A stretch of 47,091 bases of DNA from a virus (IMGVR_UViG_3300042691_037953:1-47091), one strand, 5' to 3'; counted from the first letter of the stretch, positions 1 to 47,091 are shown. A program made the numbers and translations. The notes: generated by a model not told the origin, from the sequence alone.

Positions 1-327
1 GAGAGTTTGAGGAATCGTGATTATAAGTCCAATTCATCTGCGTACAAAAAGTATGCAAAGCACGTTGGCAAGTTAGTTGCCAACGAAACCTATTGTGGAA
101 AGTCGGTTGATGGTGCTAATGAAAATGGTTTCAAGCTGCTAATTTATATGATTGCTGCCGTTGTTCCACAGAGGCATTATCTTAATCGCTTTGCCTTCAA
201 GCTTGTTGCTGTTGGCGAGCATAACGATTGCGAGTATGGTTGCCGAACTGTGTTAAATGATCTGAATCGAAACGCCCATTATCAATCCACAGATATTAAG
301 GCAATTTATGGTTGGAGGTTTCTTTGA
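1..327 (+). CDS. Hypothetical protein, 5' end off the window
   Basis: The reading frame is open from the first base to a TGA at 325-327, so the gene probably begins upstream; TTG at 7 is the only candidate start in the window. The visible part is about 108 residues, basic and Tyr/Asn-rich, with no motif I recognise. The stop overlaps the TTG start of the next gene, which has an SD (GGAGG) inside this gene, implying translational coupling. Confidence 0.55.
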   Translation, partial: ESLRNRDYKSNSSAYKKYAKHVGKLVANETYCGKSVDGANENGFKLLIYMIAAVVPQRHYLNRFAFKLVAVGEHNDCEYGCRTVLNDLNRNAHYQSTDIKAIYGWRFL

Positions 328-581
328 TTGATCCATATGAGTTACCAGCCGCCGCAAATGCTATTGCGGCGGAAGCGCCAAACACATTTACTTGCATCAA
401 GTGTAAGGGGGAGGTCGAATATGACGAATTCTTCAAGCACGATGATCCCACGTTTGACTATGGGTTCTATGCGCTGAAAGATAGCGGATACGCAGTTGGT
501 GTAGAAATTGTAAAAGGTATGGATCTTTGCGAATGGTGTGTACCCGTGATGTACCACTCAAAGGACAAAAAGGATGACTAA
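324..581 (+). CDS. Small zinc-ribbon-like hypothetical protein
   Basis: I chose TTG at 324 because a GGAGG Shine-Dalgarno at 314-318 precedes it by five bases and it overlaps the upstream stop (TTGA). The protein (about 85 aa) has two Cys pairs, TCIKCKG near the N-terminus and CEWC near the C-terminus, the spacing of a small treble-clef or zinc-ribbon fold. It overlaps the next gene by 8 bases. Function unknown. Confidence 0.6.
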   Translation: MIDPYELPAAANAIAAEAPNTFTCIKCKGEVEYDEFFKHDDPTFDYGFYALKDSGYAVGVEIVKGMDLCEWCVPVMYHSKDKKDD

Positions 582-816
582 GGAAAAGTTTTACGATACG
601 GCTATGGTTGCTCTTGGTTGCTTTATTGGCTTGGTTGTGATTGTGCTTCTTGCTCTTGGGTATAGCGCAAATAAGACCAACGAGCAATTGAAGGAAATGG
701 AGAGCAACTCTTTCTATAATAAGTGTGCCGCTGCTTGCGCCCCTAATGCGGTTTATTCAACCAAGTATAATCGTTGTGAGTGTAATGCAATGGTGGTAGT
801 TAGGGAGGTTAAGTAA
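574..816 (+). CDS. Single-pass membrane protein with C-terminal Cys motif
   Basis: 80 aa. A hydrophobic segment at about residues 11-30 (ALGCFIGLVVIVLLALGY) is a transmembrane helix or uncleaved signal anchor. The C-terminal domain carries the pattern CAAACAPNA then CECN. The same CAP...CxCN pattern follows a membrane segment in the gene at 21109-21276, so the two are likely distant paralogs. The Cys residues would face the periplasm if the protein is N-in. Function unknown. Confidence 0.65.
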   Translation: MTKEKFYDTAMVALGCFIGLVVIVLLALGYSANKTNEQLKEMESNSFYNKCAAACAPNAVYSTKYNRCECNAMVVVREVK

Positions 817-1106
817 TGGCTAAGGATTCTTATGATCGTATTCTGGAAAAACTGGATAGCCTAAATGCTCGTCTTAGCGATATTGAGGAGCATCTTGGAA
901 GCCTGATTGATAATGCTGGAAAGCGTCTTTGGAAGAAGGCTAAGGATTTACCTATTGGAACGAAGGTAAGGATCAGCGAGGCTAACCTTAGCATTTATGA
1001 GGTTATTGCCTATTCTAAGAATTGTGATGAGATCGTTGTTTTGGAGAATGATGAGGGGCATATCGTTACCGACAACGTGAACGATATTGATGTTGTGGAG
1101 GATTGA
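816..1106 (+). CDS. Coiled-coil plus SH3-like small protein
   Basis: 96 aa, start overlapping the previous stop (TAATG), with GGGAGG upstream. Residues 1-35 form a heptad-patterned helix (ILEKLDSLNARLSDIEEHLG); residues 45-96 contain 'IGTKVRI...YEVIAY...DEIVVLEN', a small beta-barrel pattern like the VGD family elsewhere in the window. Possibly an oligomerising version of that fold. Function unknown. Confidence 0.6.
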   Translation: MAKDSYDRILEKLDSLNARLSDIEEHLGSLIDNAGKRLWKKAKDLPIGTKVRISEANLSIYEVIAYSKNCDEIVVLENDEGHIVTDNVNDIDVVED

Positions 1107-1109
1107 TCT

Positions 1110-1499
1110 ATGCACTTAGACGAATTCGTTGGCAAGCATATAAACGCTGCATATATTGACAATACCAAGACCGTGATGCATTGGATCGTTAATGGCGAAT
1201 GGTATAAACTTGACGCCGTTGGTGATTGCTGCTCATATTCTTGGTATCAGCATTGTGACAGCGGCGATGTATTGCAAAATGCAACGCTCAACGAATTTGA
1301 ATATGTTCACCTTGAACGTAAGAATGGTGAAGATGGATACTCTGTTATCCAGATTGATATGCTGAAATTCAAGACTGATCGTGGTTATTGCACGATTGAG
1401 TTTCGCAATTCGTCAAATGGATATTACTCTGGTTGGTGTGAAGTTCGCAAAGAGGGTCCAGAGGATAAAGACAAACTGAATGTTTTGGGAGATTTCTAA
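1110..1499 (+). CDS. DUF7448-like hypothetical protein
   Basis: 129 aa. The pattern GKHI...WY.LDAVGDCCSYSW near residues 8-45 and the C-terminal EFRNSSNGYYSGW resemble the phage and bacterial DUF7448 family as I recall it (GDCCS and SNGYYS motifs). Biochemical role unknown. ATG 1110 follows the previous stop by three bases; its own stop overlaps the next ATG. Confidence 0.6.
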   Translation: MHLDEFVGKHINAAYIDNTKTVMHWIVNGEWYKLDAVGDCCSYSWYQHCDSGDVLQNATLNEFEYVHLERKNGEDGYSVIQIDMLKFKTDRGYCTIEFRNSSNGYYSGWCEVRKEGPEDKDKLNVLGDF

Positions 1500-1726
1500 T
1501 GAAGGTTGAAACAAAGAAGTGTAAGAGTTATAAGAAACTTAGTGAAATCGAGTTTGGAGAAGTGTTCCGAAACGGAGGCGATTATTATATCGCAACTGAT
1601 GATACTCTGCTTAATGCTGGAGATTGCGATACACTATATTGTGTGAACATAGAAACTGGTGATTTGAATATGTTTGCTGTTGACGATAAGTTTGAGGTTG
1701 TGAAGGCAAAGGTGGTAATTGAGTAA
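1499..1726 (+). CDS. Hypothetical protein (beta-rich)
   Basis: 75 aa. Contains 'SEIEFGEVFRNGGDYYIATDD...DTLYCVNIETGDL', a pattern frequent in small phage proteins with a single beta-barrel domain. Start and stop overlap both neighbours by one base, indicating coupled translation in the 1-2681 operon. Function unknown. Confidence 0.6.
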   Translation: MKVETKKCKSYKKLSEIEFGEVFRNGGDYYIATDDTLLNAGDCDTLYCVNIETGDLNMFAVDDKFEVVKAKVVIE

Positions 1727-2079
1727 TGGGTCTTGATATGTATATCCACGACCAATATGGCAACGAGGTTGCGTATTGGCGAAAGTTCAATGCGCTTCAC
1801 GGTTGGTTTGTGAAAAACCTGCAAGATGGAGTTGATAATTGCGAGAACTCCAGAAGGATTACAAGGGAGGATTTGGAGCAGATTATCTATATCCTCAAGG
1901 CAGTTAAACAGGCTCCGCTTTCAGCGCAAGTGTTATTGCCAGCAACTAGTGGATTCTTCTTTGGTTCGGATGAATATGACAAGTGGTTTATGCAAGATGT
2001 CCACGAATCAATTGAAAAGTTTGAGAAGATGCTAGATGTTGTGGACGAGGATCATCTTTATTACAGGTCAAGTTGGTGA
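1726..2079 (+). CDS. MGLDMY-family phage protein
   Basis: 117 aa. The N-terminus MGLDMYIHDQYGNEVAYW, followed by 'FVKNLQDGVDNCE' and 'LLPATSGFFFGSDEYDKWF', is the hallmark of a conserved phage and bacterial hypothetical family I recognise; its role is not established. Length fits the family. The start overlaps the preceding stop. Confidence 0.8.
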   Translation: MGLDMYIHDQYGNEVAYWRKFNALHGWFVKNLQDGVDNCENSRRITREDLEQIIYILKAVKQAPLSAQVLLPATSGFFFGSDEYDKWFMQDVHESIEKFEKMLDVVDEDHLYYRSSW

Positions 2080-2083
2080 TTAA

Positions 2084-2299
2084 ATGCGATTCCAAGTTGG
2101 TGACATTGTAGAATTTAATTATGATTGCGCTGAAAATGCTAAAGCAAAAAGAGTAATCTTATTGCTCAAGCCTTTTTCGCGTGAAAGATGGAAGTGCGAA
2201 TTGATGCACGATTCAACTGGTAACTATACTTTAACTGAGGATAGGATCTTTTATCTTGAAAAGGAAGCAAGGGCTAAACTGCTTTGGAGACAAAACTAG
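2084..2299 (+). CDS. VGD-type SH3-like small protein
   Basis: 71 aa. Begins MRFQVGDIVEFNYD, followed by short beta strands (RVILLLKPF, RWKCELM), matching the compact VGD...V barrel seen in the array at 6597-11787. Probably a stand-alone member of the same fold. Function unknown. Confidence 0.6.
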   Translation: MRFQVGDIVEFNYDCAENAKAKRVILLLKPFSRERWKCELMHDSTGNYTLTEDRIFYLEKEARAKLLWRQN

Positions 2300-2318
2300 G
2301 ATTTAACTGGAGAATAAA

Positions 2319-2681
2319 ATGATGATGACAAATATTAATATTGAAGTTGATATGAATGATGTTGAATCTGTTGAAAATTATTTAAAACTTTTGAGACTTT
2401 CTAAACAAATTGGCTCAAAAGAGGAAGATATCGAAAAGCAAGTTGATTATAACTCAAAGAAAGAATCAGCAAAGAAACTTTACAGGTACATTGCAAAACA
2501 GCAAGGTAAAAAAGTTCTTAGGGCAGATGTTTATAAAAACAGAAAGCAGATTGGGTTTAATTTTAATGGACAGGCTACAATGTCGAAAGTTATTGATGTT
2601 GCCTTAAAGATGTTCCCCGATCTCAAGAAGCGATACGTTTTTAAAAACGGCACTCGTCATGCAATTCTTGCCCTCAATTAA
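2319..2681 (+). CDS. Hypothetical protein
   Basis: 120 aa, acidic N-terminal half, basic C-terminal half ('KMFPDLKKRYVFKNGTRHAIL'). GGAG lies 8 bases upstream of ATG 2319; ATG 2322 is an alternative. It is the last gene before the tRNA-cluster promoters. No recognised domain. Confidence 0.6.
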   Translation: MMMTNINIEVDMNDVESVENYLKLLRLSKQIGSKEEDIEKQVDYNSKKESAKKLYRYIAKQQGKKVLRADVYKNRKQIGFNFNGQATMSKVIDVALKMFPDLKKRYVFKNGTRHAILALN

Positions 2682-2705
2682 AAAGAAAAGGACTAAAACT
2701 AGGGC

Positions 2706-2734
2706 TTGACAACCCCTTCGCTCCGTGATAGTAT
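2706..2734 (+). promoter_or_regulatory. Tandem promoter 1 of the tRNA cluster
   Basis: TTGACA (2706-2711), 17-bp spacer, TAGTAT (2729-2734). Confidence 0.85.
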
Positions 2735-2805
2735 GTCTCTAACGCTGGTGAGTGTGTGTGGTGGTTGAACGACAAAACCCCAGCAAAAAAAGTGAAACGC
2801 GGCGC

Positions 2806-2834
2806 TTGACAACGGCTCGCGGGTCTGCTAGAAT
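2806..2834 (+). promoter_or_regulatory. Tandem promoter 2 of the tRNA cluster
   Basis: TTGACA (2806-2811), 17-bp spacer, TAGAAT (2829-2834). Followed by a hairpin (GTCGGTG with the complementary run near 2865-2876) and an A-tract before the next promoter. Confidence 0.85.
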
Positions 2835-2894
2835 GGTTCTTGTCGGTGGCGCTGAGTGAGAGGCGCACCGACGAACGAAAGAAAAAAAGAGTGC

Positions 2895-2923
2895 TTGACA
2901 AGCCCGCTCGCGTGTGGTAGACT
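2895..2923 (+). promoter_or_regulatory. Tandem promoter 3 of the tRNA cluster
   Basis: TTGACA (2895-2900), 17-bp spacer ending TGG (extended -10), TAGACT (2918-2923). The initially transcribed GGGTAAGGTTGAGAG recurs downstream of the promoters at 15379 and 19768. Confidence 0.85.
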
Positions 2924-2971
2924 GAGTGGGTAAGGTTGAGAGGCGGTGGTTGTTGTGAAAAACCCCCGCAA

Positions 2972-2983
2972 GTTCTTTAACAA
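2972..2983 (+). promoter_or_regulatory. boxA-like antitermination element
   Basis: GTTCTTTAACAA closely matches the rRNA-operon boxA core of gammaproteobacteria (GCTCTTTAACAA), which recruits NusB/NusE. It lies in the leader, right before the inverted repeat and first tRNA. That it works as an antiterminator is inference. Confidence 0.6.
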
Positions 2984-2984
2984 A

Positions 2985-3002
2985 TGAATAACACCGTGAT
3001 AT
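2985..3002 (+). repeat. Left arm of inverted repeat bracketing tRNA cluster
   Basis: TGAATAACACCGTGATAT; its exact reverse complement is at 5801-5818, just after the last tRNA of the cluster. In RNA the arms would close a ~2.8-kb loop, as processing stems do in rRNA operons. Confidence 0.85.
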
Positions 3003-3018
3003 TGTAGTAATTGTTAAT

Positions 3019-3108
3019 GCGCCCGTGCATCGGATTGCGAGAGCGACTTATAATCGCTTTGCGGTAGATGACCGCCTAGACTAGGTTCGACTCCTAGCGG
3101 GCGCACCA
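3019..3108 (+). tRNA. tRNA with UAU anticodon and long variable arm
   Basis: Acceptor GCGCCCG pairs with CGGGCGC and an encoded CCA. Anticodon stem AGCGA/TCGCT with loop CTTATAA gives UAU (Ile AUA). The T-arm is canonical (CTAGG, loop TTCGACT, CCTAG). The variable arm has a 5-bp stem (GCGGT/ACCGC), a class II feature, and the D-arm is short. Identity is therefore uncertain: Ile by anticodon, Leu/Ser/Tyr-like by architecture. Confidence 0.65.
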
Positions 3109-3115
3109 ACTTTAT

Positions 3116-3202
3116 GGGGATATGGTGAAATAGGTAAACACAGCAGACTTAAAATCTGCCGGGAGCAATCCCTTGTCGGTTCGATTCCGACTTTCCCCAC
3201 CA
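3116..3202 (+). tRNA. tRNA-Leu(UAA)
   Basis: Class II cloverleaf; anticodon stem GCAGA/TCTGC, loop CTTAAAA; GTCGG TTCGATT CCGAC T-arm; CCA encoded. Confidence 0.92.
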
Positions 3203-3238
3203 ATTAAGAAAAGATCGCTCTATGAGGCGACAGGCTTT

Positions 3239-3268
3239 TCCGATTGAGCCGATAAACAATCAATCGGA
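3239..3268 (+). other. Perfect 9-bp hairpin between tRNA genes
   Basis: TCCGATTGA (3239-3247) pairs with TCAATCGGA (3260-3268) around a 12-nt loop. No T-run follows, so it is more likely a processing or spacer structure than a terminator. Confidence 0.6.
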
Positions 3269-3275
3269 TATTTAT

Positions 3276-3350
3276 TGGTCAGTAGCCAAGCGGCAAGGCA
3301 GCGAGCTGTTAACTCGCATAGCGTAGGTTCGATTCCTACCTGACCAGCCA
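3276..3350 (+). tRNA. tRNA-Asn(GUU)
   Basis: Acceptor TGGTCAG/CTGACCA, anticodon stem GCGAG/CTCGC with loop CTGTTAA, encoded CCA. Confidence 0.92.
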
Positions 3351-3365
3351 ATTTATGCAATACAT

Positions 3366-3441
3366 GGGGAAGTAACTCAATGGTTAGAGTAGTAGCCTTT
3401 TAAGCTATTAGTTGTGGGTTCGAGTCCCACCTTCCTCACCA
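3366..3441 (+). tRNA. tRNA-Lys(UUU)
   Basis: Acceptor GGGGAAG/CTTCCTC, anticodon loop CTTTTAA, T-arm GTGGG TTCGAGT CCCAC, encoded CCA. Confidence 0.92.
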
Positions 3442-3471
3442 ATTTTCAAAGCAAGACTATTTAAGTATCAT

Positions 3472-3546
3472 GGCTCGTTCGTCTAATGGTTAGGACGGGA
3501 GACTTTCAATCTCCAAACAAGAGTTCAATTCTCTTACGAGTCACCA
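3472..3546 (+). tRNA. tRNA-Glu(UUC)
   Basis: Acceptor GGCTCGT/ACGAGTC, anticodon stem GGAGA/TCTCC with loop CTTTCAA, encoded CCA. Confidence 0.92.
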
Positions 3547-3559
3547 ATTACGCAAGGAC

Positions 3560-3696
3560 TATGCGGGTATACCAATTATAGGTGTTCAACTCTGCTGCGA
3601 ACACCCAGTCAAGTGAGGAACCTTGAATTCCTTTACTGAGATGGCATAATGATTGAAGCGCAGATAGTGGTTGGGTCGAGAAACCAACCCCGCATA
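3560..3696 (+). ncRNA. Putative structured RNA between tRNA-Glu and tRNA-Gln
   Basis: About 137 nt closed by TATGCGGG (3560-3567) and CCCGCATA (3689-3696). Inside are three hairpins: GGTGTTC/GAACACC (3581-3605), AGTGAGGAA with TTCCTTTACT (3612-3637, one bulge) and GGTTGG/CCAACC (3669-3689). This gives a cloverleaf-like four-way layout without tRNA features. It may be an independent RNA or a spacer fold in the tRNA precursor. Confidence 0.45.
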
Positions 3697-3705
3697 ATGT
3701 TTTAT

Positions 3706-3779
3706 TGGGAAGTCGTCTAATGGCAGGACATCGCTCTTTGAAAGCGTGAATGTGAGTTCAATTCTTACCTTCCCAACCA
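3706..3779 (+). tRNA. tRNA-Gln(UUG)
   Basis: Acceptor TGGGAAG/CTTCCCA, anticodon loop CTTTGAA, encoded CCA. Confidence 0.9.
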
Positions 3780-3791
3780 ATTTGTTTTTAC

Positions 3792-3868
3792 GGTCCCGTA
3801 GTCTAGTTGGATCAGGCATCTGTCTTCTAAACAGAGTAACGTAGGTTCGAATCCTACCGGGATCGCCA
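3792..3868 (+). tRNA. tRNA-Arg(UCU)
   Basis: Acceptor GGTCCCG/CGGGATC, anticodon loop CTTCTAA between TCTGT/ACAGA, encoded CCA. Confidence 0.92.
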
Positions 3869-3879
3869 ATTTACTAAGT

Positions 3880-3909
3880 GTAATGGTTCCTTGTTTGCAA
3901 CGCCATTAC
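3880..3909 (+). other. Hairpin in tRNA spacer
   Basis: GTAATGG (3880-3886) pairs with CCATTAC (3903-3909). It sits in a 90-nt spacer between tRNA-Arg and tRNA-Ser and has no coding potential. Confidence 0.5.
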
Positions 3910-3958
3910 TGCCTGACTCCTAAGAAGGAATAATTTGGCATGGGGCTTTTTGTTTTGC

Positions 3959-4048
3959 AGAGGGTTGTGTGAGCGGTTGAAACAGTCAGTCTTGAAAACT
4001 GATATACCCTAACGGGTATCAAAGGTTCAAATCCTTTACCCTCTGCCA
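3959..4048 (+). tRNA. tRNA-Ser(UGA)
   Basis: Class II; acceptor AGAGGGT/ACCCTCT, anticodon TCAGT CTTGAAA ACTGA, long variable arm (ATACCCTAACGGGTAT), discriminator G and CCA. Confidence 0.92.
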
Positions 4049-4062
4049 CTAATTTCTAACAT

Positions 4063-4152
4063 GGGTGATTAGACCGTTAAAGTAGGCGGGTCAGTCTGTA
4101 AAACTGAAGTCCTTTGTGATCCGAGTAGGTGCAATTCCTTCATCACCCACCA
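4063..4152 (+). tRNA. tRNA-Tyr(GUA)
   Basis: Class II; acceptor GGGTGAT/ATCACCC, anticodon TCAGT CTGTAAA ACTGA, encoded CCA. Confidence 0.9.
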
Positions 4153-4174
4153 ATCTGCAATCAGGAGGCAACAA

Positions 4175-4354
4175 ATGAAGATCGTTCGTAATTCCGCTAA
4201 GTGCAAGAAGTGCCTTGTCGAAATCGAAAGCAAACATCGCCACGATTTTGTTTCTTGCAAGTGTGGTGAAATCTTTGTTGACGGTGGCAAAGAGTATTTC
4301 CGCCGTGGTGCGAAGGATCTCGAAAATATCGTTGATACCTCTGTTGTTTCGTAA
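4175..4354 (+). CDS. DUF7695-like zinc-binding mini-protein
   Basis: 59 aa, preceded by AGGAGG. Two Cys pairs, KCKKC near residue 10-13 and SCKCG near 28-31, plus ESKHRHDFVSC and VDGGKEYFRRG match a common phage zinc-ribbon family (DUF7695, as I recall it). It is embedded in the tRNA cluster and probably co-transcribed with it. Role unknown. Confidence 0.75.
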   Translation: MKIVRNSAKCKKCLVEIESKHRHDFVSCKCGEIFVDGGKEYFRRGAKDLENIVDTSVVS

Positions 4355-4364
4355 GTTGTAATTC

Positions 4365-4405
4365 GATGGGAATGTCTCCCATCCCTAACCGCTGGATATT
4401 CCAGC
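4365..4405 (+). promoter_or_regulatory. Paired leader hairpins upstream of 4422 gene
   Basis: GATGGGA-atgtc-TCCCATC (4365-4383) and GCTGG-atatt-CCAGC (4391-4405). Loop sequence and position just before the SD match leader hairpins at 5910, 13339, 14617, 15522, 18479, 19478, 19815 and 20677. Confidence 0.6.
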
Positions 4406-4421
4406 AGAGAGAAGTAAGCAA

Positions 4422-4619
4422 ATGAAGATCGCTAATTCGCTGTGGGCTGTGGTTGAGCGTTCGGATGCAGATGGTGGCAGTTTCGTGATGCGAGAGGAAG
4501 TTTTCACTACTCGCTCCGATGCTCGCAATTATCTTCGTGAGGTTAAGGCTAGCGGTTTTGCCCCTCGTCCCCGTTCGCTGTTTATCCGCCAGTTGCGCGT
4601 TACGAATAAGCGTGGCTAA
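4422..4619 (+). CDS. Small hypothetical protein in tRNA cluster
   Basis: 65 aa, basic: MKIANSLWAVVERSD then 'FTTRSDARNYLREVKASGF'. The pattern of a beta strand followed by a helix with Arg/Lys repeats is seen in small phage proteins of unknown role. GAGAGAAG provides the SD. Likely transcribed from the tRNA-cluster promoters. Confidence 0.65.
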   Translation: MKIANSLWAVVERSDADGGSFVMREEVFTTRSDARNYLREVKASGFAPRPRSLFIRQLRVTNKRG

Positions 4620-4641
4620 TTAGTTAGAACGGTTAGATATC

Positions 4642-4702
4642 GTTTGGGCTTTGGTGGTTGCGCCCGTGGGTTGTTCCATAAAGCAACCGCCCCAATTTTT
4701 AA
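4642..4702 (+). terminator. Possible terminator or attenuator
   Basis: GGTGGTTGC pairs with GCAACCGCC (loop about 22 nt), followed by AATTTTTAAG. Placed after the 4422 gene and before tRNA-Thr. The long loop makes it weak, and antitermination could pass it. Confidence 0.35.
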
Positions 4703-4778
4703 GCCTATTTAGCTCAGTTGGTAGAGCACGTCACTTGTAATGATGAGGTCGCCCGTTCGATTCGGGCAATAGGCTCCA
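4703..4778 (+). tRNA. tRNA-Thr(UGU)
   Basis: Acceptor GCCTATT/AATAGGC, D-arm AGCTCAGTTGGTAGAGC, anticodon loop CTTGTAA, encoded CCA. Confidence 0.92.
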
Positions 4779-4788
4779 ATTGTTGTAT

Positions 4789-4875
4789 GGGCGAATGGCG
4801 TAACAGGTAGCCGCGACAGACTCAAAATCTGTTTCCTGCAAAGGAGTGTCGGTTCGATTCCGACTTTGCCCACCA
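4789..4875 (+). tRNA. tRNA-Leu(CAA)
   Basis: Class II; acceptor GGGCGAA/TTTGCCC, anticodon loop CTCAAAA, encoded CCA. Confidence 0.92.
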
Positions 4876-4876
4876 A

Positions 4877-5009
4877 TCTACACTACAGCAATAAACACAA
4901 GGTCTGTGGTTTCCAAATCCGATGGAAATTATTGTTGAGCGAACTACAGGTTCTCTGGCATATCCTGTTGTAGAAAAAGCCAGAATCCTTTTTTGCAAAC
5001 TGGTGTAGA
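4877..5009 (+). ncRNA. Putative structured spacer RNA
   Basis: About 133 nt closed by TCTACAC (4877-4883) and GTGTAGA (5003-5009). Internal hairpins include TTTCC/GGAAA, CTACA/TGTAG and CTGGC/GCCAG. The closing 3' arm overlaps the tRNA-like element at 4995, so the two folds are alternatives. Confidence 0.35.
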
Positions 5010-5067
5010 TTAACGGAAAAGCGTTGCGGCAGCAAAGATGTGGGTTCAAATCCCATTGCCAGTTTGC
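4995..5067 (+). tRNA. Degenerate tRNA-like element
   Basis: Nine perfect acceptor-like pairs GCAAACTGG/CCAGTTTGC and a T-arm-like GTGGG TTCAAAT CCCAT. The anticodon arm is not canonical (TTGC GGCA GCAA), and the 3' end reads ATCC instead of NCCA. Probably a decayed tRNA or a tRNA mimic. Confidence 0.4.
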
Positions 5068-5114
5068 ATCCTTTCCCCTAATAGCCTCCTATTTACTTTA
5101 TGGAGGTAATAGCG

Positions 5115-5330
5115 ATGGCTAAAGCAAATCAAAAGGGAAAGGAGAGAGCAACAAAGAAAGATTCAGGAAGCAAGGCATTTATGATTAGCACAATTGTATT
5201 TGCTGTTCTTGTTTCTGGATGTGTCTCATATTTATTATGGGATAGAAGCAATTCACACCAATATGGTTGCATGGTTTTAGGAGTTGACCAAGTATCTGGA
5301 TTGGTTGGATTAGAATGTTACAAGAAATAA
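5115..5330 (+). CDS. Single-pass membrane protein
   Basis: 71 aa from ATG 5115, chosen because GGAGG sits at 5102-5106. A Lys-rich N-terminal tail (about 20 residues) is followed by a transmembrane segment (FMISTIVFAVLVSGCVSYLL) and a short C-terminal domain with two Cys (GCMVLG, LECYKK). Predicted N-in topology. Function unknown. Confidence 0.7.
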   Translation: MAKANQKGKERATKKDSGSKAFMISTIVFAVLVSGCVSYLLWDRSNSHQYGCMVLGVDQVSGLVGLECYKK

Positions 5331-5331
5331 C

Positions 5332-5511
5332 ATGAAGCTACCATATCCGCACGATAAAACGTATCATACCGAATTCATGGAATATGATGATTTCTATGCT
5401 GCGTATTATTGCAAAAAATGTGATTTCTGGTTAGAAGATAAGTGCGAAGATCCCCTTTGCCTATTCTGTAAACAAAGACCAGAGAAGCCGTCAAAAGTAT
5501 TTTATAGTTAG
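5332..5511 (+). CDS. Cys-rich mini-protein, copy 1
   Basis: 59 aa starting two bases after the previous stop. CKKCDFWLEDKCEDPLCLFC has three Cys pairs and likely binds zinc. It is clearly paralogous to the gene at 6271-6426 (CIDCDVWLENKC...CNFCPKRPDKPS). Function unknown. Confidence 0.65.
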   Translation: MKLPYPHDKTYHTEFMEYDDFYAAYYCKKCDFWLEDKCEDPLCLFCKQRPEKPSKVFYS

Positions 5512-5512
5512 C

Positions 5513-5709
5513 GTTTGGATAGGTGAATATCAAAGAGAGGTGTTCCCCGTTGCAGATGAACCCCTTTCCGCTGCAAGACCAACGGATAAAATATGAATCG
5601 CAACTAAGTCTGCAACCCGCGAAGAGAGGTTGCCCCGAAAAGATAATGGCTGTGGATTGGAAACCCATTGCGGGTTCTTTACCTACCCGCCTTCGTATTA
5701 TCTTCCAAA
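5513..5709 (+). ncRNA. Putative structured RNA before tRNA-Ile
   Basis: About 197 nt closed by GTTTGGA (start) and TCCAAAC (end). Internal hairpins are TTGCAG/CTGCAA (nested in CCGTTG/CAACGG), GCAACC/GGTTGC and GCGGGT/ACCCGC. No ORF with a start and SD. This is the most convincing of the three structured spacers in the cluster. Confidence 0.5.
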
Positions 5710-5719
5710 CACTATTTAT

Positions 5720-5794
5720 GGGATAGTAGTTTAATGGTAAAACAAAACCCTGATAAGGTTTAGAGCGCAGGTTCGATTCCTGCCTATCCCACCA
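5720..5794 (+). tRNA. tRNA-Ile(GAU)
   Basis: Acceptor GGGATAG/CTATCCC, anticodon AAACC CTGATAA GGTTT, encoded CCA. Last tRNA inside the inverted repeat. Confidence 0.92.
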
Positions 5795-5800
5795 ATTTTT

Positions 5801-5818
5801 ATATCACGGTGTTATTCA
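5801..5818 (+). repeat. Right arm of inverted repeat bracketing tRNA cluster
   Basis: ATATCACGGTGTTATTCA, exact reverse complement of 2985-3002, six bases after tRNA-Ile. Confidence 0.85.
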
Positions 5819-5872
5819 AATGCGGTTTCCAGCCGCCCGCAACTTAATTCCCCGCAACCGACAATTAAACCC

Positions 5873-5901
5873 TTGACACGCTGCCCCTGCCGTGGTAGTA
5901 T
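5873..5901 (+). promoter_or_regulatory. Promoter of the 5937 operon
   Basis: TTGACA, 17-bp spacer ending TGG, TAGTAT (5896-5901). The leader carries CGCTG-atggg-CAGCG (5910-5924) before the SD. Confidence 0.85.
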
Positions 5902-5909
5902 GGTATTAA

Positions 5910-5924
5910 CGCTGATGGGCAGCG
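5910..5924 (+). promoter_or_regulatory. AUGG-loop leader hairpin
   Basis: CGCTG-atggg-CAGCG directly before the GAGAGG SD of the 5937 gene; member of the leader-hairpin family. Confidence 0.6.
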
Positions 5925-5936
5925 AGAGGAAATATA

Positions 5937-6281
5937 ATGGCTAATATTTATATGATCCGCAGAAAGACCGATGGCAAGTATATTTGCGGAACCCCGCGAT
6001 ATCCTTGGTTTGTGGAAGATATCGGCAGAACCTTCTATAATATTAGGTCTGCACAGATTTGGTTAACAAGTTATCTTAATCGTTATAAGATCAAGACTTG
6101 GAAGAATGGGCGTTACCGATTCAACGCGGGAGAATTCTTTACTCCCAGCAACATTCTTATTGATTGCGAGATTGTTACTATTGAGGTAAAGCCTACAACG
6201 CTTAAGAGTGTTTTTGATTTCTCCGCTGAACTTGAAATGAAGAACAGCAAGAGGATAAAGAAGAAAAAGGATGCCGTGTAA
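5937..6281 (+). CDS. Hypothetical protein
   Basis: 114 aa, ATG with GAGAGG upstream. The N-terminal half (MANIYMIRRKTDGKY...FYNIRSAQIWLTSYL) looks like a small alpha/beta domain; the C-terminus is Lys-rich. First gene of a two-gene unit ending with tRNA-Ser. No family recognised. Confidence 0.65.
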   Translation: MANIYMIRRKTDGKYICGTPRYPWFVEDIGRTFYNIRSAQIWLTSYLNRYKIKTWKNGRYRFNAGEFFTPSNILIDCEIVTIEVKPTTLKSVFDFSAELEMKNSKRIKKKKDAV

Positions 6282-6426
6282 AAGTAATAGTCTGCACAGG
6301 ACAGACCATAATTATGAATACGATGCTTATTTCTGCATTGATTGTGATGTGTGGTTAGAAAACAAATGCGACGATCATCGTTGCAACTTTTGTCCAAAGC
6401 GTCCTGATAAGCCATCGCAAGTTTAG
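6271..6426 (+). CDS. Cys-rich mini-protein, copy 2
   Basis: 51 aa overlapping the previous gene by 11 bases. CIDCDVWLENKC and CNFCPKRPDKPSQV align with the 5332 gene. The final G of its TAG is also the first base of tRNA-Ser(GCU), so the coding and tRNA genes abut with zero spacing. Confidence 0.65.
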   Translation: MPCKSNSLHRTDHNYEYDAYFCIDCDVWLENKCDDHRCNFCPKRPDKPSQV

Positions 6427-6517
6427 GAAACGTGAGTGAGAGGCTTAAACTAGCGGTTTGCTAAACCGCCGTAGGTGTAACAATCTACCGAAGGTTCAAA
6501 TCCTTCCGTTTCCGCCA
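6426..6517 (+). tRNA. tRNA-Ser(GCU)
   Basis: Class II; acceptor GGAAACG/CGTTTCC, anticodon GCGGT TTGCTAA ACCGC, long variable arm, discriminator G, CCA. Outside the inverted-repeat bracket and driven by the 5873 promoter. Confidence 0.92.
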
Positions 6518-6521
6518 ATAA

Positions 6522-6557
6522 GCCAGTTGCCAATTCATTTTGGTAACTGGCTATTTT
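6522..6557 (+). terminator. Rho-independent terminator
   Basis: AGCCAGTTGCCA pairs with TGGTAACTGGCT (one mismatch), followed by ATTTTTTTG. Ends the 5937-tRNA-Ser unit immediately before the block A promoter. Confidence 0.85.
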
Positions 6558-6561
6558 TTTG

Positions 6562-6590
6562 TTGACTTTGAAGCCCGCTTGTGATAGGAT
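6562..6590 (+). promoter_or_regulatory. Block A promoter (leaderless)
   Basis: TTGACT, 17-bp spacer, TAGGAT (6585-6590). Only six bases separate the -10 from ATG 6597, so the transcript should start at or next to the A of the start codon. Confidence 0.8.
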
Positions 6591-6596
6591 AAAAGA

Positions 6597-6782
6597 ATGG
6601 AACCCAAGGTTGGACAGATTTGGCGTTGCAATTATGATAATGAAGAAAACTACATCTTCATAACTAAAATTACGAGCAATGGGCATAAAGTTGATTACTA
6701 TATCTTAAAAACTGGACAAACAACTTGGGATTACAAACAGCAATTTGAATTTAAGAAATGTTACGAACTGGTTAGTGGATAA
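6597..6782 (+). CDS. Block A SH3-like protein 1
   Basis: 61 aa: MEPKVGQIWRCNY...YIFITKI...VDYYIL...YELVSG. 'VGQIW' followed by three to four short strands is a small beta-barrel pattern. No SD is possible because ATG lies six bases after the -10; it is probably translated leaderless. The stop overlaps the next ATG by one base. Confidence 0.75.
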   Translation: MEPKVGQIWRCNYDNEENYIFITKITSNGHKVDYYILKTGQTTWDYKQQFEFKKCYELVSG

Positions 6783-7009
6783 TGCTTGGACATTATGTTG
6801 GTGATATGGTTATACGTTTTGATATGTCTACTGCAATTCACATTGTTGGAATAATCATAGAAGTACCAAAAAGACCAGAAGGGCTTTTCAAGGTTGGTTG
6901 GTCAGATGGTAGTTTTGGTGATTGTTATGGTTTGAAAGATATTAGACGAATGAAAAATGAAATTGAGGATTTGATGTATGGAATTACCAAAAGTTGGCGA
7001 TGTAGTTGA
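6782..7009 (+). CDS. Block A SH3-like protein 2
   Basis: 75 aa: VGDMVIRFD...HIVGIIIEVPK...FKVGWSDGSF. Closest within block A to the block B consensus (VGDLV / LGIITKI / YxVEW), so it may link the two sub-families. It overlaps the next gene by 32 bases. Confidence 0.75.
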   Translation: MLGHYVGDMVIRFDMSTAIHIVGIIIEVPKRPEGLFKVGWSDGSFGDCYGLKDIRRMKNEIEDLMYGITKSWRCS

Positions 7010-7178
7010 AAGATTAGATATGCCTTGGACTGATCATAGGTTTTATATAATCTTAGAAAATCCTTGTGAGCGTTGCTATAAAATAGTTAATGTGGTGACT
7101 GATGTAAAGTGGAATTGGAGTCTTGGTTGGGCAGATGATGCCGAGCAGGTATGGAAGCGTGAATGGCGGATCGTGTAA
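6978..7178 (+). CDS. Block A SH3-like protein 3
   Basis: 66 aa: MELPKVGDVVERLDM...FYIILENP...SLGWADDAEQVW. Begins inside the preceding gene (32-base overlap) and overlaps the next by 16 bases. Basic C-terminal tail (KREWRIV). Function unknown. Confidence 0.7.
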   Translation: MELPKVGDVVERLDMPWTDHRFYIILENPCERCYKIVNVVTDVKWNWSLGWADDAEQVWKREWRIV

Positions 7179-7360
7179 AAATCAAGATTGGGCAGATTTG
7201 GAAGTTTAAGCCAAGACCCAACGATGAACAGGATTATTTTGTATTGATCAATCGAATCACAGAACAGGTTATTGGATATCAGTATATCCATAAAGATAAG
7301 ACTGGTTGGTGTTTTGAACGAGACTTTCATAATACATATGATTTGGTGAGTGATGTATGA
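7163..7360 (+). CDS. Block A SH3-like protein 4
   Basis: 65 aa: IKIGQIWKFKPRPNDEQDYFVLINRI...YQYI...YDLVSDV. Shares the C-terminal LVSD/LVSG ending with its block A neighbours (proteins 1 and 5). ATGA overlap with the next gene. Confidence 0.75.
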   Translation: MADRVKIKIGQIWKFKPRPNDEQDYFVLINRITEQVIGYQYIHKDKTGWCFERDFHNTYDLVSDV

Positions 7361-7542
7361 GAATTCCAATTCCTGGTGAATTGTGGAAAGACGAGCATAA
7401 TAAAACCCTGCTTATAACAATGGTAAGGACAGACCATCCAGTAAGTCACGATTGGATTTTTTATTATATCGTTGACTATGATATAGATAGTAATTGTTCG
7501 CTTGCATCTTTCGTTAAATATTCAACGCTGGTGAGTGGATAA
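7357..7542 (+). CDS. Block A SH3-like protein 5
   Basis: 61 aa: MRIPIPGELWKDEHNKTLLITMVRTD...YYIVDYD...STLVSG. A divergent member in which PGELW replaces VGQIW. The stop TAA is directly followed by the next ATG. Confidence 0.7.
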   Translation: MRIPIPGELWKDEHNKTLLITMVRTDHPVSHDWIFYYIVDYDIDSNCSLASFVKYSTLVSG

Positions 7543-7764
7543 ATGGTTAAAGTAGGACAAGTCTGGAGAATATTAGAAACTAAATTGGATCTAAAAGGAG
7601 CCAATCCAGAAGATTATCTTATCGTTATCACAAAGATTTATAAAAAGAAAATGGTAGCAGATTTCTTTTATCTTGATGGTTATGATTCTGGAAGGGACGG
7701 AGAGGACGATATTAACATTCCTTGGCTTATCAAGAACGGACAATTGGAGAGTGATGTAAGATGA
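7543..7764 (+). CDS. Block A SH3-like protein 6
   Basis: 73 aa: MVKVGQVWRILE...DYLIVITKIYKKK...DFFYLDGYD. Last VGQ-type member before the unrelated MSGGHF gene, which it overlaps by ATGA. Confidence 0.75.
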   Translation: MVKVGQVWRILETKLDLKGANPEDYLIVITKIYKKKMVADFFYLDGYDSGRDGEDDINIPWLIKNGQLESDVR

Positions 7765-8033
7765 GTGGTGGACATTTCTGCGATAACAATTATATCTATT
7801 ACCGTGTGTTTCAATTCGCTGATGAACTTGAAAACGAAATCCAGAATAACAGAAAGCCAAATGATTATGGGTATTCACGAGATTTTAGTGATGAAACTCT
7901 TGTGATTTTAAAGGCAAAGGTCGAGCAGATGCGTAAAATCGCACAAGCAATGAGAGAGATTGATTATCTTTATTCTGGTGATCATGGCGAAGATAGTTTC
8001 TTGAAGATTATGAAGGAGCATGAAAATGAGTAA
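7761..8033 (+). CDS. MSGGHF-family phage protein
   Basis: 90 aa. MSGGHFCDNNYIYYRVFQFADELENEI is the signature N-terminus of a widespread phage and prophage hypothetical family (usually MSGGHFDY...). Predicted all-helical, acidic. Function unknown. Overlaps the preceding gene by 4 bases and the following gene by 8. Confidence 0.8.
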   Translation: MSGGHFCDNNYIYYRVFQFADELENEIQNNRKPNDYGYSRDFSDETLVILKAKVEQMRKIAQAMREIDYLYSGDHGEDSFLKIMKEHENE

Positions 8034-8280
8034 AGATTATGATAAGGGCTTCCAAGATGCCGTAAAGAAGGTTGGGGATCTTCTGCTTTCGGAGTTTAAA
8101 GCATACAAAAAGGAAATGAAAGGGTTTGTGAAAGATACTGATTATCTTTCTGCTTACGAAAACAAAGTTCGCATGGAAGATGCAGATTTTTATTTCCATG
8201 AAATTCGTAAGATGTTTGTAGAGAAAACCGATAGTGATAGCAATAAGACTTGTAGTTGCTTAATCTGTAAAGGAGACTAA
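8026..8280 (+). CDS. Helical hypothetical protein with C-terminal Cys cluster
   Basis: 84 aa from ATG 8026, chosen because AAGGAG ends about 8 bases upstream. A helical body (KGFQDAVKKVGDLLLSEFKAY) ends with CSCLICKGD, a possible metal-binding tail. An ATG at 8020 would add two residues. Function unknown. Confidence 0.65.
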   Translation: MSKDYDKGFQDAVKKVGDLLLSEFKAYKKEMKGFVKDTDYLSAYENKVRMEDADFYFHEIRKMFVEKTDSDSNKTCSCLICKGD

Positions 8281-8282
8281 AA

Positions 8283-8456
8283 ATGGGTTGCGCTAATTGT
8301 TGTTCGCAGGAAAAAGATGATGCTACAAGGCAAGTGATTAAGGCTATTAACCAGGATTTAGATGTATTAGAAACTGGAGCAGCGCCTGTTGGTGAATACC
8401 ACGGCAGGGATCTTCAGGATTTGCGTGAGAGACTGACAAAGTTATTTGGCAAGTAG
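8283..8456 (+). CDS. Small Cys-rich N-terminus helical protein
   Basis: 57 aa: MGCANCCSQEKDDATRQVIKAI..., starting two bases after the previous stop. The N-terminal CANCC may bind metal or be lipid-modified; the remainder is a predicted helix pair. Closes the block A transcript. AGGAG (in 'aaaggagac') serves as SD. Confidence 0.65.
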   Translation: MGCANCCSQEKDDATRQVIKAINQDLDVLETGAAPVGEYHGRDLQDLRERLTKLFGK

Positions 8457-8467
8457 CAAACAAGTTC

Positions 8468-8496
8468 TTGACTTCAAAGCCCACCTATGTTAGACT
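8468..8496 (+). promoter_or_regulatory. Block B promoter (leaderless)
   Basis: TTGACT, 17-bp spacer, TAGACT (8491-8496); ATG 8503 lies six bases downstream of the -10. The -35 region 'TTGACTTCAAAGCCC' resembles 'TTGACTTTGAAGCCC' at the block A promoter, suggesting the two promoters are duplicates. Confidence 0.8.
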
Positions 8497-8502
8497 GATC
8501 GT

Positions 8503-8727
8503 ATGGTCGAGCATAAGGTGGGCGAACTTGTTTTGATGGTTCTTAGGACTTATGAGAGAAGATACCAATACCTTGGAATTATCAAAAAGGTTGATGACGG
8601 AATAATGATTGGCACAAAAGCCTATTTTGTCGAATGGAACGACGGACAAGATAATTGGTATTCCTCAGAAAGTATCGAGGAAATGAAAAGTGACCTCTGG
8701 ACTTACTATGAATCACAAAATCGGTGA
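8503..8727 (+). CDS. Block B SH3-like protein 1
   Basis: 74 aa: MVEHKVGELVLMV...YLGIIKKVDD...YFVEWNDGQDNWYS, then a C-terminal helix ending ESQNR. Archetype of the block B family: N-terminal HKVGDLV strand, LGIITKI strand, YxVEW strand, C-terminal helix. Probably leaderless. Its last 20 bases also encode the next protein's start. Confidence 0.8.
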   Translation: MVEHKVGELVLMVLRTYERRYQYLGIIKKVDDGIMIGTKAYFVEWNDGQDNWYSSESIEEMKSDLWTYYESQNR

Positions 8728-8926
8728 TCTTATTTGGTCGCAATCTGCCCACGAAATTGCTATTATCGTTGGTTATTTTCCAAATGGTTTACATGGGTCG
8801 GCTAAATTCAAATATTCAGTTTGCCATAGTTCAACTGGCAATAGGTTCTTTTACACAGAAGAAATGATTGAAGAAGGTAAGAGACATTTAGAGGCTTTCT
8901 ATGAACGCGAAGCATCAAATCGGTGA
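8708..8926 (+). CDS. Block B SH3-like protein 2
   Basis: 72 aa: MNHKIGDLIWSQ...IAIIVGYF...YSVCHSS...EEMIEEGKRHLEAFY. I chose ATG 8708 by alignment with the other copies. Overlaps its predecessor by 20 bases and successor by 26, both in the same relative frame. Confidence 0.8.
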   Translation: MNHKIGDLIWSQSAHEIAIIVGYFPNGLHGSAKFKYSVCHSSTGNRFFYTEEMIEEGKRHLEAFYEREASNR

Positions 8927-9131
8927 TCCTGTATTTTGGCTGAAAGATGGAGTGTTTGGTTATGTTTCCGATATCAATTACGATAAAAAGTTAGACGAAA
9001 CATTTTATGTAATCACTTGGTTTCTTTCCGAAGAAATTGAATCCTCTTGGTTGGAAGAACAATTTGTTGATGAATCCAAGCGGGATCTACAAATTTATCT
9101 TGGTGAGATTCCACCAACGCAGGTTAGGTAA
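8901..9131 (+). CDS. Block B SH3-like protein 3
   Basis: 76 aa: MNAKHQIGDPVFWLKDGVFGYVSDI...YVITWFLSEE. GDPV replaces GDLV. Directly followed by TAAATG, one of the two junctions lacking the long overlap. Confidence 0.75.
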   Translation: MNAKHQIGDPVFWLKDGVFGYVSDINYDKKLDETFYVITWFLSEEIESSWLEEQFVDESKRDLQIYLGEIPPTQVR

Positions 9132-9341
9132 ATGCACCAAGTAGGCGACCCTGTGTATAGCAATTCATTTGGTCTTGGTTATATTTCCAAGATTGAAGAT
9201 ACGATTCTATACAGGAAGCATCACGTTATGTGGATGGGCGAAGCCGCTGGTTGGTACGCAGATGGTAGATGGTACGAAAGCAAAGGTATTGACACTCTCA
9301 AGATGTTCCTGCGAATGAAATTGCGCGGTGAAGATATATGA
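9132..9341 (+). CDS. Block B SH3-like protein 4
   Basis: 69 aa: MHQVGDPVYSNSFGLGYISKIED...HHVMWMGEAAGWYADG. ATGA overlap with the next member. Shares the GDPV variant with copy 3, suggesting these two are sister duplicates. Confidence 0.75.
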   Translation: MHQVGDPVYSNSFGLGYISKIEDTILYRKHHVMWMGEAAGWYADGRWYESKGIDTLKMFLRMKLRGEDI

Positions 9342-9589
9342 AACATAAAGTTGGTGATCTTGTTTATTACAAAGCAAACAAGAGAGTATTCGCAGAAGAA
9401 AACCAACCTTCAATTGGCATTATAACCAAGTGCTTTCCAAGGAAAGATACTTATTGGATTGAATGGTTGAATGACAACGATGTGCTTTATCAGAAATTAG
9501 TAATGACAGAGTTTTCTGGTCAGGCTATTGGTTGGTTTAAAAGAGATTTGCAAGAGGTATTAGGGAATGACGGAACACAAAATCGGTGA
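9338..9589 (+). CDS. Block B SH3-like protein 5
   Basis: 83 aa: MKHKVGDLVYYKANKR...SIGIITKCFPRKDTYWIEWLNDND, C-terminal GTQNR. Overlaps the next member by 23 bases. Confidence 0.8.
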   Translation: MKHKVGDLVYYKANKRVFAEENQPSIGIITKCFPRKDTYWIEWLNDNDVLYQKLVMTEFSGQAIGWFKRDLQEVLGNDGTQNR

Positions 9590-9797
9590 TCTTGTTTACC
9601 AGCTTGATGGCAAAAGCATTGGCATCATCACAAAGATCACGGATGATGATAAGGAGAGTTTGCCTCGTTACCGAATGATTTATATCATTGAATATGCAAA
9701 TGGCAAAACTGGTCGTCATTCCGCTGCCGTCATTGATGGTATGAAAAGCAATCTACAAAACCATTTAAGGAAAGAAAATGGATCACAAAGTCGGTGA
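9567..9797 (+). CDS. Block B SH3-like protein 6
   Basis: 76 aa: MTEHKIGDLVYQLDGKSIGIITKITDDD...YIIEYANGKTGRH, ending SQSR. Overlaps the next member by 20 bases. Confidence 0.8.
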   Translation: MTEHKIGDLVYQLDGKSIGIITKITDDDKESLPRYRMIYIIEYANGKTGRHSAAVIDGMKSNLQNHLRKENGSQSR

Positions 9798-9993
9798 TTT
9801 GATATATGATGATATCAGCGAAGCTATTGGAGTCATAAAGCGAATCCGTGAAGATGAAGAAAATGGAATACTCTATGATGTGGAATGGAGTAGCGGAGAA
9901 GCATCAACGGGCATTCACGGACTTACATCGGAATCAATTGACTATCTCAAGGATTTGCTAAATGCAGAACTCAAAAGGAATCAACGTCGGTGA
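9778..9993 (+). CDS. Block B SH3-like protein 7
   Basis: 71 aa: MDHKVGDLIYDDISEAIGVIKRI...LYDVEWSSGEASTG, C-terminal helix ELKRNQRR. A possible SD (AAGGAAAG) precedes ATG. Overlaps the next gene by 32 bases, the longest overlap in block B. Confidence 0.8.
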   Translation: MDHKVGDLIYDDISEAIGVIKRIREDEENGILYDVEWSSGEASTGIHGLTSESIDYLKDLLNAELKRNQRR

Positions 9994-10207
9994 TATTGTG
10001 ATGGCAAACGATTGGGATGATAACACCAATCAGCCATTTGAAGCAATTGGTATCATCTCTGCAAAGTACCGAAAGGATGGTGCGGGCAACAGATGGTTTT
10101 ATAGAATTGATTGGGCAGATGGTGGAGGAATGGCAGAATATGCAACCGAATTCGTTGAAGGATACAGAAAGAAGTATAGGAACTATGTCCGAACACAACA
10201 TCGGTGA
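9962..10207 (+). CDS. Block B SH3-like protein 8
   Basis: 81 aa: MQNSKGINVGDIVMANDWDDN...AIGIISAKYRKDG...YRIDWADGGGM. Longer N-terminus than its siblings. Overlaps the next member by 23 bases. Confidence 0.78.
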   Translation: MQNSKGINVGDIVMANDWDDNTNQPFEAIGIISAKYRKDGAGNRWFYRIDWADGGGMAEYATEFVEGYRKKYRNYVRTQHR

Positions 10208-10379
10208 TTTGGTCTACTACAGAAATATTGGCTTGGGGATGATAATAAAAGAAAATCCTAATAGGCAGTTCTGCCGATACGAAGTTATGTGGATCAACGA
10301 TCAAGAAGTGTATACATACGATGAAACACAGATCCGACAGTTAAAGGAAATCCTAAATGAGCAATCACAACGTTGGTGA
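10185..10379 (+). CDS. Block B SH3-like protein 9
   Basis: 64 aa: MSEHNIGDLVYYRNIGLGMIIKENPNRQ...YEVMWINDQEV. ATG 10185 is preferred over upstream starts because alignment with siblings begins there and the upstream extension would run deep in another frame of copy 8. Confidence 0.78.
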   Translation: MSEHNIGDLVYYRNIGLGMIIKENPNRQFCRYEVMWINDQEVYTYDETQIRQLKEILNEQSQRW

Positions 10380-10554
10380 TCTTGTTCTTGCTGGTAGTTT
10401 AGGGATCATAACAAAGATAGATAGGGATTTCCGTGTTAACTGGTATCACGTTGAATGGTGTTCCGAAGGAAATGAAGCCATCAGAAGTGCGTTTCAGGAT
10501 AATGAGATCTCGTATTTTAAAGAGGCGCTAAATCGTGAATCACAAAGTAGGTGA
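10357..10554 (+). CDS. Block B SH3-like protein 10
   Basis: 65 aa: MSNHNVGDLVLAGSLGIITKIDRDF...YHVEWCSEGNEA, ending RESQSR. One of the shortest members, showing the minimal core. Confidence 0.8.
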   Translation: MSNHNVGDLVLAGSLGIITKIDRDFRVNWYHVEWCSEGNEAIRSAFQDNEISYFKEALNRESQSR

Positions 10555-10777
10555 TCTGGTATATTATGATAGGCACGGATTAGGGATCATAACAAAGATA
10601 CGAAGCATCACAGAAGTAAAAGATATGGTAGATGCAAGCCTAAGAGGATATCTCAATGAATGTCCATACCAAGTTGAATGGGTGGGCAATGGTGGGATGA
10701 TTCAGCATTTTACCGAGCAAGAGATAACTGGATTAAAAGTCCAACTGGATACATATGAGCAAGCATCAAGTAGGTGA
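10535..10777 (+). CDS. Block B SH3-like protein 11
   Basis: 80 aa: MNHKVGDLVYYDRHGLGIITKIRSITEV...YQVEWVGNGG. The DNA 'TTAGGGATCATAACAAAGATA' region is nearly shared with copy 10, indicating recent duplication or gene conversion. Confidence 0.8.
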   Translation: MNHKVGDLVYYDRHGLGIITKIRSITEVKDMVDASLRGYLNECPYQVEWVGNGGMIQHFTEQEITGLKVQLDTYEQASSR

Positions 10778-10976
10778 TCTTGTATTAGTTGCACATCCCA
10801 AATTTAGTGAAGTTCTTGGGATCATCCAGAAAAAGAAAAGGGATGGCATATATGATGTTTATTGGCTAAATCCAATCTTAGAAGAAGATATCTCAATCGA
10901 AAGTGATGAATCAATAAAGGTATACAAGAAACACCTACAGGAATATATGGATGAACATAGAACACAAAGTAGGTGA
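10755..10976 (+). CDS. Block B SH3-like protein 12
   Basis: 73 aa: MSKHQVGDLVLVAHPKFSEVLGIIQKKKRDGIYDVYWLNP, C-terminal helix ending HRTQSR. Overlaps the next member by 26 bases. Confidence 0.8.
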   Translation: MSKHQVGDLVLVAHPKFSEVLGIIQKKKRDGIYDVYWLNPILEEDISIESDESIKVYKKHLQEYMDEHRTQSR

Positions 10977-11181
10977 TCTTGTGTTGGGTTATTTCTATTC
11001 CTATGGTGGAGAGCAGGAAAAAGAAAATCTTGGGATAATAATAAAGGTTGACGAACCTGGACTCTATTTGGTAGAATGGATTGGTAGAGATCAATATATC
11101 AAACAATGGTATGATCGTAAAGGCATCGTAATCTATACAAACGCATATGAGAGAGCATATGGGAATACCTACAGATCATAA
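10951..11181 (+). CDS. Block B SH3-like protein 13
   Basis: 76 aa: MNIEHKVGDLVLGYFYSYGG...LGIIIKVDEPGLYLVEWIGRDQY. The N-terminus IEHKVGDLV matches copy 15 (IEHKIGDMV). Confidence 0.8.
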   Translation: MNIEHKVGDLVLGYFYSYGGEQEKENLGIIIKVDEPGLYLVEWIGRDQYIKQWYDRKGIVIYTNAYERAYGNTYRS

Positions 11182-11383
11182 GGTTGGCGAACTGGTTTAT
11201 GACAGGATCCGAAATGATCTTGGAGTGATAACAAAGATAATCCATAAACCATTATATGAGTGTTGGGTAGATTGGTGCAAGGGATTACCAAAAGCATATA
11301 ACTACTATTCGATTACGGTATACAAGAAAATCTTGCAGGAGTCACTAGAAAATAAAAATGAGCATAGAACACAAAATAGGTGA
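11159..11383 (+). CDS. Block B SH3-like protein 14
   Basis: 74 aa from ATG 11159 (MGIPTDHKVGELVYD...LGVITKIIHKPLYECWVDWCKG). An in-frame ATG at 11147 would add four residues; 11159 has GAGAGAG upstream and gives the usual overlap (23 bases). Ends EHRTQNR. Confidence 0.72.
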   Translation: MGIPTDHKVGELVYDRIRNDLGVITKIIHKPLYECWVDWCKGLPKAYNYYSITVYKKILQESLENKNEHRTQNR

Positions 11384-11585
11384 TATGGTTTATTACCATT
11401 TCGTTCATCGCTCTTATAGTGGCTTTGATGATCCAAACTTGGGAATAATAGTAGCAGTAGAAACGGATCTCTATACAAGATACAAAGTCAAGTGGATAAA
11501 TAGAGAAGGTTTCAATTATTATCTAGCAGATGAAATCCTGCATCTAAAGAATATGTTTGAGGTTGTGGCAAATGTCAAATCATAA
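11358..11585 (+). CDS. Block B SH3-like protein 15
   Basis: 75 aa: MSIEHKIGDMVYYHFVHRSYSGFDDPNLGIIVAVETD...YKVKWINREG. Overlaps the last member by 14 bases. Confidence 0.8.
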   Translation: MSIEHKIGDMVYYHFVHRSYSGFDDPNLGIIVAVETDLYTRYKVKWINREGFNYYLADEILHLKNMFEVVANVKS

Positions 11586-11787
11586 GATTGGTGATCTGGT
11601 GATGGGCGTCAATATGGATGATGACCATATCCTTGGCGTGATCAAAAAGAAAAAGTTATCCTATAATGATTTGACCTATCAGGTTGAATGGGCAAACGAT
11701 TTGCATTGTGACCAATGGTATAAAGAAACCAATGTTAATGCATTCAAGATGACGTTTGATGAATATATGAGGGAAAAAGCGGAATAG
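11572..11787 (+). CDS. Block B SH3-like protein 16 (last)
   Basis: 71 aa: MSNHKIGDLVMGVNMDDDHILGVIKKKKLSYNDLTYQVEWANDLH. Lacks the RTQNR-like tail, as expected for the array end: no following gene constrains its C-terminus. Confidence 0.8.
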   Translation: MSNHKIGDLVMGVNMDDDHILGVIKKKKLSYNDLTYQVEWANDLHCDQWYKETNVNAFKMTFDEYMREKAE

Positions 11788-11889
11788 ACACACAAGGGGG
11801 ATTAATGGTGGAGTGTGTATGTTGTATAGCGCGGTATAGAGTATAATAGGATTGATGCAGCGGATACAGCGGGGAGTGGTATTTCCGCC

Positions 11890-11919
11890 ATTATACCACA
11901 ATATATAGTGGTGTGTCAA
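11890..11919 (-). promoter_or_regulatory. Minus-strand promoter facing block B
   Basis: On the minus strand TTGACA (11914-11919), 18-bp spacer ending TGG, perfect TATAAT (11890-11895). It would produce RNA antisense to the end of the block B array. Confidence 0.65.
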
Positions 11920-11962
11920 TGGGCATCGCTAAACCCCCGTAAATACAGGCTAAAAAAGGTGC

Positions 11963-11991
11963 TTGACAGGGCACCGATCCTGTGGTAGGAT
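11963..11991 (+). promoter_or_regulatory. Leaderless promoter of 11998 gene
   Basis: TTGACA, 17-bp spacer ending TGG, TAGGAT (11986-11991); ATG 11998 six bases downstream. GGTGC/GCACC flank the -35. Confidence 0.82.
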
Positions 11992-11997
11992 GGTACT

Positions 11998-12336
11998 ATG
12001 ATGAGAGAATGCACGGAATGTGGTGGCGAGTTTGATCCGCGAAGCAAGGCAAAGCGGATCGTTGGTGGTTTGTCAACCCATTGCCCCGATTGTTCGGAGG
12101 AAACCGAGGTTCGCTATTTCGGTACAAGTGCAGGAGAGGGCAAACAAGCATCGGTGCAAGTGCTAAAGTTCAATTCCCAAGAGGATAGGGATAAGTATGC
12201 AAAGTATTGGCGTGCAAGTTCAGGACTGAATACGGGTAAGCAATGCCAAATGGCATTCCGTGCTAATGAGGTAGCGGTATCCTTCCAGACCCGTGCCACC
12301 TTTACGGGTAATACAAATCATAAGGGGAAGGCGTAA
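11998..12336 (+). CDS. Zinc-ribbon hypothetical protein
   Basis: 112 aa. MMRECTECGGEFDPRSKAK...STHCPDCSE is a classic N-terminal CxxC...CxxC zinc ribbon. The C-terminal half (QVLKFNSQEDRDKYAKYWRASSG) is basic and could bind nucleic acid. Probably leaderless (ATG six bases after the -10). Function unknown. Confidence 0.72.
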   Translation: MMRECTECGGEFDPRSKAKRIVGGLSTHCPDCSEETEVRYFGTSAGEGKQASVQVLKFNSQEDRDKYAKYWRASSGLNTGKQCQMAFRANEVAVSFQTRATFTGNTNHKGKA

Positions 12337-12400
12337 TCCCATATACTCCCAGGGTGGGGGGGGTCTGCGGTTTAAGATAAAAAGGGTACATATAAATTAA

Positions 12401-12472
12401 CCAGCCGCCTGATAAGGCGGAATAGGGATAATACCTATATAGCAATAACCCAATTCCCCCTGCGGGGGCTGG
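12401..12472 (+). ncRNA. Structured element E1
   Basis: Outer stem CCAGCC (12401-12406)/GGCTGG (12467-12472) encloses three hairpins: GCC-tgataa-GGC, ATAGG-gataata-CCTAT and CCCC-ctgc-GGGG. The GGATAATACC hairpin and the layout recur in E2 (14477-14549). A G-rich tract (GGTGGGGGGGGTCT) lies upstream of E1 and a similar one precedes E2. Confidence 0.5.
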
Positions 12473-12474
12473 GC

Positions 12475-12503
12475 TTGACAAGATTAAGGGGTACTGGTAT
12501 AGT
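12475..12503 (+). promoter_or_regulatory. Promoter of Arg-rich peptide gene
   Basis: TTGACA, 17-bp spacer ending TGG, TATAGT (12498-12503), two bases after element E1. Confidence 0.85.
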
Positions 12504-12527
12504 ACTACCATAGGAGGGAGGTGCCAT

Positions 12528-12617
12528 ATGCCACATCCACACAAGAATCGTCCGCGAAAGGGTCGTCGTAAGATTGGAAGTAAGAAGCGTCGTAGCCGTA
12601 ATATGAGAAAGCGGTAG
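12528..12617 (+). CDS. 29-residue Arg/Lys-rich peptide
   Basis: Fifteen of 29 residues are Arg or Lys plus two His (MPHPHKNRPRKGRRKIGSKK...). It has a dedicated near-consensus promoter and a strong SD (AGGAGGGAGG), so high expression is expected. Composition resembles tiny ribosomal proteins such as Thx or a nucleic-acid-binding peptide; no homology is claimed. Confidence 0.65.
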   Translation: MPHPHKNRPRKGRRKIGSKKRRSRNMRKR

Positions 12618-12639
12618 CAAATGGGAGCGAATCTTGTGC

Positions 12640-12668
12640 TTGACACGGGGTTCGCTCCCTGCTATACT
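12640..12668 (+). promoter_or_regulatory. Leaderless promoter inside a palindrome
   Basis: TTGACA, 17-bp spacer, TATACT (12663-12668); ATG 12675 six bases downstream. GGGAGCGAA (12623-12631) and TTCGCTCCC (12651-12659) form a 9-bp inverted repeat around the -35. Confidence 0.8.
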
Positions 12669-12674
12669 GTGTCT

Positions 12675-12923
12675 ATGGTGCAATGGAACAGCGATGCGTG
12701 GGATTGCAAAGTAGGCGATATTATTGTTGAGTCAATAAAAGGTCAAGACCCAAGTTATTGGGTTGTATCAAAAGTAAAACTAAATGATAACCCAATACGT
12801 TATGGGCATACATACAAAAAAATGTATGATGTGTTTAACCTGGGGAATGATATGAATTGTTTATATAATGTTATGTTCCGAGATTCAGATACAATAACAT
12901 ATAGGATCATCCGTGGACAATAG
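12675..12923 (+). CDS. VGD-type small protein
   Basis: 82 aa from ATG 12675, six bases after the -10: CKVGDIIVESIKGQDPSYWVVSKVKL...YDVFNLGNDMN. A relative of the SH3-like array proteins outside the array. Overlaps the next gene by 11 bases, with the same frame offset (2 mod 3) as block B junctions. Confidence 0.7.
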   Translation: MVQWNSDAWDCKVGDIIVESIKGQDPSYWVVSKVKLNDNPIRYGHTYKKMYDVFNLGNDMNCLYNVMFRDSDTITYRIIRGQ

Positions 12924-13119
12924 ATTCCGCATCGGAGATCTTGTGCAATACCACATCGAACCAACCATATTGAAGTATCGCAGAGTTATGCAAAACAAGG
13001 TTGGTGTTATTACTGCTATTAGAGATAAGTCAAATGTAGCATATATCAAATGGTCCGATTTGGATGCAAATGATTCATGGGTTTCATATGATGATTTGAG
13101 ACTTCTAAACCGAGAATAG
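12913..13119 (+). CDS. SH3-like small protein
   Basis: 68 aa, GTG or in-frame start region at 12913: FRIGDLVQYH...NKVGVITAIRDKSNVAYIKWSDLDAND. Clear match to the block B core (GDLV / VGVIT / YIKW). Forms a two-gene mini-array with 12675. Confidence 0.72.
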   Translation: MDNRFRIGDLVQYHIEPTILKYRRVMQNKVGVITAIRDKSNVAYIKWSDLDANDSWVSYDDLRLLNRE

Positions 13120-13207
13120 AATATATGCTCTCGCGCTAGAGTAACAAGCGGCAACGCGAACGAAATAGTTCTACAAATAACATATAGAATCTCGGGTAAA
13201 CAGAACC

Positions 13208-13237
13208 ATGTTATCACAAACCCGCCGCCGCTGTCAA
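13208..13237 (-). promoter_or_regulatory. Minus-strand promoter
   Basis: Minus strand TTGACA (13232-13237), 18-bp spacer with TG before the -10, TAACAT (13208-13213). Faces left, toward the 3' end of the 12913 gene. Confidence 0.5.
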
Positions 13238-13287
13238 GCGAAAAAAGCACCGCGTAAGCCCTGGATATCACAAGCGAAAAATAAAAC

Positions 13288-13316
13288 TTGCGTCGGGAAC
13301 GGTTTTCGTGTAGACT
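13288..13316 (+). promoter_or_regulatory. Promoter of GP88-like gene
   Basis: TTGCGT, 17-bp spacer, TAGACT (13311-13316). Leader hairpin GGGC-atggt-GCCC at 13339-13351. Confidence 0.7.
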
Positions 13317-13338
13317 GTTCCTTGTACGGTGGACGTGC

Positions 13339-13351
13339 GGGCATGGTGCCC
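13339..13351 (+). promoter_or_regulatory. AUGGU-loop leader hairpin
   Basis: GGGC-atggt-GCCC in the leader of the GP88-like gene. Confidence 0.55.
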
Positions 13352-13375
13352 AAAGCCACCCGATAGGTGAAAGCG

Positions 13376-14041
13376 ATGGCTAAGGCATTTAACATTAAGT
13401 GGACTAAGGGCAACGAGAAGCTGCAAAAGGATAATGGTGGTACTTATAACATTATCGGTTTCGGTATTCCCGCTGATTATGATTTCCAGCACAACGGGGA
13501 AACCGTGAATACCTGCCCTTCCGCGCTTGCTTGCCGTGCGGTTTGCTATGCAAAGCAGGGTCGTTATGCTATGCCTAACGTGATTGCTGCAAGGCAGCAC
13601 AACCTCGAAATGTCGCAGAATCCTTATTTCGTGGATTTCGTGGTTGCTGATTTGGAGCGTATGCGAAAGGTTAATACGGTTCGCATCCACGATTCGGGTG
13701 ATTTCTACGATCAGGAGTATTACGATAAGTGGTGTGCTATTGCCACGATGCTCCCCGAAATCACGTTCTACGCTTATACTAAGACCGTTAATATGGATCT
13801 TTGGTCGCATAAGCCTGATAACCTTAAGATCACGCAATCGCTTGGTGGCAAGCACGACGAAAACGTGAATCTGGATATGCCCCATTCGCGTATCTTTGCA
13901 ACCCACGAGGATCGCGTCAATGCTGGATATGTTGACGGTAACGTGAACGACGTCCCTGCGATTGAGGGTTTGGTGCAAATCGGCTTGGTGTATCACGGGC
14001 AGCGTAAGTTGACGGATTCGCAGAAGCGTTATTTCGCTTAA
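13376..14041 (+). CDS. GP88-like phage protein
   Basis: 222 aa from ATG 13376 (AGGTGA upstream). Contains 'TCPSALACRAVCYAKQGRYAMPNV' split by conserved Cys, 'VRIHDSGDFYDQEYYDKW', and 'FYAYTKTVN', matching the phage family Pfam GP88 ('gene product 88') as I recall it. The Cys cluster suggests metal or Fe-S binding. Enzymatic role not established. First of a three-gene operon. Confidence 0.72.
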   Translation: MAKAFNIKWTKGNEKLQKDNGGTYNIIGFGIPADYDFQHNGETVNTCPSALACRAVCYAKQGRYAMPNVIAARQHNLEMSQNPYFVDFVVADLERMRKVNTVRIHDSGDFYDQEYYDKWCAIATMLPEITFYAYTKTVNMDLWSHKPDNLKITQSLGGKHDENVNLDMPHSRIFATHEDRVNAGYVDGNVNDVPAIEGLVQIGLVYHGQRKLTDSQKRYFA

Positions 14042-14060
14042 GGGGAAAGGGGAAAAGCAG

Positions 14061-14240
14061 ATGAGCAATTGTAGTTTCCACAATAAGTACGATGGTTCGT
14101 TTTGGGTGAATGATGCAAGGGGCATTCCGCTCGCGCGCGTTTGCGCCAAGTGTGCCGATAAGAAACTTGCAAAGTATCGCAAGGATGTTATCACTAATCC
14201 TAACTATTCCGCCGATGAGAATATCGAGGAGAACTATTAA
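14061..14240 (+). CDS. Conserved small phage protein
   Basis: 59 aa. 'GSFWVNDARGIPLARVCAKCADKKLAKYR' with one CxxC; I recognise the DARGIPL...C..C...KLxKYR pattern from many phages, where it is unannotated. Likely a small zinc-binding protein. TAATG overlap with the next gene. Confidence 0.7.
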   Translation: MSNCSFHNKYDGSFWVNDARGIPLARVCAKCADKKLAKYRKDVITNPNYSADENIEENY

Positions 14241-14419
14241 TGGCAAGGACAAAGAAGGATCGGAAGGCAAAGCATATTGACCCCAATGCGATTAAGACCC
14301 GTGATTGGTGTATGGTGCTAATCATTAATGGTGCTACCAAGGCAGGGGTTATTCCTGATAGGCGGAAGGCACGGAATAAGTATCGGTGCCGTAATAGTAG
14401 GAACGGGGAGTGGGACTAG
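14240..14419 (+). CDS. Small basic hypothetical protein
   Basis: 59 aa: MARTKKDRKAKHIDPNAIKTRDW...IPDRRKARNKYRC. Arg/Lys-rich throughout with one central hydrophobic stretch, consistent with RNA or DNA binding. Its start overlaps the preceding stop. Confidence 0.65.
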   Translation: MARTKKDRKAKHIDPNAIKTRDWCMVLIINGATKAGVIPDRRKARNKYRCRNSRNGEWD

Positions 14420-14476
14420 GGGATATACTAATAGGGTGGGGGGGTCTCGAATAATGTATTACAGGTAAAGAGATAT

Positions 14477-14549
14477 CAGCCGCCCTTTAGGGCTAATACC
14501 AATGGGATAATACCCCCCTAATAGGTATATGCCCAAATGCGGGCGGCTG
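14477..14549 (+). ncRNA. Structured element E2
   Basis: Outer 9-bp stem CAGCCGCCC (14477-14485)/GGGCGGCTG (14541-14549), inner hairpins with GGGATAATACCC (14504-14515) and GCCC/GGGC pairs. Second copy of the E1 architecture; it sits 30 bases before a promoter, as E1 does (2 bases). Confidence 0.5.
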
Positions 14550-14578
14550 ACACCCTAAAGATAGAGCAAAGAAAAAGG

Positions 14579-14607
14579 TTGACGGCATCCCGTGTCCGTG
14601 GTAGACT
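14579..14607 (+). promoter_or_regulatory. Promoter of DUF7249-like gene
   Basis: TTGACG, 17-bp spacer ending TGG, TAGACT (14602-14607), preceded by an A-tract (possible UP element). Confidence 0.82.
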
Positions 14608-14616
14608 GTCTTTAAT

Positions 14617-14631
14617 GCTGGATGGTCCAGC
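14617..14631 (+). promoter_or_regulatory. AUGGU-loop leader hairpin
   Basis: GCTGG-atggt-CCAGC just before the AGAGG SD. An in-frame ATG at 14615, seven bases after the -10, could start a 10-residue N-terminal extension. Confidence 0.6.
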
Positions 14632-14644
14632 GAAGAGGCAAGCG

Positions 14645-14887
14645 ATGGCTGATTATAACGGTTGGGCAAACTACGAAACTTGGAACGTTGCTCTTTGGAT
14701 TCAGAATGACGAAGGGCTTTATATGCTCGCCAAGGAGATTGCCGAATCCAAGTATTCGCGTCCTTATCAGGGATTCGTGGATAACATGAAGGATTGCGAT
14801 ATTCATGCAACGCCTGATGGTGTCTCGTTTGAGAGTCGTTTGCTCAATACCAAGGAACTGGATGCTATGATTAGGGAGCTTGCTTAA
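14645..14887 (+). CDS. DUF7249-like phage protein
   Basis: 80 aa from ATG 14645 (AGAGG upstream). MADYNGWANYETWNVALWIQ, followed by DEGLYMLAKEIAES, is the signature of a small phage family (DUF7249 as I recall). All-helical; function unknown. One-base overlap with the next gene. Confidence 0.8.
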   Translation: MADYNGWANYETWNVALWIQNDEGLYMLAKEIAESKYSRPYQGFVDNMKDCDIHATPDGVSFESRLLNTKELDAMIRELA

Positions 14888-15114
14888 TGTTTATTGCTGG
14901 TGATGTTGTTAGGCATAGCCACTTCCCTGAATGGGGAAAGGGTGTAATCACGGCAGTATTCCGCGATACGCAAATGGGTAAACCTATTGCAAAGATTATG
15001 TGGGATTCACCAAAGCACGGGGTTGCCTCGCTTCACACATTCGACCATTTGAAGCGTATCGATGAATGCACGGATGCGGATACACCATTTCAGATGGTAT
15101 TGCCGTTCATATGA
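14887..15114 (+). CDS. SH3-like small protein
   Basis: 75 aa: MFIAGDVVRHSHFPEWGKGVITAVFRD...AKIMWDSPKHG. AGDVV / GVITAVF / AKIMW align with the array-protein core; it also resembles bacterial proteins with an FxxWGxGxV SH3 motif. ATGA overlap with the next peptide gene. Confidence 0.7.
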   Translation: MFIAGDVVRHSHFPEWGKGVITAVFRDTQMGKPIAKIMWDSPKHGVASLHTFDHLKRIDECTDADTPFQMVLPFI

Positions 15115-15179
15115 TGTTTGACGGTTGCCCTATTGCTTATTCTAAGGATAGAGGCGGCTGGAAATGGTACTCATTCTAA
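15111..15179 (+). CDS. 22-residue aromatic peptide
   Basis: MMFDGCPIAYSKDRGGWKWYSF, translationally coupled by ATGA overlap to the preceding gene. Rich in aromatic residues. Real only if coupling works; no homolog known to me. Confidence 0.4.
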   Translation: MMFDGCPIAYSKDRGGWKWYSF

Positions 15180-15207
15180 TCCTACCATGCCAGCCCCCGC
15201 GTGTCAA
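15179..15207 (-). promoter_or_regulatory. Minus-strand promoter
   Basis: Minus strand TTGACA (15202-15207), 17-bp spacer ending TGG, TAGGAT (15179-15184). Confidence 0.65.
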
Positions 15208-15278
15208 GCGAAAAGCGACACGCCGATCCTCCAGGGCGATGCCCGCTAACCCCTTGAAAAGACTTGCGAAAAAAGAAG

Positions 15279-15307
15279 TTGCAAGCGCTTGGGGGTTGTG
15301 GTAGACT
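15279..15307 (+). promoter_or_regulatory. Tandem promoter a
   Basis: TTGCAA, 17-bp spacer ending TGG, TAGACT (15302-15307). Followed by a ~55-nt structured, non-coding leader (GTTCCC...GGGAAC enclosing CCCGC/GCGGG) and an A-tract. Confidence 0.65.
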
Positions 15308-15378
15308 GTTCCCTGTTCGGTGGTTGAGAGTGTAGCCCCGATGCCCGCAAGGTTCTAAAGCGGGAACGAAAAAAAAGG

Positions 15379-15407
15379 TTGACGGTCGCCGCATGGTGTG
15401 GTAGACT
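15379..15407 (+). promoter_or_regulatory. Tandem promoter b
   Basis: TTGACG, 17-bp spacer ending TGG, TAGACT (15402-15407), then another structured leader (GGGTGCG pairs with CGCATCCC, one bulge). Confidence 0.8.
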
Positions 15408-15475
15408 GTAAGGGTAAGGTCGAGAGCGGTACAGGGTGCGCGACAGGTTCACGCATCCCGCCCTCGAAAAAAAGG

Positions 15476-15504
15476 TTGACACGGCAAGGTCGCCGTGATA
15501 GACT
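15476..15504 (+). promoter_or_regulatory. Tandem promoter c
   Basis: TTGACA, 17-bp spacer, TAGACT (15499-15504). Drives the 15577 gene. Confidence 0.82.
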
Positions 15505-15521
15505 GAGCAAGTAAGGTCGCA

Positions 15522-15558
15522 AGGGCAATGTCGCCCTCGACAACGCACCAAAGGTGCG
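15522..15558 (+). promoter_or_regulatory. Two-hairpin leader, copy 1
   Basis: AGGGC-aatgtc-GCCCT (15522-15537) and CGCACC-aaa-GGTGCG (15544-15558). Both are conserved in structure but not in stem sequence with 19815-19852, i.e. compensatory changes. Confidence 0.7.
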
Positions 15559-15576
15559 GGAAGGTAAGGAAGCAAT

Positions 15577-15930
15577 ATGTCGTCCACTAAGTCGCTTGAG
15601 GTTGCTCGGTTCGTTCGTAACTACGTCCGCGAGAATGATCGCGGTTGCCCGAAGGGTGTTCTCCAGCACGTCGGTGGTTTCAAGGCGAAGGATATTGCCC
15701 TCGCGCTTGAGACGGGTCTGCTTGAGAGCGGTCGCGGTTCGGAGGGCGGTCTGTTCCCGAAGGGCGAGCGTCCTGCTCCGAAGGATCGGGTTGCGGTTAC
15801 GCTCAAGTCCCGCCTTGTTGACGCCCTTCGCGTGATTGCGAATGGTGGAACGCTGGATCGGGCTTCCGCTGTTTCGCTTGTCGCGGAGTATGACGGCGAG
15901 ATTGAGAAGCGCCGTGCCGCGCAGGAGTAA
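15577..15930 (+). CDS. Paralogous phage protein, copy 1
   Basis: 117 aa. 'EVARFVRNYVREND-RGCPKGVL' and 'GGFKAKDIALALETGLLESGRGSEGGLF' look like a winged-helix-type fold (helix, helix, GRGSEGG hairpin), as in small transcription regulators. Strongly similar to 19871-20194, including the promoter and leader. Start follows GGAAGG. Possibly DNA-binding; not proven. Confidence 0.7.
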   Translation: MSSTKSLEVARFVRNYVRENDRGCPKGVLQHVGGFKAKDIALALETGLLESGRGSEGGLFPKGERPAPKDRVAVTLKSRLVDALRVIANGGTLDRASAVSLVAEYDGEIEKRRAAQE

Positions 15931-16238
15931 GTAAACAATCGGGTTGCCCCTCCTGATAACAAAAGGGGCGCGTTGCTTGGGTCTAACAATATAGCGCGAA
16001 GGAGTCCGAATCTAATGTCGGAACCGCTGTAAGTGGCAAAGATCTACCTATGAAGGTTCGGGGTGAACCTATATTAAAACCCCTTGTATATTCCCGCAGG
16101 GAGAAACGATATGCGACTCTTAGAATAAGCGCCTAATGGGAAACGGGCGCAAACATAAATGCGATGGGTTCCCTACATAACGAAGTCCGCGGAAGTGTTG
16201 GTTAGGTAACCAGCCCCCGCGCGCTTCGCGCGCGGCTG
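15931..16238. ncRNA. Structured region, possible ncRNA, strand uncertain
   Basis: 308 bases without an ORF but rich in hairpins: GCCCCT/AGGGGC, TCCGA-atctaatg-TCGGA, CCGCT-gta-AGTGG, GGTTC-ggggt-GAACC, GCGCC-taatgggaaacg-GGCGC, GGTT-aggt-AACC, ending with a GC-rich hairpin (16210-16238). It could be the 3' part of the 15577 transcript or, reading left, the product of the minus promoter at 16241. Confidence 0.45.
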
Positions 16239-16240
16239 GC

Positions 16241-16269
16241 ATTCTACCACACACGGAACCCCCCGTCAA
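16241..16269 (-). promoter_or_regulatory. Minus-strand promoter
   Basis: Minus strand TTGACG (16264-16269), 17-bp spacer ending TGG, TAGAAT (16241-16246). The GC-rich hairpin would lie at the very 5' end of the RNA. Confidence 0.7.
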
Positions 16270-16320
16270 GCAAAATCGTACTGCCCCCTAACCCCCCGAA
16301 AACACACACAAAAAAAGAAG

Positions 16321-16349
16321 TTGACTCCAACCCTGCGTTGCGGTATACT
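16321..16349 (+). promoter_or_regulatory. Promoter of 16387 gene
   Basis: TTGACT, 17-bp spacer, TATACT (16344-16349), A-tract upstream. Leader hairpin GCTGG/CCAGC with loop acggaca. Confidence 0.82.
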
Positions 16350-16386
16350 GTTCTCATGCTGGACGGACACCAGCGGAGGCAAGTCG

Positions 16387-16629
16387 ATGGCAAAGTGTGA
16401 AGGTTGCGAAAAGGATTTCATTGTTTGCACGCACAATGCTTGCGGTGACGACAAGGGTGGTTTCATTGTTACTCATCGTGATTGCGACGAATGGGGTTGC
16501 GGTCTTTGCATGACCCGTTGCGATGAATCGCCAGACGAAGAGTATTGCATGGAATGCCTTACCAATAGTTCGCATAGCGGTATGGCGGATCATTATACCC
16601 GTCGAATGGAAAATGGTTGGAGCGAGTAG
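16387..16629 (+). CDS. Cys-rich zinc-finger-like protein
   Basis: 80 aa from ATG 16387 (GGAGG upstream). At least ten Cys and several His: CEGCEKDFIVCTHNACGD, RDCDEWGCGLCMTRC, EYCMEC. Two or three zinc sites in a treble-clef or RING-like arrangement are plausible. Function unknown. An out-of-frame ATG at 16356 lies six bases after the -10. Confidence 0.7.
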   Translation: MAKCEGCEKDFIVCTHNACGDDKGGFIVTHRDCDEWGCGLCMTRCDESPDEEYCMECLTNSSHSGMADHYTRRMENGWSE

Positions 16630-16655
16630 CTCTAAGGGCAGAGCAAAGAAAAAAC

Positions 16656-16684
16656 TTGACGCCCACGGTTGGGCATGATAGGAT
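16656..16684 (+). promoter_or_regulatory. Promoter of the 16692 operon
   Basis: TTGACG, 17-bp spacer, TAGGAT (16679-16684); the spacer contains GCCCA/TGGGC. Confidence 0.8.
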
Positions 16685-16691
16685 GGTCTAC

Positions 16692-16913
16692 ATGATGCAG
16701 GGTGAGACGATGATGACGGGTGCGGGCAAGGTTTGCCGCGATTGCAACGAGTTTCCGCTTTGGGGCGTTTATCGTTCCGCTGCTGGATACTATGTCGGCA
16801 CCTATTGCGGTTGCGGTCCCTATTCCCGCGAGAGCGGTTATTTCCAAACTCAGGAGTCGGCAAAGGTTTTGCTGGATTCCGTGCAGCGTTATTTCAATGC
16901 GGTGGAGGCGTAA
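16692..16913 (+). CDS. Hypothetical protein with Cys motifs
   Basis: 73 aa if started at ATG 16692, seven bases after the -10 (nearly leaderless); later in-frame ATGs at 16695 and 16710 are alternatives. 'KVCRDCNEFPLWGVYRSAAGYYVGTYCGCGPYSRESGYF' has CxxC and CGC and an aromatic-rich core, a likely small zinc ribbon. First gene of an operon reaching 17963. Confidence 0.62.
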   Translation: MMQGETMMTGAGKVCRDCNEFPLWGVYRSAAGYYVGTYCGCGPYSRESGYFQTQESAKVLLDSVQRYFNAVEA

Positions 16914-16917
16914 GTAA

Positions 16918-17154
16918 ATGGTCAAGCAATCCGACAATGCAGCGATTGAGGCTTTCCTAAAGGCAAAGCGTGCGGTCGATCCCCGTTATGGCAAGGTTCG
17001 CCCTGCCAAGGCAAAGGGCAAGAGCGTGTTCATGCTTGAGCGTCAGATTGAGCAGAATATGATGATGGGTTTCGGTCCCATTCTCAACGTCGATCTTTCA
17101 AAGAAGCAACGGGCTGCAAAGCGCAGCGTAACCTTCATCACGGAGAAGAAGTAA
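16918..17154 (+). CDS. Basic hypothetical protein
   Basis: 78 aa, Lys/Arg-rich (AKRAVDPRYGKVRPAKAKGK ...KKQRAAKRSV). A central helix 'VFMLERQIEQNMMMGFG' may be amphipathic. Nucleic-acid binding is a guess from composition. Four bases separate it from the upstream stop. Confidence 0.65.
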   Translation: MVKQSDNAAIEAFLKAKRAVDPRYGKVRPAKAKGKSVFMLERQIEQNMMMGFGPILNVDLSKKQRAAKRSVTFITEKK

Positions 17155-17301
17155 ATGACCCTAAACGAAATGCTCAATCGAGTGCGCGAGATCCTGCCTA
17201 ATGCCAGCGTGGGTGAAGATAACGACGGGCAGATTGTTATTTATACTGATAAGGTAATCGACGCGGGCGAGAACCTTGTCTCTATCGTGGAGAGTAACTA
17301 A
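17155..17301 (+). CDS. Small acidic protein
   Basis: 48 aa: MTLNEMLNRVREILPNASVGEDNDGQIVIYTD... Starts immediately after the preceding stop. 'GEDNDGQIVIYTDK' is a helix-then-beta-hairpin pattern widespread in tiny phage proteins. Function unknown. Confidence 0.65.
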   Translation: MTLNEMLNRVREILPNASVGEDNDGQIVIYTDKVIDAGENLVSIVESN

Positions 17302-17303
17302 TA

Positions 17304-17465
17304 ATGGCAAAGCGAATCGTGGTTCTTTCGGACGGTACTACTTGGGACACGGCGGCAACGGTTATGGAGATTACCGATGCTGCATATGATCGGCTTCAGT
17401 CGGGTGATATTGAACCCAGCGACTTGAAGAAGAATGATATCGTTGAGGAATGGGATGCTAACTAA
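17304..17465 (+). CDS. Small hypothetical protein
   Basis: 53 aa: MAKRIVVLSDGTTWDTAATVMEITDAAYDRLQSGD. The WDTAATVMEITDAAYDRL... pattern resembles many phage proteins of 50-70 aa ending in acidic tails. Coupled in an operon. Function unknown. Confidence 0.65.
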   Translation: MAKRIVVLSDGTTWDTAATVMEITDAAYDRLQSGDIEPSDLKKNDIVEEWDAN

Positions 17466-17466
17466 T

Positions 17467-17694
17467 ATGCAGAACATGATGCGGTTCGAAGATTCTAATG
17501 GTCCCTTCTGCGTGTTCTTTGACGTAAAGGATGGAGATATCCAGAACATTACTCTCCGCGATATGAATGGAGAGGTAGTTGTTGGTGGTGGTAATATCGA
17601 CGAGGTAAAGAATATCCTCGCAAAGGAGTACGCCGCAAGCGCGATCCAGATGGCTATTGTTTACAGCACGGGACAAGTTCCCAATCTTTGCTAG
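17467..17694 (+). CDS. Hypothetical protein
   Basis: 75 aa from ATG 17467, one base after the upstream stop. 'PFCVFFDVKDGDIQNITLRDMNGEVVVGG' is beta-rich, followed by a helix (IDEVKNILAKEY). No family recognised. Confidence 0.65.
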   Translation: MQNMMRFEDSNGPFCVFFDVKDGDIQNITLRDMNGEVVVGGGNIDEVKNILAKEYAASAIQMAIVYSTGQVPNLC

Positions 17695-17708
17695 GGAGAT
17701 TCAGTAAT

Positions 17709-17963
17709 ATGCGAATGATGAAGGCAGACTGGATGAGCAAGCCCGTGAAGGTTCACGGTTGGGCAATCACCGCTCATGGTTGGGAGTATTATTTCCTCGA
17801 CAATAAGAAGAGCGACACCCGCTTTGCATATGTTGTCGGATATGAGAACGAGATGGGCGATGTTTCCATGAGCGAGATCTCACCTTATATCCGCTCCATT
17901 ACTTTCGATGATGCAGACCTAATGCATATCGCGCCCGCTCCTGATTGTGTGTGGGTGGACTAA
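17709..17963 (+). CDS. Hypothetical protein
   Basis: 84 aa from ATG 17709 (GGGAG upstream). 'VHGWAITAHGWEYYFLDNKKSD...AYVVGYENEMGDVSMSEISPYI' resembles a small phage family with a 'GWEYYFLD' motif. Last gene before the divergent promoter region at 18066. Confidence 0.65.
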   Translation: MRMMKADWMSKPVKVHGWAITAHGWEYYFLDNKKSDTRFAYVVGYENEMGDVSMSEISPYIRSITFDDADLMHIAPAPDCVWVD

Positions 17964-18065
17964 CACCCCCAAGGGGTAGCGTCTATCTCCCGAATAGTAG
18001 GGGGGGTCGGAACCTGTTGATTTTTCAGCGGATTCCAGCCCCCACCGCCTTCGGCGGTGGCTGGC

Positions 18066-18094
18066 ATTATAGCATGGCAGGGCAGGGCAGTCAA
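18066..18094 (-). promoter_or_regulatory. Minus-strand promoter, consensus -10
   Basis: Minus strand TTGACT (18089-18094), 17-bp spacer, TATAAT (18066-18071). Hairpin CCAGCC..GGCTGG immediately downstream. Confidence 0.72.
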
Positions 18095-18165
18095 GAAAAA
18101 AAGTGAGGGGGTGGAGCCAGGTCGAGGGGGGTCTAACCTGTTGAGAACACTCACGAAAAAAGATG

Positions 18166-18194
18166 TTGACGGCAACCTCGGGTTCCTGTATACT
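18166..18194 (+). promoter_or_regulatory. Promoter of 18201 gene
   Basis: TTGACG, 17-bp spacer, TATACT (18189-18194); ATG 18201 six bases downstream. Confidence 0.82.
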
Positions 18195-18200
18195 CTCTAC

Positions 18201-18416
18201 ATGATGAACGCTCACACGGAGGTTGGCAAGATGGACGGCAAGATGGTCACGGTTTGGATTGGCGAGTATCCCTTCATCGTCAACTATGATTTCGATATGG
18301 AGGGTTTCCACATCTATTCCATGATCGACAACAATGGCAAGGAGGTCCGCAAGTATTCCAATATTTGGAATGTCGTTATGGACGATCTCGCGGGGCAGGA
18401 AGCGGAGATGTTCTAA
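18201..18416 (+). CDS. Hypothetical protein, possible dual start
   Basis: 71 aa from ATG 18201, six bases after the -10 (leaderless); an in-frame ATG at 18231 has GGAGG upstream and would give 61 aa. 'TVWIGEYPFIVNYDFDMEGFHIYSMIDNNGKEV' is a beta-rich core. Function unknown. Confidence 0.65.
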   Translation: MMNAHTEVGKMDGKMVTVWIGEYPFIVNYDFDMEGFHIYSMIDNNGKEVRKYSNIWNVVMDDLAGQEAEMF

Positions 18417-18436
18417 GTAGGGAACTAAAAAAAAAG

Positions 18437-18465
18437 TTGACGCCCGCGAGGGCTTGTGGTAAAGT
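18437..18465 (+). promoter_or_regulatory. Promoter of 18512 gene
   Basis: TTGACG, 17-bp spacer ending TGG, TAAAGT (18460-18465); spacer holds GCCC/GGGC; A9 tract upstream. Confidence 0.8.
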
Positions 18466-18478
18466 AGTTGAACACGAT

Positions 18479-18495
18479 GCAGCGATGGTCGCTGC
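18479..18495 (+). promoter_or_regulatory. AUGGU-loop leader hairpin
   Basis: GCAGCG-atggt-CGCTGC, six perfect pairs, just before the GAGAGGAAGAG SD. Confidence 0.65.
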
Positions 18496-18511
18496 GAGAG
18501 AGGAAGAGAAG

Positions 18512-18685
18512 ATGCACAAGGTTGGCGATACGGTTTTCAAGGCGAACGGCAATGGTTACGATAAGGGCGTCGTTGTCCGTATCACGCAGGGCAAGTGCCT
18601 TGTCAACTTCGGTTCGTTCACCGCTACCGTGAACGGGAAAACCCTTTACACTCAGAAGCAGATTCGCCGTCGTTCGATTGCGTAA
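18512..18685 (+). CDS. VGD-type SH3-like protein
   Basis: 57 aa: MHKVGDTVFKANGNGYDKGVVVRITQGKCLVNFGSFTA. The shortest VGD protein in the window; a single-barrel core plus a basic tail (KQIRRRSIA). Confidence 0.7.
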   Translation: MHKVGDTVFKANGNGYDKGVVVRITQGKCLVNFGSFTATVNGKTLYTQKQIRRRSIA

Positions 18686-18721
18686 TCACTTCCACAACCT
18701 CTAACGCTAGGAGAAAAGCAT

Positions 18722-18934
18722 ATGACTAACTTCCCCATCCGTTCGCAGAAGATTGTTTTTACCATTCCCGTCCTTTGGATGTTCGGTGCTTTCCTGCTTT
18801 CCACGATTGCTTGTCCGCCTCCGCGTGCAGATGAAATGCATATGCTGTTCGCGCTTGGTGTTTCGTCAACCCTCATTCCCGCGTTCGCGGTCCTTGGTTT
18901 CGCCCGTTGGGCTGCGCGTCGGGAGTTTCAGTAA
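18722..18934 (+). CDS. Two-helix membrane protein
   Basis: 70 aa with hydrophobic segments at about residues 11-30 (IVFTIPVLWMFGAFLLST) and 40-60 (MLFALGVSSTLIPAFAVLGF), and a basic C-terminus. AGGAG upstream. First of four consecutive tiny membrane-protein genes. Function unknown. Confidence 0.65.
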   Translation: MTNFPIRSQKIVFTIPVLWMFGAFLLSTIACPPPRADEMHMLFALGVSSTLIPAFAVLGFARWAARREFQ

Positions 18935-19009
18935 ATGCAGGATCTTTTCTTTGTCTGCACGGTTATTTCCCTGATTGCAAACGTTTACCTTTTGAATGAG
19001 GTGATATAA
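18935..19009 (+). CDS. 24-residue membrane peptide
   Basis: MQDLFFVCTVISLIANVYLL...: a single hydrophobic segment. Starts at the base after the preceding stop and overlaps the next ATG by one base. Confidence 0.5.
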   Translation: MQDLFFVCTVISLIANVYLLNEVI

Positions 19010-19098
19010 TGTACGGTGGCGATATTGCAGCACTTGGTGGTTTGGTTCTATTCATTGCAACGCTTGTGCTTTGGTTTAGCGCGTCTGAGGGACGATAA
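19009..19098 (+). CDS. 29-residue membrane peptide
   Basis: Single hydrophobic segment (AALGGLVLFIATLVLWFSA). Coupled between two other mini-genes. Confidence 0.5.
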   Translation: MYGGDIAALGGLVLFIATLVLWFSASEGR

Positions 19099-19233
19099 AT
19101 GGAACCATTAGAATACTTCTTCTTTGTATATGCTCTCGTCGGCGTGTGGACATTCTTTACCGTACATCGCTTGATTGTGTGGGCAGACGTATCAGGTTGG
19201 ATTGATAGGTATGACACAGCCGCCCGCGCCTAA
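19099..19233 (+). CDS. 44-residue membrane protein
   Basis: Hydrophobic N-terminal half (YFFFVYALVGVWTFFTV), then an amphipathic basic segment. Its last codons run into the GC-rich hairpin that precedes the minus promoter at 19246. Confidence 0.55.
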   Translation: MEPLEYFFFVYALVGVWTFFTVHRLIVWADVSGWIDRYDTAARA

Positions 19234-19245
19234 GGCGCGGCTGGT

Positions 19246-19274
19246 ATTCTAACACGGGCAGCAGAGCAAGTCAA
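19246..19274 (-). promoter_or_regulatory. Minus-strand promoter
   Basis: Minus strand TTGACT (19269-19274), 17-bp spacer, TAGAAT (19246-19251), hairpin at its 5' transcript end. Confidence 0.68.
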
Positions 19275-19335
19275 GAAAAAAGAAACCGAGTAGATCCAGG
19301 GGGTTACGTACTCTAACCTTCGTGTTTTTATTTTG

Positions 19336-19364
19336 TTGCGGGCAAGGTGGACTTCCTGTATACT
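19336..19364 (+). promoter_or_regulatory. Promoter upstream of short non-coding leader
   Basis: TTGCGG, 17-bp spacer, TATACT (19359-19364). The ~60-nt leader ends 'GGTTCTAAGACGGGAAC' + A-tract, as after promoter 15279. Confidence 0.65.
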
Positions 19365-19434
19365 GTAGCAGTTCGTTGGTTGGGAGTGACGCCACGGACG
19401 GGGCAAGGTTCTAAGACGGGAACAAAAAAAGATG

Positions 19435-19463
19435 TTGACGCAGGGTCGGCATCATGGTAGACT
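19435..19463 (+). promoter_or_regulatory. Promoter of 19513 gene
   Basis: TTGACG, 17-bp spacer ending TGG, TAGACT (19458-19463). Confidence 0.82.
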
Positions 19464-19477
19464 AGGCAAGTAAGGTT

Positions 19478-19492
19478 GAGGGATGGTCCCTC
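19478..19492 (+). promoter_or_regulatory. AUGGU-loop leader hairpin
   Basis: GAGGG-atggt-CCCTC. The loop ATG (19483) is in frame with ATG 19513, so an extended protein is possible. Confidence 0.62.
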
Positions 19493-19512
19493 GCACGATA
19501 GGAGCAAGGCGC

Positions 19513-19758
19513 ATGATGGTTTTTCAGGTTGTTGGCGGTCACTTCTACGAGGGTTCGGAGACGGTTGGTATCTATTCCGATAAGGACAATGCAATCAATG
19601 CCGCTAAGACTGCCTTCGCTGGTCAGGATTGGGGCAACGACAACGACCGTTGTTTTGATTTCGTCGAGGTTGTCGAGGTAATGCTTGACAAGAAGCTGGC
19701 AACGGATATCGGTTCGCAGAACAAGCGTTCGGTTTTCAAGGCGTCGAAGAACGACTGA
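19513..19758 (+). CDS. Hypothetical protein
   Basis: 81 aa from ATG 19513 (AGGAG about 8 bases upstream). 'MVFQVVGGHFYEGSETVGIYSDKDNAINAAKTAF' resembles phage proteins with a 'VVGGxYxEG...GVYTD...A' beta-alpha pattern. Function unknown. Confidence 0.68.
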   Translation: MMVFQVVGGHFYEGSETVGIYSDKDNAINAAKTAFAGQDWGNDNDRCFDFVEVVEVMLDKKLATDIGSQNKRSVFKASKND

Positions 19759-19767
19759 AAAAAGTAG

Positions 19768-19796
19768 TTGACTCCTGCAAGGGATCGTGTTAGACT
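19768..19796 (+). promoter_or_regulatory. Promoter of 19871 gene
   Basis: TTGACT, 17-bp spacer, TAGACT (19791-19796), A-tract upstream. Confidence 0.82.
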
Positions 19797-19814
19797 GTAC
19801 GGGTAAGGTTGAGA

Positions 19815-19852
19815 GAGGCAATGTCGCCTCCCAACAACGGTCCAAAGGACCG
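19815..19852 (+). promoter_or_regulatory. Two-hairpin leader, copy 2
   Basis: GAGGC-aatgtc-GCCTC (19815-19830) and CGGTCC-aaa-GGACCG (19838-19852); loops identical to 15522-15558, stems different. Confidence 0.7.
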
Positions 19853-19870
19853 GGAAGGTAAGTGAAGCAA

Positions 19871-20194
19871 ATGGCTAAGGACATTCTTTCGTTCGTGCGT
19901 GATTACTGCAATGAGAATGCGCGTGGTTGCCCCAAGGGCGTCCTGATTCACGTTGGCGGTTTCAAGCAGAAGGATATCGCTGCAATGCTGGACGCTGGCA
20001 CGCTGGAAAGCGGTCGAGGCAGCGAGGGTGGTATCTTCGTCGCTGGTCACAAGCCTTCGCCTAAGCAGCGCGAGAGCGTTTCGCTCAAGAGCCGAATGGC
20101 AGACTTCCTGCGAACGGTTGACAGCCCCGTTGCGCGTATCCTTGTCGAGGAGTATGACGCGGAGTTGAAGCGTCGTGCAGACGCGCAGGAGTAA
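19871..20194 (+). CDS. Paralogous phage protein, copy 2
   Basis: 107 aa from ATG 19871. 'FVRDYCNENARGCPKGVL', 'GGFKQKDIAAMLDAGTLESG', 'GSEGGIF' align with the 15577 protein along its whole length. Likely a winged-helix-like fold; function unknown. The leader and promoter are duplicated too, so the cassette was copied as a unit. Confidence 0.7.
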   Translation: MAKDILSFVRDYCNENARGCPKGVLIHVGGFKQKDIAAMLDAGTLESGRGSEGGIFVAGHKPSPKQRESVSLKSRMADFLRTVDSPVARILVEEYDAELKRRADAQE

Positions 20195-20259
20195 TCATCA
20201 CTCCATTCCACAATGAAGGTTCGGTGGTTCACAGCCGCCGCGCCTTCGGCGCGGCTGGT

Positions 20260-20288
20260 ATTCTACCATGCCTCGCAGGGCAAGTCAA
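20260..20288 (-). promoter_or_regulatory. Minus-strand promoter
   Basis: Minus strand TTGACT (20283-20288), 17-bp spacer ending TGG, TAGAAT (20260-20265). Confidence 0.68.
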
Positions 20289-20349
20289 CAAAAAAGATCA
20301 TGAGTGAATCCAGGGGGTTACAAGTTCTAAGGAGCTGGTTTCTTTTTTG

Positions 20350-20378
20350 TTGCACCAGGACGCGACTTCGGATATACT
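20350..20378 (+). promoter_or_regulatory. Promoter of 20385 gene
   Basis: TTGCAC, 17-bp spacer, TATACT (20373-20378); ATG 20385 six bases downstream. Confidence 0.7.
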
Positions 20379-20384
20379 CTTCCC

Positions 20385-20615
20385 ATGGTTGACGCTCACA
20401 AGGAGAACGAGAACATGACCGACACGAACGCTCCGCTCGCGCTCGCCGTTGGCGACAAGGTTCGTCACGTGCGCGACATTGAGAAGGGATGGAATGATTA
20501 TGGTATTGGAATCGTTCAGGGTCAGGATCAGTTTGGTGATTGGAATGTCTGGTTCCCCATGCGTGTGAATGTTTGGGAGCAGACGTTCGCGCGTCATTGG
20601 ATCGAGAAGGTCTAA
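20385..20615 (+). CDS. VGD-type protein, possible dual start
   Basis: 76 aa from leaderless ATG 20385, or 66 aa from ATG 20415 (AGGAG upstream, in frame). 'LAVGDKVRHVRDIEKGWNDYGIGIVQGQDQFGDWNVWF' fits the SH3-like core (VGDKV / GIGIV / WNVWF). Confidence 0.7.
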   Translation: MVDAHKENENMTDTNAPLALAVGDKVRHVRDIEKGWNDYGIGIVQGQDQFGDWNVWFPMRVNVWEQTFARHWIEKV

Positions 20616-20635
20616 GGGTAGACTAAAAAAAGATG

Positions 20636-20664
20636 TTGACGCAGGGTTCGCGTCATGGTAAGAT
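20636..20664 (+). promoter_or_regulatory. Promoter of the 20707 operon
   Basis: TTGACG, 17-bp spacer ending TGG, TAAGAT (20659-20664). Confidence 0.8.
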
Positions 20665-20676
20665 GCTCTAACACTT

Positions 20677-20689
20677 GGGGATGGTCCCC
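20677..20689 (+). promoter_or_regulatory. AUGGU-loop leader hairpin
   Basis: GGGG-atggt-CCCC just before the AGGTGG SD. Confidence 0.6.
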
Positions 20690-20706
20690 GCGAAAGGTGG
20701 AAACAG

Positions 20707-20985
20707 ATGGCTAAGGCAAAGACGGTCAAGAAGGAAATGCGAACCTACAAGGTGGTGGACGTTGCAGAGGCTAAGGAACTGGGAGCAAAGGTGTTTAGCG
20801 AAAACCCCTATAACCGTTTTGCGCTTGTCGCTGTTCGTGGCAAGGTGCTTGACAATGTAATCGCTTGGGGGTTCAACCGCGATCCGCTCGACCGCAAGGC
20901 AATGGAGCGAAACAAGGATATCGCCATGCTGGGCAAGATGATCGGCAAGGCTAACGAGATCGCGGACATTGAGGAGGCGCAGTAA
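20707..20985 (+). CDS. Hypothetical protein
   Basis: 92 aa: basic N-terminus, 'YKVVDVAEAKELGAKVFSENPYNRFALVAVRGKVLDNVIAWGFNRDP' alpha/beta core, helical C-terminus. No family recognised. Followed by four tiny membrane genes in the same unit. Confidence 0.65.
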   Translation: MAKAKTVKKEMRTYKVVDVAEAKELGAKVFSENPYNRFALVAVRGKVLDNVIAWGFNRDPLDRKAMERNKDIAMLGKMIGKANEIADIEEAQ

Positions 20986-21105
20986 ATGGTGACAGAGTTT
21001 CTTATGGGTTTTCTTGCAGCTATTGCTTGCGGTGTTGCTGGTGCTGCGCTTGCATTCTCTTTGCAGCGCGTGGTTGAAAACATTCTCGACCGAATGGGGA
21101 TCTAA
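20986..21105 (+). CDS. 39-residue membrane peptide
   Basis: One hydrophobic segment (FLMGFLAAIACGVAGAALAF) and an amphipathic C-terminus (QRVVENILDRMGI). Immediately follows the upstream stop. Confidence 0.55.
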   Translation: MVTEFLMGFLAAIACGVAGAALAFSLQRVVENILDRMGI

Positions 21106-21108
21106 AGA

Positions 21109-21276
21109 ATGCGAGACTTCTTTTTCTTTGCGTTGCTGTTCTCAGCTTGCACGGGTGCTGTGATCTATAAGGCAGAAGAGGCTATCCGTTGCGATCCTGT
21201 TTGCGCCCCATATGCTTTCGAGTATACGTCTGCAAAGGGCGAGTGTGTTTGTAATCTTCAGAAGGTGAAGCGATAA
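21109..21276 (+). CDS. Membrane-anchored or secreted Cys protein
   Basis: 55 aa: N-terminal FFFFALLFSACTG could be a lipoprotein signal (LFSAC) or anchor; then CDPVCAPYAFEY...GECVCN, the same CAP...CxCN pattern as 574-816. Likely periplasmic. Function unknown. Confidence 0.62.
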   Translation: MRDFFFFALLFSACTGAVIYKAEEAIRCDPVCAPYAFEYTSAKGECVCNLQKVKR

Positions 21277-21344
21277 TGATTGCTCTCAGCTGGATCGTTG
21301 TGTCCCTTGCGTTCGCTGGTATCCTTTCAAACGAGGTTGCTTAG
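21276..21344 (+). CDS. 22-residue membrane peptide
   Basis: MIALSWIVVSLAFAGILSNE...; start overlaps the preceding stop by one base. Small hydrophobic peptide in the same coupled run. Confidence 0.45.
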   Translation: MIALSWIVVSLAFAGILSNEVA

Positions 21345-21345
21345 T

Positions 21346-21441
21346 ATGAATGATGCAGACTTCTTCGTGTTCGTCAAGGCAGGGCTTGCGGTGTTCACGT
21401 TCGTCATGTTCTTTATTGTGTGCAGCGCATTCTTTCCATAG
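21346..21441 (+). CDS. 31-residue membrane peptide
   Basis: 'FFVFVKAGLAVFTFVMFFIVC' hydrophobic segment; one base after the preceding stop. Last gene before the junction. Confidence 0.48.
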   Translation: MNDADFFVFVKAGLAVFTFVMFFIVCSAFFP

Positions 21442-21634
21442 AGTTTGCGGTGGCTAGCACAAAACAAAACAAACGCTTTTGCTTTTGCAAAGCGCAAAGG
21501 CTTGTGGCGACCCCCTCCCCCCTCCCCTAGCCATTGTGTTTATACGGAAAACAAGTTGCCGAATGAAAGTGTTTGCTGCAAAACGCGGCTAGGGTCGTTT
21601 TTAAACTCCGGACCAATTTTCCAGATTTCTTAAT
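21442..21634. other. Non-coding junction of the two genome segments
   Basis: No credible ORF. Contains a pyrimidine-rich run (CCCCCTCCCCCCTCCCC near 21511-21528) and an AT-rich tail, then a terminator. Left of it, genes are GC-richer with many sigma70-like promoters; right of it, AT-rich with few. Could be a packaging or terminus region; not proven. Confidence 0.4.
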
Positions 21635-21665
21635 GCAACCCTGCACCACGCAGGGTTTTTCTTTA
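21635..21665 (+). terminator. Rho-independent terminator
   Basis: AACCCTGC-accac-GCAGGGTT followed by TTTCTTTAT. Confidence 0.85.
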
Positions 21666-21713
21666 TATATGCAACTACTTATAGTATTATTTATACTAGG
21701 GTAACAACCGTAT

Positions 21714-22037
21714 ATGAAAATCAAAATAAAAAAGAAACTAAAAGAAGTAGCAACCGCAATGGGTATGCAAACCTACGCTGGTGATAGGAGCGGAGCTGGT
21801 GCAAGCGTTTTATCGCAAACACCAAGCGGTGGTGAAGAAATAACACGCGCTGATTTAGAAGGCGGTCCAGAGGGTCAATTGATCAGCGCTGTTGCTGCTT
21901 ATCTAAAAAAATTACCAAATGTCGAATTAGCAGAGGCAGTATCCAATCTAATGCTATCTCAAAAGGGAAGCAAAGAACTTAATCCATATCTAGAAAAAAT
22001 AGATAGTTTAATGAATGCTTTACCAGGTAAAGTATAA
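21714..22037 (+). CDS. Hypothetical protein with Lys-rich N-terminal segment
   Basis: 107 aa: MKIKIKKKLKEVATAMGMQTYAGD..., Ala/Gly-rich middle, C-terminal helices 'QLISAVAAYLKKLPNVELAEAVSNL'. The N-terminus is related to the MKITK...LKQIIKEE segments of the next genes. Possibly a head-associated protein. No sigma70-like promoter is seen upstream. Confidence 0.6.
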   Translation: MKIKIKKKLKEVATAMGMQTYAGDRSGAGASVLSQTPSGGEEITRADLEGGPEGQLISAVAAYLKKLPNVELAEAVSNLMLSQKGSKELNPYLEKIDSLMNALPGKV

Positions 22038-22054
22038 CAAGGGATAATAATAAA

Positions 22055-22417
22055 ATGAAAATTAAAAAAACCGAGCTACAAAAGATCATCAAGGAAGAAT
22101 TAGAACGCGCTGTTGCAGAACAAACTCTTGTGCAAGAAGGTGAAAAGGTTGAAAAAATAAAAGCTGCTCTTCAACAATTTGGACAAGCGCTAGCTGGTAT
22201 CGGTGTAGAACTCACTGATATTCTTGTGCCAGATGCTGCGGATTTAGATTCTGATGATCCGAAAAAAATGGGACAAGCACTTGCAAATATTTCAAGATTG
22301 AGTTCCACAAACCCAGATGCTGGATTGTTTGAGGAAGAATCTGAAGAAGCGGAACCTACCAAGCAACCACTACCAGAAGGTGAAGCTTATGGGGATATCC
22401 AAGAAGATGATGAGTAG
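22055..22417 (+). CDS. Acidic protein with MKI..LQKIIKEE N-terminal segment
   Basis: 120 aa: MKIKKTELQKIIKEELERAV, then helical, then a very acidic tail (EEESEEAEPTKQPLPEGE). The N-terminal amphipathic segment recurs at 22421, 31645 and 32154 before unrelated sequences, as capsid-targeting sequences do in T4-like phages. Function inferred only. Confidence 0.6.
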   Translation: MKIKKTELQKIIKEELERAVAEQTLVQEGEKVEKIKAALQQFGQALAGIGVELTDILVPDAADLDSDDPKKMGQALANISRLSSTNPDAGLFEEESEEAEPTKQPLPEGEAYGDIQEDDE

Positions 22418-22420
22418 ACA

Positions 22421-22849
22421 ATGAAAATTACAAAAAGTTATCTAAAACAAATCATTCTAGAAGAGTTACAAAAGATCACCGAAGGTCATAACGTTAGCGA
22501 AGCTGCTAATGAAAGGTTACGCGGTGAGGTTGAAGATTTAAAGATGGCTCTTCAAACAGAAGATTTTGATGATATCACCAACCACTACAACATGCTACAA
22601 CAAAACTGGTATGCAGTTAGAGGCGATGCTGATCTAAAATTAGTAAGCAACATTGCTGAACTTATTGCAATGGTTGAAAAAATGTTGCTTGATCGTGATA
22701 CAAGCGGTATTGAAAATATCCTTGGATTCATTCATGATAATTTTCCCGATCCACGATGGGATGCTCATCGCAGGGAACATGGTGAAGAAGGTTCCGAATA
22801 TATCGGTTCGGATGGCAAACGCTATTTAAATCCTTGGGATGAAGGGTAA
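22421..22849 (+). CDS. Helical protein with MKITK N-terminal segment
   Basis: 142 aa: MKITKSYLKQIILEELQKITEGHN, then 'AANERLRGEVEDLKMALQTEDF' and further helices; C-terminus acidic/His-rich. Candidate internal head protein or scaffold-associated protein. Starts three bases after the upstream stop. Confidence 0.62.
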   Translation: MKITKSYLKQIILEELQKITEGHNVSEAANERLRGEVEDLKMALQTEDFDDITNHYNMLQQNWYAVRGDADLKLVSNIAELIAMVEKMLLDRDTSGIENILGFIHDNFPDPRWDAHRREHGEEGSEYIGSDGKRYLNPWDEG

Positions 22850-22879
22850 GCTTCACTAAATAAAAGTTAAATTATACCT

Positions 22880-22911
22880 TGCCGGGGCTTCGCCCCGGCA
22901 TTTTATTTTTG
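22880..22911 (+). terminator. Rho-independent terminator (convergent)
   Basis: GCCGGGG-cttcg-CCCCGGC followed by ATTTTATTTTT, between the + operon and the convergent lysozyme-like gene. Confidence 0.88.
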
Positions 22912-23526
22912 TTTGCTGCATTGTGGTATGCGACTAGTGATCATTTTTCGCATGAGATCAATCCGTTCAAAGCGATGTTTGACTTTGAGAATTGACCAAT
23001 AGGCACGTTTTTCTAGAACAATCCGGTGGTGCTTCCTGATTTGATTTGCAAGGATGCCAATGCCACATTCTAAATTATTTTTTGGGTCTAGGATGGTTGT
23101 GATGACTGGATTGTTCTTGTTGTCGCTTTCCCAATCAAAACGACACCAAGTTGCCCATTTTGTGTCACCATAACTTAATTGTAGCAATCCCTCTGATGTT
23201 ACAACTCTGCCAGTAACTGAGTCGGTTCCAAGAGAAATTTCAGTTAGTTGGGACATCGGGTTCCAACCACTTTCATAAAAAGCCATTGCTGAAATAAATT
23301 CAGCCCAGAAGTGTTTCTTTATTTCATCCGGCAAGAATGTGTATTCAGGACAAAATAATTCGGCATCTTCTGCTGTGTTCAATTTTTGAAAATGTCTGTT
23401 TACCGCCTCAATAGTTACCCTTGTCCATTCTTTTGTTTGTGGTCCCTTTGATTCCCAGCCTAATTTTATTTCAGCGTTTGCAATATTTGTAATTAACAAA
23501 GCAATTGTTAGTATCGTATACTTCAT
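22903..23526 (-). CDS. Secreted SLT/lysozyme-like murein hydrolase
   Basis: 207 aa on the minus strand; ATG at 23526 chosen for its GGGAGAG SD. Signal peptide MKYTILTIALLITNIANA, then 'AMAFYESGWNPMSQL' (catalytic-Glu ESG.NP motif of SLT/lysozyme-like enzymes) and 'SEGLLQLSYGD' (the GxxQ motif of the same fold). Acts on periplasmic peptidoglycan. Only convincing minus-strand gene here; may be a lysis or host-remodelling enzyme. Confidence 0.72.
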   Translation of the reverse strand: MKYTILTIALLITNIANAEIKLGWESKGPQTKEWTRVTIEAVNRHFQKLNTAEDAELFCPEYTFLPDEIKKHFWAEFISAMAFYESGWNPMSQLTEISLGTDSVTGRVVTSEGLLQLSYGDTKWATWCRFDWESDNKNNPVITTILDPKNNLECGIGILANQIRKHHRIVLEKRAYWSILKVKHRFERIDLMRKMITSRIPQCSKQK

Positions 23527-23592
23527 CTTGTCTCTCTCCCTTGTTTCCAATCTAACTTAAGCCTATATTCTTGTTAAACTACAAATATTCCC

Positions 23593-23621
23593 TAGACAAG
23601 CAGTTCGGGCTGTGGTACAGT
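23593..23621 (+). promoter_or_regulatory. Promoter of the 23641 unit
   Basis: TAGACA, 17-bp spacer ending TGG, TACAGT (23616-23621). Confidence 0.65.
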
Positions 23622-23640
23622 CTTTTATAGAGGTGCTCTG

Positions 23641-23712
23641 ATGAAAATGGCTCTTGCTTTTGCTGGTCTGTTCTTTTTTATTGCTTGGGTTTTTGGTCAC
23701 TTTATAGGGTGA
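23641..23712 (+). CDS. 23-residue membrane peptide
   Basis: MKMALAFAGLFFFIAWVFGH...: a single hydrophobic helix, preceded by GAGGTG. Four bases before the next start. A tiny membrane peptide right next to a murein hydrolase could be holin-related, but it is very short. Confidence 0.5.
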   Translation: MKMALAFAGLFFFIAWVFGHFIG

Positions 23713-23716
23713 AATA

Positions 23717-23962
23717 ATGGAAGAGGAAACTTATAAACTTGGTGATCTTGTATGCAGAACTACAATATATACAGAGTACTTCTTAAAAGATAAGAAGATA
23801 AAAAAAGAAGTATTTAATAGAATGGTAGGAACTGTTGTAGAAAAAAATAGTTTTGTTTTAACAGTTAAGCTATTAAATGACAGGATTGTTTTCGGCTCTA
23901 ACGGAACTTTTATGCTGCTAGATAAAAAAATGGCAGAAAGATTAGAATTTGATGAACAGTAA
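23717..23962 (+). CDS. LGD-type SH3-like protein
   Basis: 81 aa: 'YKLGDLVCRTTIYTEY...MVGTVVEKNSFVLTVKLLNDRIVFG'. Another stand-alone barrel related to the VGD proteins, in the AT-rich half. Confidence 0.65.
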   Translation: MEEETYKLGDLVCRTTIYTEYFLKDKKIKKEVFNRMVGTVVEKNSFVLTVKLLNDRIVFGSNGTFMLLDKKMAERLEFDEQ

Positions 23963-24281
23963 CATACTAAAAATTATTTTTTCCGCACTGGTCCTTATAG
24001 GGAATGGTACGCTAGCCGCTTATAATACTAAATGGATGAGGGATGGTTTATCTCCATTATGGAGCGGGTATATTTTTTCTTTTATTAGTGCTACGATGTA
24101 CATTTATATGACAAAAGAAAAATTGTTTTCTATGACATATACTTCTGCATTTCAAACTTTTATGTTTCATGCAGCTTGGTATATTACAACGTTATTTATT
24201 ATTGGAGAAACACTAGCAATACACCGCTTGCTGGGTTTGTTTTTTGTTTTTGGCGGTATGATATTAATGAGTATCAAATAG
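23952..24281 (+). CDS. Four-helix membrane protein
   Basis: 109 aa with four hydrophobic segments (IIFSALVLIGNGTLA; LWSGYIFSFISATMYIYM; FMFHAAWYITTLFII; LLGLFFVFGGMILM). Resembles one repeat of small-multidrug-resistance/EamA transporters in size and spacing, but no signature residues are clear. Overlaps the previous gene. Confidence 0.6.
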   Translation: MNSNILKIIFSALVLIGNGTLAAYNTKWMRDGLSPLWSGYIFSFISATMYIYMTKEKLFSMTYTSAFQTFMFHAAWYITTLFIIGETLAIHRLLGLFFVFGGMILMSIK

Positions 24282-24292
24282 GAGAATATACA

Positions 24293-24517
24293 ATGAATAT
24301 TGATAATAATCAACCAAGAGTTAGACCACAAGATTTAAAAAACGCAAAAGATGTAGTGTGCGAAAGTTGCGGACATAATGTTTTTGTACCGGGCTTTTAT
24401 ATTAAAGTTTTATCTGCATTAGTATCTCCAAGTGGTAGAGAGATGCATTTTCCAATTCAAACTTTTGCATGTGCAAAATGTAATACAGTAAATAAAGATT
24501 TTGAGCCTAATTTTTAA
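24293..24517 (+). CDS. Conserved phage zinc-ribbon protein
   Basis: 74 aa from ATG 24293 (AGGAG). 'DLKNAKDVVCESCGHNVFVPGFYIKVLSALVSPSGREMHFPIQTFACAKCNTVN' with two CxxC knuckles is a pattern I recognise from many large phages. Function unknown. Confidence 0.75.
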   Translation: MNIDNNQPRVRPQDLKNAKDVVCESCGHNVFVPGFYIKVLSALVSPSGREMHFPIQTFACAKCNTVNKDFEPNF

Positions 24518-24520
24518 CAG

Positions 24521-24549
24521 TTGACGGCGACTGGACTATGTAATAGTAT
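24521..24549 (+). promoter_or_regulatory. Promoter of HNH gene
   Basis: TTGACG, 17-bp spacer, TAGTAT (24544-24549). Confidence 0.75.
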
Positions 24550-24571
24550 GGACAGTACAGAAGGGATGTCT

Positions 24572-25084
24572 ATGAGAGTACTTACGCTTGCACCAAATTA
24601 CGAACCTATTGGAACAATTTCTTGGAAAAAAGCCGTTGCTTTAGTTTTCCTAAACAAAGTAACAACTCTTGAAGAGTATGAAGAAGAAATTAAATCAGTA
24701 AACTTTTCAATGAAGATACCATCTGTTATTGTTCTAAAATCTGGTAAAATGCGCCGCGTTAATTCAGTGCGTTTTTCTCGTCGCAATATTTGGTTGCGTG
24801 ATGAAGGTAGATGTCAATACTGTCATAAAAACGTAAACATTAAACAGTTTACAATAGATCACGTACACCCAAAACATGCTGGTGGTAAAACTTCATGGGA
24901 CAATGTTGTTGTTTCTTGCTATAACTGCAATCAAAGAAAAGGTGAAAAATCACTAAAAGATTCTGGATTTAAACTTAACAAAGTGCCAAGAAAACCAATT
25001 TCTCTTCCATATGTAAATGAAGTAGTTGGTTTTTATGAAGAGAACTATTTACATCCTACATGGAAATTTTGGCTTAATAGGTAA
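24572..25084 (+). CDS. HNH endonuclease family protein
   Basis: 170 aa from ATG 24572 (AGAAGGG six bases upstream). N-terminal 'MRVLTLAPNYEPIGTISW', then an HNH domain at about residues 78-125: CQYCHKN, FTIDHVHPKHAGG, SWDNVVVSCYNCNQRKG. Metal-dependent nuclease; could be a homing-type enzyme or a host-DNA-degrading or packaging-related HNH protein. It has its own promoter. Confidence 0.82.
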   Translation: MRVLTLAPNYEPIGTISWKKAVALVFLNKVTTLEEYEEEIKSVNFSMKIPSVIVLKSGKMRRVNSVRFSRRNIWLRDEGRCQYCHKNVNIKQFTIDHVHPKHAGGKTSWDNVVVSCYNCNQRKGEKSLKDSGFKLNKVPRKPISLPYVNEVVGFYEENYLHPTWKFWLNR

Positions 25085-25092
25085 ATATTTTA

Positions 25093-25683
25093 ATGAAACT
25101 TCTAGTATTAGATACAGAAACAACAGGCTTAGACATAACAAGACATGAGATTATTCAAATTGGTTTTTTATATTTAAATATAAATTCTGATAATACTCAT
25201 GAGATCGTCTCCGAATCAGAAATTAAAATTAGACCGCTTCATTTAGAAACAGCAGAGCCAGCAGCATTAGCCGTTAATGGTTTCACTGCCATTGAATGGA
25301 AAAATTCAAAACCGTTTTCTGAATATCTTGTAGAAATCAAGAGCAAGATTGAGTCGGCTGATGTCCTTTTAGGTCAGAATTTAATTTTTGATTTGAGGTT
25401 TATAAAACAATCATTTGAAAATTTAAATGCGGAACCCCCCAACTTTCCTCCGTATATGGATACAAAATGGATGGGAGCCCAGTTATTAAATGAAGGCAAA
25501 TTAAAAAGTACATCTATGGACAAGATGTGTAAAGAGCTTGGAATTAAATTTGAAGGTAAGGCTCATACAGCTCTTGTTGATTGTAAGAGAACTTTTTCTG
25601 TTTGGGAAAAGCTTTCTTCAAAAATAGAAGATGTTCAAGCATTTACTTTTACAAATTGTTATGATCCTCATATTAAAAGGTGA
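25093..25683 (+). CDS. DnaQ-like 3'-5' exonuclease
   Basis: 196 aa. DEDDh motifs: VLDTETTG (Asp7/Glu9), GQNLIFDLRF, and HTALVDCKRT (His and final Asp). Likely a proofreading-type or RNase T-like exonuclease acting on DNA/RNA 3' ends. Close to an HNH nuclease. Full length for a single exonuclease domain. Confidence 0.82.
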   Translation: MKLLVLDTETTGLDITRHEIIQIGFLYLNINSDNTHEIVSESEIKIRPLHLETAEPAALAVNGFTAIEWKNSKPFSEYLVEIKSKIESADVLLGQNLIFDLRFIKQSFENLNAEPPNFPPYMDTKWMGAQLLNEGKLKSTSMDKMCKELGIKFEGKAHTALVDCKRTFSVWEKLSSKIEDVQAFTFTNCYDPHIKR

Positions 25684-25686
25684 TAT

Positions 25687-25908
25687 ATGAAACTTGGAGA
25701 TATGGTAAAACAACAATTTACTGATACCATTGAACGCTACGGTGTGATCGTAGAGGATCCGCTTGAGAGATATATAGGTGTTCTCCCGGTAACTAAAAAG
25801 TATTTTAAAATAAAATATCTTCCCCATCCAGATCTACCGTTTCATGGCGGCGATATGTACAGCGAATATACGGTAGAAGATACTTTAACTGTTGTTTCTT
25901 CCGTTTAA
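25687..25908 (+). CDS. LGD-type SH3-like protein
   Basis: 73 aa: MKLGDMVKQQFTDTIERYGVIVEDPLERYIGV...FKIKYLP. Matches the barrel pattern (LGDMV / YGVIVED / FKIKYL). Four bases after the exonuclease stop. Confidence 0.65.
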   Translation: MKLGDMVKQQFTDTIERYGVIVEDPLERYIGVLPVTKKYFKIKYLPHPDLPFHGGDMYSEYTVEDTLTVVSSV

Positions 25909-25957
25909 TAAAATAGCTACTAGATATTATAGGAGGTATTTTACGGAGGAAACTTAC

Positions 25958-26098
25958 ATGAGCAAGCAAAAACCTCAAGAAAACCCTGTACAGATACAAT
26001 TAGAATTACCAGATTATTCGCAAATGTACTATGAATACATGAAGAAAAAAGAAGAAAAAACAGAAGAAGAAACAGTTGTTATTATAGAAATTTACTAA
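25958..26098 (+). CDS. Small acidic/charged protein
   Basis: 46 aa from ATG 25958 (CGGAGGA upstream): MSKQKPQENPVQIQLELPD...YMKKKEEKTEEETVV. Likely flexible with one helix. Function unknown. Confidence 0.6.
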   Translation: MSKQKPQENPVQIQLELPDYSQMYYEYMKKKEEKTEEETVVIIEIY

Positions 26099-26117
26099 TT
26101 ATTACATTTAATCAGTC

Positions 26118-26158
26118 TAAGAACTACTTATGTCATAAGGCATAGGTAGTTTTTTTAT
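26118..26158 (+). terminator. Rho-independent terminator
   Basis: AACTACTTATG pairs with CATAGGTAGTT (wobble and bulge), followed by TTTTTATT. Confidence 0.82.
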
Positions 26159-26169
26159 TGGCTAAAAAT

Positions 26170-27009
26170 ATGTTATTACTAGAAAATATATCTCACGAAG
26201 ATCTTAAAAAATATTTAAAAGAATTCTATACTTATGCTTTAACACGCTTAAAAAAAATAGATCGCGAACCAAAAGTTATATTTAAGCATGATCAAAAAAA
26301 TGCAGATGACTTTTTTGGAAAAACTGGTTACTACGATCCAGACGAAGAAAAAATAGTTCTTTATGTAAGTGGTCGTCATGCAAAAGATATACTTAGATCT
26401 TTTGCTCATGAATTAATACACCATTATCAAAAATGCACTGGAGAAAGCGATACCGTAGACTTAAGCGCCACATCAGATCCTTCATACGCATTACATAATG
26501 ATGGTCTAAGAGAGATGGAAAAACAAGCTTTTAAGTGGGGAAATATGATATTTAGAGATTGGTGTGATATGAAAAAAACACAAAAAAGGGAGACTACAAT
26601 GGCAGAATCAAAAAAAGATCTAGTTGAATTAGTTCTTGAAAGAGTTTCTTCAAGATTAATTAATGAAGCGAAGAAAGCTAAAAAGAAAAAACCTATGAAA
26701 CCAGAACCAGAAGGGCAAGATTTAAATGGCGATGGTAAAAAAGGTCACGGTGAAGTACCGGCTTATTTAGATGCTGGCGATGTTAAAGAAAAAAAAAGCA
26801 GTGGAAAAGTTCCTAAACAATTAAAAAAATATGTTAAAAGCGGAGAAGTAAAAAAAGAAAGCGTTAAAAAAGAAAAAGAAAATTTACAAGAATCAGTTGA
26901 ACATCCATATCCTGAATTATTCCAAAAAAAGGATCGCTTATTTAATGATCGTTTTGGAAATTATGAAAATTTAATTTATGAAGAATTAATAAAACGAACA
27001 ATTAAATAA
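26170..27009 (+). CDS. Zinc-metallopeptidase-like protein with Ca-binding-like loop
   Basis: 279 aa from ATG 26170 (a TTG at 26158 lies in the terminator). 'GYYDPDEEKIVLYVSGRHAKDILRSFAHELIHHYQ' carries HELIH, the HExxH zinc motif. A Lys-rich linker follows with 'DLNGDGKKGHGE' (EF-hand-like), then a C-terminal helix. Possibly a prohead or virion protease; the segment 'LVELVLERVSSRLINEA' resembles the targeting segments of neighbours. Confidence 0.65.
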   Translation: MLLLENISHEDLKKYLKEFYTYALTRLKKIDREPKVIFKHDQKNADDFFGKTGYYDPDEEKIVLYVSGRHAKDILRSFAHELIHHYQKCTGESDTVDLSATSDPSYALHNDGLREMEKQAFKWGNMIFRDWCDMKKTQKRETTMAESKKDLVELVLERVSSRLINEAKKAKKKKPMKPEPEGQDLNGDGKKGHGEVPAYLDAGDVKEKKSSGKVPKQLKKYVKSGEVKKESVKKEKENLQESVEHPYPELFQKKDRLFNDRFGNYENLIYEELIKRTIK

Positions 27010-27010
27010 A

Positions 27011-27172
27011 ATGTCTAGAGAGTTTATAATCACGGCTATAAGTTCTTCTAATGTGGAATATGACAAATCAGTTCCGCAAATACCTGTTATTCTATCTATA
27101 CCGGGAGTTATTTCCTTGAGAGATCGTGCGGAAGTTTATAAAGTTTTTACTTCAAAAGCGGAAGGCGAATAA
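27011..27172 (+). CDS. Small hypothetical protein
   Basis: 53 aa starting one base after the preceding stop: MSREFIITAISSSNVEYDKSVPQIPV. Coupled between metallopeptidase and nucleotidyltransferase genes. No SD is obvious. Function unknown. Confidence 0.5.
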   Translation: MSREFIITAISSSNVEYDKSVPQIPVILSIPGVISLRDRAEVYKVFTSKAEGE

Positions 27173-27175
27173 ACA

Positions 27176-29323
27176 ATGTTAAAACTTTTACTAAATGAAG
27201 GTGGCGTTGCTGGTCACATGAACCATTTATATGATAATGGTGATTTAACTTTTGCTAAGTTAAAAGAAATATTTACAGCTGCCGCATATGGTAAATTAAT
27301 TGGTACTGAAAAGACCGATGGGCAAAATTTAATGTTGTCTTTTTCTGCAAAAGATCGAAGAGCTAAAGGCGCTAGAAATCAGGATGACATAAAAAATGGC
27401 GGATTAAAACCAGAAGAATTAGCACGAAAATTCGCCAAGAGAAAGAATCCAGCCTTAAAAAAAACTTTTTCTGATGCTCTGAAGATTTTTGAAAAAGCAA
27501 TTCAGAGTTTGGGTCAAGAAACTATCATAGATTTATTTGGACAAGATACAAATATATATTACAACGCAGACGTTATGGATCCAAGAGCGCCAAATGTAAT
27601 ACAATATGATACAAAAAATTTAATTATTCATAGAGCTGGTCATGGTGAATATGATAGAACTACTGGTAGTAAGACTGCTAAAAATGTATCTGATAAAGCT
27701 GCAAAATTAGAAAAAATAATTTTAGCTGCTCAAGAAAAAATTAAACATCAAAATTACGGTTTGCAAGTTAATGCAATTAAAAAGCTAGAAGCTCTTAGCG
27801 ATAAAACTCTATTAAAAAAATATTTTGCAGATATTGATAAAATTCTTCAAGAAGCTAATAAAAACAAAAATATTAGTCTATCTGATAGTTCAACAATAAA
27901 TGAATATATGATGGCAAGGGTTATGTTCTATATTGATGAAACTTTCGCAACTGCTGACGAGAAGATAAAAGCAATCAGTCCTATCGTCAAAATGAATATT
28001 GCAAAAAAAATTTTAGGCATAAGCGAACTTAATGTCTTAAAAATTAAAAAAGAGCTTACACCGGAACAAAAAAATTTTGTAGAAGAAAGATTATTAAATA
28101 AAGAAGCGATATCAAATATTTTAAAAAATTCGATTGCTCCACTTGAAGATACTGTTTCAGAGTTTGCAACAGAAATGTTAAAAACCATGAAAAGTATTTA
28201 TATTCTTGATGATTCAAAAGAAGTTAAAAGGTTACAAAATGAAGTGCAAAAAGCAATTGAAGCAATTGAGTCTTCTGGAAATGAAGAAGCTATTAGTATT
28301 TTAAAAAGACAATTACAAAAATTAAAAAGTGCTGATATGGTTACTGTTGCCGTCGAGGGTTTTGTTTTTGACTATGATAAAGTAACATATAAACTTACTG
28401 GTAATTTTGCTCCGGTGAATCAGCTTCTAGGATTATTTAAATATGGTCGCGGCAAAAAAATACCGCCAATGCAAAAAGAAAAAACCATTCAAGAAGCTGA
28501 TAATACAATTGGAAAAGCTGATATTGCCTTAGTACCGGGGGCGTTTAAGCCTCCACATAGAGGTCATTTGGATATGATTAAGCAGTATGTTGATAAAGCT
28601 AACGCCGTTATTGTATTCGTATCGGCTATACAAAGACATTTGCCTACTGGAGAAGAAGTAACCTTTCAGGTTTCTAAAAAAATTTGGGATATGTATCTAA
28701 AGGCTGAAGGGCTTCAAAAATCTGTAACTATTGTAAAATCTCCTCATCTTTCTCCGGTACAATCATGTTTAGAGTTTATTAGCAATAAAGAAAAAAAAGC
28801 GGATTATGCTCAACCTGGACAAAAAATTATTTTAGGTGTTAGTACAAAAGGCGGCGATGAAGCAAGATTTCAAAATAAAGCTCAAAAATATGCCCGCGAC
28901 GGTGTTGAGGTCGAAGTAATCCCAGTAGAGCCAACTGGGGATATTAGTGCAAGTAATATGAGGCATGCCATAAGCGAAAATAATTTTAAAGAAATTTCTG
29001 AATATTTGCCTAATTCAATAAAAAATAAAATGGCAGTCGCCCGAGAGATTGTTAAAATGATCAAATCAGAAAATTCACTAAAAGAAAATATTATATATGA
29101 TATAATTAACGGCATGCTTAACGAACGCATAGCAAAAAAAGGCGATAAGTATTGCTTACTATCTAAAAAAAGAAATAAAAACCTAGGTTGCTATAATTCT
29201 AGAAAAGGTGCCAAAAAAAGAGAAAGGCAAGTGCAATATTTTAAGCATCTAAAAGAAATGTCTGTAGTAGCAGATGTAGCAGGATACGCAGTTAAAGATA
29301 TAGATAAAAAAGAGGAAAAATAG
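27176..29323 (+). CDS. Ligase-like + HxGH nucleotidyltransferase fusion
   Basis: 715 aa. Residues ~1-430: 'GGVAGHMNHLYDNGDLTFAKLKEIF' and 'GTEKTDGQNLMLSF' with KTDG as in covalent nucleotidyltransferases (RNA/DNA ligase motif I). Residues ~450-620: 'DIALVPGAFKPPHRGHLDMI', the HxGH motif of cytidylyl/NMN adenylyltransferases, and 'GDISASNMR' (ISxTxxR-like). C-terminal ~50 residues: basic 'KYCLLSKKRNKNLGCYNSRKGA'. Could act in RNA repair or NAD/nucleotide metabolism; the reaction is not provable here. Confidence 0.65.
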   Translation: MLKLLLNEGGVAGHMNHLYDNGDLTFAKLKEIFTAAAYGKLIGTEKTDGQNLMLSFSAKDRRAKGARNQDDIKNGGLKPEELARKFAKRKNPALKKTFSDALKIFEKAIQSLGQETIIDLFGQDTNIYYNADVMDPRAPNVIQYDTKNLIIHRAGHGEYDRTTGSKTAKNVSDKAAKLEKIILAAQEKIKHQNYGLQVNAIKKLEALSDKTLLKKYFADIDKILQEANKNKNISLSDSSTINEYMMARVMFYIDETFATADEKIKAISPIVKMNIAKKILGISELNVLKIKKELTPEQKNFVEERLLNKEAISNILKNSIAPLEDTVSEFATEMLKTMKSIYILDDSKEVKRLQNEVQKAIEAIESSGNEEAISILKRQLQKLKSADMVTVAVEGFVFDYDKVTYKLTGNFAPVNQLLGLFKYGRGKKIPPMQKEKTIQEADNTIGKADIALVPGAFKPPHRGHLDMIKQYVDKANAVIVFVSAIQRHLPTGEEVTFQVSKKIWDMYLKAEGLQKSVTIVKSPHLSPVQSCLEFISNKEKKADYAQPGQKIILGVSTKGGDEARFQNKAQKYARDGVEVEVIPVEPTGDISASNMRHAISENNFKEISEYLPNSIKNKMAVAREIVKMIKSENSLKENIIYDIINGMLNERIAKKGDKYCLLSKKRNKNLGCYNSRKGAKKRERQVQYFKHLKEMSVVADVAGYAVKDIDKKEEK

Positions 29324-30178
29324 ATGGATGATTTAAGCCTATTGCGTGAATATGTAAGAGATGTCTTACGACAAACAAAAAAAATGCAAAAAAAACAATT
29401 TTTGCAAGAAGAGATCGAAAAAAATAAACTAAGAAAAACTATTAGACAGCTCATCCGCGAAGCGGAAGATATCGTTACACATGAGTCTACCGGCATTAAC
29501 GTTCTTGCAGATTTGCTAGAAACAATTATTCCAATTCTTAAATCATTTTATAAAAAACTTGGAACAGATATCCAACAAAGAAAATCGTTTAGGGCTCATA
29601 TAATTAAAAGCGTGCAAAACATGCTGGCTCCTATTTCTGTAATGTTCAAAGCTGGAGGGACAGTAGGCAAGCCAGAAGAAGAAAGACCAGAAGTAGCAGA
29701 CCAGGAATTAGTAGAAGAAGATGAAACAAATGAAGATATCAAGATTAATATTAAAGGAAAGGGCGAGGACGAAGACCCAGCATTTATTCCTTTAAAGGCT
29801 GACAGGAAAGAAAAAGAGGAAGCTGATGCTGAACAACAAGAGGAACCAAAACCAGAAGATGCTTTCGTAAAAATTGAAGGCGAAGATGAAACTGGTAGAA
29901 ACATTGCTTTACAGGCTTTCAAGCGCGTTGAAAAGCAAACAAGAGAAGCGTATAGTATTCTTGCCAATGAAGAAGATAGAGATTTATTTTATACTTATTT
30001 GATTACAAATCTTAAGCTCTATTTTGATAAATTTGAAGATGAGTTACAAACGATGGTTAAAGAACCAACCACCGCTGAATATGAACAAGAAAAAAGCAAG
30101 AAAGAAGCTGGATTAGAGGCTCCATCAGCGGCACCCACCGCGCCAGAAGTACCAGCTGAAAAACCAGAGCAAATCTAA
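29324..30178 (+). CDS. Acidic coiled-coil protein, scaffold-like
   Basis: 284 aa, immediately after the preceding stop. N-terminal basic helix (LREYVRDVLRQTKKMQKKQF ...LRKTIRQLIREAED), highly acidic Glu-rich middle, helical C-terminal domain, Pro/Ala tail. Composition suits a scaffold or internal head protein. Assignment is weak. Confidence 0.55.
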   Translation: MDDLSLLREYVRDVLRQTKKMQKKQFLQEEIEKNKLRKTIRQLIREAEDIVTHESTGINVLADLLETIIPILKSFYKKLGTDIQQRKSFRAHIIKSVQNMLAPISVMFKAGGTVGKPEEERPEVADQELVEEDETNEDIKINIKGKGEDEDPAFIPLKADRKEKEEADAEQQEEPKPEDAFVKIEGEDETGRNIALQAFKRVEKQTREAYSILANEEDRDLFYTYLITNLKLYFDKFEDELQTMVKEPTTAEYEQEKSKKEAGLEAPSAAPTAPEVPAEKPEQI

Positions 30179-30192
30179 AAGGAGATATAGTA

Positions 30193-30438
30193 ATGAACGC
30201 TCATAGACGTAAGAAAATGTCAAAAATGGCAGCTGCTGAACAAGTAGTTGAAAAAAAAGAAGTGGAACAATTACCTTTGGGTTTAAAAAAACTTGAAGAA
30301 ACCGTAGAAGAAAAACTACAAAACGAAGTAGTACAAGAAGTATTCCAAGCCGTAGAAGAAAAAGTGGAGCAAGTTGTTAGTGACGTTGTTCCCGATGTGG
30401 ATAAAACATCATCAAAAAAGAAAAAAAGTTTTAAGTAA
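30193..30438 (+). CDS. Coiled-coil protein
   Basis: 81 aa: MNAHRRKKMSKMAAAEQVVE... with continuous Val/Leu heptads (VQEVFQAVEEKVEQVVSDVV) and Lys-rich ends. AAGGAG upstream. Likely an oligomerising accessory protein. Function unknown. Confidence 0.6.
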   Translation: MNAHRRKKMSKMAAAEQVVEKKEVEQLPLGLKKLEETVEEKLQNEVVQEVFQAVEEKVEQVVSDVVPDVDKTSSKKKKSFK

Positions 30439-30458
30439 TATTTTTCTTGTGGTACATT
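30430..30458 (+). promoter_or_regulatory. Possible leaderless promoter
   Basis: TTTAAG (weak -35), 17-bp spacer ending TGG, TACATT (30453-30458); ATG 30465 six bases downstream. Confidence 0.5.
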
Positions 30459-30464
30459 CTTTTT

Positions 30465-30797
30465 ATGAGCACATATAAAGAGATTGGTACACATGTTGGT
30501 GAGTTAGTTGATGAAAAAAATACAGCATATGGTAGTTCATTTGCTGAATGTCACAAGATCTTGAGCGTTCTATATCCGAATGGGATTCAACCCAATCAAT
30601 ATACGGACGCTCTTGCTATCATAAGAGTTATTGATAAGCTCTTCCGTATAGCAAATAAAAAAGATGCTTTTGGAGAAAGTCCGTGGCGTGATATTGCAGG
30701 TTATGCTCTTTTAGGATTACATAATGACCAAGAAGAATACTACAATAAATCGCTACTCTCTCTCCAAGATATTAAGAGAAAAAAAGAAGAGCAATGA
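30465..30797 (+). CDS. Phage protein, DUF1599/Nmad1-like
   Basis: 110 aa from ATG 30465 (six bases after a -10-like box). 'THVGELVDEKNTAYGSSF...DALAIIRVIDKLFRIANKKDAFGESPWRDIAGYALL' has the Glu/Asp-rich helical pattern of MazG-like or nucleotide-modification-associated proteins (DUF1599). Could bind or hydrolyse nucleotides; family call moderate. Confidence 0.6.
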   Translation: MSTYKEIGTHVGELVDEKNTAYGSSFAECHKILSVLYPNGIQPNQYTDALAIIRVIDKLFRIANKKDAFGESPWRDIAGYALLGLHNDQEEYYNKSLLSLQDIKRKKEEQ

Positions 30798-31080
30798 ATA
30801 TTTTGAGACCTTGTTAGCAAATCTAACAATGGAAGAAGTTATTGGTCTTAAATTAGAGCTTGCCTTATCAAAAAATCCTACATCGCTATTATGCCTTCCC
30901 GTTTGGAAGTCAACTCCTAAATTTGTTCGTGATGCCATGTTTAAAGCAGCTCTTGGCATTGCTGGAACAAAAAAAGGAGCTATGCGTATTTTAGGAATGA
31001 ACGCTAGAGTTTTTAATAACTATTTATCTAAGCTAGATATTTTAGCCTACTATAAGGAGAGAGGAGATGATTCTAACTGA
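30724..31080 (+). CDS. Putative DNA-binding phage protein
   Basis: 118 aa if started at ATG 30724, overlapping the preceding gene by 74 bases; a shorter start (ATG 30829) is possible, but 'YFETLLANLTMEEVIGLKLELAL' upstream of it looks conserved with phage relatives. The C-terminal 'AALGIAGTKKGAMRILGMNARVFNNYLSKL' resembles a helix-turn-helix. Function inferred. Confidence 0.55.
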   Translation: MTKKNTTINRYSLSKILREKKKSNEYFETLLANLTMEEVIGLKLELALSKNPTSLLCLPVWKSTPKFVRDAMFKAALGIAGTKKGAMRILGMNARVFNNYLSKLDILAYYKERGDDSN

Positions 31081-31639
31081 AGAAAAACTAAAAGCAATTT
31101 TTCCAAAAGCCCCAGCAGACAAAATCAAGGCTTATGGACCAGTATTTGGAAAAGCCTGTGAAGCGATGGGTTTTAATACACCAAAGCGTATTGCAGCTCT
31201 ATTAGGACAAATTGGCGTTGAAAGCGGTGAATTAAGATTTGATAAAGAGCTGCCATCTGTTTATAACAAAAAAGATCCAAAAGATAAAAACGAACCAGTT
31301 GGAACTCTCTACGAAGGTCGCAAAATGCTAGGTAATACACAACCAGGAGATGGACCAAAATTTATTGGTCGCGGTGTTCTACAATTGACTGGTCGTGAAA
31401 ATTACACACTATACGGTAAAAAATTAGGTCTTGACTTGGTGGGTAATCCTGAGTTAGCGTGCAACCCAGAAGTTTCGGTCAAGATTGCTTGCCAATATTT
31501 CTTAGATCGTAAATTACACGAAGCAGCAGATAAATGGGATCTTGATACAATTACCTTAAAAGTTAATGGTAAAGCTAAATTGCATCATGACCAGCGCGTT
31601 GGCTACTCAGAAAAAGCATTAAAGATTCTAGAAGGGTAA
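31067..31639 (+). CDS. GH19-like endolysin
   Basis: 190 aa. 'IAALLGQIGVESGELRF' (catalytic Glu region), 'YEGRKMLGNTQPGDGPKF', 'IGRGVLQLTGRENYTLYG' are the GH19 chitinase/endolysin motifs. Cleaves peptidoglycan glycan strands at lysis. No signal peptide, so it would need a holin. A decayed copy of its 3' end lies at 32503-32579. Confidence 0.85.
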   Translation: MILTEEKLKAIFPKAPADKIKAYGPVFGKACEAMGFNTPKRIAALLGQIGVESGELRFDKELPSVYNKKDPKDKNEPVGTLYEGRKMLGNTQPGDGPKFIGRGVLQLTGRENYTLYGKKLGLDLVGNPELACNPEVSVKIACQYFLDRKLHEAADKWDLDTITLKVNGKAKLHHDQRVGYSEKALKILEG

Positions 31640-31644
31640 AAAAA

Positions 31645-32142
31645 ATGAAAATTACAAAAAGTTTTTTAAAACAATTAATTAAAGAAGAAATAGCAAAAGA
31701 GGCGGCATTTAAAAAAGTCGATGAATCATCTCTCAATGAAGAAAACACACTCTTAAAATATCCCGAATTGGGAAAAGCCCTCCAAGGTGGAAAAATAAAC
31801 CCAGAATTGTTTATTAAAGGATTACAATTTTATGCAGAAAATCCCGATGAAGTAAACAAAATTTCAGGTAAGACTAAATCAGCACCAGCAGATTCTTTTG
31901 AAGAAATTTTTAGAATTATGGATAGTTTTGCAAGAAAAAATCCAACCTATTCAGAAAAAATTAAACAATTAAGAGGACAAATTTATCCAAGATATGCAAA
32001 ACGTGCAGCAACAAGAGCATCTTATGATGCTTCTCGCAGAATGCATCCACAACATAAATATGATCAAGAATTAAAACAAATGAGCAGAAAGTTAGGAAAA
32101 CCAGAAGATTGGTGGCGTCGGTCCAGCGGTTTGGATGAATAA
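31645..32142 (+). CDS. Protein with MKITK N-terminal segment
   Basis: 165 aa: MKITKSFLKQLIKEEIAKEA, then 'LNEENTLLKYPELGKALQ' and a basic C-terminal half. Fourth bearer of the shared targeting-like segment. Candidate head-internal protein. Starts six bases after the endolysin stop. Confidence 0.6.
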   Translation: MKITKSFLKQLIKEEIAKEAAFKKVDESSLNEENTLLKYPELGKALQGGKINPELFIKGLQFYAENPDEVNKISGKTKSAPADSFEEIFRIMDSFARKNPTYSEKIKQLRGQIYPRYAKRAATRASYDASRRMHPQHKYDQELKQMSRKLGKPEDWWRRSSGLDE

Positions 32143-32153
32143 AAGGAGATAAT

Positions 32154-32495
32154 ATGAAAATTACAAAAGAATATTTAAAGCAAATTATTAAAGAAGAAAT
32201 TAATAAATTACAAAATAAAACCCTTGAAGAAAACCTTGGATACGCTGGAGAATCTGATCCTTGGGACGGTTATGTCCCACCACAACCCCCAAAACCTGCT
32301 CCTCCAACATCTGTAAGCCCAAAAGAAGAAGTAAAAAAAAGACTTGAAGCAAAAATTCGTGATCAAAATGAAATGACTCCACAAGATTTAGCTCTTATAA
32401 AAGCACATGGACTGCAACAATGGGCAGAAGAATTAAAAACTGAAGTTGAAAAAACAAGAGAATATCAACGACGTATGGATAATTTTGGTGGTTAA
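32154..32495 (+). CDS. Protein with MKITK N-terminal segment and Pro-rich linker
   Basis: 113 aa: MKITKEYLKQIIKEEINKL, Pro-rich region (YVPPQPPKPAPPTSVSPKEE), acidic helical C-terminus. AAGGAG upstream. Fifth bearer counting the related 22055 variant. Confidence 0.6.
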   Translation: MKITKEYLKQIIKEEINKLQNKTLEENLGYAGESDPWDGYVPPQPPKPAPPTSVSPKEEVKKRLEAKIRDQNEMTPQDLALIKAHGLQQWAEELKTEVEKTREYQRRMDNFGG

Positions 32496-32502
32496 AAACT
32501 CC

Positions 32503-32579
32503 TTACAAGTTAAATTACACCACGAACAAAGAGCCGCCTATTCAGAAAAGTTTTGAAAGTTTTAGAAGGAAACGTTTAA
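32503..32579 (+). pseudogene. Endolysin 3'-end remnant
   Basis: Translates as LQVKLHHEQRAAYSEK, then after one missing base VLKVLEGN, matching the endolysin C-terminus KLHHDQRVGYSEKALKILEG. No start, so a decayed paralog fragment. Confidence 0.75.
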
Positions 32580-32615
32580 AAAGCTTAAATCCTCTAAAAT
32601 ATACCACGGGATGTC

Positions 32616-32644
32616 TTGACAAGAGCAAGCTCCCGTGGTATTCT
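32616..32644 (+). promoter_or_regulatory. tmRNA promoter inside 11-bp palindrome
   Basis: TTGACA, 17-bp spacer ending TGG, TATTCT (32639-32644). ATACCACGGGA (32601-32611) and TCCCGTGGTAT (32631-32641) flank the -35 and overlap the -10. Confidence 0.82.
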
Positions 32645-32654
32645 TATAAATCAA

Positions 32655-32944
32655 GGGGGCGAACTGGTTTCGACAAAGATAGCGAACCAACTGGTGCAGG
32701 AAGTGTGCGTAACACAACACACTATAATCAATGTTACAAAACATAAAAGTCAACGACGACGTTGAATTCGAATCTTACGCTTTAGCGGCGTAATTTTCTG
32801 GGTGGCAACAACCTAGAAACAGAAAGTTGCAAATTGCAAGGCAATGTGGTAAAACGTAATACGTGCAGACGATTCTGCTAATCCTGTGAAAGACCTGTTA
32901 TTAGAGATTTTTGGACCAGGGTTCGATTCCCTGCGCCTCCACCA
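32655..32944 (+). ncRNA. ssrA: tmRNA (transfer-messenger RNA)
   Basis: 290 nt. The tRNA-like ends pair GGGGGCG with CGCCTCC and an encoded CCA; T-arm CAGGG TTCGATT CCCTG. The mRNA part follows AGTC at 32752-32793 and encodes the tag NDDVEFESYALAA + stop, with the canonical YALAA end recognised by ClpXP-type proteases. 5' region GAACTGGTTTCGACA is typical. Rescues stalled ribosomes and tags the nascent protein. Phage-borne tmRNAs are rare. Confidence 0.93.
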
Positions 32945-32962
32945 AATAATGCCACAGACCGC

Positions 32963-32991
32963 TTGACAACAAGGGGTGTCTGTGGCATACT
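32963..32991 (+). promoter_or_regulatory. ncRNA promoter inside 11-bp palindrome
   Basis: TTGACA, 17-bp spacer ending TGG, CATACT (32986-32991). ATGCCACAGAC (32949-32959) and GTCTGTGGCAT (32978-32988) flank it exactly as at the tmRNA promoter. Confidence 0.78.
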
Positions 32992-32997
32992 TGTTTC

Positions 32998-33365
32998 TAC
33001 GAGCAAAATAGTCGGGAGGTCGGATTAAGAGTGTCCATCCTTTAAAGAGTGCGGCGAAATCCAGGCAAGGCGGCAATTTACCGATAGGGATATTATGCGA
33101 AAGCGGATCTGAAAAGGCTAGAGATAATTTAACCCCTGTAAGATAGATTATCTACGTCGAGTGTGAAAACGGGATACGTCCCCACATAAATAGAATCCAA
33201 ATATCGATTGCCTTAATTGTGAATAAACCAATACCTTGGTGGTTGGGGAATAGGAGAAATGTATCGGTGCGGCGGTCCAGAATAGTGGAGTAGCCGATAA
33301 AAAGGTGAAAGCTGCAATGCAATGAGATTCCGCTTTGGTGTAGTAACACACCTATTATTTTGTTC
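32998..33365 (+). ncRNA. Large structured ncRNA of unknown class
   Basis: About 365 nt with own promoter and terminator and no credible ORF. Helices visible: AGATAAT/ATTATCT, TGTG-aaaac-GGGA-tacg-TCCC-CACA (UACG tetraloop), GC-gaaa-GC (GNRA), TATCGG/CCGATA enclosing CCA/TGG, and a terminal GGTGT/ACACC. No RNase P, 6S, SRP or group I core signature was recognised. Confidence 0.65.
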
Positions 33366-33368
33366 TTT
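33337..33368 (+). terminator. Terminator of the ncRNA
   Basis: GGTGT-agtaac-ACACC followed by TATTATTTTGTTC; short stem, T-rich tail. Confidence 0.55.
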
Positions 33369-33394
33369 ACAAGTTTATTCTGCTCTGGTAGAGT
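33366..33394 (+). promoter_or_regulatory. Promoter of the 33435-ClpP operon
   Basis: TTTACA, 17-bp spacer ending TGG, TAGAGT (33389-33394). Confidence 0.72.
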
Positions 33395-33434
33395 GTTCTT
33401 ATAGCCGTCTGGAATGACGAAGGAGGGTCGTAAA

Positions 33435-33698
33435 ATGGAAGAAACAACAAAGCAAGTTCAAGGTGAACCTTGGAAAAACGAAAGCTATTTTGACTCATTT
33501 GAAGAAGCTGATGCTCTTCGTAAGTCATTACGAGCAAATGACAAAACTGGTACAAGCCAATTTAAGGTAAAGCGTTGTGGTGTCGCTGGCGCACAATACG
33601 TTGTAAAAAGTCGCGTAGATCCATCATTGAAAGCTGCTCTTGAAGAAATCGAAGAAAAGATGCTTCGTAAAAAGTCTGAAAAGAAGAGCAAGAAATAA
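33435..33698 (+). CDS. Conserved phage protein
   Basis: 87 aa from ATG 33435 (GGAGGG upstream). 'EPWKNESYFDSFEEADALRKSLRAN...FKVKRCGVAGAQYVVKSRVDP' is a small beta-alpha pattern I recognise from other phages; Lys-rich end. Function unknown. Confidence 0.7.
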   Translation: MEETTKQVQGEPWKNESYFDSFEEADALRKSLRANDKTGTSQFKVKRCGVAGAQYVVKSRVDPSLKAALEEIEEKMLRKKSEKKSKK

Positions 33699-33710
33699 CA
33701 ATGGTGACAT

Positions 33711-34310
33711 ATGAAAAATATGTATATTCTGGCAAGTAAGCCAACGGCAGAAGAAAATGATAATGATGATAGCAACGAAGTGCAACAAATTAGCAACTCT
33801 ATCTTTTTCTACACCGATGTCAATAAACAATCTATTCTTAATCTCAATCAAAAACTTAAAACGATTGGAGCAGATTTAAACGCCACAGCTATGGTTCTGG
33901 ATATACCAGTTCCTGAACTAAAATTACATATCAATAGTAATGGCGGTAGTCTATTAGATGGTTTTGCTGCTGTAGACTATGTAAGAAATTGCAAAGCGCC
34001 CGTCCATTCTATTATTGAAGGTTCTGCTGCTTCTGCCGCAACCCTTATTTCAGTTGTTGCAAAGAAGAGGTCAATCAGCAAAAATTCATTCATGCTTATT
34101 CACCAACTTTCTGGTGGTATGTGGGGAAAGTTTGAAAGCATGAAAGATGATATGCAAAATTGCAATTTGTTCATGGATCGAATCAACGAGATTTATGGGC
34201 AATATACGAAAATTCCAAAAAATGTCTTAAAAGACATCTTAAAACGTGATATATATATGGATGCTAAAACTTGTCTCAAGTATGGTCTTGTAGACAAAAT
34301 TATTGAATAG
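33711..34310 (+). CDS. ClpP-like serine protease
   Basis: 199 aa. 'LKLHINSNGGSLLDGFAAVDYV', catalytic serine in 'EGSAASAATLI' (about Ser108), histidine in 'SFMLIHQLSGG' (about His131), late Asp in 'DIYMDAKTCLKYGLVD'. Standard S14 peptidase length. As the tmRNA adds a YALAA tag, a phage ClpP-like subunit just downstream is suggestive, but it may instead be a prohead protease-type homolog. Confidence 0.85.
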   Translation: MKNMYILASKPTAEENDNDDSNEVQQISNSIFFYTDVNKQSILNLNQKLKTIGADLNATAMVLDIPVPELKLHINSNGGSLLDGFAAVDYVRNCKAPVHSIIEGSAASAATLISVVAKKRSISKNSFMLIHQLSGGMWGKFESMKDDMQNCNLFMDRINEIYGQYTKIPKNVLKDILKRDIYMDAKTCLKYGLVDKIIE

Positions 34311-34319
34311 GAGAATAAT

Positions 34320-34571
34320 ATGAAGACACTAATCGCTGTAATTGCTCTATCAACCGCTGTTGCCTGTGGAAAGAAAGGTGAAGCCGTTCAAGTACCAACT
34401 ACCGCTGTAGTTGAACCTGCTAAGGTAGAAGCTGTACCAACTGAACCTGTTAAGGTTGTTTCTGGTGTTCAATCACCAGTCGTTGTTGAAGTTGTTGATG
34501 GCGGATCAGTAACACCATCAGAAACACCAGCTCCAGTTGTTCCAGCTCCACCAGCTTCACCAGTAAAGTAA
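34320..34571 (+). CDS. Proline/valine-rich lipoprotein, possible o-spanin-like
   Basis: 83 aa. Signal MKTLIAV-IALSTAVAC, cleavage before Cys16 (lipobox AVAC), then a Val/Pro-rich periplasmic tail. Size, lipid anchor and Pro content recall Rz1-type outer-membrane spanins, but no inner-membrane partner is evident. GGAG upstream. Confidence 0.6.
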   Translation: MKTLIAVIALSTAVACGKKGEAVQVPTTAVVEPAKVEAVPTEPVKVVSGVQSPVVVEVVDGGSVTPSETPAPVVPAPPASPVK

Positions 34572-34586
34572 AATAAGTAAAGAGTT

Positions 34587-34620
34587 TTAGGTTGTTCTCT
34601 ATAAAAACAACCTATTTAAT
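34587..34620 (+). terminator. Hairpin, weak terminator or processing site
   Basis: TAGGTTGTT pairs with AACAACCTA, followed by TTTAATG, directly before tRNA-Gly. Confidence 0.45.
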
Positions 34621-34694
34621 GCAGCTATGGTGTAGTGGTAACACACGATCCTTCCAAGTTCGTTTCGTCGGTTCGAATCCGACTAGCTGCTCCA
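34621..34694 (+). tRNA. tRNA-Gly(UCC)
   Basis: Acceptor GCAGCTA/TAGCTGC; anticodon CGATC CTTCCAA GTTCG (one mismatch); encoded CCA. Confidence 0.9.
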
Positions 34695-34702
34695 CAATTA
34701 GT

Positions 34703-34778
34703 GGGGGCATAGCTCATCTGGTAGAGCGCCAGCTTTGCAAGCTGGATGTGGCAGGTTCGAGTCCTGTTGCCTCCACCA
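34703..34778 (+). tRNA. tRNA-Ala(UGC)
   Basis: Acceptor GGGGGCA/TGCCTCC; D-arm AGCTCATCTGGTAGAGC; anticodon CCAGC TTTGCAA GCTGG; encoded CCA. Confidence 0.93.
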
Positions 34779-34794
34779 ACATAAAGGTAGCCAT

Positions 34795-34980
34795 ATGAAA
34801 TGTGAATGCTGCCACAAAGAAGGTTTTGTTTACGAAAGAAAAATCGTAGACGAAACCTTTCTTCTTTGTGAAGAATGTGATTGGTCGCCAGAAGACATTG
34901 AAGTTGCAAATGCAGTTGGAACTTTTATGATGGACTTAATCATAAAGGATATTAAAAATGGAAAACAAAGCAGTAACTAA
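34795..34980 (+). CDS. Zinc-ribbon protein
   Basis: 61 aa from ATG 34795: MKCECCHKEGFVYERK...LLCEECDWSPED. Two CxxC pairs of a zinc ribbon, then a helical tail. Follows tRNA-Ala by 16 bases. Function unknown. Confidence 0.68.
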   Translation: MKCECCHKEGFVYERKIVDETFLLCEECDWSPEDIEVANAVGTFMMDLIIKDIKNGKQSSN

Positions 34981-35212
34981 TATGTTCGGCGGTCTTCTTA
35001 CTGTCAAAGAAGTAATTGATAATCCTGATGGTTCTGCAACTGTAGTTTTTGAAGCAGACAAAGATTTCAGGAATGGATTTAAAGAATATTTTGGTTTAAA
35101 GCGCTGGTCACAAAAACGCTTTGATGAGTTTATGTGCGAAGCAATAGAAAGTTCAGTAAAGTATTATAAGGATCAGGAAGCAAATGACAAACTTAAGAAG
35201 AATCAAAGTTAA
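34958..35212 (+). CDS. Conserved phage hypothetical protein
   Basis: 84 aa: 'TVKEVIDNPDGSATVVFEADKDFRNGFKEYFGLKRWSQKRFDEFMCEAI' is a beta-hairpin plus helix pattern common in large phages. Overlaps both neighbours, so translation is coupled. Confidence 0.65.
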   Translation: MENKAVTNMFGGLLTVKEVIDNPDGSATVVFEADKDFRNGFKEYFGLKRWSQKRFDEFMCEAIESSVKYYKDQEANDKLKKNQS

Positions 35213-35447
35213 GAAAGAAAAATTTCATTTCATGAATGATATTCAAAGAATACATTTAATCTTAATTGAAAAAGGTTATTTTTCTACATTTGAAGAATGC
35301 GATGAGCTTTGGAGAATGTATTCTGAGGATCATTATTGCGCTGGTTGGGTTTCTATGCAAGGAAGCTCAGATCAAGAAATTTTTGATTGCATCCGTCCAT
35401 ATTTTGAGCCAATTGACAATTTCAGTCTTGACACAAAATTTATCTGA
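35184..35447 (+). CDS. Hypothetical protein
   Basis: 87 aa from ATG 35184 (AGGAAG upstream); an ATG at 35232 would give 71 aa. 'LILIEKGYFSTFEECDELWRMYSEDHYCAGWVSM' is seen in phage proteins of unknown role. Confidence 0.65.
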   Translation: MTNLRRIKVKKEKFHFMNDIQRIHLILIEKGYFSTFEECDELWRMYSEDHYCAGWVSMQGSSDQEIFDCIRPYFEPIDNFSLDTKFI

Positions 35448-35456
35448 TGCTATAGT
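35428..35456 (+). promoter_or_regulatory. Leaderless promoter of SpoU gene
   Basis: TTGACA, 17-bp spacer, TATAGT (35451-35456); ATG 35463 six bases downstream. Confidence 0.78.
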
Positions 35457-35462
35457 TGTGGC

Positions 35463-36020
35463 ATGAACACAGACACCCGCAACATTTCAGACAAATACAA
35501 GCATGATCGACTTACCAAGTGGACAACTGAATTAATTAAAAAAGATCTCCAGCAAAAAGCTTTTCCGTATGCAGTTCTTATGGAAAACTTTGCTGGAGAT
35601 TTTAATATTGGAACCGTGGTAAGAAACGCAAATGCGTTCAATGCCCGTTGTGTTTACTATTTAGGTAACAAGCACTATGATCGTAGAGGCACGGTGGGAA
35701 CGCATCACTACACAGATGTAATTCGTTTAAAGACGCGAGAAGAACTTATCAAACTCAAGGAGGAATACACCCTTGTTGGCGTTGAGAATAGCGTTAGCTC
35801 TGCTATCTCTCTGGATAAGTTTGAATGGTCTAGCAATACTCTACTTATCATTGGTGAAGAGGGCGTCGGAATCACACCAGAAACGCTTGAACTTTGTGAT
35901 CGTTTTGTTTATATTCCCCAATTTGGCAGCGTCAGAAGTCTTAATGCTGGCGTGGCTTCTGGGATTGTTATGAATGACCTTGTGACAAAGATTGGAACAA
36001 ATAATGTTATCACCACTTGA
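35463..36020 (+). CDS. TrmH/SpoU family RNA 2'-O-methyltransferase
   Basis: 185 aa. The three SPOUT motifs are visible: 'FNIGTVVRNANAFNA', 'LLIIGEEGVGITPE', and 'RSLNAGVASGIVMNDL'. Uses SAM to methylate tRNA or rRNA ribose. Likely translated leaderless. Could maintain the phage tRNAs or modify ribosomes. Overlaps purB by 17 bases. Confidence 0.82.
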   Translation: MNTDTRNISDKYKHDRLTKWTTELIKKDLQQKAFPYAVLMENFAGDFNIGTVVRNANAFNARCVYYLGNKHYDRRGTVGTHHYTDVIRLKTREELIKLKEEYTLVGVENSVSSAISLDKFEWSSNTLLIIGEEGVGITPETLELCDRFVYIPQFGSVRSLNAGVASGIVMNDLVTKIGTNNVITT

Positions 36021-37284
36021 TGATCGCTACCTTGAAAAGGTACGAGAACTCCACGATTATTTTAGCGAAGACGCACAATTAAAGTTAAAAACTCAAATTG
36101 AGATTGATTATTTTGTTGCTCTTTGCGAAGAACTTGACTTAGAGTTTTCAGAAGAAAATCTCAAAGATATTACGTATATTTATGGCGATATTATGCCAAT
36201 TGCAATTAAGTTGAAAGAGGAAGAAACAAAACACGATATCAAAGCTATAGAATACTATCTTAGGAAAAGGTTCCAAAATTTTGGTATCCCTCACGACCAT
36301 ATGATTCATTTTGGTTTGACTTCGCAAGATGTTAATAGTCTTGCAACAAGTATTACTCTTGATCGCTTTAACCAAAGTGAAATGTCATACTATATGAATG
36401 AAATTATTAATGCTCTTCATGACTTTAGTGAAAAAAATAAGTGTGTATTTCCTGCACGCACTCATGGACAATTAGCGGTTCCAACTACTTTTGAAAAAGA
36501 AATGCGCGTGTTCATTTCCAGAATTGATAGCATATGGAATGAAACTACAGATTTTCATTTTAAAGCTAAATTTGGTGGAGCAGTTGGAAATTTAAGCGCG
36601 CATTACATAGCTTATCCAGATCACGATTGGCATGCCTTTATCGATCGTTTTCTAAGAAGATATGATATTGATCCCGAGTTGTACACAACACAAGTAGCAA
36701 ACAATAAAAGCATCAGCGAATATTTTGATCGTATTCGTATGACAAATAATATTTTGATTGATTTATGCCGTGACATCTGGATGTACAATTCTTATGGGTA
36801 CTTCAACCAAAAAGTAACAGCGGATGAGATTGGTTCTTCAACAATGCCACAAAAAGTTAATCCAATCCGCTTTGAGAACGCAGAAGGCAATCTTGAATTA
36901 GCAAATTGTTTGTTATCTTTTATGTCTGATAAACTACAAATTTCTAGAATGCAACGCGATCTTTCAGACACAACCATCGTGAGAAACATTGGTGTTGCCA
37001 TCGGGCATTCAGTAGTAGCCTATAAATCGCTGCTAGCGGGTCTAGAAACGCTTTCAATAAACATCAAGGCAGTTGATAGGGATCTTTCTAACAGAGGGCT
37101 TCTGGCAGAGGCTTATCAAATTCTTTTAAAGAAAGAAAATATTAAAGATAGCTATGAACTAATTAAGGCGATGGAACGTGATGGTAAAACCATTGATGAT
37201 TTAAAATTATCAGATGAGTTGAAACAAAAGCTAAAAGATGTTACAATATATCATTATGTTACCCACATAAGGGAAACCAATTAA
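36004..37284 (+). CDS. purB: Adenylosuccinate lyase
   Basis: 426 aa from ATG 36004 (family-typical MLSPLDDRY). 'TSQDVNSLATS' and 'GSSTMPQKVNPIRFENAEGNL' near residue 275 are the ASL/fumarase signature. Converts adenylosuccinate to AMP (and SAICAR to AICAR). Full length. Rare in phages; would boost purine supply. Overlaps phoH by one base. Confidence 0.9.
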   Translation: MLSPLDDRYLEKVRELHDYFSEDAQLKLKTQIEIDYFVALCEELDLEFSEENLKDITYIYGDIMPIAIKLKEEETKHDIKAIEYYLRKRFQNFGIPHDHMIHFGLTSQDVNSLATSITLDRFNQSEMSYYMNEIINALHDFSEKNKCVFPARTHGQLAVPTTFEKEMRVFISRIDSIWNETTDFHFKAKFGGAVGNLSAHYIAYPDHDWHAFIDRFLRRYDIDPELYTTQVANNKSISEYFDRIRMTNNILIDLCRDIWMYNSYGYFNQKVTADEIGSSTMPQKVNPIRFENAEGNLELANCLLSFMSDKLQISRMQRDLSDTTIVRNIGVAIGHSVVAYKSLLAGLETLSINIKAVDRDLSNRGLLAEAYQILLKKENIKDSYELIKAMERDGKTIDDLKLSDELKQKLKDVTIYHYVTHIRETN

Positions 37285-38594
37285 TGTCAAAAAAAATCTA
37301 TGTTCTAGATACAAATGTTCTACTTAGTGATTTTAATGCACTATATGCGTTTAAAAACAACGATCTTGTTATCCCACTAAAAGTATTAGAAGAAATTGAT
37401 AAACATAAAAAGCGTCAAGACGGCGTTGGTGCAAACGCAAGACAAGTAATTCGTGAATTAGATAAATTAAGAGAAAAAGGTAATTTATCTGAAGGCGTAA
37501 AGTTAGGCGCTAGAAAAGGAACTTTAGCTGCAAAAAGCTATGGAGATTACAGACTTCCATCCGATATGAGCATGGAAGACCCAGACAATCAAATCTTAGC
37601 CACAGTTTTAAATTGCTCTGCATCTAATAAAGACACGCCAGTAGTAATAGTTTCTCAAGACATTAATGTTCGTGTCAAAGCAGATGCTTTAGGTCTTACA
37701 GCAGAAGACTACACTACAAATCAAATTGTAGATAAAGCCGAAGAAGTCTATACTGGATTTGTACAACACCTTGTTGATGATGCAATTATTGATCGTTTTT
37801 ATTCTGGTGAAAAACTTTCTCTAGAAGAAAAAGATATTAAACTACATCCAAATCAATATGTAATGTTAGTATCAAACGCAAATGAAAAAAAGACCGCACT
37901 TGCACGTTTTAAAAACTATAATCATCCACTTTCTAAGGTAAAAGAATACAAAGAAGGAATTTGGGATGTGCGACCAAAAAATAAAGAGCAGCAATTTGCC
38001 TTTGATCTGCTAATGGATCAAGATGTTAAGATTGTTTCGCTTGTTGGTCGTGCTGGATGCGGTAAAACACTCATCGCATTGGCGGCTGGTCTGAAGCAAA
38101 TTCTTGACGATGCGACATACAAGAAACTTATTGTATCTCGTCCAGTCCAACCAATGGGCAGAGATATCGGATTTCTGCCTGGAACTCTAGAAGAAAAGAT
38201 GATGCCTTGGATTGCACCAATTCAAGACAACTTAGAATTTCTTATGGGTGATGATAAAGAGCATATGAAGATGTTACAAGAGCAAGGAACAATTGAAATT
38301 GAAGCTCTAACATTTATCCGTGGTCGCTCAATTTCAAATGCTTTCATTATCATCGATGAAGCCCAGAACTTAACAATGCACGAATTAAAGACTATTATTA
38401 CAAGAGTTGGCGAAGGAACAAAAATTATTCTAACAGGCGATATTGATCAAATTGATAGCGCGTTTCTTGACGCAACAAACAATGGTTTGACTTATGCTGT
38501 TGAAAAGTTCAAACCATATGAATTAGCTGGTCACATTTCATTACAAAAAGGCGAACGGAGTGCAGTTGCCACGCTAGCAGCTCAAGTATTATAA
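37284..38594 (+). CDS. phoH: PIN-PhoH fusion ATPase
   Basis: 436 aa. N-terminal PIN domain 'YVLDTNVLLSDFNALYAF'; C-terminal PhoH-like ATPase: Walker A GRAGCGKT near residue 256, Walker B 'FIIIDEAQNLTMHE' near 355, 'ILTGDIDQID' sensor. PhoH2-type proteins are RNA helicase/RNase. Widespread in marine phages as a marker gene. Confidence 0.9.
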   Translation: MSKKIYVLDTNVLLSDFNALYAFKNNDLVIPLKVLEEIDKHKKRQDGVGANARQVIRELDKLREKGNLSEGVKLGARKGTLAAKSYGDYRLPSDMSMEDPDNQILATVLNCSASNKDTPVVIVSQDINVRVKADALGLTAEDYTTNQIVDKAEEVYTGFVQHLVDDAIIDRFYSGEKLSLEEKDIKLHPNQYVMLVSNANEKKTALARFKNYNHPLSKVKEYKEGIWDVRPKNKEQQFAFDLLMDQDVKIVSLVGRAGCGKTLIALAAGLKQILDDATYKKLIVSRPVQPMGRDIGFLPGTLEEKMMPWIAPIQDNLEFLMGDDKEHMKMLQEQGTIEIEALTFIRGRSISNAFIIIDEAQNLTMHELKTIITRVGEGTKIILTGDIDQIDSAFLDATNNGLTYAVEKFKPYELAGHISLQKGERSAVATLAAQVL

Positions 38595-38603
38595 GAGGAA
38601 AAT

Positions 38604-38876
38604 ATGGAAAGCGTAGAAAACCCAACACTAAAAGAAACAGTTCAAAAAGATACAGAGTTAAAAACTTGGTTAGTAAACTATGTTGGAAACAAGCTAAACC
38701 CACAAGATGGCAATATTACAGTAGAGATGATTGTTGAAGTTATAGCCAAAGAGTTCCCAGAATTTTTAATGGTCGTGGCAGAGGAAAATTTTATTCGTGG
38801 TTATGAACAAGCTGCTTTAGATTTTGAAACAGCGAATCAAAAAGGTAAAAAACTTAATAAGCGCAACAAAAAATGA
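38604..38876 (+). CDS. Conserved phage hypothetical protein
   Basis: 90 aa, acidic-helical body with a Lys-rich C-terminus (KGKKLNKRNKK). 'TWLVNYVGNKLNPQDGNITVEMIVEVIAKEFPEFLMVVAEENFIRGY' recurs in large phages next to phoH-type genes, as far as I recall. AGAGG upstream. Function unknown. Confidence 0.65.
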   Translation: MESVENPTLKETVQKDTELKTWLVNYVGNKLNPQDGNITVEMIVEVIAKEFPEFLMVVAEENFIRGYEQAALDFETANQKGKKLNKRNKK

Positions 38877-39550
38877 GCAACGTAAAAGCAATGATGGAAT
38901 CATACAATAGAATGAAAAAAGCTCGTAAAGAATTTTTTATAAATGGCGTTCTTTTTTTTGTAAGTGATCCATTGCCCGATGGGGTTGAACCTTTAGCAGT
39001 TAAAAAACGAATAGAAAAAAAAATACCAAAAAAATTGTTTCAAAATCTAGATTATATTTTTGTTGGAGATTTTCCTGAATTAAAATTACGTGACGTTCAA
39101 TCAGTTTATATGCGCGGAGCAATTTATATTAATCACGAAAATCAAACAGAAGATGGACTTTATAAAGCGATAATTCATGAGTTGGCGCATTCCATAGAAA
39201 CAACTTTTGGCTCTAAAATATATGAAGACAATGAAGTTGCTGCCGAATTTGTTGGTAAAAGAAAGCAGTTGAGGTCGATTTTAAAAACTCAAGGATATGA
39301 ACTAAAGGATCCAACAATTTTCATTAGAACAGAATATAACCCGGAGTTCGATAGCTTCTTGTATAAAGAGGTTGGATATGATAAATTAAATCAATTGTGT
39401 ACTGGATTGTTTGCCTCTCCATATGGTGCCACTTCTCTAAGAGAATATTTTGCAAATGGGTTCGAACACTTCTTTTTACAGGATGTAATATATCTATCTA
39501 AAATTAGTCCAAAATTATACTCAAAAATTTTAAGCTTGACAAGTAAATAA
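38873..39550 (+). CDS. Zinc metallopeptidase-like protein
   Basis: 225 aa, ATGA overlap. 'KAIIHELAHSIETTFGSKIY' has the HExxH zinc motif (HELAH) and a downstream 'SLREYFANGFEHFFL' likely provides the third ligand (Glu), a gluzincin-like layout. Phage peptidases of this type may mature virion proteins or attack host proteins. Confidence 0.72.
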   Translation: MSNVKAMMESYNRMKKARKEFFINGVLFFVSDPLPDGVEPLAVKKRIEKKIPKKLFQNLDYIFVGDFPELKLRDVQSVYMRGAIYINHENQTEDGLYKAIIHELAHSIETTFGSKIYEDNEVAAEFVGKRKQLRSILKTQGYELKDPTIFIRTEYNPEFDSFLYKEVGYDKLNQLCTGLFASPYGATSLREYFANGFEHFFLQDVIYLSKISPKLYSKILSLTSK

Positions 39551-39564
39551 TTCTCCGCTATACT
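39536..39564 (+). promoter_or_regulatory. Promoter of PD-(D/E)XK gene
   Basis: TTGACA, 17-bp spacer, TATACT (39559-39564), overlapping the 3' end of the metallopeptidase gene. Confidence 0.8.
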
Positions 39565-39584
39565 GTAGGCAGAGGATGAATGCT

Positions 39585-40358
39585 ATGTCACATATTTCTT
39601 ATTCTGCACTTAAAGTTTTTAATGAATGCCCCTATAAATTTAAATTATTGTATGAAGATAAAGTTCCAAGAGCTAATGGATCTGAGTATACTGCGTTTGG
39701 AACGTCTTTACATGAAGCGGCTGAATTAAAAGTTCAAGACGCTTCTGTGAATGAAATTGAAGTGTTTACTAACAAGTTTGAGTCCGAGATCAAGCTCCTA
39801 AAAGACCAAAACGTTCCTGTTGATGAAAAGCTTTTAATTGAAATGCGTGAGCAAGGTAAAAAACTTGCTCCAATGATTATTCCTGCATTGACAAAACAAT
39901 TTGGTGAATTTACATTAATGGCTGCGGAGGAAGATATTCTGGAGGCTATTAAAGAAATTCCTGAACTGAATTATAACTTCAAAGGTTTTATTGATTTAAT
40001 TATTAAAACTCCTGACGATAAAATTCATATTCTTGATTGGAAAAGTTGTGCATGGGGCTGGAACGCAAAAAAGAAAAGCGATCCTATGGTCACTTATCAA
40101 CTAACATTTTATAAACATTTCTATTCTCAGAAGCACAACGTCGATCCTAAAAGTATTGAAACTTATTTTGCCCTTCTTAAAAGAACTGCGAAGAAAGACA
40201 ATGTTGAAATTTTTCGTGTTACAAGCGGTTCCAAAAAAACGCAAAATGCATTTAACATGCTTAAGAAGGCTCTCTATAATATTGATAAAAAGAACTTTCC
40301 AAAAAATCGCATGAGCTGTACTTATTGCGAATTTAAAAAGACAGAACATTGCCCATAG
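39585..40358 (+). CDS. PD-(D/E)XK exonuclease (RecB/Cas4-like)
   Basis: 257 aa from ATG 39585 (AGAGG nine bases upstream). 'SYSALKVFNECPYKFKLLYEDKVP' and 'TAFGTSLHEAAEL', then 'FKGFIDLIIKTPDDKIHILDWKS' (ID...DWKS active site), 'TYQLTFYKHF', and a C-terminal 'SCTYCEFKKTEHCP' Fe-S-type Cys cluster. Likely a 5'-3' or RecB-like DNA exonuclease for recombination or host-DNA degradation. Confidence 0.85.
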   Translation: MSHISYSALKVFNECPYKFKLLYEDKVPRANGSEYTAFGTSLHEAAELKVQDASVNEIEVFTNKFESEIKLLKDQNVPVDEKLLIEMREQGKKLAPMIIPALTKQFGEFTLMAAEEDILEAIKEIPELNYNFKGFIDLIIKTPDDKIHILDWKSCAWGWNAKKKSDPMVTYQLTFYKHFYSQKHNVDPKSIETYFALLKRTAKKDNVEIFRVTSGSKKTQNAFNMLKKALYNIDKKNFPKNRMSCTYCEFKKTEHCP

Positions 40359-40504
40359 TAAAATATAGAATAGTTTTTTTTATAATCAAAACAGAACCTC
40401 CTATTCACATAGAAATAACTTCTACTGAAAAGCAAGTTAATGAAATAGCAGAAATATTAGGAAACTATTATAAAGCTAAGGGTATAGATATCATAAAGGT
40501 ATAA
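40349..40504 (+). CDS. Small hypothetical protein, TTG start
   Basis: 51 aa if translated from TTG 40349, overlapping the previous stop. 'IVFFIIKTEPPIHIEITSTEKQVNEIAEILGNYYKAKG' is a beta-alpha pattern. Fills the gap before gmd. No strong SD. Confidence 0.45.
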   Translation: MPIVKYRIVFFIIKTEPPIHIEITSTEKQVNEIAEILGNYYKAKGIDIIKV

Positions 40505-40505
40505 A

Positions 40506-41486
40506 ATGAAAACAGCGATTATTACTGGAATAAATGGACAAGATGGAAGTTTTTTAGCAGAATTACTTTTAGAAAAAAACTATAAGGTCGTTGGAATCGT
40601 TAGAAGATCTTCAATAGAAGACAAAAAATTATTTAATATTGAACATTTATTATGTAATCCAAACCTAACAATAGAAAATGGAGATCTGACAGATAGTGCT
40701 TCTCTATGGAAAATTATAAATACTTATAAACCAGATGAATTTTATAATTTAGCGGCACAAAGCCACGTTGGAGCATCCTTCACAAGCCCAGAAAGTACTT
40801 TTCAAATAAACGCTAGTGGAGTACTAAATTGCCTAGAGGCAATAAGAAATATTTCTCCAAATACGAAATTCTATCAAGCATCAACTTCTGAAATGTATGG
40901 AGACAATAGCACTGCTCCACAAAATGAAAATACTCCGTTTTCTCCAGTTTCTCCTTATGCATGTTCTAAAGTAGCAGCACACAATTTAGTTATAAATTAT
41001 CGTAAGGCATATGGATTATTTTCTTGTAATGGTATCCTTTTTAATCACGAAAGCGAACGTCGAGGAGAACAGTTTGTTACTAGAAAAATTACTAAAGCCG
41101 CTGCAAGAATTACGTTGGGGCTTCAAAAAGAACTGCGTCTTGGAAATTTAGAAGCAAAGCGCGATTGGGGATATGCAAAAGAATATGTTGAAGTTATGTG
41201 GAAAATGATGCAACATGAAATTGCAGATGATTATGTTGTTGGAACTGGAAAAACTCATACAATAAAGGATTTTATAACTTGTGTTTCTGAAATTGCTGGT
41301 TATGATATAATGAAGCACGTTGTTATTGACGAAAATTTTAAACGTCCAAGCGAGGTGCCGTTGCTTCAGGCAAATCCTACAAAAGCAAAAAATATTCTTG
41401 GATGGAAGCCAAGTATCGAATTAAAACAATTAGCAAAAATAATGTATGATAATGACCTAGAAAAGGAAAAACAAAATGTCAGATAA
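40506..41486 (+). CDS. gmd: GDP-mannose 4,6-dehydratase-like SDR
   Basis: 326 aa. NAD(P)-binding 'TGINGQDGSFLAELLLEKNY', 'YNLAAQSHVGASF', 'TSEMYGD', catalytic YACSK, and 'NHESERRGEQFVTRKIT' are Gmd hallmarks. Makes GDP-4-keto-6-deoxymannose, precursor of fucose/perosamine-type sugars. Opens the glycosylation cluster. Overlaps the next gene. Confidence 0.88.
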   Translation: MKTAIITGINGQDGSFLAELLLEKNYKVVGIVRRSSIEDKKLFNIEHLLCNPNLTIENGDLTDSASLWKIINTYKPDEFYNLAAQSHVGASFTSPESTFQINASGVLNCLEAIRNISPNTKFYQASTSEMYGDNSTAPQNENTPFSPVSPYACSKVAAHNLVINYRKAYGLFSCNGILFNHESERRGEQFVTRKITKAAARITLGLQKELRLGNLEAKRDWGYAKEYVEVMWKMMQHEIADDYVVGTGKTHTIKDFITCVSEIAGYDIMKHVVIDENFKRPSEVPLLQANPTKAKNILGWKPSIELKQLAKIMYDNDLEKEKQNVR

Positions 41487-42720
41487 AAAACTAAAAGTGT
41501 TAGTTTTAAGCGATCACCCTTTTAGCCCAAGCGGAGTCGGAACGCAAACAAAATATATGATTGATTCTTTACTAAAAACTGGTAATTATCAATTTTTATG
41601 TTTAGGAGGTGCTCTAAAACATAATGATTATCGTCCAATGAAAACAGAAGAATGGGGTGACGATTTTATCGTTGTACCAATTGATGGGTATGGGACACCA
41701 GACCATATCCGTGCATACTTAAGAGATTTTAAGCCAGATATTCTTTGGTTTATGACAGATCCGCGCTTTTGGACTTGGTTATGGAATTTTGCTCAAGAGG
41801 TTCGTGCAAATGTGCCAATGATTTATTACCATGTTTGGGACAATTATCCATACCCAAAATTTAACCGTAACTTTTATTTATCGAACGACAAAATAGTGAC
41901 AATTAGTAAATTAACAAGCGATATTGTAAGAACAGTCGCCCCAGAAGTCGAAGAAGAATATTTACCGCACGCTGTAAATCCTGAATGGTTTAAGCCTTTA
42001 GAGGAAAAAGATTATAAACAATTGATGCAAAAAAATAAAACTATGTTTTTTTGGACGAATAGAAATGCTCGTCGTAAGATGAGTGGTTCTGTACTATGGT
42101 GGTATAAACAATTTTTAGACCGCGTTGGAAACGATAAAGCATTTATGCTTATGCACACTGACCCAAAAGATCCCAATGGTCAGGATTTAGAAGCAATTGC
42201 TAAAGAGTTACAACTAACAAGAGAAAATTTTGCTATATCAAACGGTAAAGTTCCTCCACAAGTTATGGCACAATTTTATAACGCAGCTGATTGCACTATT
42301 AATATTAGTGATGCCGAAGGTTTTGGATTGTCTGTTCTTGAGTCGCTTTCCTGTGGAACCCCAGTCATAGCTAATAAAACTGGCGGTATGCAGGATCAAG
42401 TTATTAGCGAGAGTGGAGAAGAGTTTGGAGTAGCAATCGAACCAGCATCAAAAGCGATTATTGGGTCACAAGATGTACCCTACATTTATGAGGATCGTGT
42501 TTCTGGAGAAGATGTTATTCAAGCCATGATTAAAATCCATAACATGACCAGAGAAGAAAGAAAAGCTATTGGTAAAAAAGCCATAGAACATGTAAATAAA
42601 AACTTTAGCTTTGAACAATATGGTAAGAAATGGGATAAAATATTACGTGAAGTCCACGAAAAATATGGTTCTTGGGAAACACGTAAAAATTATAAATCTT
42701 GGACATTAAAGGAATTTTAA
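41476..42720 (+). CDS. GT4-family glycosyltransferase
   Basis: 414 aa. N-terminal Rossmann ('VLVLSDHPFSPSGVGTQTKYM') and C-terminal donor-binding 'DAEGFGLSVLESLSCGTPVIA' are GT-B/GT4 features. Transfers sugar from a nucleotide-sugar donor; target unknown (surface glycan or virion protein). Confidence 0.82.
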   Translation: MSDKKLKVLVLSDHPFSPSGVGTQTKYMIDSLLKTGNYQFLCLGGALKHNDYRPMKTEEWGDDFIVVPIDGYGTPDHIRAYLRDFKPDILWFMTDPRFWTWLWNFAQEVRANVPMIYYHVWDNYPYPKFNRNFYLSNDKIVTISKLTSDIVRTVAPEVEEEYLPHAVNPEWFKPLEEKDYKQLMQKNKTMFFWTNRNARRKMSGSVLWWYKQFLDRVGNDKAFMLMHTDPKDPNGQDLEAIAKELQLTRENFAISNGKVPPQVMAQFYNAADCTINISDAEGFGLSVLESLSCGTPVIANKTGGMQDQVISESGEEFGVAIEPASKAIIGSQDVPYIYEDRVSGEDVIQAMIKIHNMTREERKAIGKKAIEHVNKNFSFEQYGKKWDKILREVHEKYGSWETRKNYKSWTLKEF

Positions 42721-42721
42721 A

Positions 42722-44665
42722 ATGAAAAAAGTATTGATTAGTGGTCCTATTTTGAGTCGTTCTGGCTATGGCGAAATGGCTCGTTTTGCATTAAGATCTT
42801 TGATGAGTCAAGAAATATTTGATATTTATGTTCTTCCTACAAATTGGGGAAACACTGGTAATTTATTTGAAGAAAATGAAGAAAAAAAGTTAATTGATTC
42901 AATTTGTGTGAAAACACAACAATTTTTACATGTAACTAAAAATCAACCAAATTTTGATATTTCTATTCAAGTAACTATTCCAAACGAATGGAAAAAAATG
43001 GCTGCATATAATATTGGATATACAGCTGGGATTGAAACTAATGCAATTTCACCTGCTTGGGTGCTGCCAAGCCAGCAAATGGATAAGATAATTGTTATAA
43101 GCGAACATGCTAAAAAAAGTTTTGTAGAGCCTATCTTTGGAGATGAGAAAGGCAATAAATTTAAAGTTACAACTCCAATAGAAGTTTGCCATTTTCCAGT
43201 AAGAGACTACGCCGAAGTAAATGTAGACTTAAGCCTCAAGAATGATTTTAATTTTCTTGCAGTTTGCCAATGGGGTCCAAGAAAGAATTTGGAACAAACA
43301 ATTCAAGCTTTTGTTGAAGAGTTTAAAAATGAAGAAGTTGGTTTGGTATTAAAAATTAATACAGCAAACGACTCTTTACTTGACGCGGGTTTCACAGAAA
43401 CAAAATTAAAATTATTCCTAGATAACTTCAAAGAAAGAAAATGCTCGGTTCACTTGCTTCATGGTCATATGAGCGAAGCGGAAATGCAAGCGCTATACAA
43501 ACACCCAAAAATTAAAGCAGTTATCTCAACTACGCACGGAGAAGGTTTTGGTTTTCCATTATTTGAAGCCGCTTATAATGAAAAGCCTGTTATTGCTACT
43601 GATTGGAGCGGGCATTTAGATTTCTTGACGATGCTCGATGAGCAAGAAAAGCCTAAAAAGATGTTTGCAAAAATTGATTATGAGCTTAAACCAATTGCTA
43701 AAGAGCACGTTTGGCAAGGTGTTTTGGAAGAACAAACAAGCTGGGCGTATCCGGTACACACTTCAGTAAAAGCAAAAATGAGGGAAGTATATAAGGATTA
43801 TCCGCGTTTCCAGAGCTGGTCTAAAAAATTAAATAAATGGATTAGACAGCAATTTACAAAAGAAGTTGTTTACGGTAAATTTTCTGAATTTGCAACTGGC
43901 GAAAAGGCACTGGTTGTACCCTTAGAAAAATTGCCTAAAATTTCCATCCTTACATCAGTTTATAAAGGTGATAAATTTATAAAATCTTTTCTAGAAGATA
44001 TTACAAGGCAAACGATTTTCAAAGATAAATGCGAACTTATCATCATAAATGCAAATTCCCCAGGAAACGAAGAGCCAGTAATTAAAGAATACGTTGAAAA
44101 ATTTCCTAACAATATAATTTATAAGAGATTAGATAGTGATCCTGGTTTATATGCATGTTGGAATTTAGCTGCTAAAATGGCTACTGGAGAATTTCTTACT
44201 AATGCAAATATTGATGACAGAAAATCGCCAAAGTTTATGGAAGAATTAGCTAAAAAACTTGCAGCTTGTAGTGATGTTGACGTTGTTTATGCTGATAATT
44301 TAATTACAAATAATTCAAATGAAACTTGGGAAAAAAATACAGCAAAGTCTGTATATCCAAGCGAACAATTCTCATTAGAAGCTATGCTTCGTGGTAATCC
44401 TCCTCATTGTATGCCGATGTGGCGTAAGCGTTTACATGATAAGCATGGATATTTTGAAGAAGGCTATCGCAGCGCAAGCGATTGGGAGTTTTGGCTGCGA
44501 TGCGCTTTCAACGACGTAAAATTTGCAAAACTTAACAAACCGCTCGGGCTGTACTTCTTTAACCCAGAAGGCGTATCAACAAATATTGAAAACAATAGCT
44601 GGAAGCAGCGAGAAGAAAAAGAAGTATTTAAAAAATATCAAAAATTATTCTTGGAAAAAAAATGA
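42722..44665 (+). CDS. Bidomain glycosyltransferase (GT4 + GT2)
   Basis: 647 aa. Residues ~1-400: GT-B domain ('STTHGEGFGFPLFEAAYNEKP'). Residues ~410-647: GT2-type domain ('KISILTSVYKGDKFIKSF', 'NANIDDRKSP' as DxD-like, 'SASDWEFWLRC'). A fusion could add two successive sugars. Cytoplasmic; no membrane segment. Confidence 0.8.
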   Translation: MKKVLISGPILSRSGYGEMARFALRSLMSQEIFDIYVLPTNWGNTGNLFEENEEKKLIDSICVKTQQFLHVTKNQPNFDISIQVTIPNEWKKMAAYNIGYTAGIETNAISPAWVLPSQQMDKIIVISEHAKKSFVEPIFGDEKGNKFKVTTPIEVCHFPVRDYAEVNVDLSLKNDFNFLAVCQWGPRKNLEQTIQAFVEEFKNEEVGLVLKINTANDSLLDAGFTETKLKLFLDNFKERKCSVHLLHGHMSEAEMQALYKHPKIKAVISTTHGEGFGFPLFEAAYNEKPVIATDWSGHLDFLTMLDEQEKPKKMFAKIDYELKPIAKEHVWQGVLEEQTSWAYPVHTSVKAKMREVYKDYPRFQSWSKKLNKWIRQQFTKEVVYGKFSEFATGEKALVVPLEKLPKISILTSVYKGDKFIKSFLEDITRQTIFKDKCELIIINANSPGNEEPVIKEYVEKFPNNIIYKRLDSDPGLYACWNLAAKMATGEFLTNANIDDRKSPKFMEELAKKLAACSDVDVVYADNLITNNSNETWEKNTAKSVYPSEQFSLEAMLRGNPPHCMPMWRKRLHDKHGYFEEGYRSASDWEFWLRCAFNDVKFAKLNKPLGLYFFNPEGVSTNIENNSWKQREEKEVFKKYQKLFLEKK

Positions 44666-45555
44666 AAATATTAGTTATAGGCGGTAGAGGATTTATAGGT
44701 AGTCACTTTGTTGAGTTAGCCTTATCGCAAGGCGATGAAGTAATTGATATAGACAAAATGACTTATGCTTCTTCAAATAAATTATCATGGGATAATCACA
44801 AAAATTATAAATTAATAGTTGATGATCTTGTCTCTTTGAACCATTTACCTCCGTGCGATTGTGTAGTAAATTTTGCTGCCGAGTCGCATGTAGATAATTC
44901 CATTGAATCACCGAAAGTTTTCTTTGAGTCAAATACTAAAGGCGTCTTTAATTTATTGGAATTAATAAGAGGCAAGATTTACAATCGCCCGTTCCTGCTA
45001 CACGTCAGCACTGACGAGGTATATGGGGATATACGCGAAGAGCAATATACTGAAGAAGATAAGTTAAATCCTGGTAATCCATACTCTGCTTCTAAGGCAG
45101 CAGCAGAAATGTTTGTTATGTCCTATAATAAAACGTTTGGCTTAGAATATTTGATAACAAGAAGCTCCAATAACTATGGTGAAAGACAATACGTAGAAAA
45201 GTTGATTCCTCAAATAATCCATTCACTTGAGACTGGAAGAAAGATTCCAATTCATGGTGATGGTTCGTATGTCAGAGATTGGATATATGTAAAAGACAAT
45301 GTTGCAGCTATATATTTTCTATTAAAGAGTGGCATAAAAAATGAAATATTTAATATTTCTGCCAATAATCATATGACTAATTTAGAAGTAGTTAAAGAAA
45401 TTGCATCTTGGTATGATATTTCTGACTATAGCAAGCATATTAAATTTGTAGAAAATAGACTAGGACAAGACGTAAGATATTCAATAAGTAATGAAAAATT
45501 AAAAAAAGCTGGTTATAAATTACCAGTATTCAAGGGATTAAAAAAATTTATATGA
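44662..45555 (+). CDS. rfbB: dTDP-glucose 4,6-dehydratase-like SDR
   Basis: 297 aa. 'LVIGGRGFIGSHFVELAL' (GGxGFIG), 'NFAAESHVDNSI', 'HVSTDEVYGD', catalytic YSASK, 'IHGDGSYVRDWIYV'. Matches RmlB-like dehydratases but is somewhat short, so UDP-sugar variants are possible. Provides deoxysugar donors for the neighbouring transferases. Confidence 0.8.
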   Translation: MKILVIGGRGFIGSHFVELALSQGDEVIDIDKMTYASSNKLSWDNHKNYKLIVDDLVSLNHLPPCDCVVNFAAESHVDNSIESPKVFFESNTKGVFNLLELIRGKIYNRPFLLHVSTDEVYGDIREEQYTEEDKLNPGNPYSASKAAAEMFVMSYNKTFGLEYLITRSSNNYGERQYVEKLIPQIIHSLETGRKIPIHGDGSYVRDWIYVKDNVAAIYFLLKSGIKNEIFNISANNHMTNLEVVKEIASWYDISDYSKHIKFVENRLGQDVRYSISNEKLKKAGYKLPVFKGLKKFI

Positions 45556-46430
45556 AAAATTTTTGCACAGTAGCTGACTTTAATTTTTTAAATCGTGTTC
45601 TTGCTTTAAATAAATCATTAAAAAAATACTCCGACAAATATATTTTGCATCTATTGTGTCTAGACGACCAAATATTTAATTCTATAAATGATGAAAATAT
45701 TAAACTTTATAAATTAGAAAATTTGTATGAAAATGATAAAAGCCTTTTTCATGCTCGGAACAACGACCCGTCCAGAGAGGCATTAATAAACAGCGCTGGA
45801 AATATCGATAAAGCAAAAAGACTTCAATTTATCTGGACTTTATCGCCTTATTTTACTTGGTATTGTTTAGATACTTTAGAGTGCGATGATGTTTTATATA
45901 TAGACGCTGATATATATTTTTTTAGTAATTGGGAAAATTTATATAAACATTTAGATAAAATTAGTGTCGGCATAGTAGAACATAGGTGCGAAACATCTAC
46001 ACTAAATGGAAAATATAACGTTGGTATTGTTTATTTCAAGAACGATATTAACGGCTATAAATGCTTGACTTGGTGGAAAAATTGTCTGCTGTTTACGGAC
46101 CACCAGTATTATTCAACACATAGTTCTTGCGGCGATCAAAAATATCTAGAATTGTTCCCTGAATTATTCCAAAATGTATCTGTGCTAGATAAATTTATTG
46201 GTCATCTTGCACCTTGGAATTTTAATCAACATTTATATAAAAAAGATAAAATTTTATGGAATAATTTGGAGCAAGATTTGCTTTATTGTCATTTTTCAAA
46301 TTTTAAAACTGATTTCGATAAAAACACTTATACAGTCGCAGAGCGTCATGGTATAGTAAAGCCAAGTAATGATTTTATAAAAAAAATTTGTGATGAATAT
46401 TATGAGTCATTAAAGGAAACAAAATGTTAA
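45552..46430 (+). CDS. Glycosyltransferase, GT8-like
   Basis: 292 aa. 'VLYIDADIYFFSNWENL' contains a DxD (DAD) metal/nucleotide-sugar motif; 'KYNVGIVYFKND' and a late 'LAPWNFNQHLY' fit nucleotide-diphospho-sugar transferases with GT-A fold. Acceptor unknown. ATGA overlap with rfbB-like gene. Confidence 0.7.
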   Translation: MKNFCTVADFNFLNRVLALNKSLKKYSDKYILHLLCLDDQIFNSINDENIKLYKLENLYENDKSLFHARNNDPSREALINSAGNIDKAKRLQFIWTLSPYFTWYCLDTLECDDVLYIDADIYFFSNWENLYKHLDKISVGIVEHRCETSTLNGKYNVGIVYFKNDINGYKCLTWWKNCLLFTDHQYYSTHSSCGDQKYLELFPELFQNVSVLDKFIGHLAPWNFNQHLYKKDKILWNNLEQDLLYCHFSNFKTDFDKNTYTVAERHGIVKPSNDFIKKICDEYYESLKETKC

Positions 46431-47091
46431 AAATTGCTTTTGGTATGATTGTTTTTGAGGGAGATTATGTTCTAAGCGAGTGCTTAGAGCAAGTTTATCC
46501 TTTTGCTACACAAATTCTCATCGCAGAAGGACCAGTGAAGTATTGGCAAGATAAAGGCAGATCGACTTCAACTGACAGGACAAACGAAATCTTACACAAC
46601 TTTCCAGACCCGGAAAATAAAATTAAAATAGTTCATGGGCAATTTGCCGAAAAAGACCAACAGTGCAATGCTTATTTACAATTTTTAAGAGATGATATTG
46701 AATATTTATGGAATTTAGATAGTGATGAAGTCTATACAGCAGAAAATTTAAAAAAAATAATACAATTTCTAGAAGAAGAAAAGCCAACTAGCGTTGGAGT
46801 AAGAAGCAGAAGTTTTTATGGCGGTTTTGACCATTATCTGACTGGCTTTGAATTAAATACAGATAATTTTTTAAGAATTTTTAGAGTTGTTCCTGGTTCA
46901 ACTTGGCTTACGCATAGACCTCCAACAATAAAATATCCACAAACTGCAAACATTGTTAAAAAACACATTAGCAGCGATGAGCTTTATACCAAAACCGGCG
47001 CGGAGATGCATCACTATTCGTATGTATTTCCAAAGCAAGTGTACAATAAAATACAGTATTACAAAGCAAAAGTAAGCTTATCAAAATGTAT
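46424..47091 (+). CDS. Glycosyltransferase-like protein, truncated by window end
   Basis: About 222 residues are visible: 'MIVFEGDYVLSECLEQVYPFATQILIAEG', 'YLWNLDSDEVY' (DxD-like), 'VGVRSRSFYGG', 'WLTHRPPTIKYP'. Resembles GT2-family enzymes of glycan clusters. Overlaps the preceding gene by 7 bases; no stop before the window end. Confidence 0.7.
   Translation, partial: MLKIAFGMIVFEGDYVLSECLEQVYPFATQILIAEGPVKYWQDKGRSTSTDRTNEILHNFPDPENKIKIVHGQFAEKDQQCNAYLQFLRDDIEYLWNLDSDEVYTAENLKKIIQFLEEEKPTSVGVRSRSFYGGFDHYLTGFELNTDNFLRIFRVVPGSTWLTHRPPTIKYPQTANIVKKHISSDELYTKTGAEMHHYSYVFPKQVYNKIQYYKAKVSLSKC

Follow-up and report, generated by a model that had tools for sequence, protein, structure and literature searches.

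Two tandem rows of diverged SH3-like mini-genes with overlapping stop/start joints in an uncultured phage: a possible repertoire of exchangeable cassettes

The window, that is, the whole analysed stretch of 47,091 bases from an uncultured viral record, carries 22 related mini-genes arranged in two rows, every one on the + strand: block A with six members (6597-7764; 61-75 aa) and block B with sixteen (8503-11787; 64-83 aa). An array of 22 open reading frames in one orientation had been claimed in an earlier, sequence-only reading of this DNA; all of them were found at their place on the + strand, and the profile tests and dN/dS values given below exclude chance. The further claim that the genes follow one another is correct for two rows on the same strand, but the rows are kept apart by three unrelated genes (7761, 8020, 8283). 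Nearly all mini-genes begin within the preceding gene or at its very end, the reading frames are intact in all copies, and the start codons of B2 (8708), B9 (10185) and B16 (11572) were revised. In the following list L003 is a close relative of the window's phage (L003/G001, a 78.8 kb contig), a left-out profile is one built from the remaining copies and searched against all six-frame ORFs of the window, and a TGA joint is an overlap in which the upstream TGA stop lies inside the motif of the next gene.

6562-6590, + strand: promoter of block A, sigma-70-type, TTGACT-17-TAGGAT; A1 ATG exactly 6 nt past the -10 element
6597-6782, + strand: A1, 61 aa, VGQIW; left-out profile E 4e-9
6782-7009, + strand: A2, 75 aa, VGDMV; resembles block B, whose profiles match it at E 2e-8 to 1e-5
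6978-7178, + strand: A3, 66 aa, VGDVV; assigned by motif and position only
7163-7360, + strand: A4, 65 aa, IGQIW; AlphaFold2 model pLDDT 90.1; dN/dS 0.18
7357-7542, + strand: A5, 61 aa, PGELW; orthologue in L003, dN/dS 0.19
7543-7764, + strand: A6, 73 aa, VGQVW; left-out profile E 5e-4; dN/dS 0.04
8468-8496, + strand: promoter of block B, sigma-70-type, TTGACT-17-TAGACT; B1 ATG exactly 6 nt past the -10 element
8503-8727, + strand: B1, 74 aa; left-out profile E 1.5e-15; 7 of 7 differences from L003 at third positions
8708-8926, + strand: B2, 72 aa; 20-nt overlap, TGA joint
8901-9131, + strand: B3, 76 aa; 26-nt overlap, TGA joint; L003 lacks its body
9132-9341, + strand: B4, 69 aa; abuts B3, without joint
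9338-9589, + strand: B5, 83 aa; 4-nt overlap
9567-9797, + strand: B6, 76 aa; 23-nt overlap, TGA joint
9778-9993, + strand: B7, 71 aa; 20-nt overlap, TGA joint
9962-10207, + strand: B8, 81 aa; 32-nt overlap, TGA joint; L003 lacks its body
10185-10379, + strand: B9, 64 aa; 23-nt overlap, TGA joint; window only
10357-10554, + strand: B10, 65 aa; 23-nt overlap, TGA joint; AlphaFold2 model pLDDT 91.8; left-out profile E 7e-17
10535-10777, + strand: B11, 80 aa; 20-nt overlap, TGA joint; weak CarD RID match; window only
10755-10976, + strand: B12, 73 aa; 23-nt overlap, TGA joint
10951-11181, + strand: B13, 76 aa; 26-nt overlap, TGA joint; window only
11147-11383, + strand: B14, 78 aa; 35-nt overlap, B13 stopping at TAA within the His-Lys codons; window only
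11358-11585, + strand: B15, 75 aa; 26-nt overlap, TGA joint; window only
11572-11787, + strand: B16, 71 aa; 14-nt overlap; left-out profile E 4e-19
11998-12336, + strand: zinc-ribbon-like gene that closely follows the array; marker used as query for related contigs
12913-13119, + strand: isolated relative, 68 aa; matches block B profiles at E 3e-6 to 1e-4
25687-25908, + strand: isolated gene, 73 aa, weakly related to block A; E 5e-4 to 0.015

As the -10 element lies 6 nt from the ATG in both blocks, transcription is expected to start at or near the A of the ATG, and the transcripts of blocks A and B are probably leaderless. Both rows are probably expressed early, because their promoters are of the host sigma-70 type. 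Shine-Dalgarno matches of at least four bases are present at 16 of the 20 internal starts, compared with 32% of the other ATG/GTG codons in the region.

Each of the sixteen block B copies was recovered by the profile of the other fifteen (E 5e-7 to 4e-19), so that chance is excluded by a wide margin as an explanation of the family. For block A, this leave-one-out test recovered A1, A4 and A6; A2 scored as a block B member instead, and A3 and A5 were not recovered by the profiles of the other block A copies (E 3-4), the membership of A5 being based on its position, its motif and its conservation in L003. The description of block A as six VGQIW proteins thus fits A1, A4 and A6, whose motifs are of the VGQ[IV]W type or IGQIW, but neither A5 nor the VGD-bearing A2 and A3. 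Several isolated relatives had also been proposed outside the rows: the one at 12913 is well supported and that at 25687 weakly so, 18512 and 14887 are marginal, 2084 fails, and 12675, 20385 and 23717 were not among the matches listed in the profile search of the window ORFs.

Structure prediction covered one copy per type, and for these representatives the proposed SH3-like fold was borne out: the AlphaFold2 model of B10, built from the family alignment, shows four strands and a C-terminal helix, and that of A4, built in the same way, an SH3-like barrel (pLDDT values in the list). The PDB matches found with Foldseek were the PWWP domain of NSD2, the UvrD Tudor domain, a UvrD-RNA polymerase lobe entry and a chromo domain for block B, and NdhS, NusG KOW, Ssl0352 and Spt5 for block A; these are weak (all PDB matches E above 0.05, every Foldseek match overall E above 0.01) and SH3-like throughout, which places the proteins among the SH3-like barrels at the level of the fold. 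Within block B the pairwise identity is 37-61% in the N-terminal motif and the first three strands and 8-10% in the three loops, which are 3-15, 2-18 and 5-11 residues long, and strand 4 (13%) and the helix (21%) are likewise variable. Loops vary in any old family, so this variability alone is no proof of diversified binding.

At the level of sequence, the block B profile matches NSD3 PWWP1 with E 8.9e-6 over 58 profile positions; the Pfam PWWP model has zero matches among block B members, the PWWP motif is absent from the block B consensus, and the segment aligned to it is the variable loop 1. B11 matches CarD_TRCF_RID (PF02559) with E 2.8e-4 and 21.3 bits, under the gathering cutoff of 23, and no other block member matches this Pfam model. 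PHROG gave nothing below E 0.03 for block A or B, the best NCBIfam match of the array proteins (E 0.016) was not significant, and a match of one member to a PADLOC reverse transcriptase model (E 0.0046) was taken as noise. The proteins were therefore assigned neither to the CarD family, nor to PWWP by Pfam model and motif, nor to PHROG, NCBIfam or PADLOC families, and no defence or anti-defence annotation was found for them in the family databases searched.

The array's strongest features, which go beyond the sequence-only reading, are its stop/start joint and its mosaicism at the level of single cassettes. Thirteen of the fifteen block B junctions overlap by 14-35 nt, B4 and B5 overlap by 4 nt, and B3 and B4 abut. 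At eleven junctions the upstream stop is a TGA located inside the Gly-Asp codons (GG-TGA-T) of the V/I-G-D motif of the next gene, so that the recurrent C-terminal (S/T)Q(N/S)R and the HK(V/I)G that follows are encoded by one piece of DNA in two frames; B13 instead stops at a TAA within the His-Lys codons of B14. All users of the joint write this Gly as GGT, an observation that is partly circular since GGT creates the stop, and junctions without the joint have GGC or GGT. The codon identity of the motif is barely above that of the rest (0.52 versus 0.45; 0.48 without the Gly codon), and its DNA-level conservation beyond the stop is thus weak in the window. Because the stop lies inside the VGD codons, a cassette cut and joined at the motif keeps both frames and the next start.

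An equivalent array with a different copy number, of the kind that the earlier reading had proposed to look for, is present at the same locus of L003, with 4+12 genes against 6+16 in the window. The tree of the block B copies of both phages, whose deeper forks are without resolution, pairs nine copies in the same order (B1, B2, B4, B5, B6, B7, B10, B12 and B16), leaving seven found in the window only (B3, B8, B9, B11, B13, B14 and B15) and three in the relative only (LB8, LB9 and LB12). Two genes of the relative are chimeric: LB3 follows B3 as far as the GDPV codons and then B4, and LB7 follows B8 as far as the VGD codons and then B10, so both of these chimeras, known from metagenome assemblies, change parent within the motif. 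Compared with the first copy, the block B paralogues show 19-39% identity, and their divergence predates the split of the two phages, which, together with the contrast between loops and core, upholds the suggestion of expansion followed by diversification.

The comparison of synonymous and nonsynonymous changes, also proposed earlier, gave dN/dS values of 0-0.29 per shared copy (pooled 0.19) between the window and L003; the low nonsynonymous change in every shared copy indicates translated, constrained genes, and, as judged from these substitutions, the shared copies are under purifying selection. Positive selection between these orthologues was not found. Synonymous divergence is uneven among the copies, from 6% to 47% of conserved codons being changed (chi2 72.7, 11 d.f., p 4e-11), and differs even between the neighbours B1 and B2 (Fisher p 0.001), as would be expected if single cassettes moved between lineages.

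Relatives of the zinc-ribbon-like gene were found in eight other viral contigs, five of which contain arrays of SH3-like mini-genes (G001, G002, G003, G007 and G008), and in the remaining three (L012, L013 and L014) the marker has no array in its vicinity and the profiles gave no match. The 162 kb contig L010/G002 carries seven VGDIW-type genes directly upstream of the marker gene and a pair elsewhere; at several of its junctions the genes overlap by the four bases ATGA. In G003 (77 kb) six mini-genes form a run and two others a pair. The joints in the arrays of both contigs are of other kinds, for the most part short overlaps. In L035/G007 and L036/G008 genes of the KVGDLV...EVISEGR type, three to four at a time, form runs with 14-nt overlaps, and each of the two has six joints that place TGA in the VGD codons in the stretches examined. 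When the contigs of 84,980 bacterial and archaeal genomes were searched with the joint DNA pattern GAGGTNNTNAGTGAARGTNGGTGAY, nine stretches matched; about 0.5 matches in 257 Gb would be expected by chance (a hand estimate for about 20 specified bases and equal base use). One of them, in L041, a contig binned to a bacterial MAG, comprises seven VGD genes, and 14-nt overlaps join these at five junctions in succession; in L043 three such genes form a run, and in L047 and L049 they occur as pairs. Some MAG contigs with joint matches look phage-derived, others may not be. The joints of G007, G008 and L041 also contain a GAGGT Shine-Dalgarno sequence.

Other searches were less productive. The full block B alignment was too variable for a locus scan, and a six-copy subset used instead recovered the close relative only and none of the genome contigs; the DNA motif CAYMAARTHGGTGATYTNGTNYWY was found, besides the close relative, in four contigs, all without arrays. 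The array proteins were compared all-against-all by blastp, and tblastn with eight of them from different phages against 50,697 annotated phage records gave only one match (E 0.7). In the distant DNA search the sole match was that of the unrelated gene 7761 to cyanophage S-SRM01, whose run of small genes nearby contains no VGD-type array. By its PhoH protein, the nearest phages to the window's phage are distant.

With moderate confidence the array may be read as a repertoire of exchangeable SH3-like cassettes encoding host-takeover or counter-defence binders, produced from two early operons by coupled translation. Two adjacent operons of tandem SH3-like (Tudor/PWWP/KOW-like) mini-genes would be read from host-type sigma-70 promoters and their cassettes translated in a coupled manner at the onset of infection; cassettes have been gained, lost and fused between related phages, presumably by recombination through the VGD joint, and those retained are kept individually by purifying selection. 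The products are predicted to be small barrels whose core is conserved and whose loops are hypervariable, and each loop set may bind a different host factor, such as a defence protein, RNA polymerase or nucleic acid; a set of anti-defence or host-factor binders had also been suggested in the earlier reading. The weakest step in this explanation is the one that leads from the fold to a function, namely an early repertoire of host-factor binders; SH3-like barrels also bind nucleic acids or play structural roles. A wider and more tentative proposal is that of an integrase-free cassette system, in which the bifunctional joint, being the start and motif of one gene and the stop of the previous one, might let phages add, drop or swap loop-variable binders by recombination with the operon unbroken, and so maintain an evolvable repertoire against variable host factors across several uncultured phage lineages.

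A fold of this kind is shared by the CarD RID, the UvrD Tudor domain and the NusG KOW, and B11 has its sub-threshold RID match, which is why the barrels were also considered as modulators of transcription: they would attach to the RNA polymerase of the host or to nucleic acid, and every copy would adjust transcription in its own way. The UvrD entries among the block B fold matches and the NusG and Spt5 KOW domains among those of block A agree with such a role; however, the fold matches are weak and scattered over SH3-like domains of every kind, a PWWP domain is the best match by sequence, and sixteen different regulators per operon would be unusual, so that this reading is considered unlikely. 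Still less probable is a neutral or selfish build-up, in which the joint favours duplication and exchange of proteins with little or redundant function: the high turnover and the recurrent joint sequence would suit it, but not the dN/dS values or the intact frames of all copies.

Phages do amplify counter-defence genes in tandem, as in the case of T4 tifA (PMC9391042) or by the action of SegB (PMC13096335), and many copies could raise the dosage of one inhibitor. A recent amplification would give near-identical copies, whereas those of the array are strongly diverged, differ in their loops and are older than the phage split, and this reading was rejected as highly improbable. That a metagenomic repeat was misassembled is barely conceivable: the source is an uncultured fragment and MAG contigs may be misbinned, yet identical runs between copies are only short, and an independent contig retains nine copies in order with mostly synonymous changes.

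The cassette repertoire favoured here can be compared with several known systems. Integron gene cassettes are exchangeable and joined by a recurrent sequence, as in the array, in which, however, the joint itself is coding sequence. The CarD/TRCF RID and the C-terminal Tudor domain of UvrD bind RNA polymerase and share with the array the G-D-x-V motif and the barrel, although the RID match is confined to one copy and lies below the Pfam cutoff. Small uncharacterised SH3-like phage proteins in BFVD are similar in size and fold (best TM 0.70), with weak matches (E 0.018 at best). The PWWP and Tudor/chromo-like SH3-fold domains (for the chromo-like superfamily in bacteria see PMC5906684) resemble block B in the VGDLV start, the barrel and the C-terminal helix, and for PWWP also in the profile match to NSD3 PWWP1 and the fold match to NSD2 PWWP1; in contrast, the array proteins are stand-alone phage products of 61-83 aa with a variable loop where the PWWP motif aligns. 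Gene accordions (PMC9391042, PMC13096335) likewise consist of tandem copies of small phage genes whose number varies among relatives, tifA being co-operonic with another small inhibitor, and are amplified via short homologies, whereas the array copies are old and strongly diverged, lie in an operon of overlapping genes and turn over as cassettes are gained, lost or fused.

Small phage genes amplified in tandem and small SH3-like phage proteins are thus already known, while no description of long diverged arrays with a stop-in-VGD joint was found in the literature searched, mostly outside subscription journals. The early regions of phages abound in small genes whose function is unknown, and an array exchangeable in frame represents a concrete, testable route by which phages could quickly diversify their host-interaction proteins; if the cassettes have different partners, it would constitute a natural library of scaffolded binders. 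The joint also provides a DNA signature for spotting such arrays in unannotated data, which has already given one seven-gene array and several smaller sets.

The strict promoter pattern TTGACn-17-TAnnnT was found 16 times on the + strand in 5600-21600, against a mean of 0.2 in first-order simulation, and was also present in contig L009 and in L010, a 162-kb viral contig with a related mini-gene array. At six strict + strand promoters an ATG stands exactly 6 nt past the -10, which occurred in 0 of 200 simulations, and this fixed spacing suggests that leaderless genes are systematic. Five strict promoters lack an ATG at +6 and have a common element, GTAAGGTY, downstream. On the minus strand, similar sequences of the form (A/G)CCAGCC follow each of four promoters.

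Promoters and tmRNA of the window
6562 (block A of the mini-gene array), 8468 (block B), 11963, 12640, 16321 and others within 2706-20636, + strand: strict promoters
2895, 15379, 15476, 19435, 19768: promoters with the GTAAGGTY element
20288, 19274, 18094, 16269, minus strand: promoters of the region 16241-20288
32655-32944: phage-borne tmRNA, tag VNDDVEFESYALAA

Immediately upstream of the array thirteen tRNA genes are clustered at 3019-6517, and a doubtful ARAGORN tmRNA call (4783-5371) overlaps one tRNA. A gene lying between blocks A and B (7761-8033) shares 61% identity with a hypothetical protein from cyanophage S-SRM01.

Sets of VGD mini-genes that have the joint, where the upstream TGA stop lies inside the VGD codons of the next mini-gene, are present in five contigs binned to bacterial MAGs (L041, L043, L044, L047, and L049), which may be of either phage or chromosomal origin.

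The GC content is about 0.46-0.51 in 12001-22000 versus 0.30-0.44 in the rest of the window, and this region is possibly a separate module. A paralogous pair of about 110-117 aa is encoded at 15577-15930 (NDRGCPKGV...) and 19862-20194 (NARGCPKGV...).
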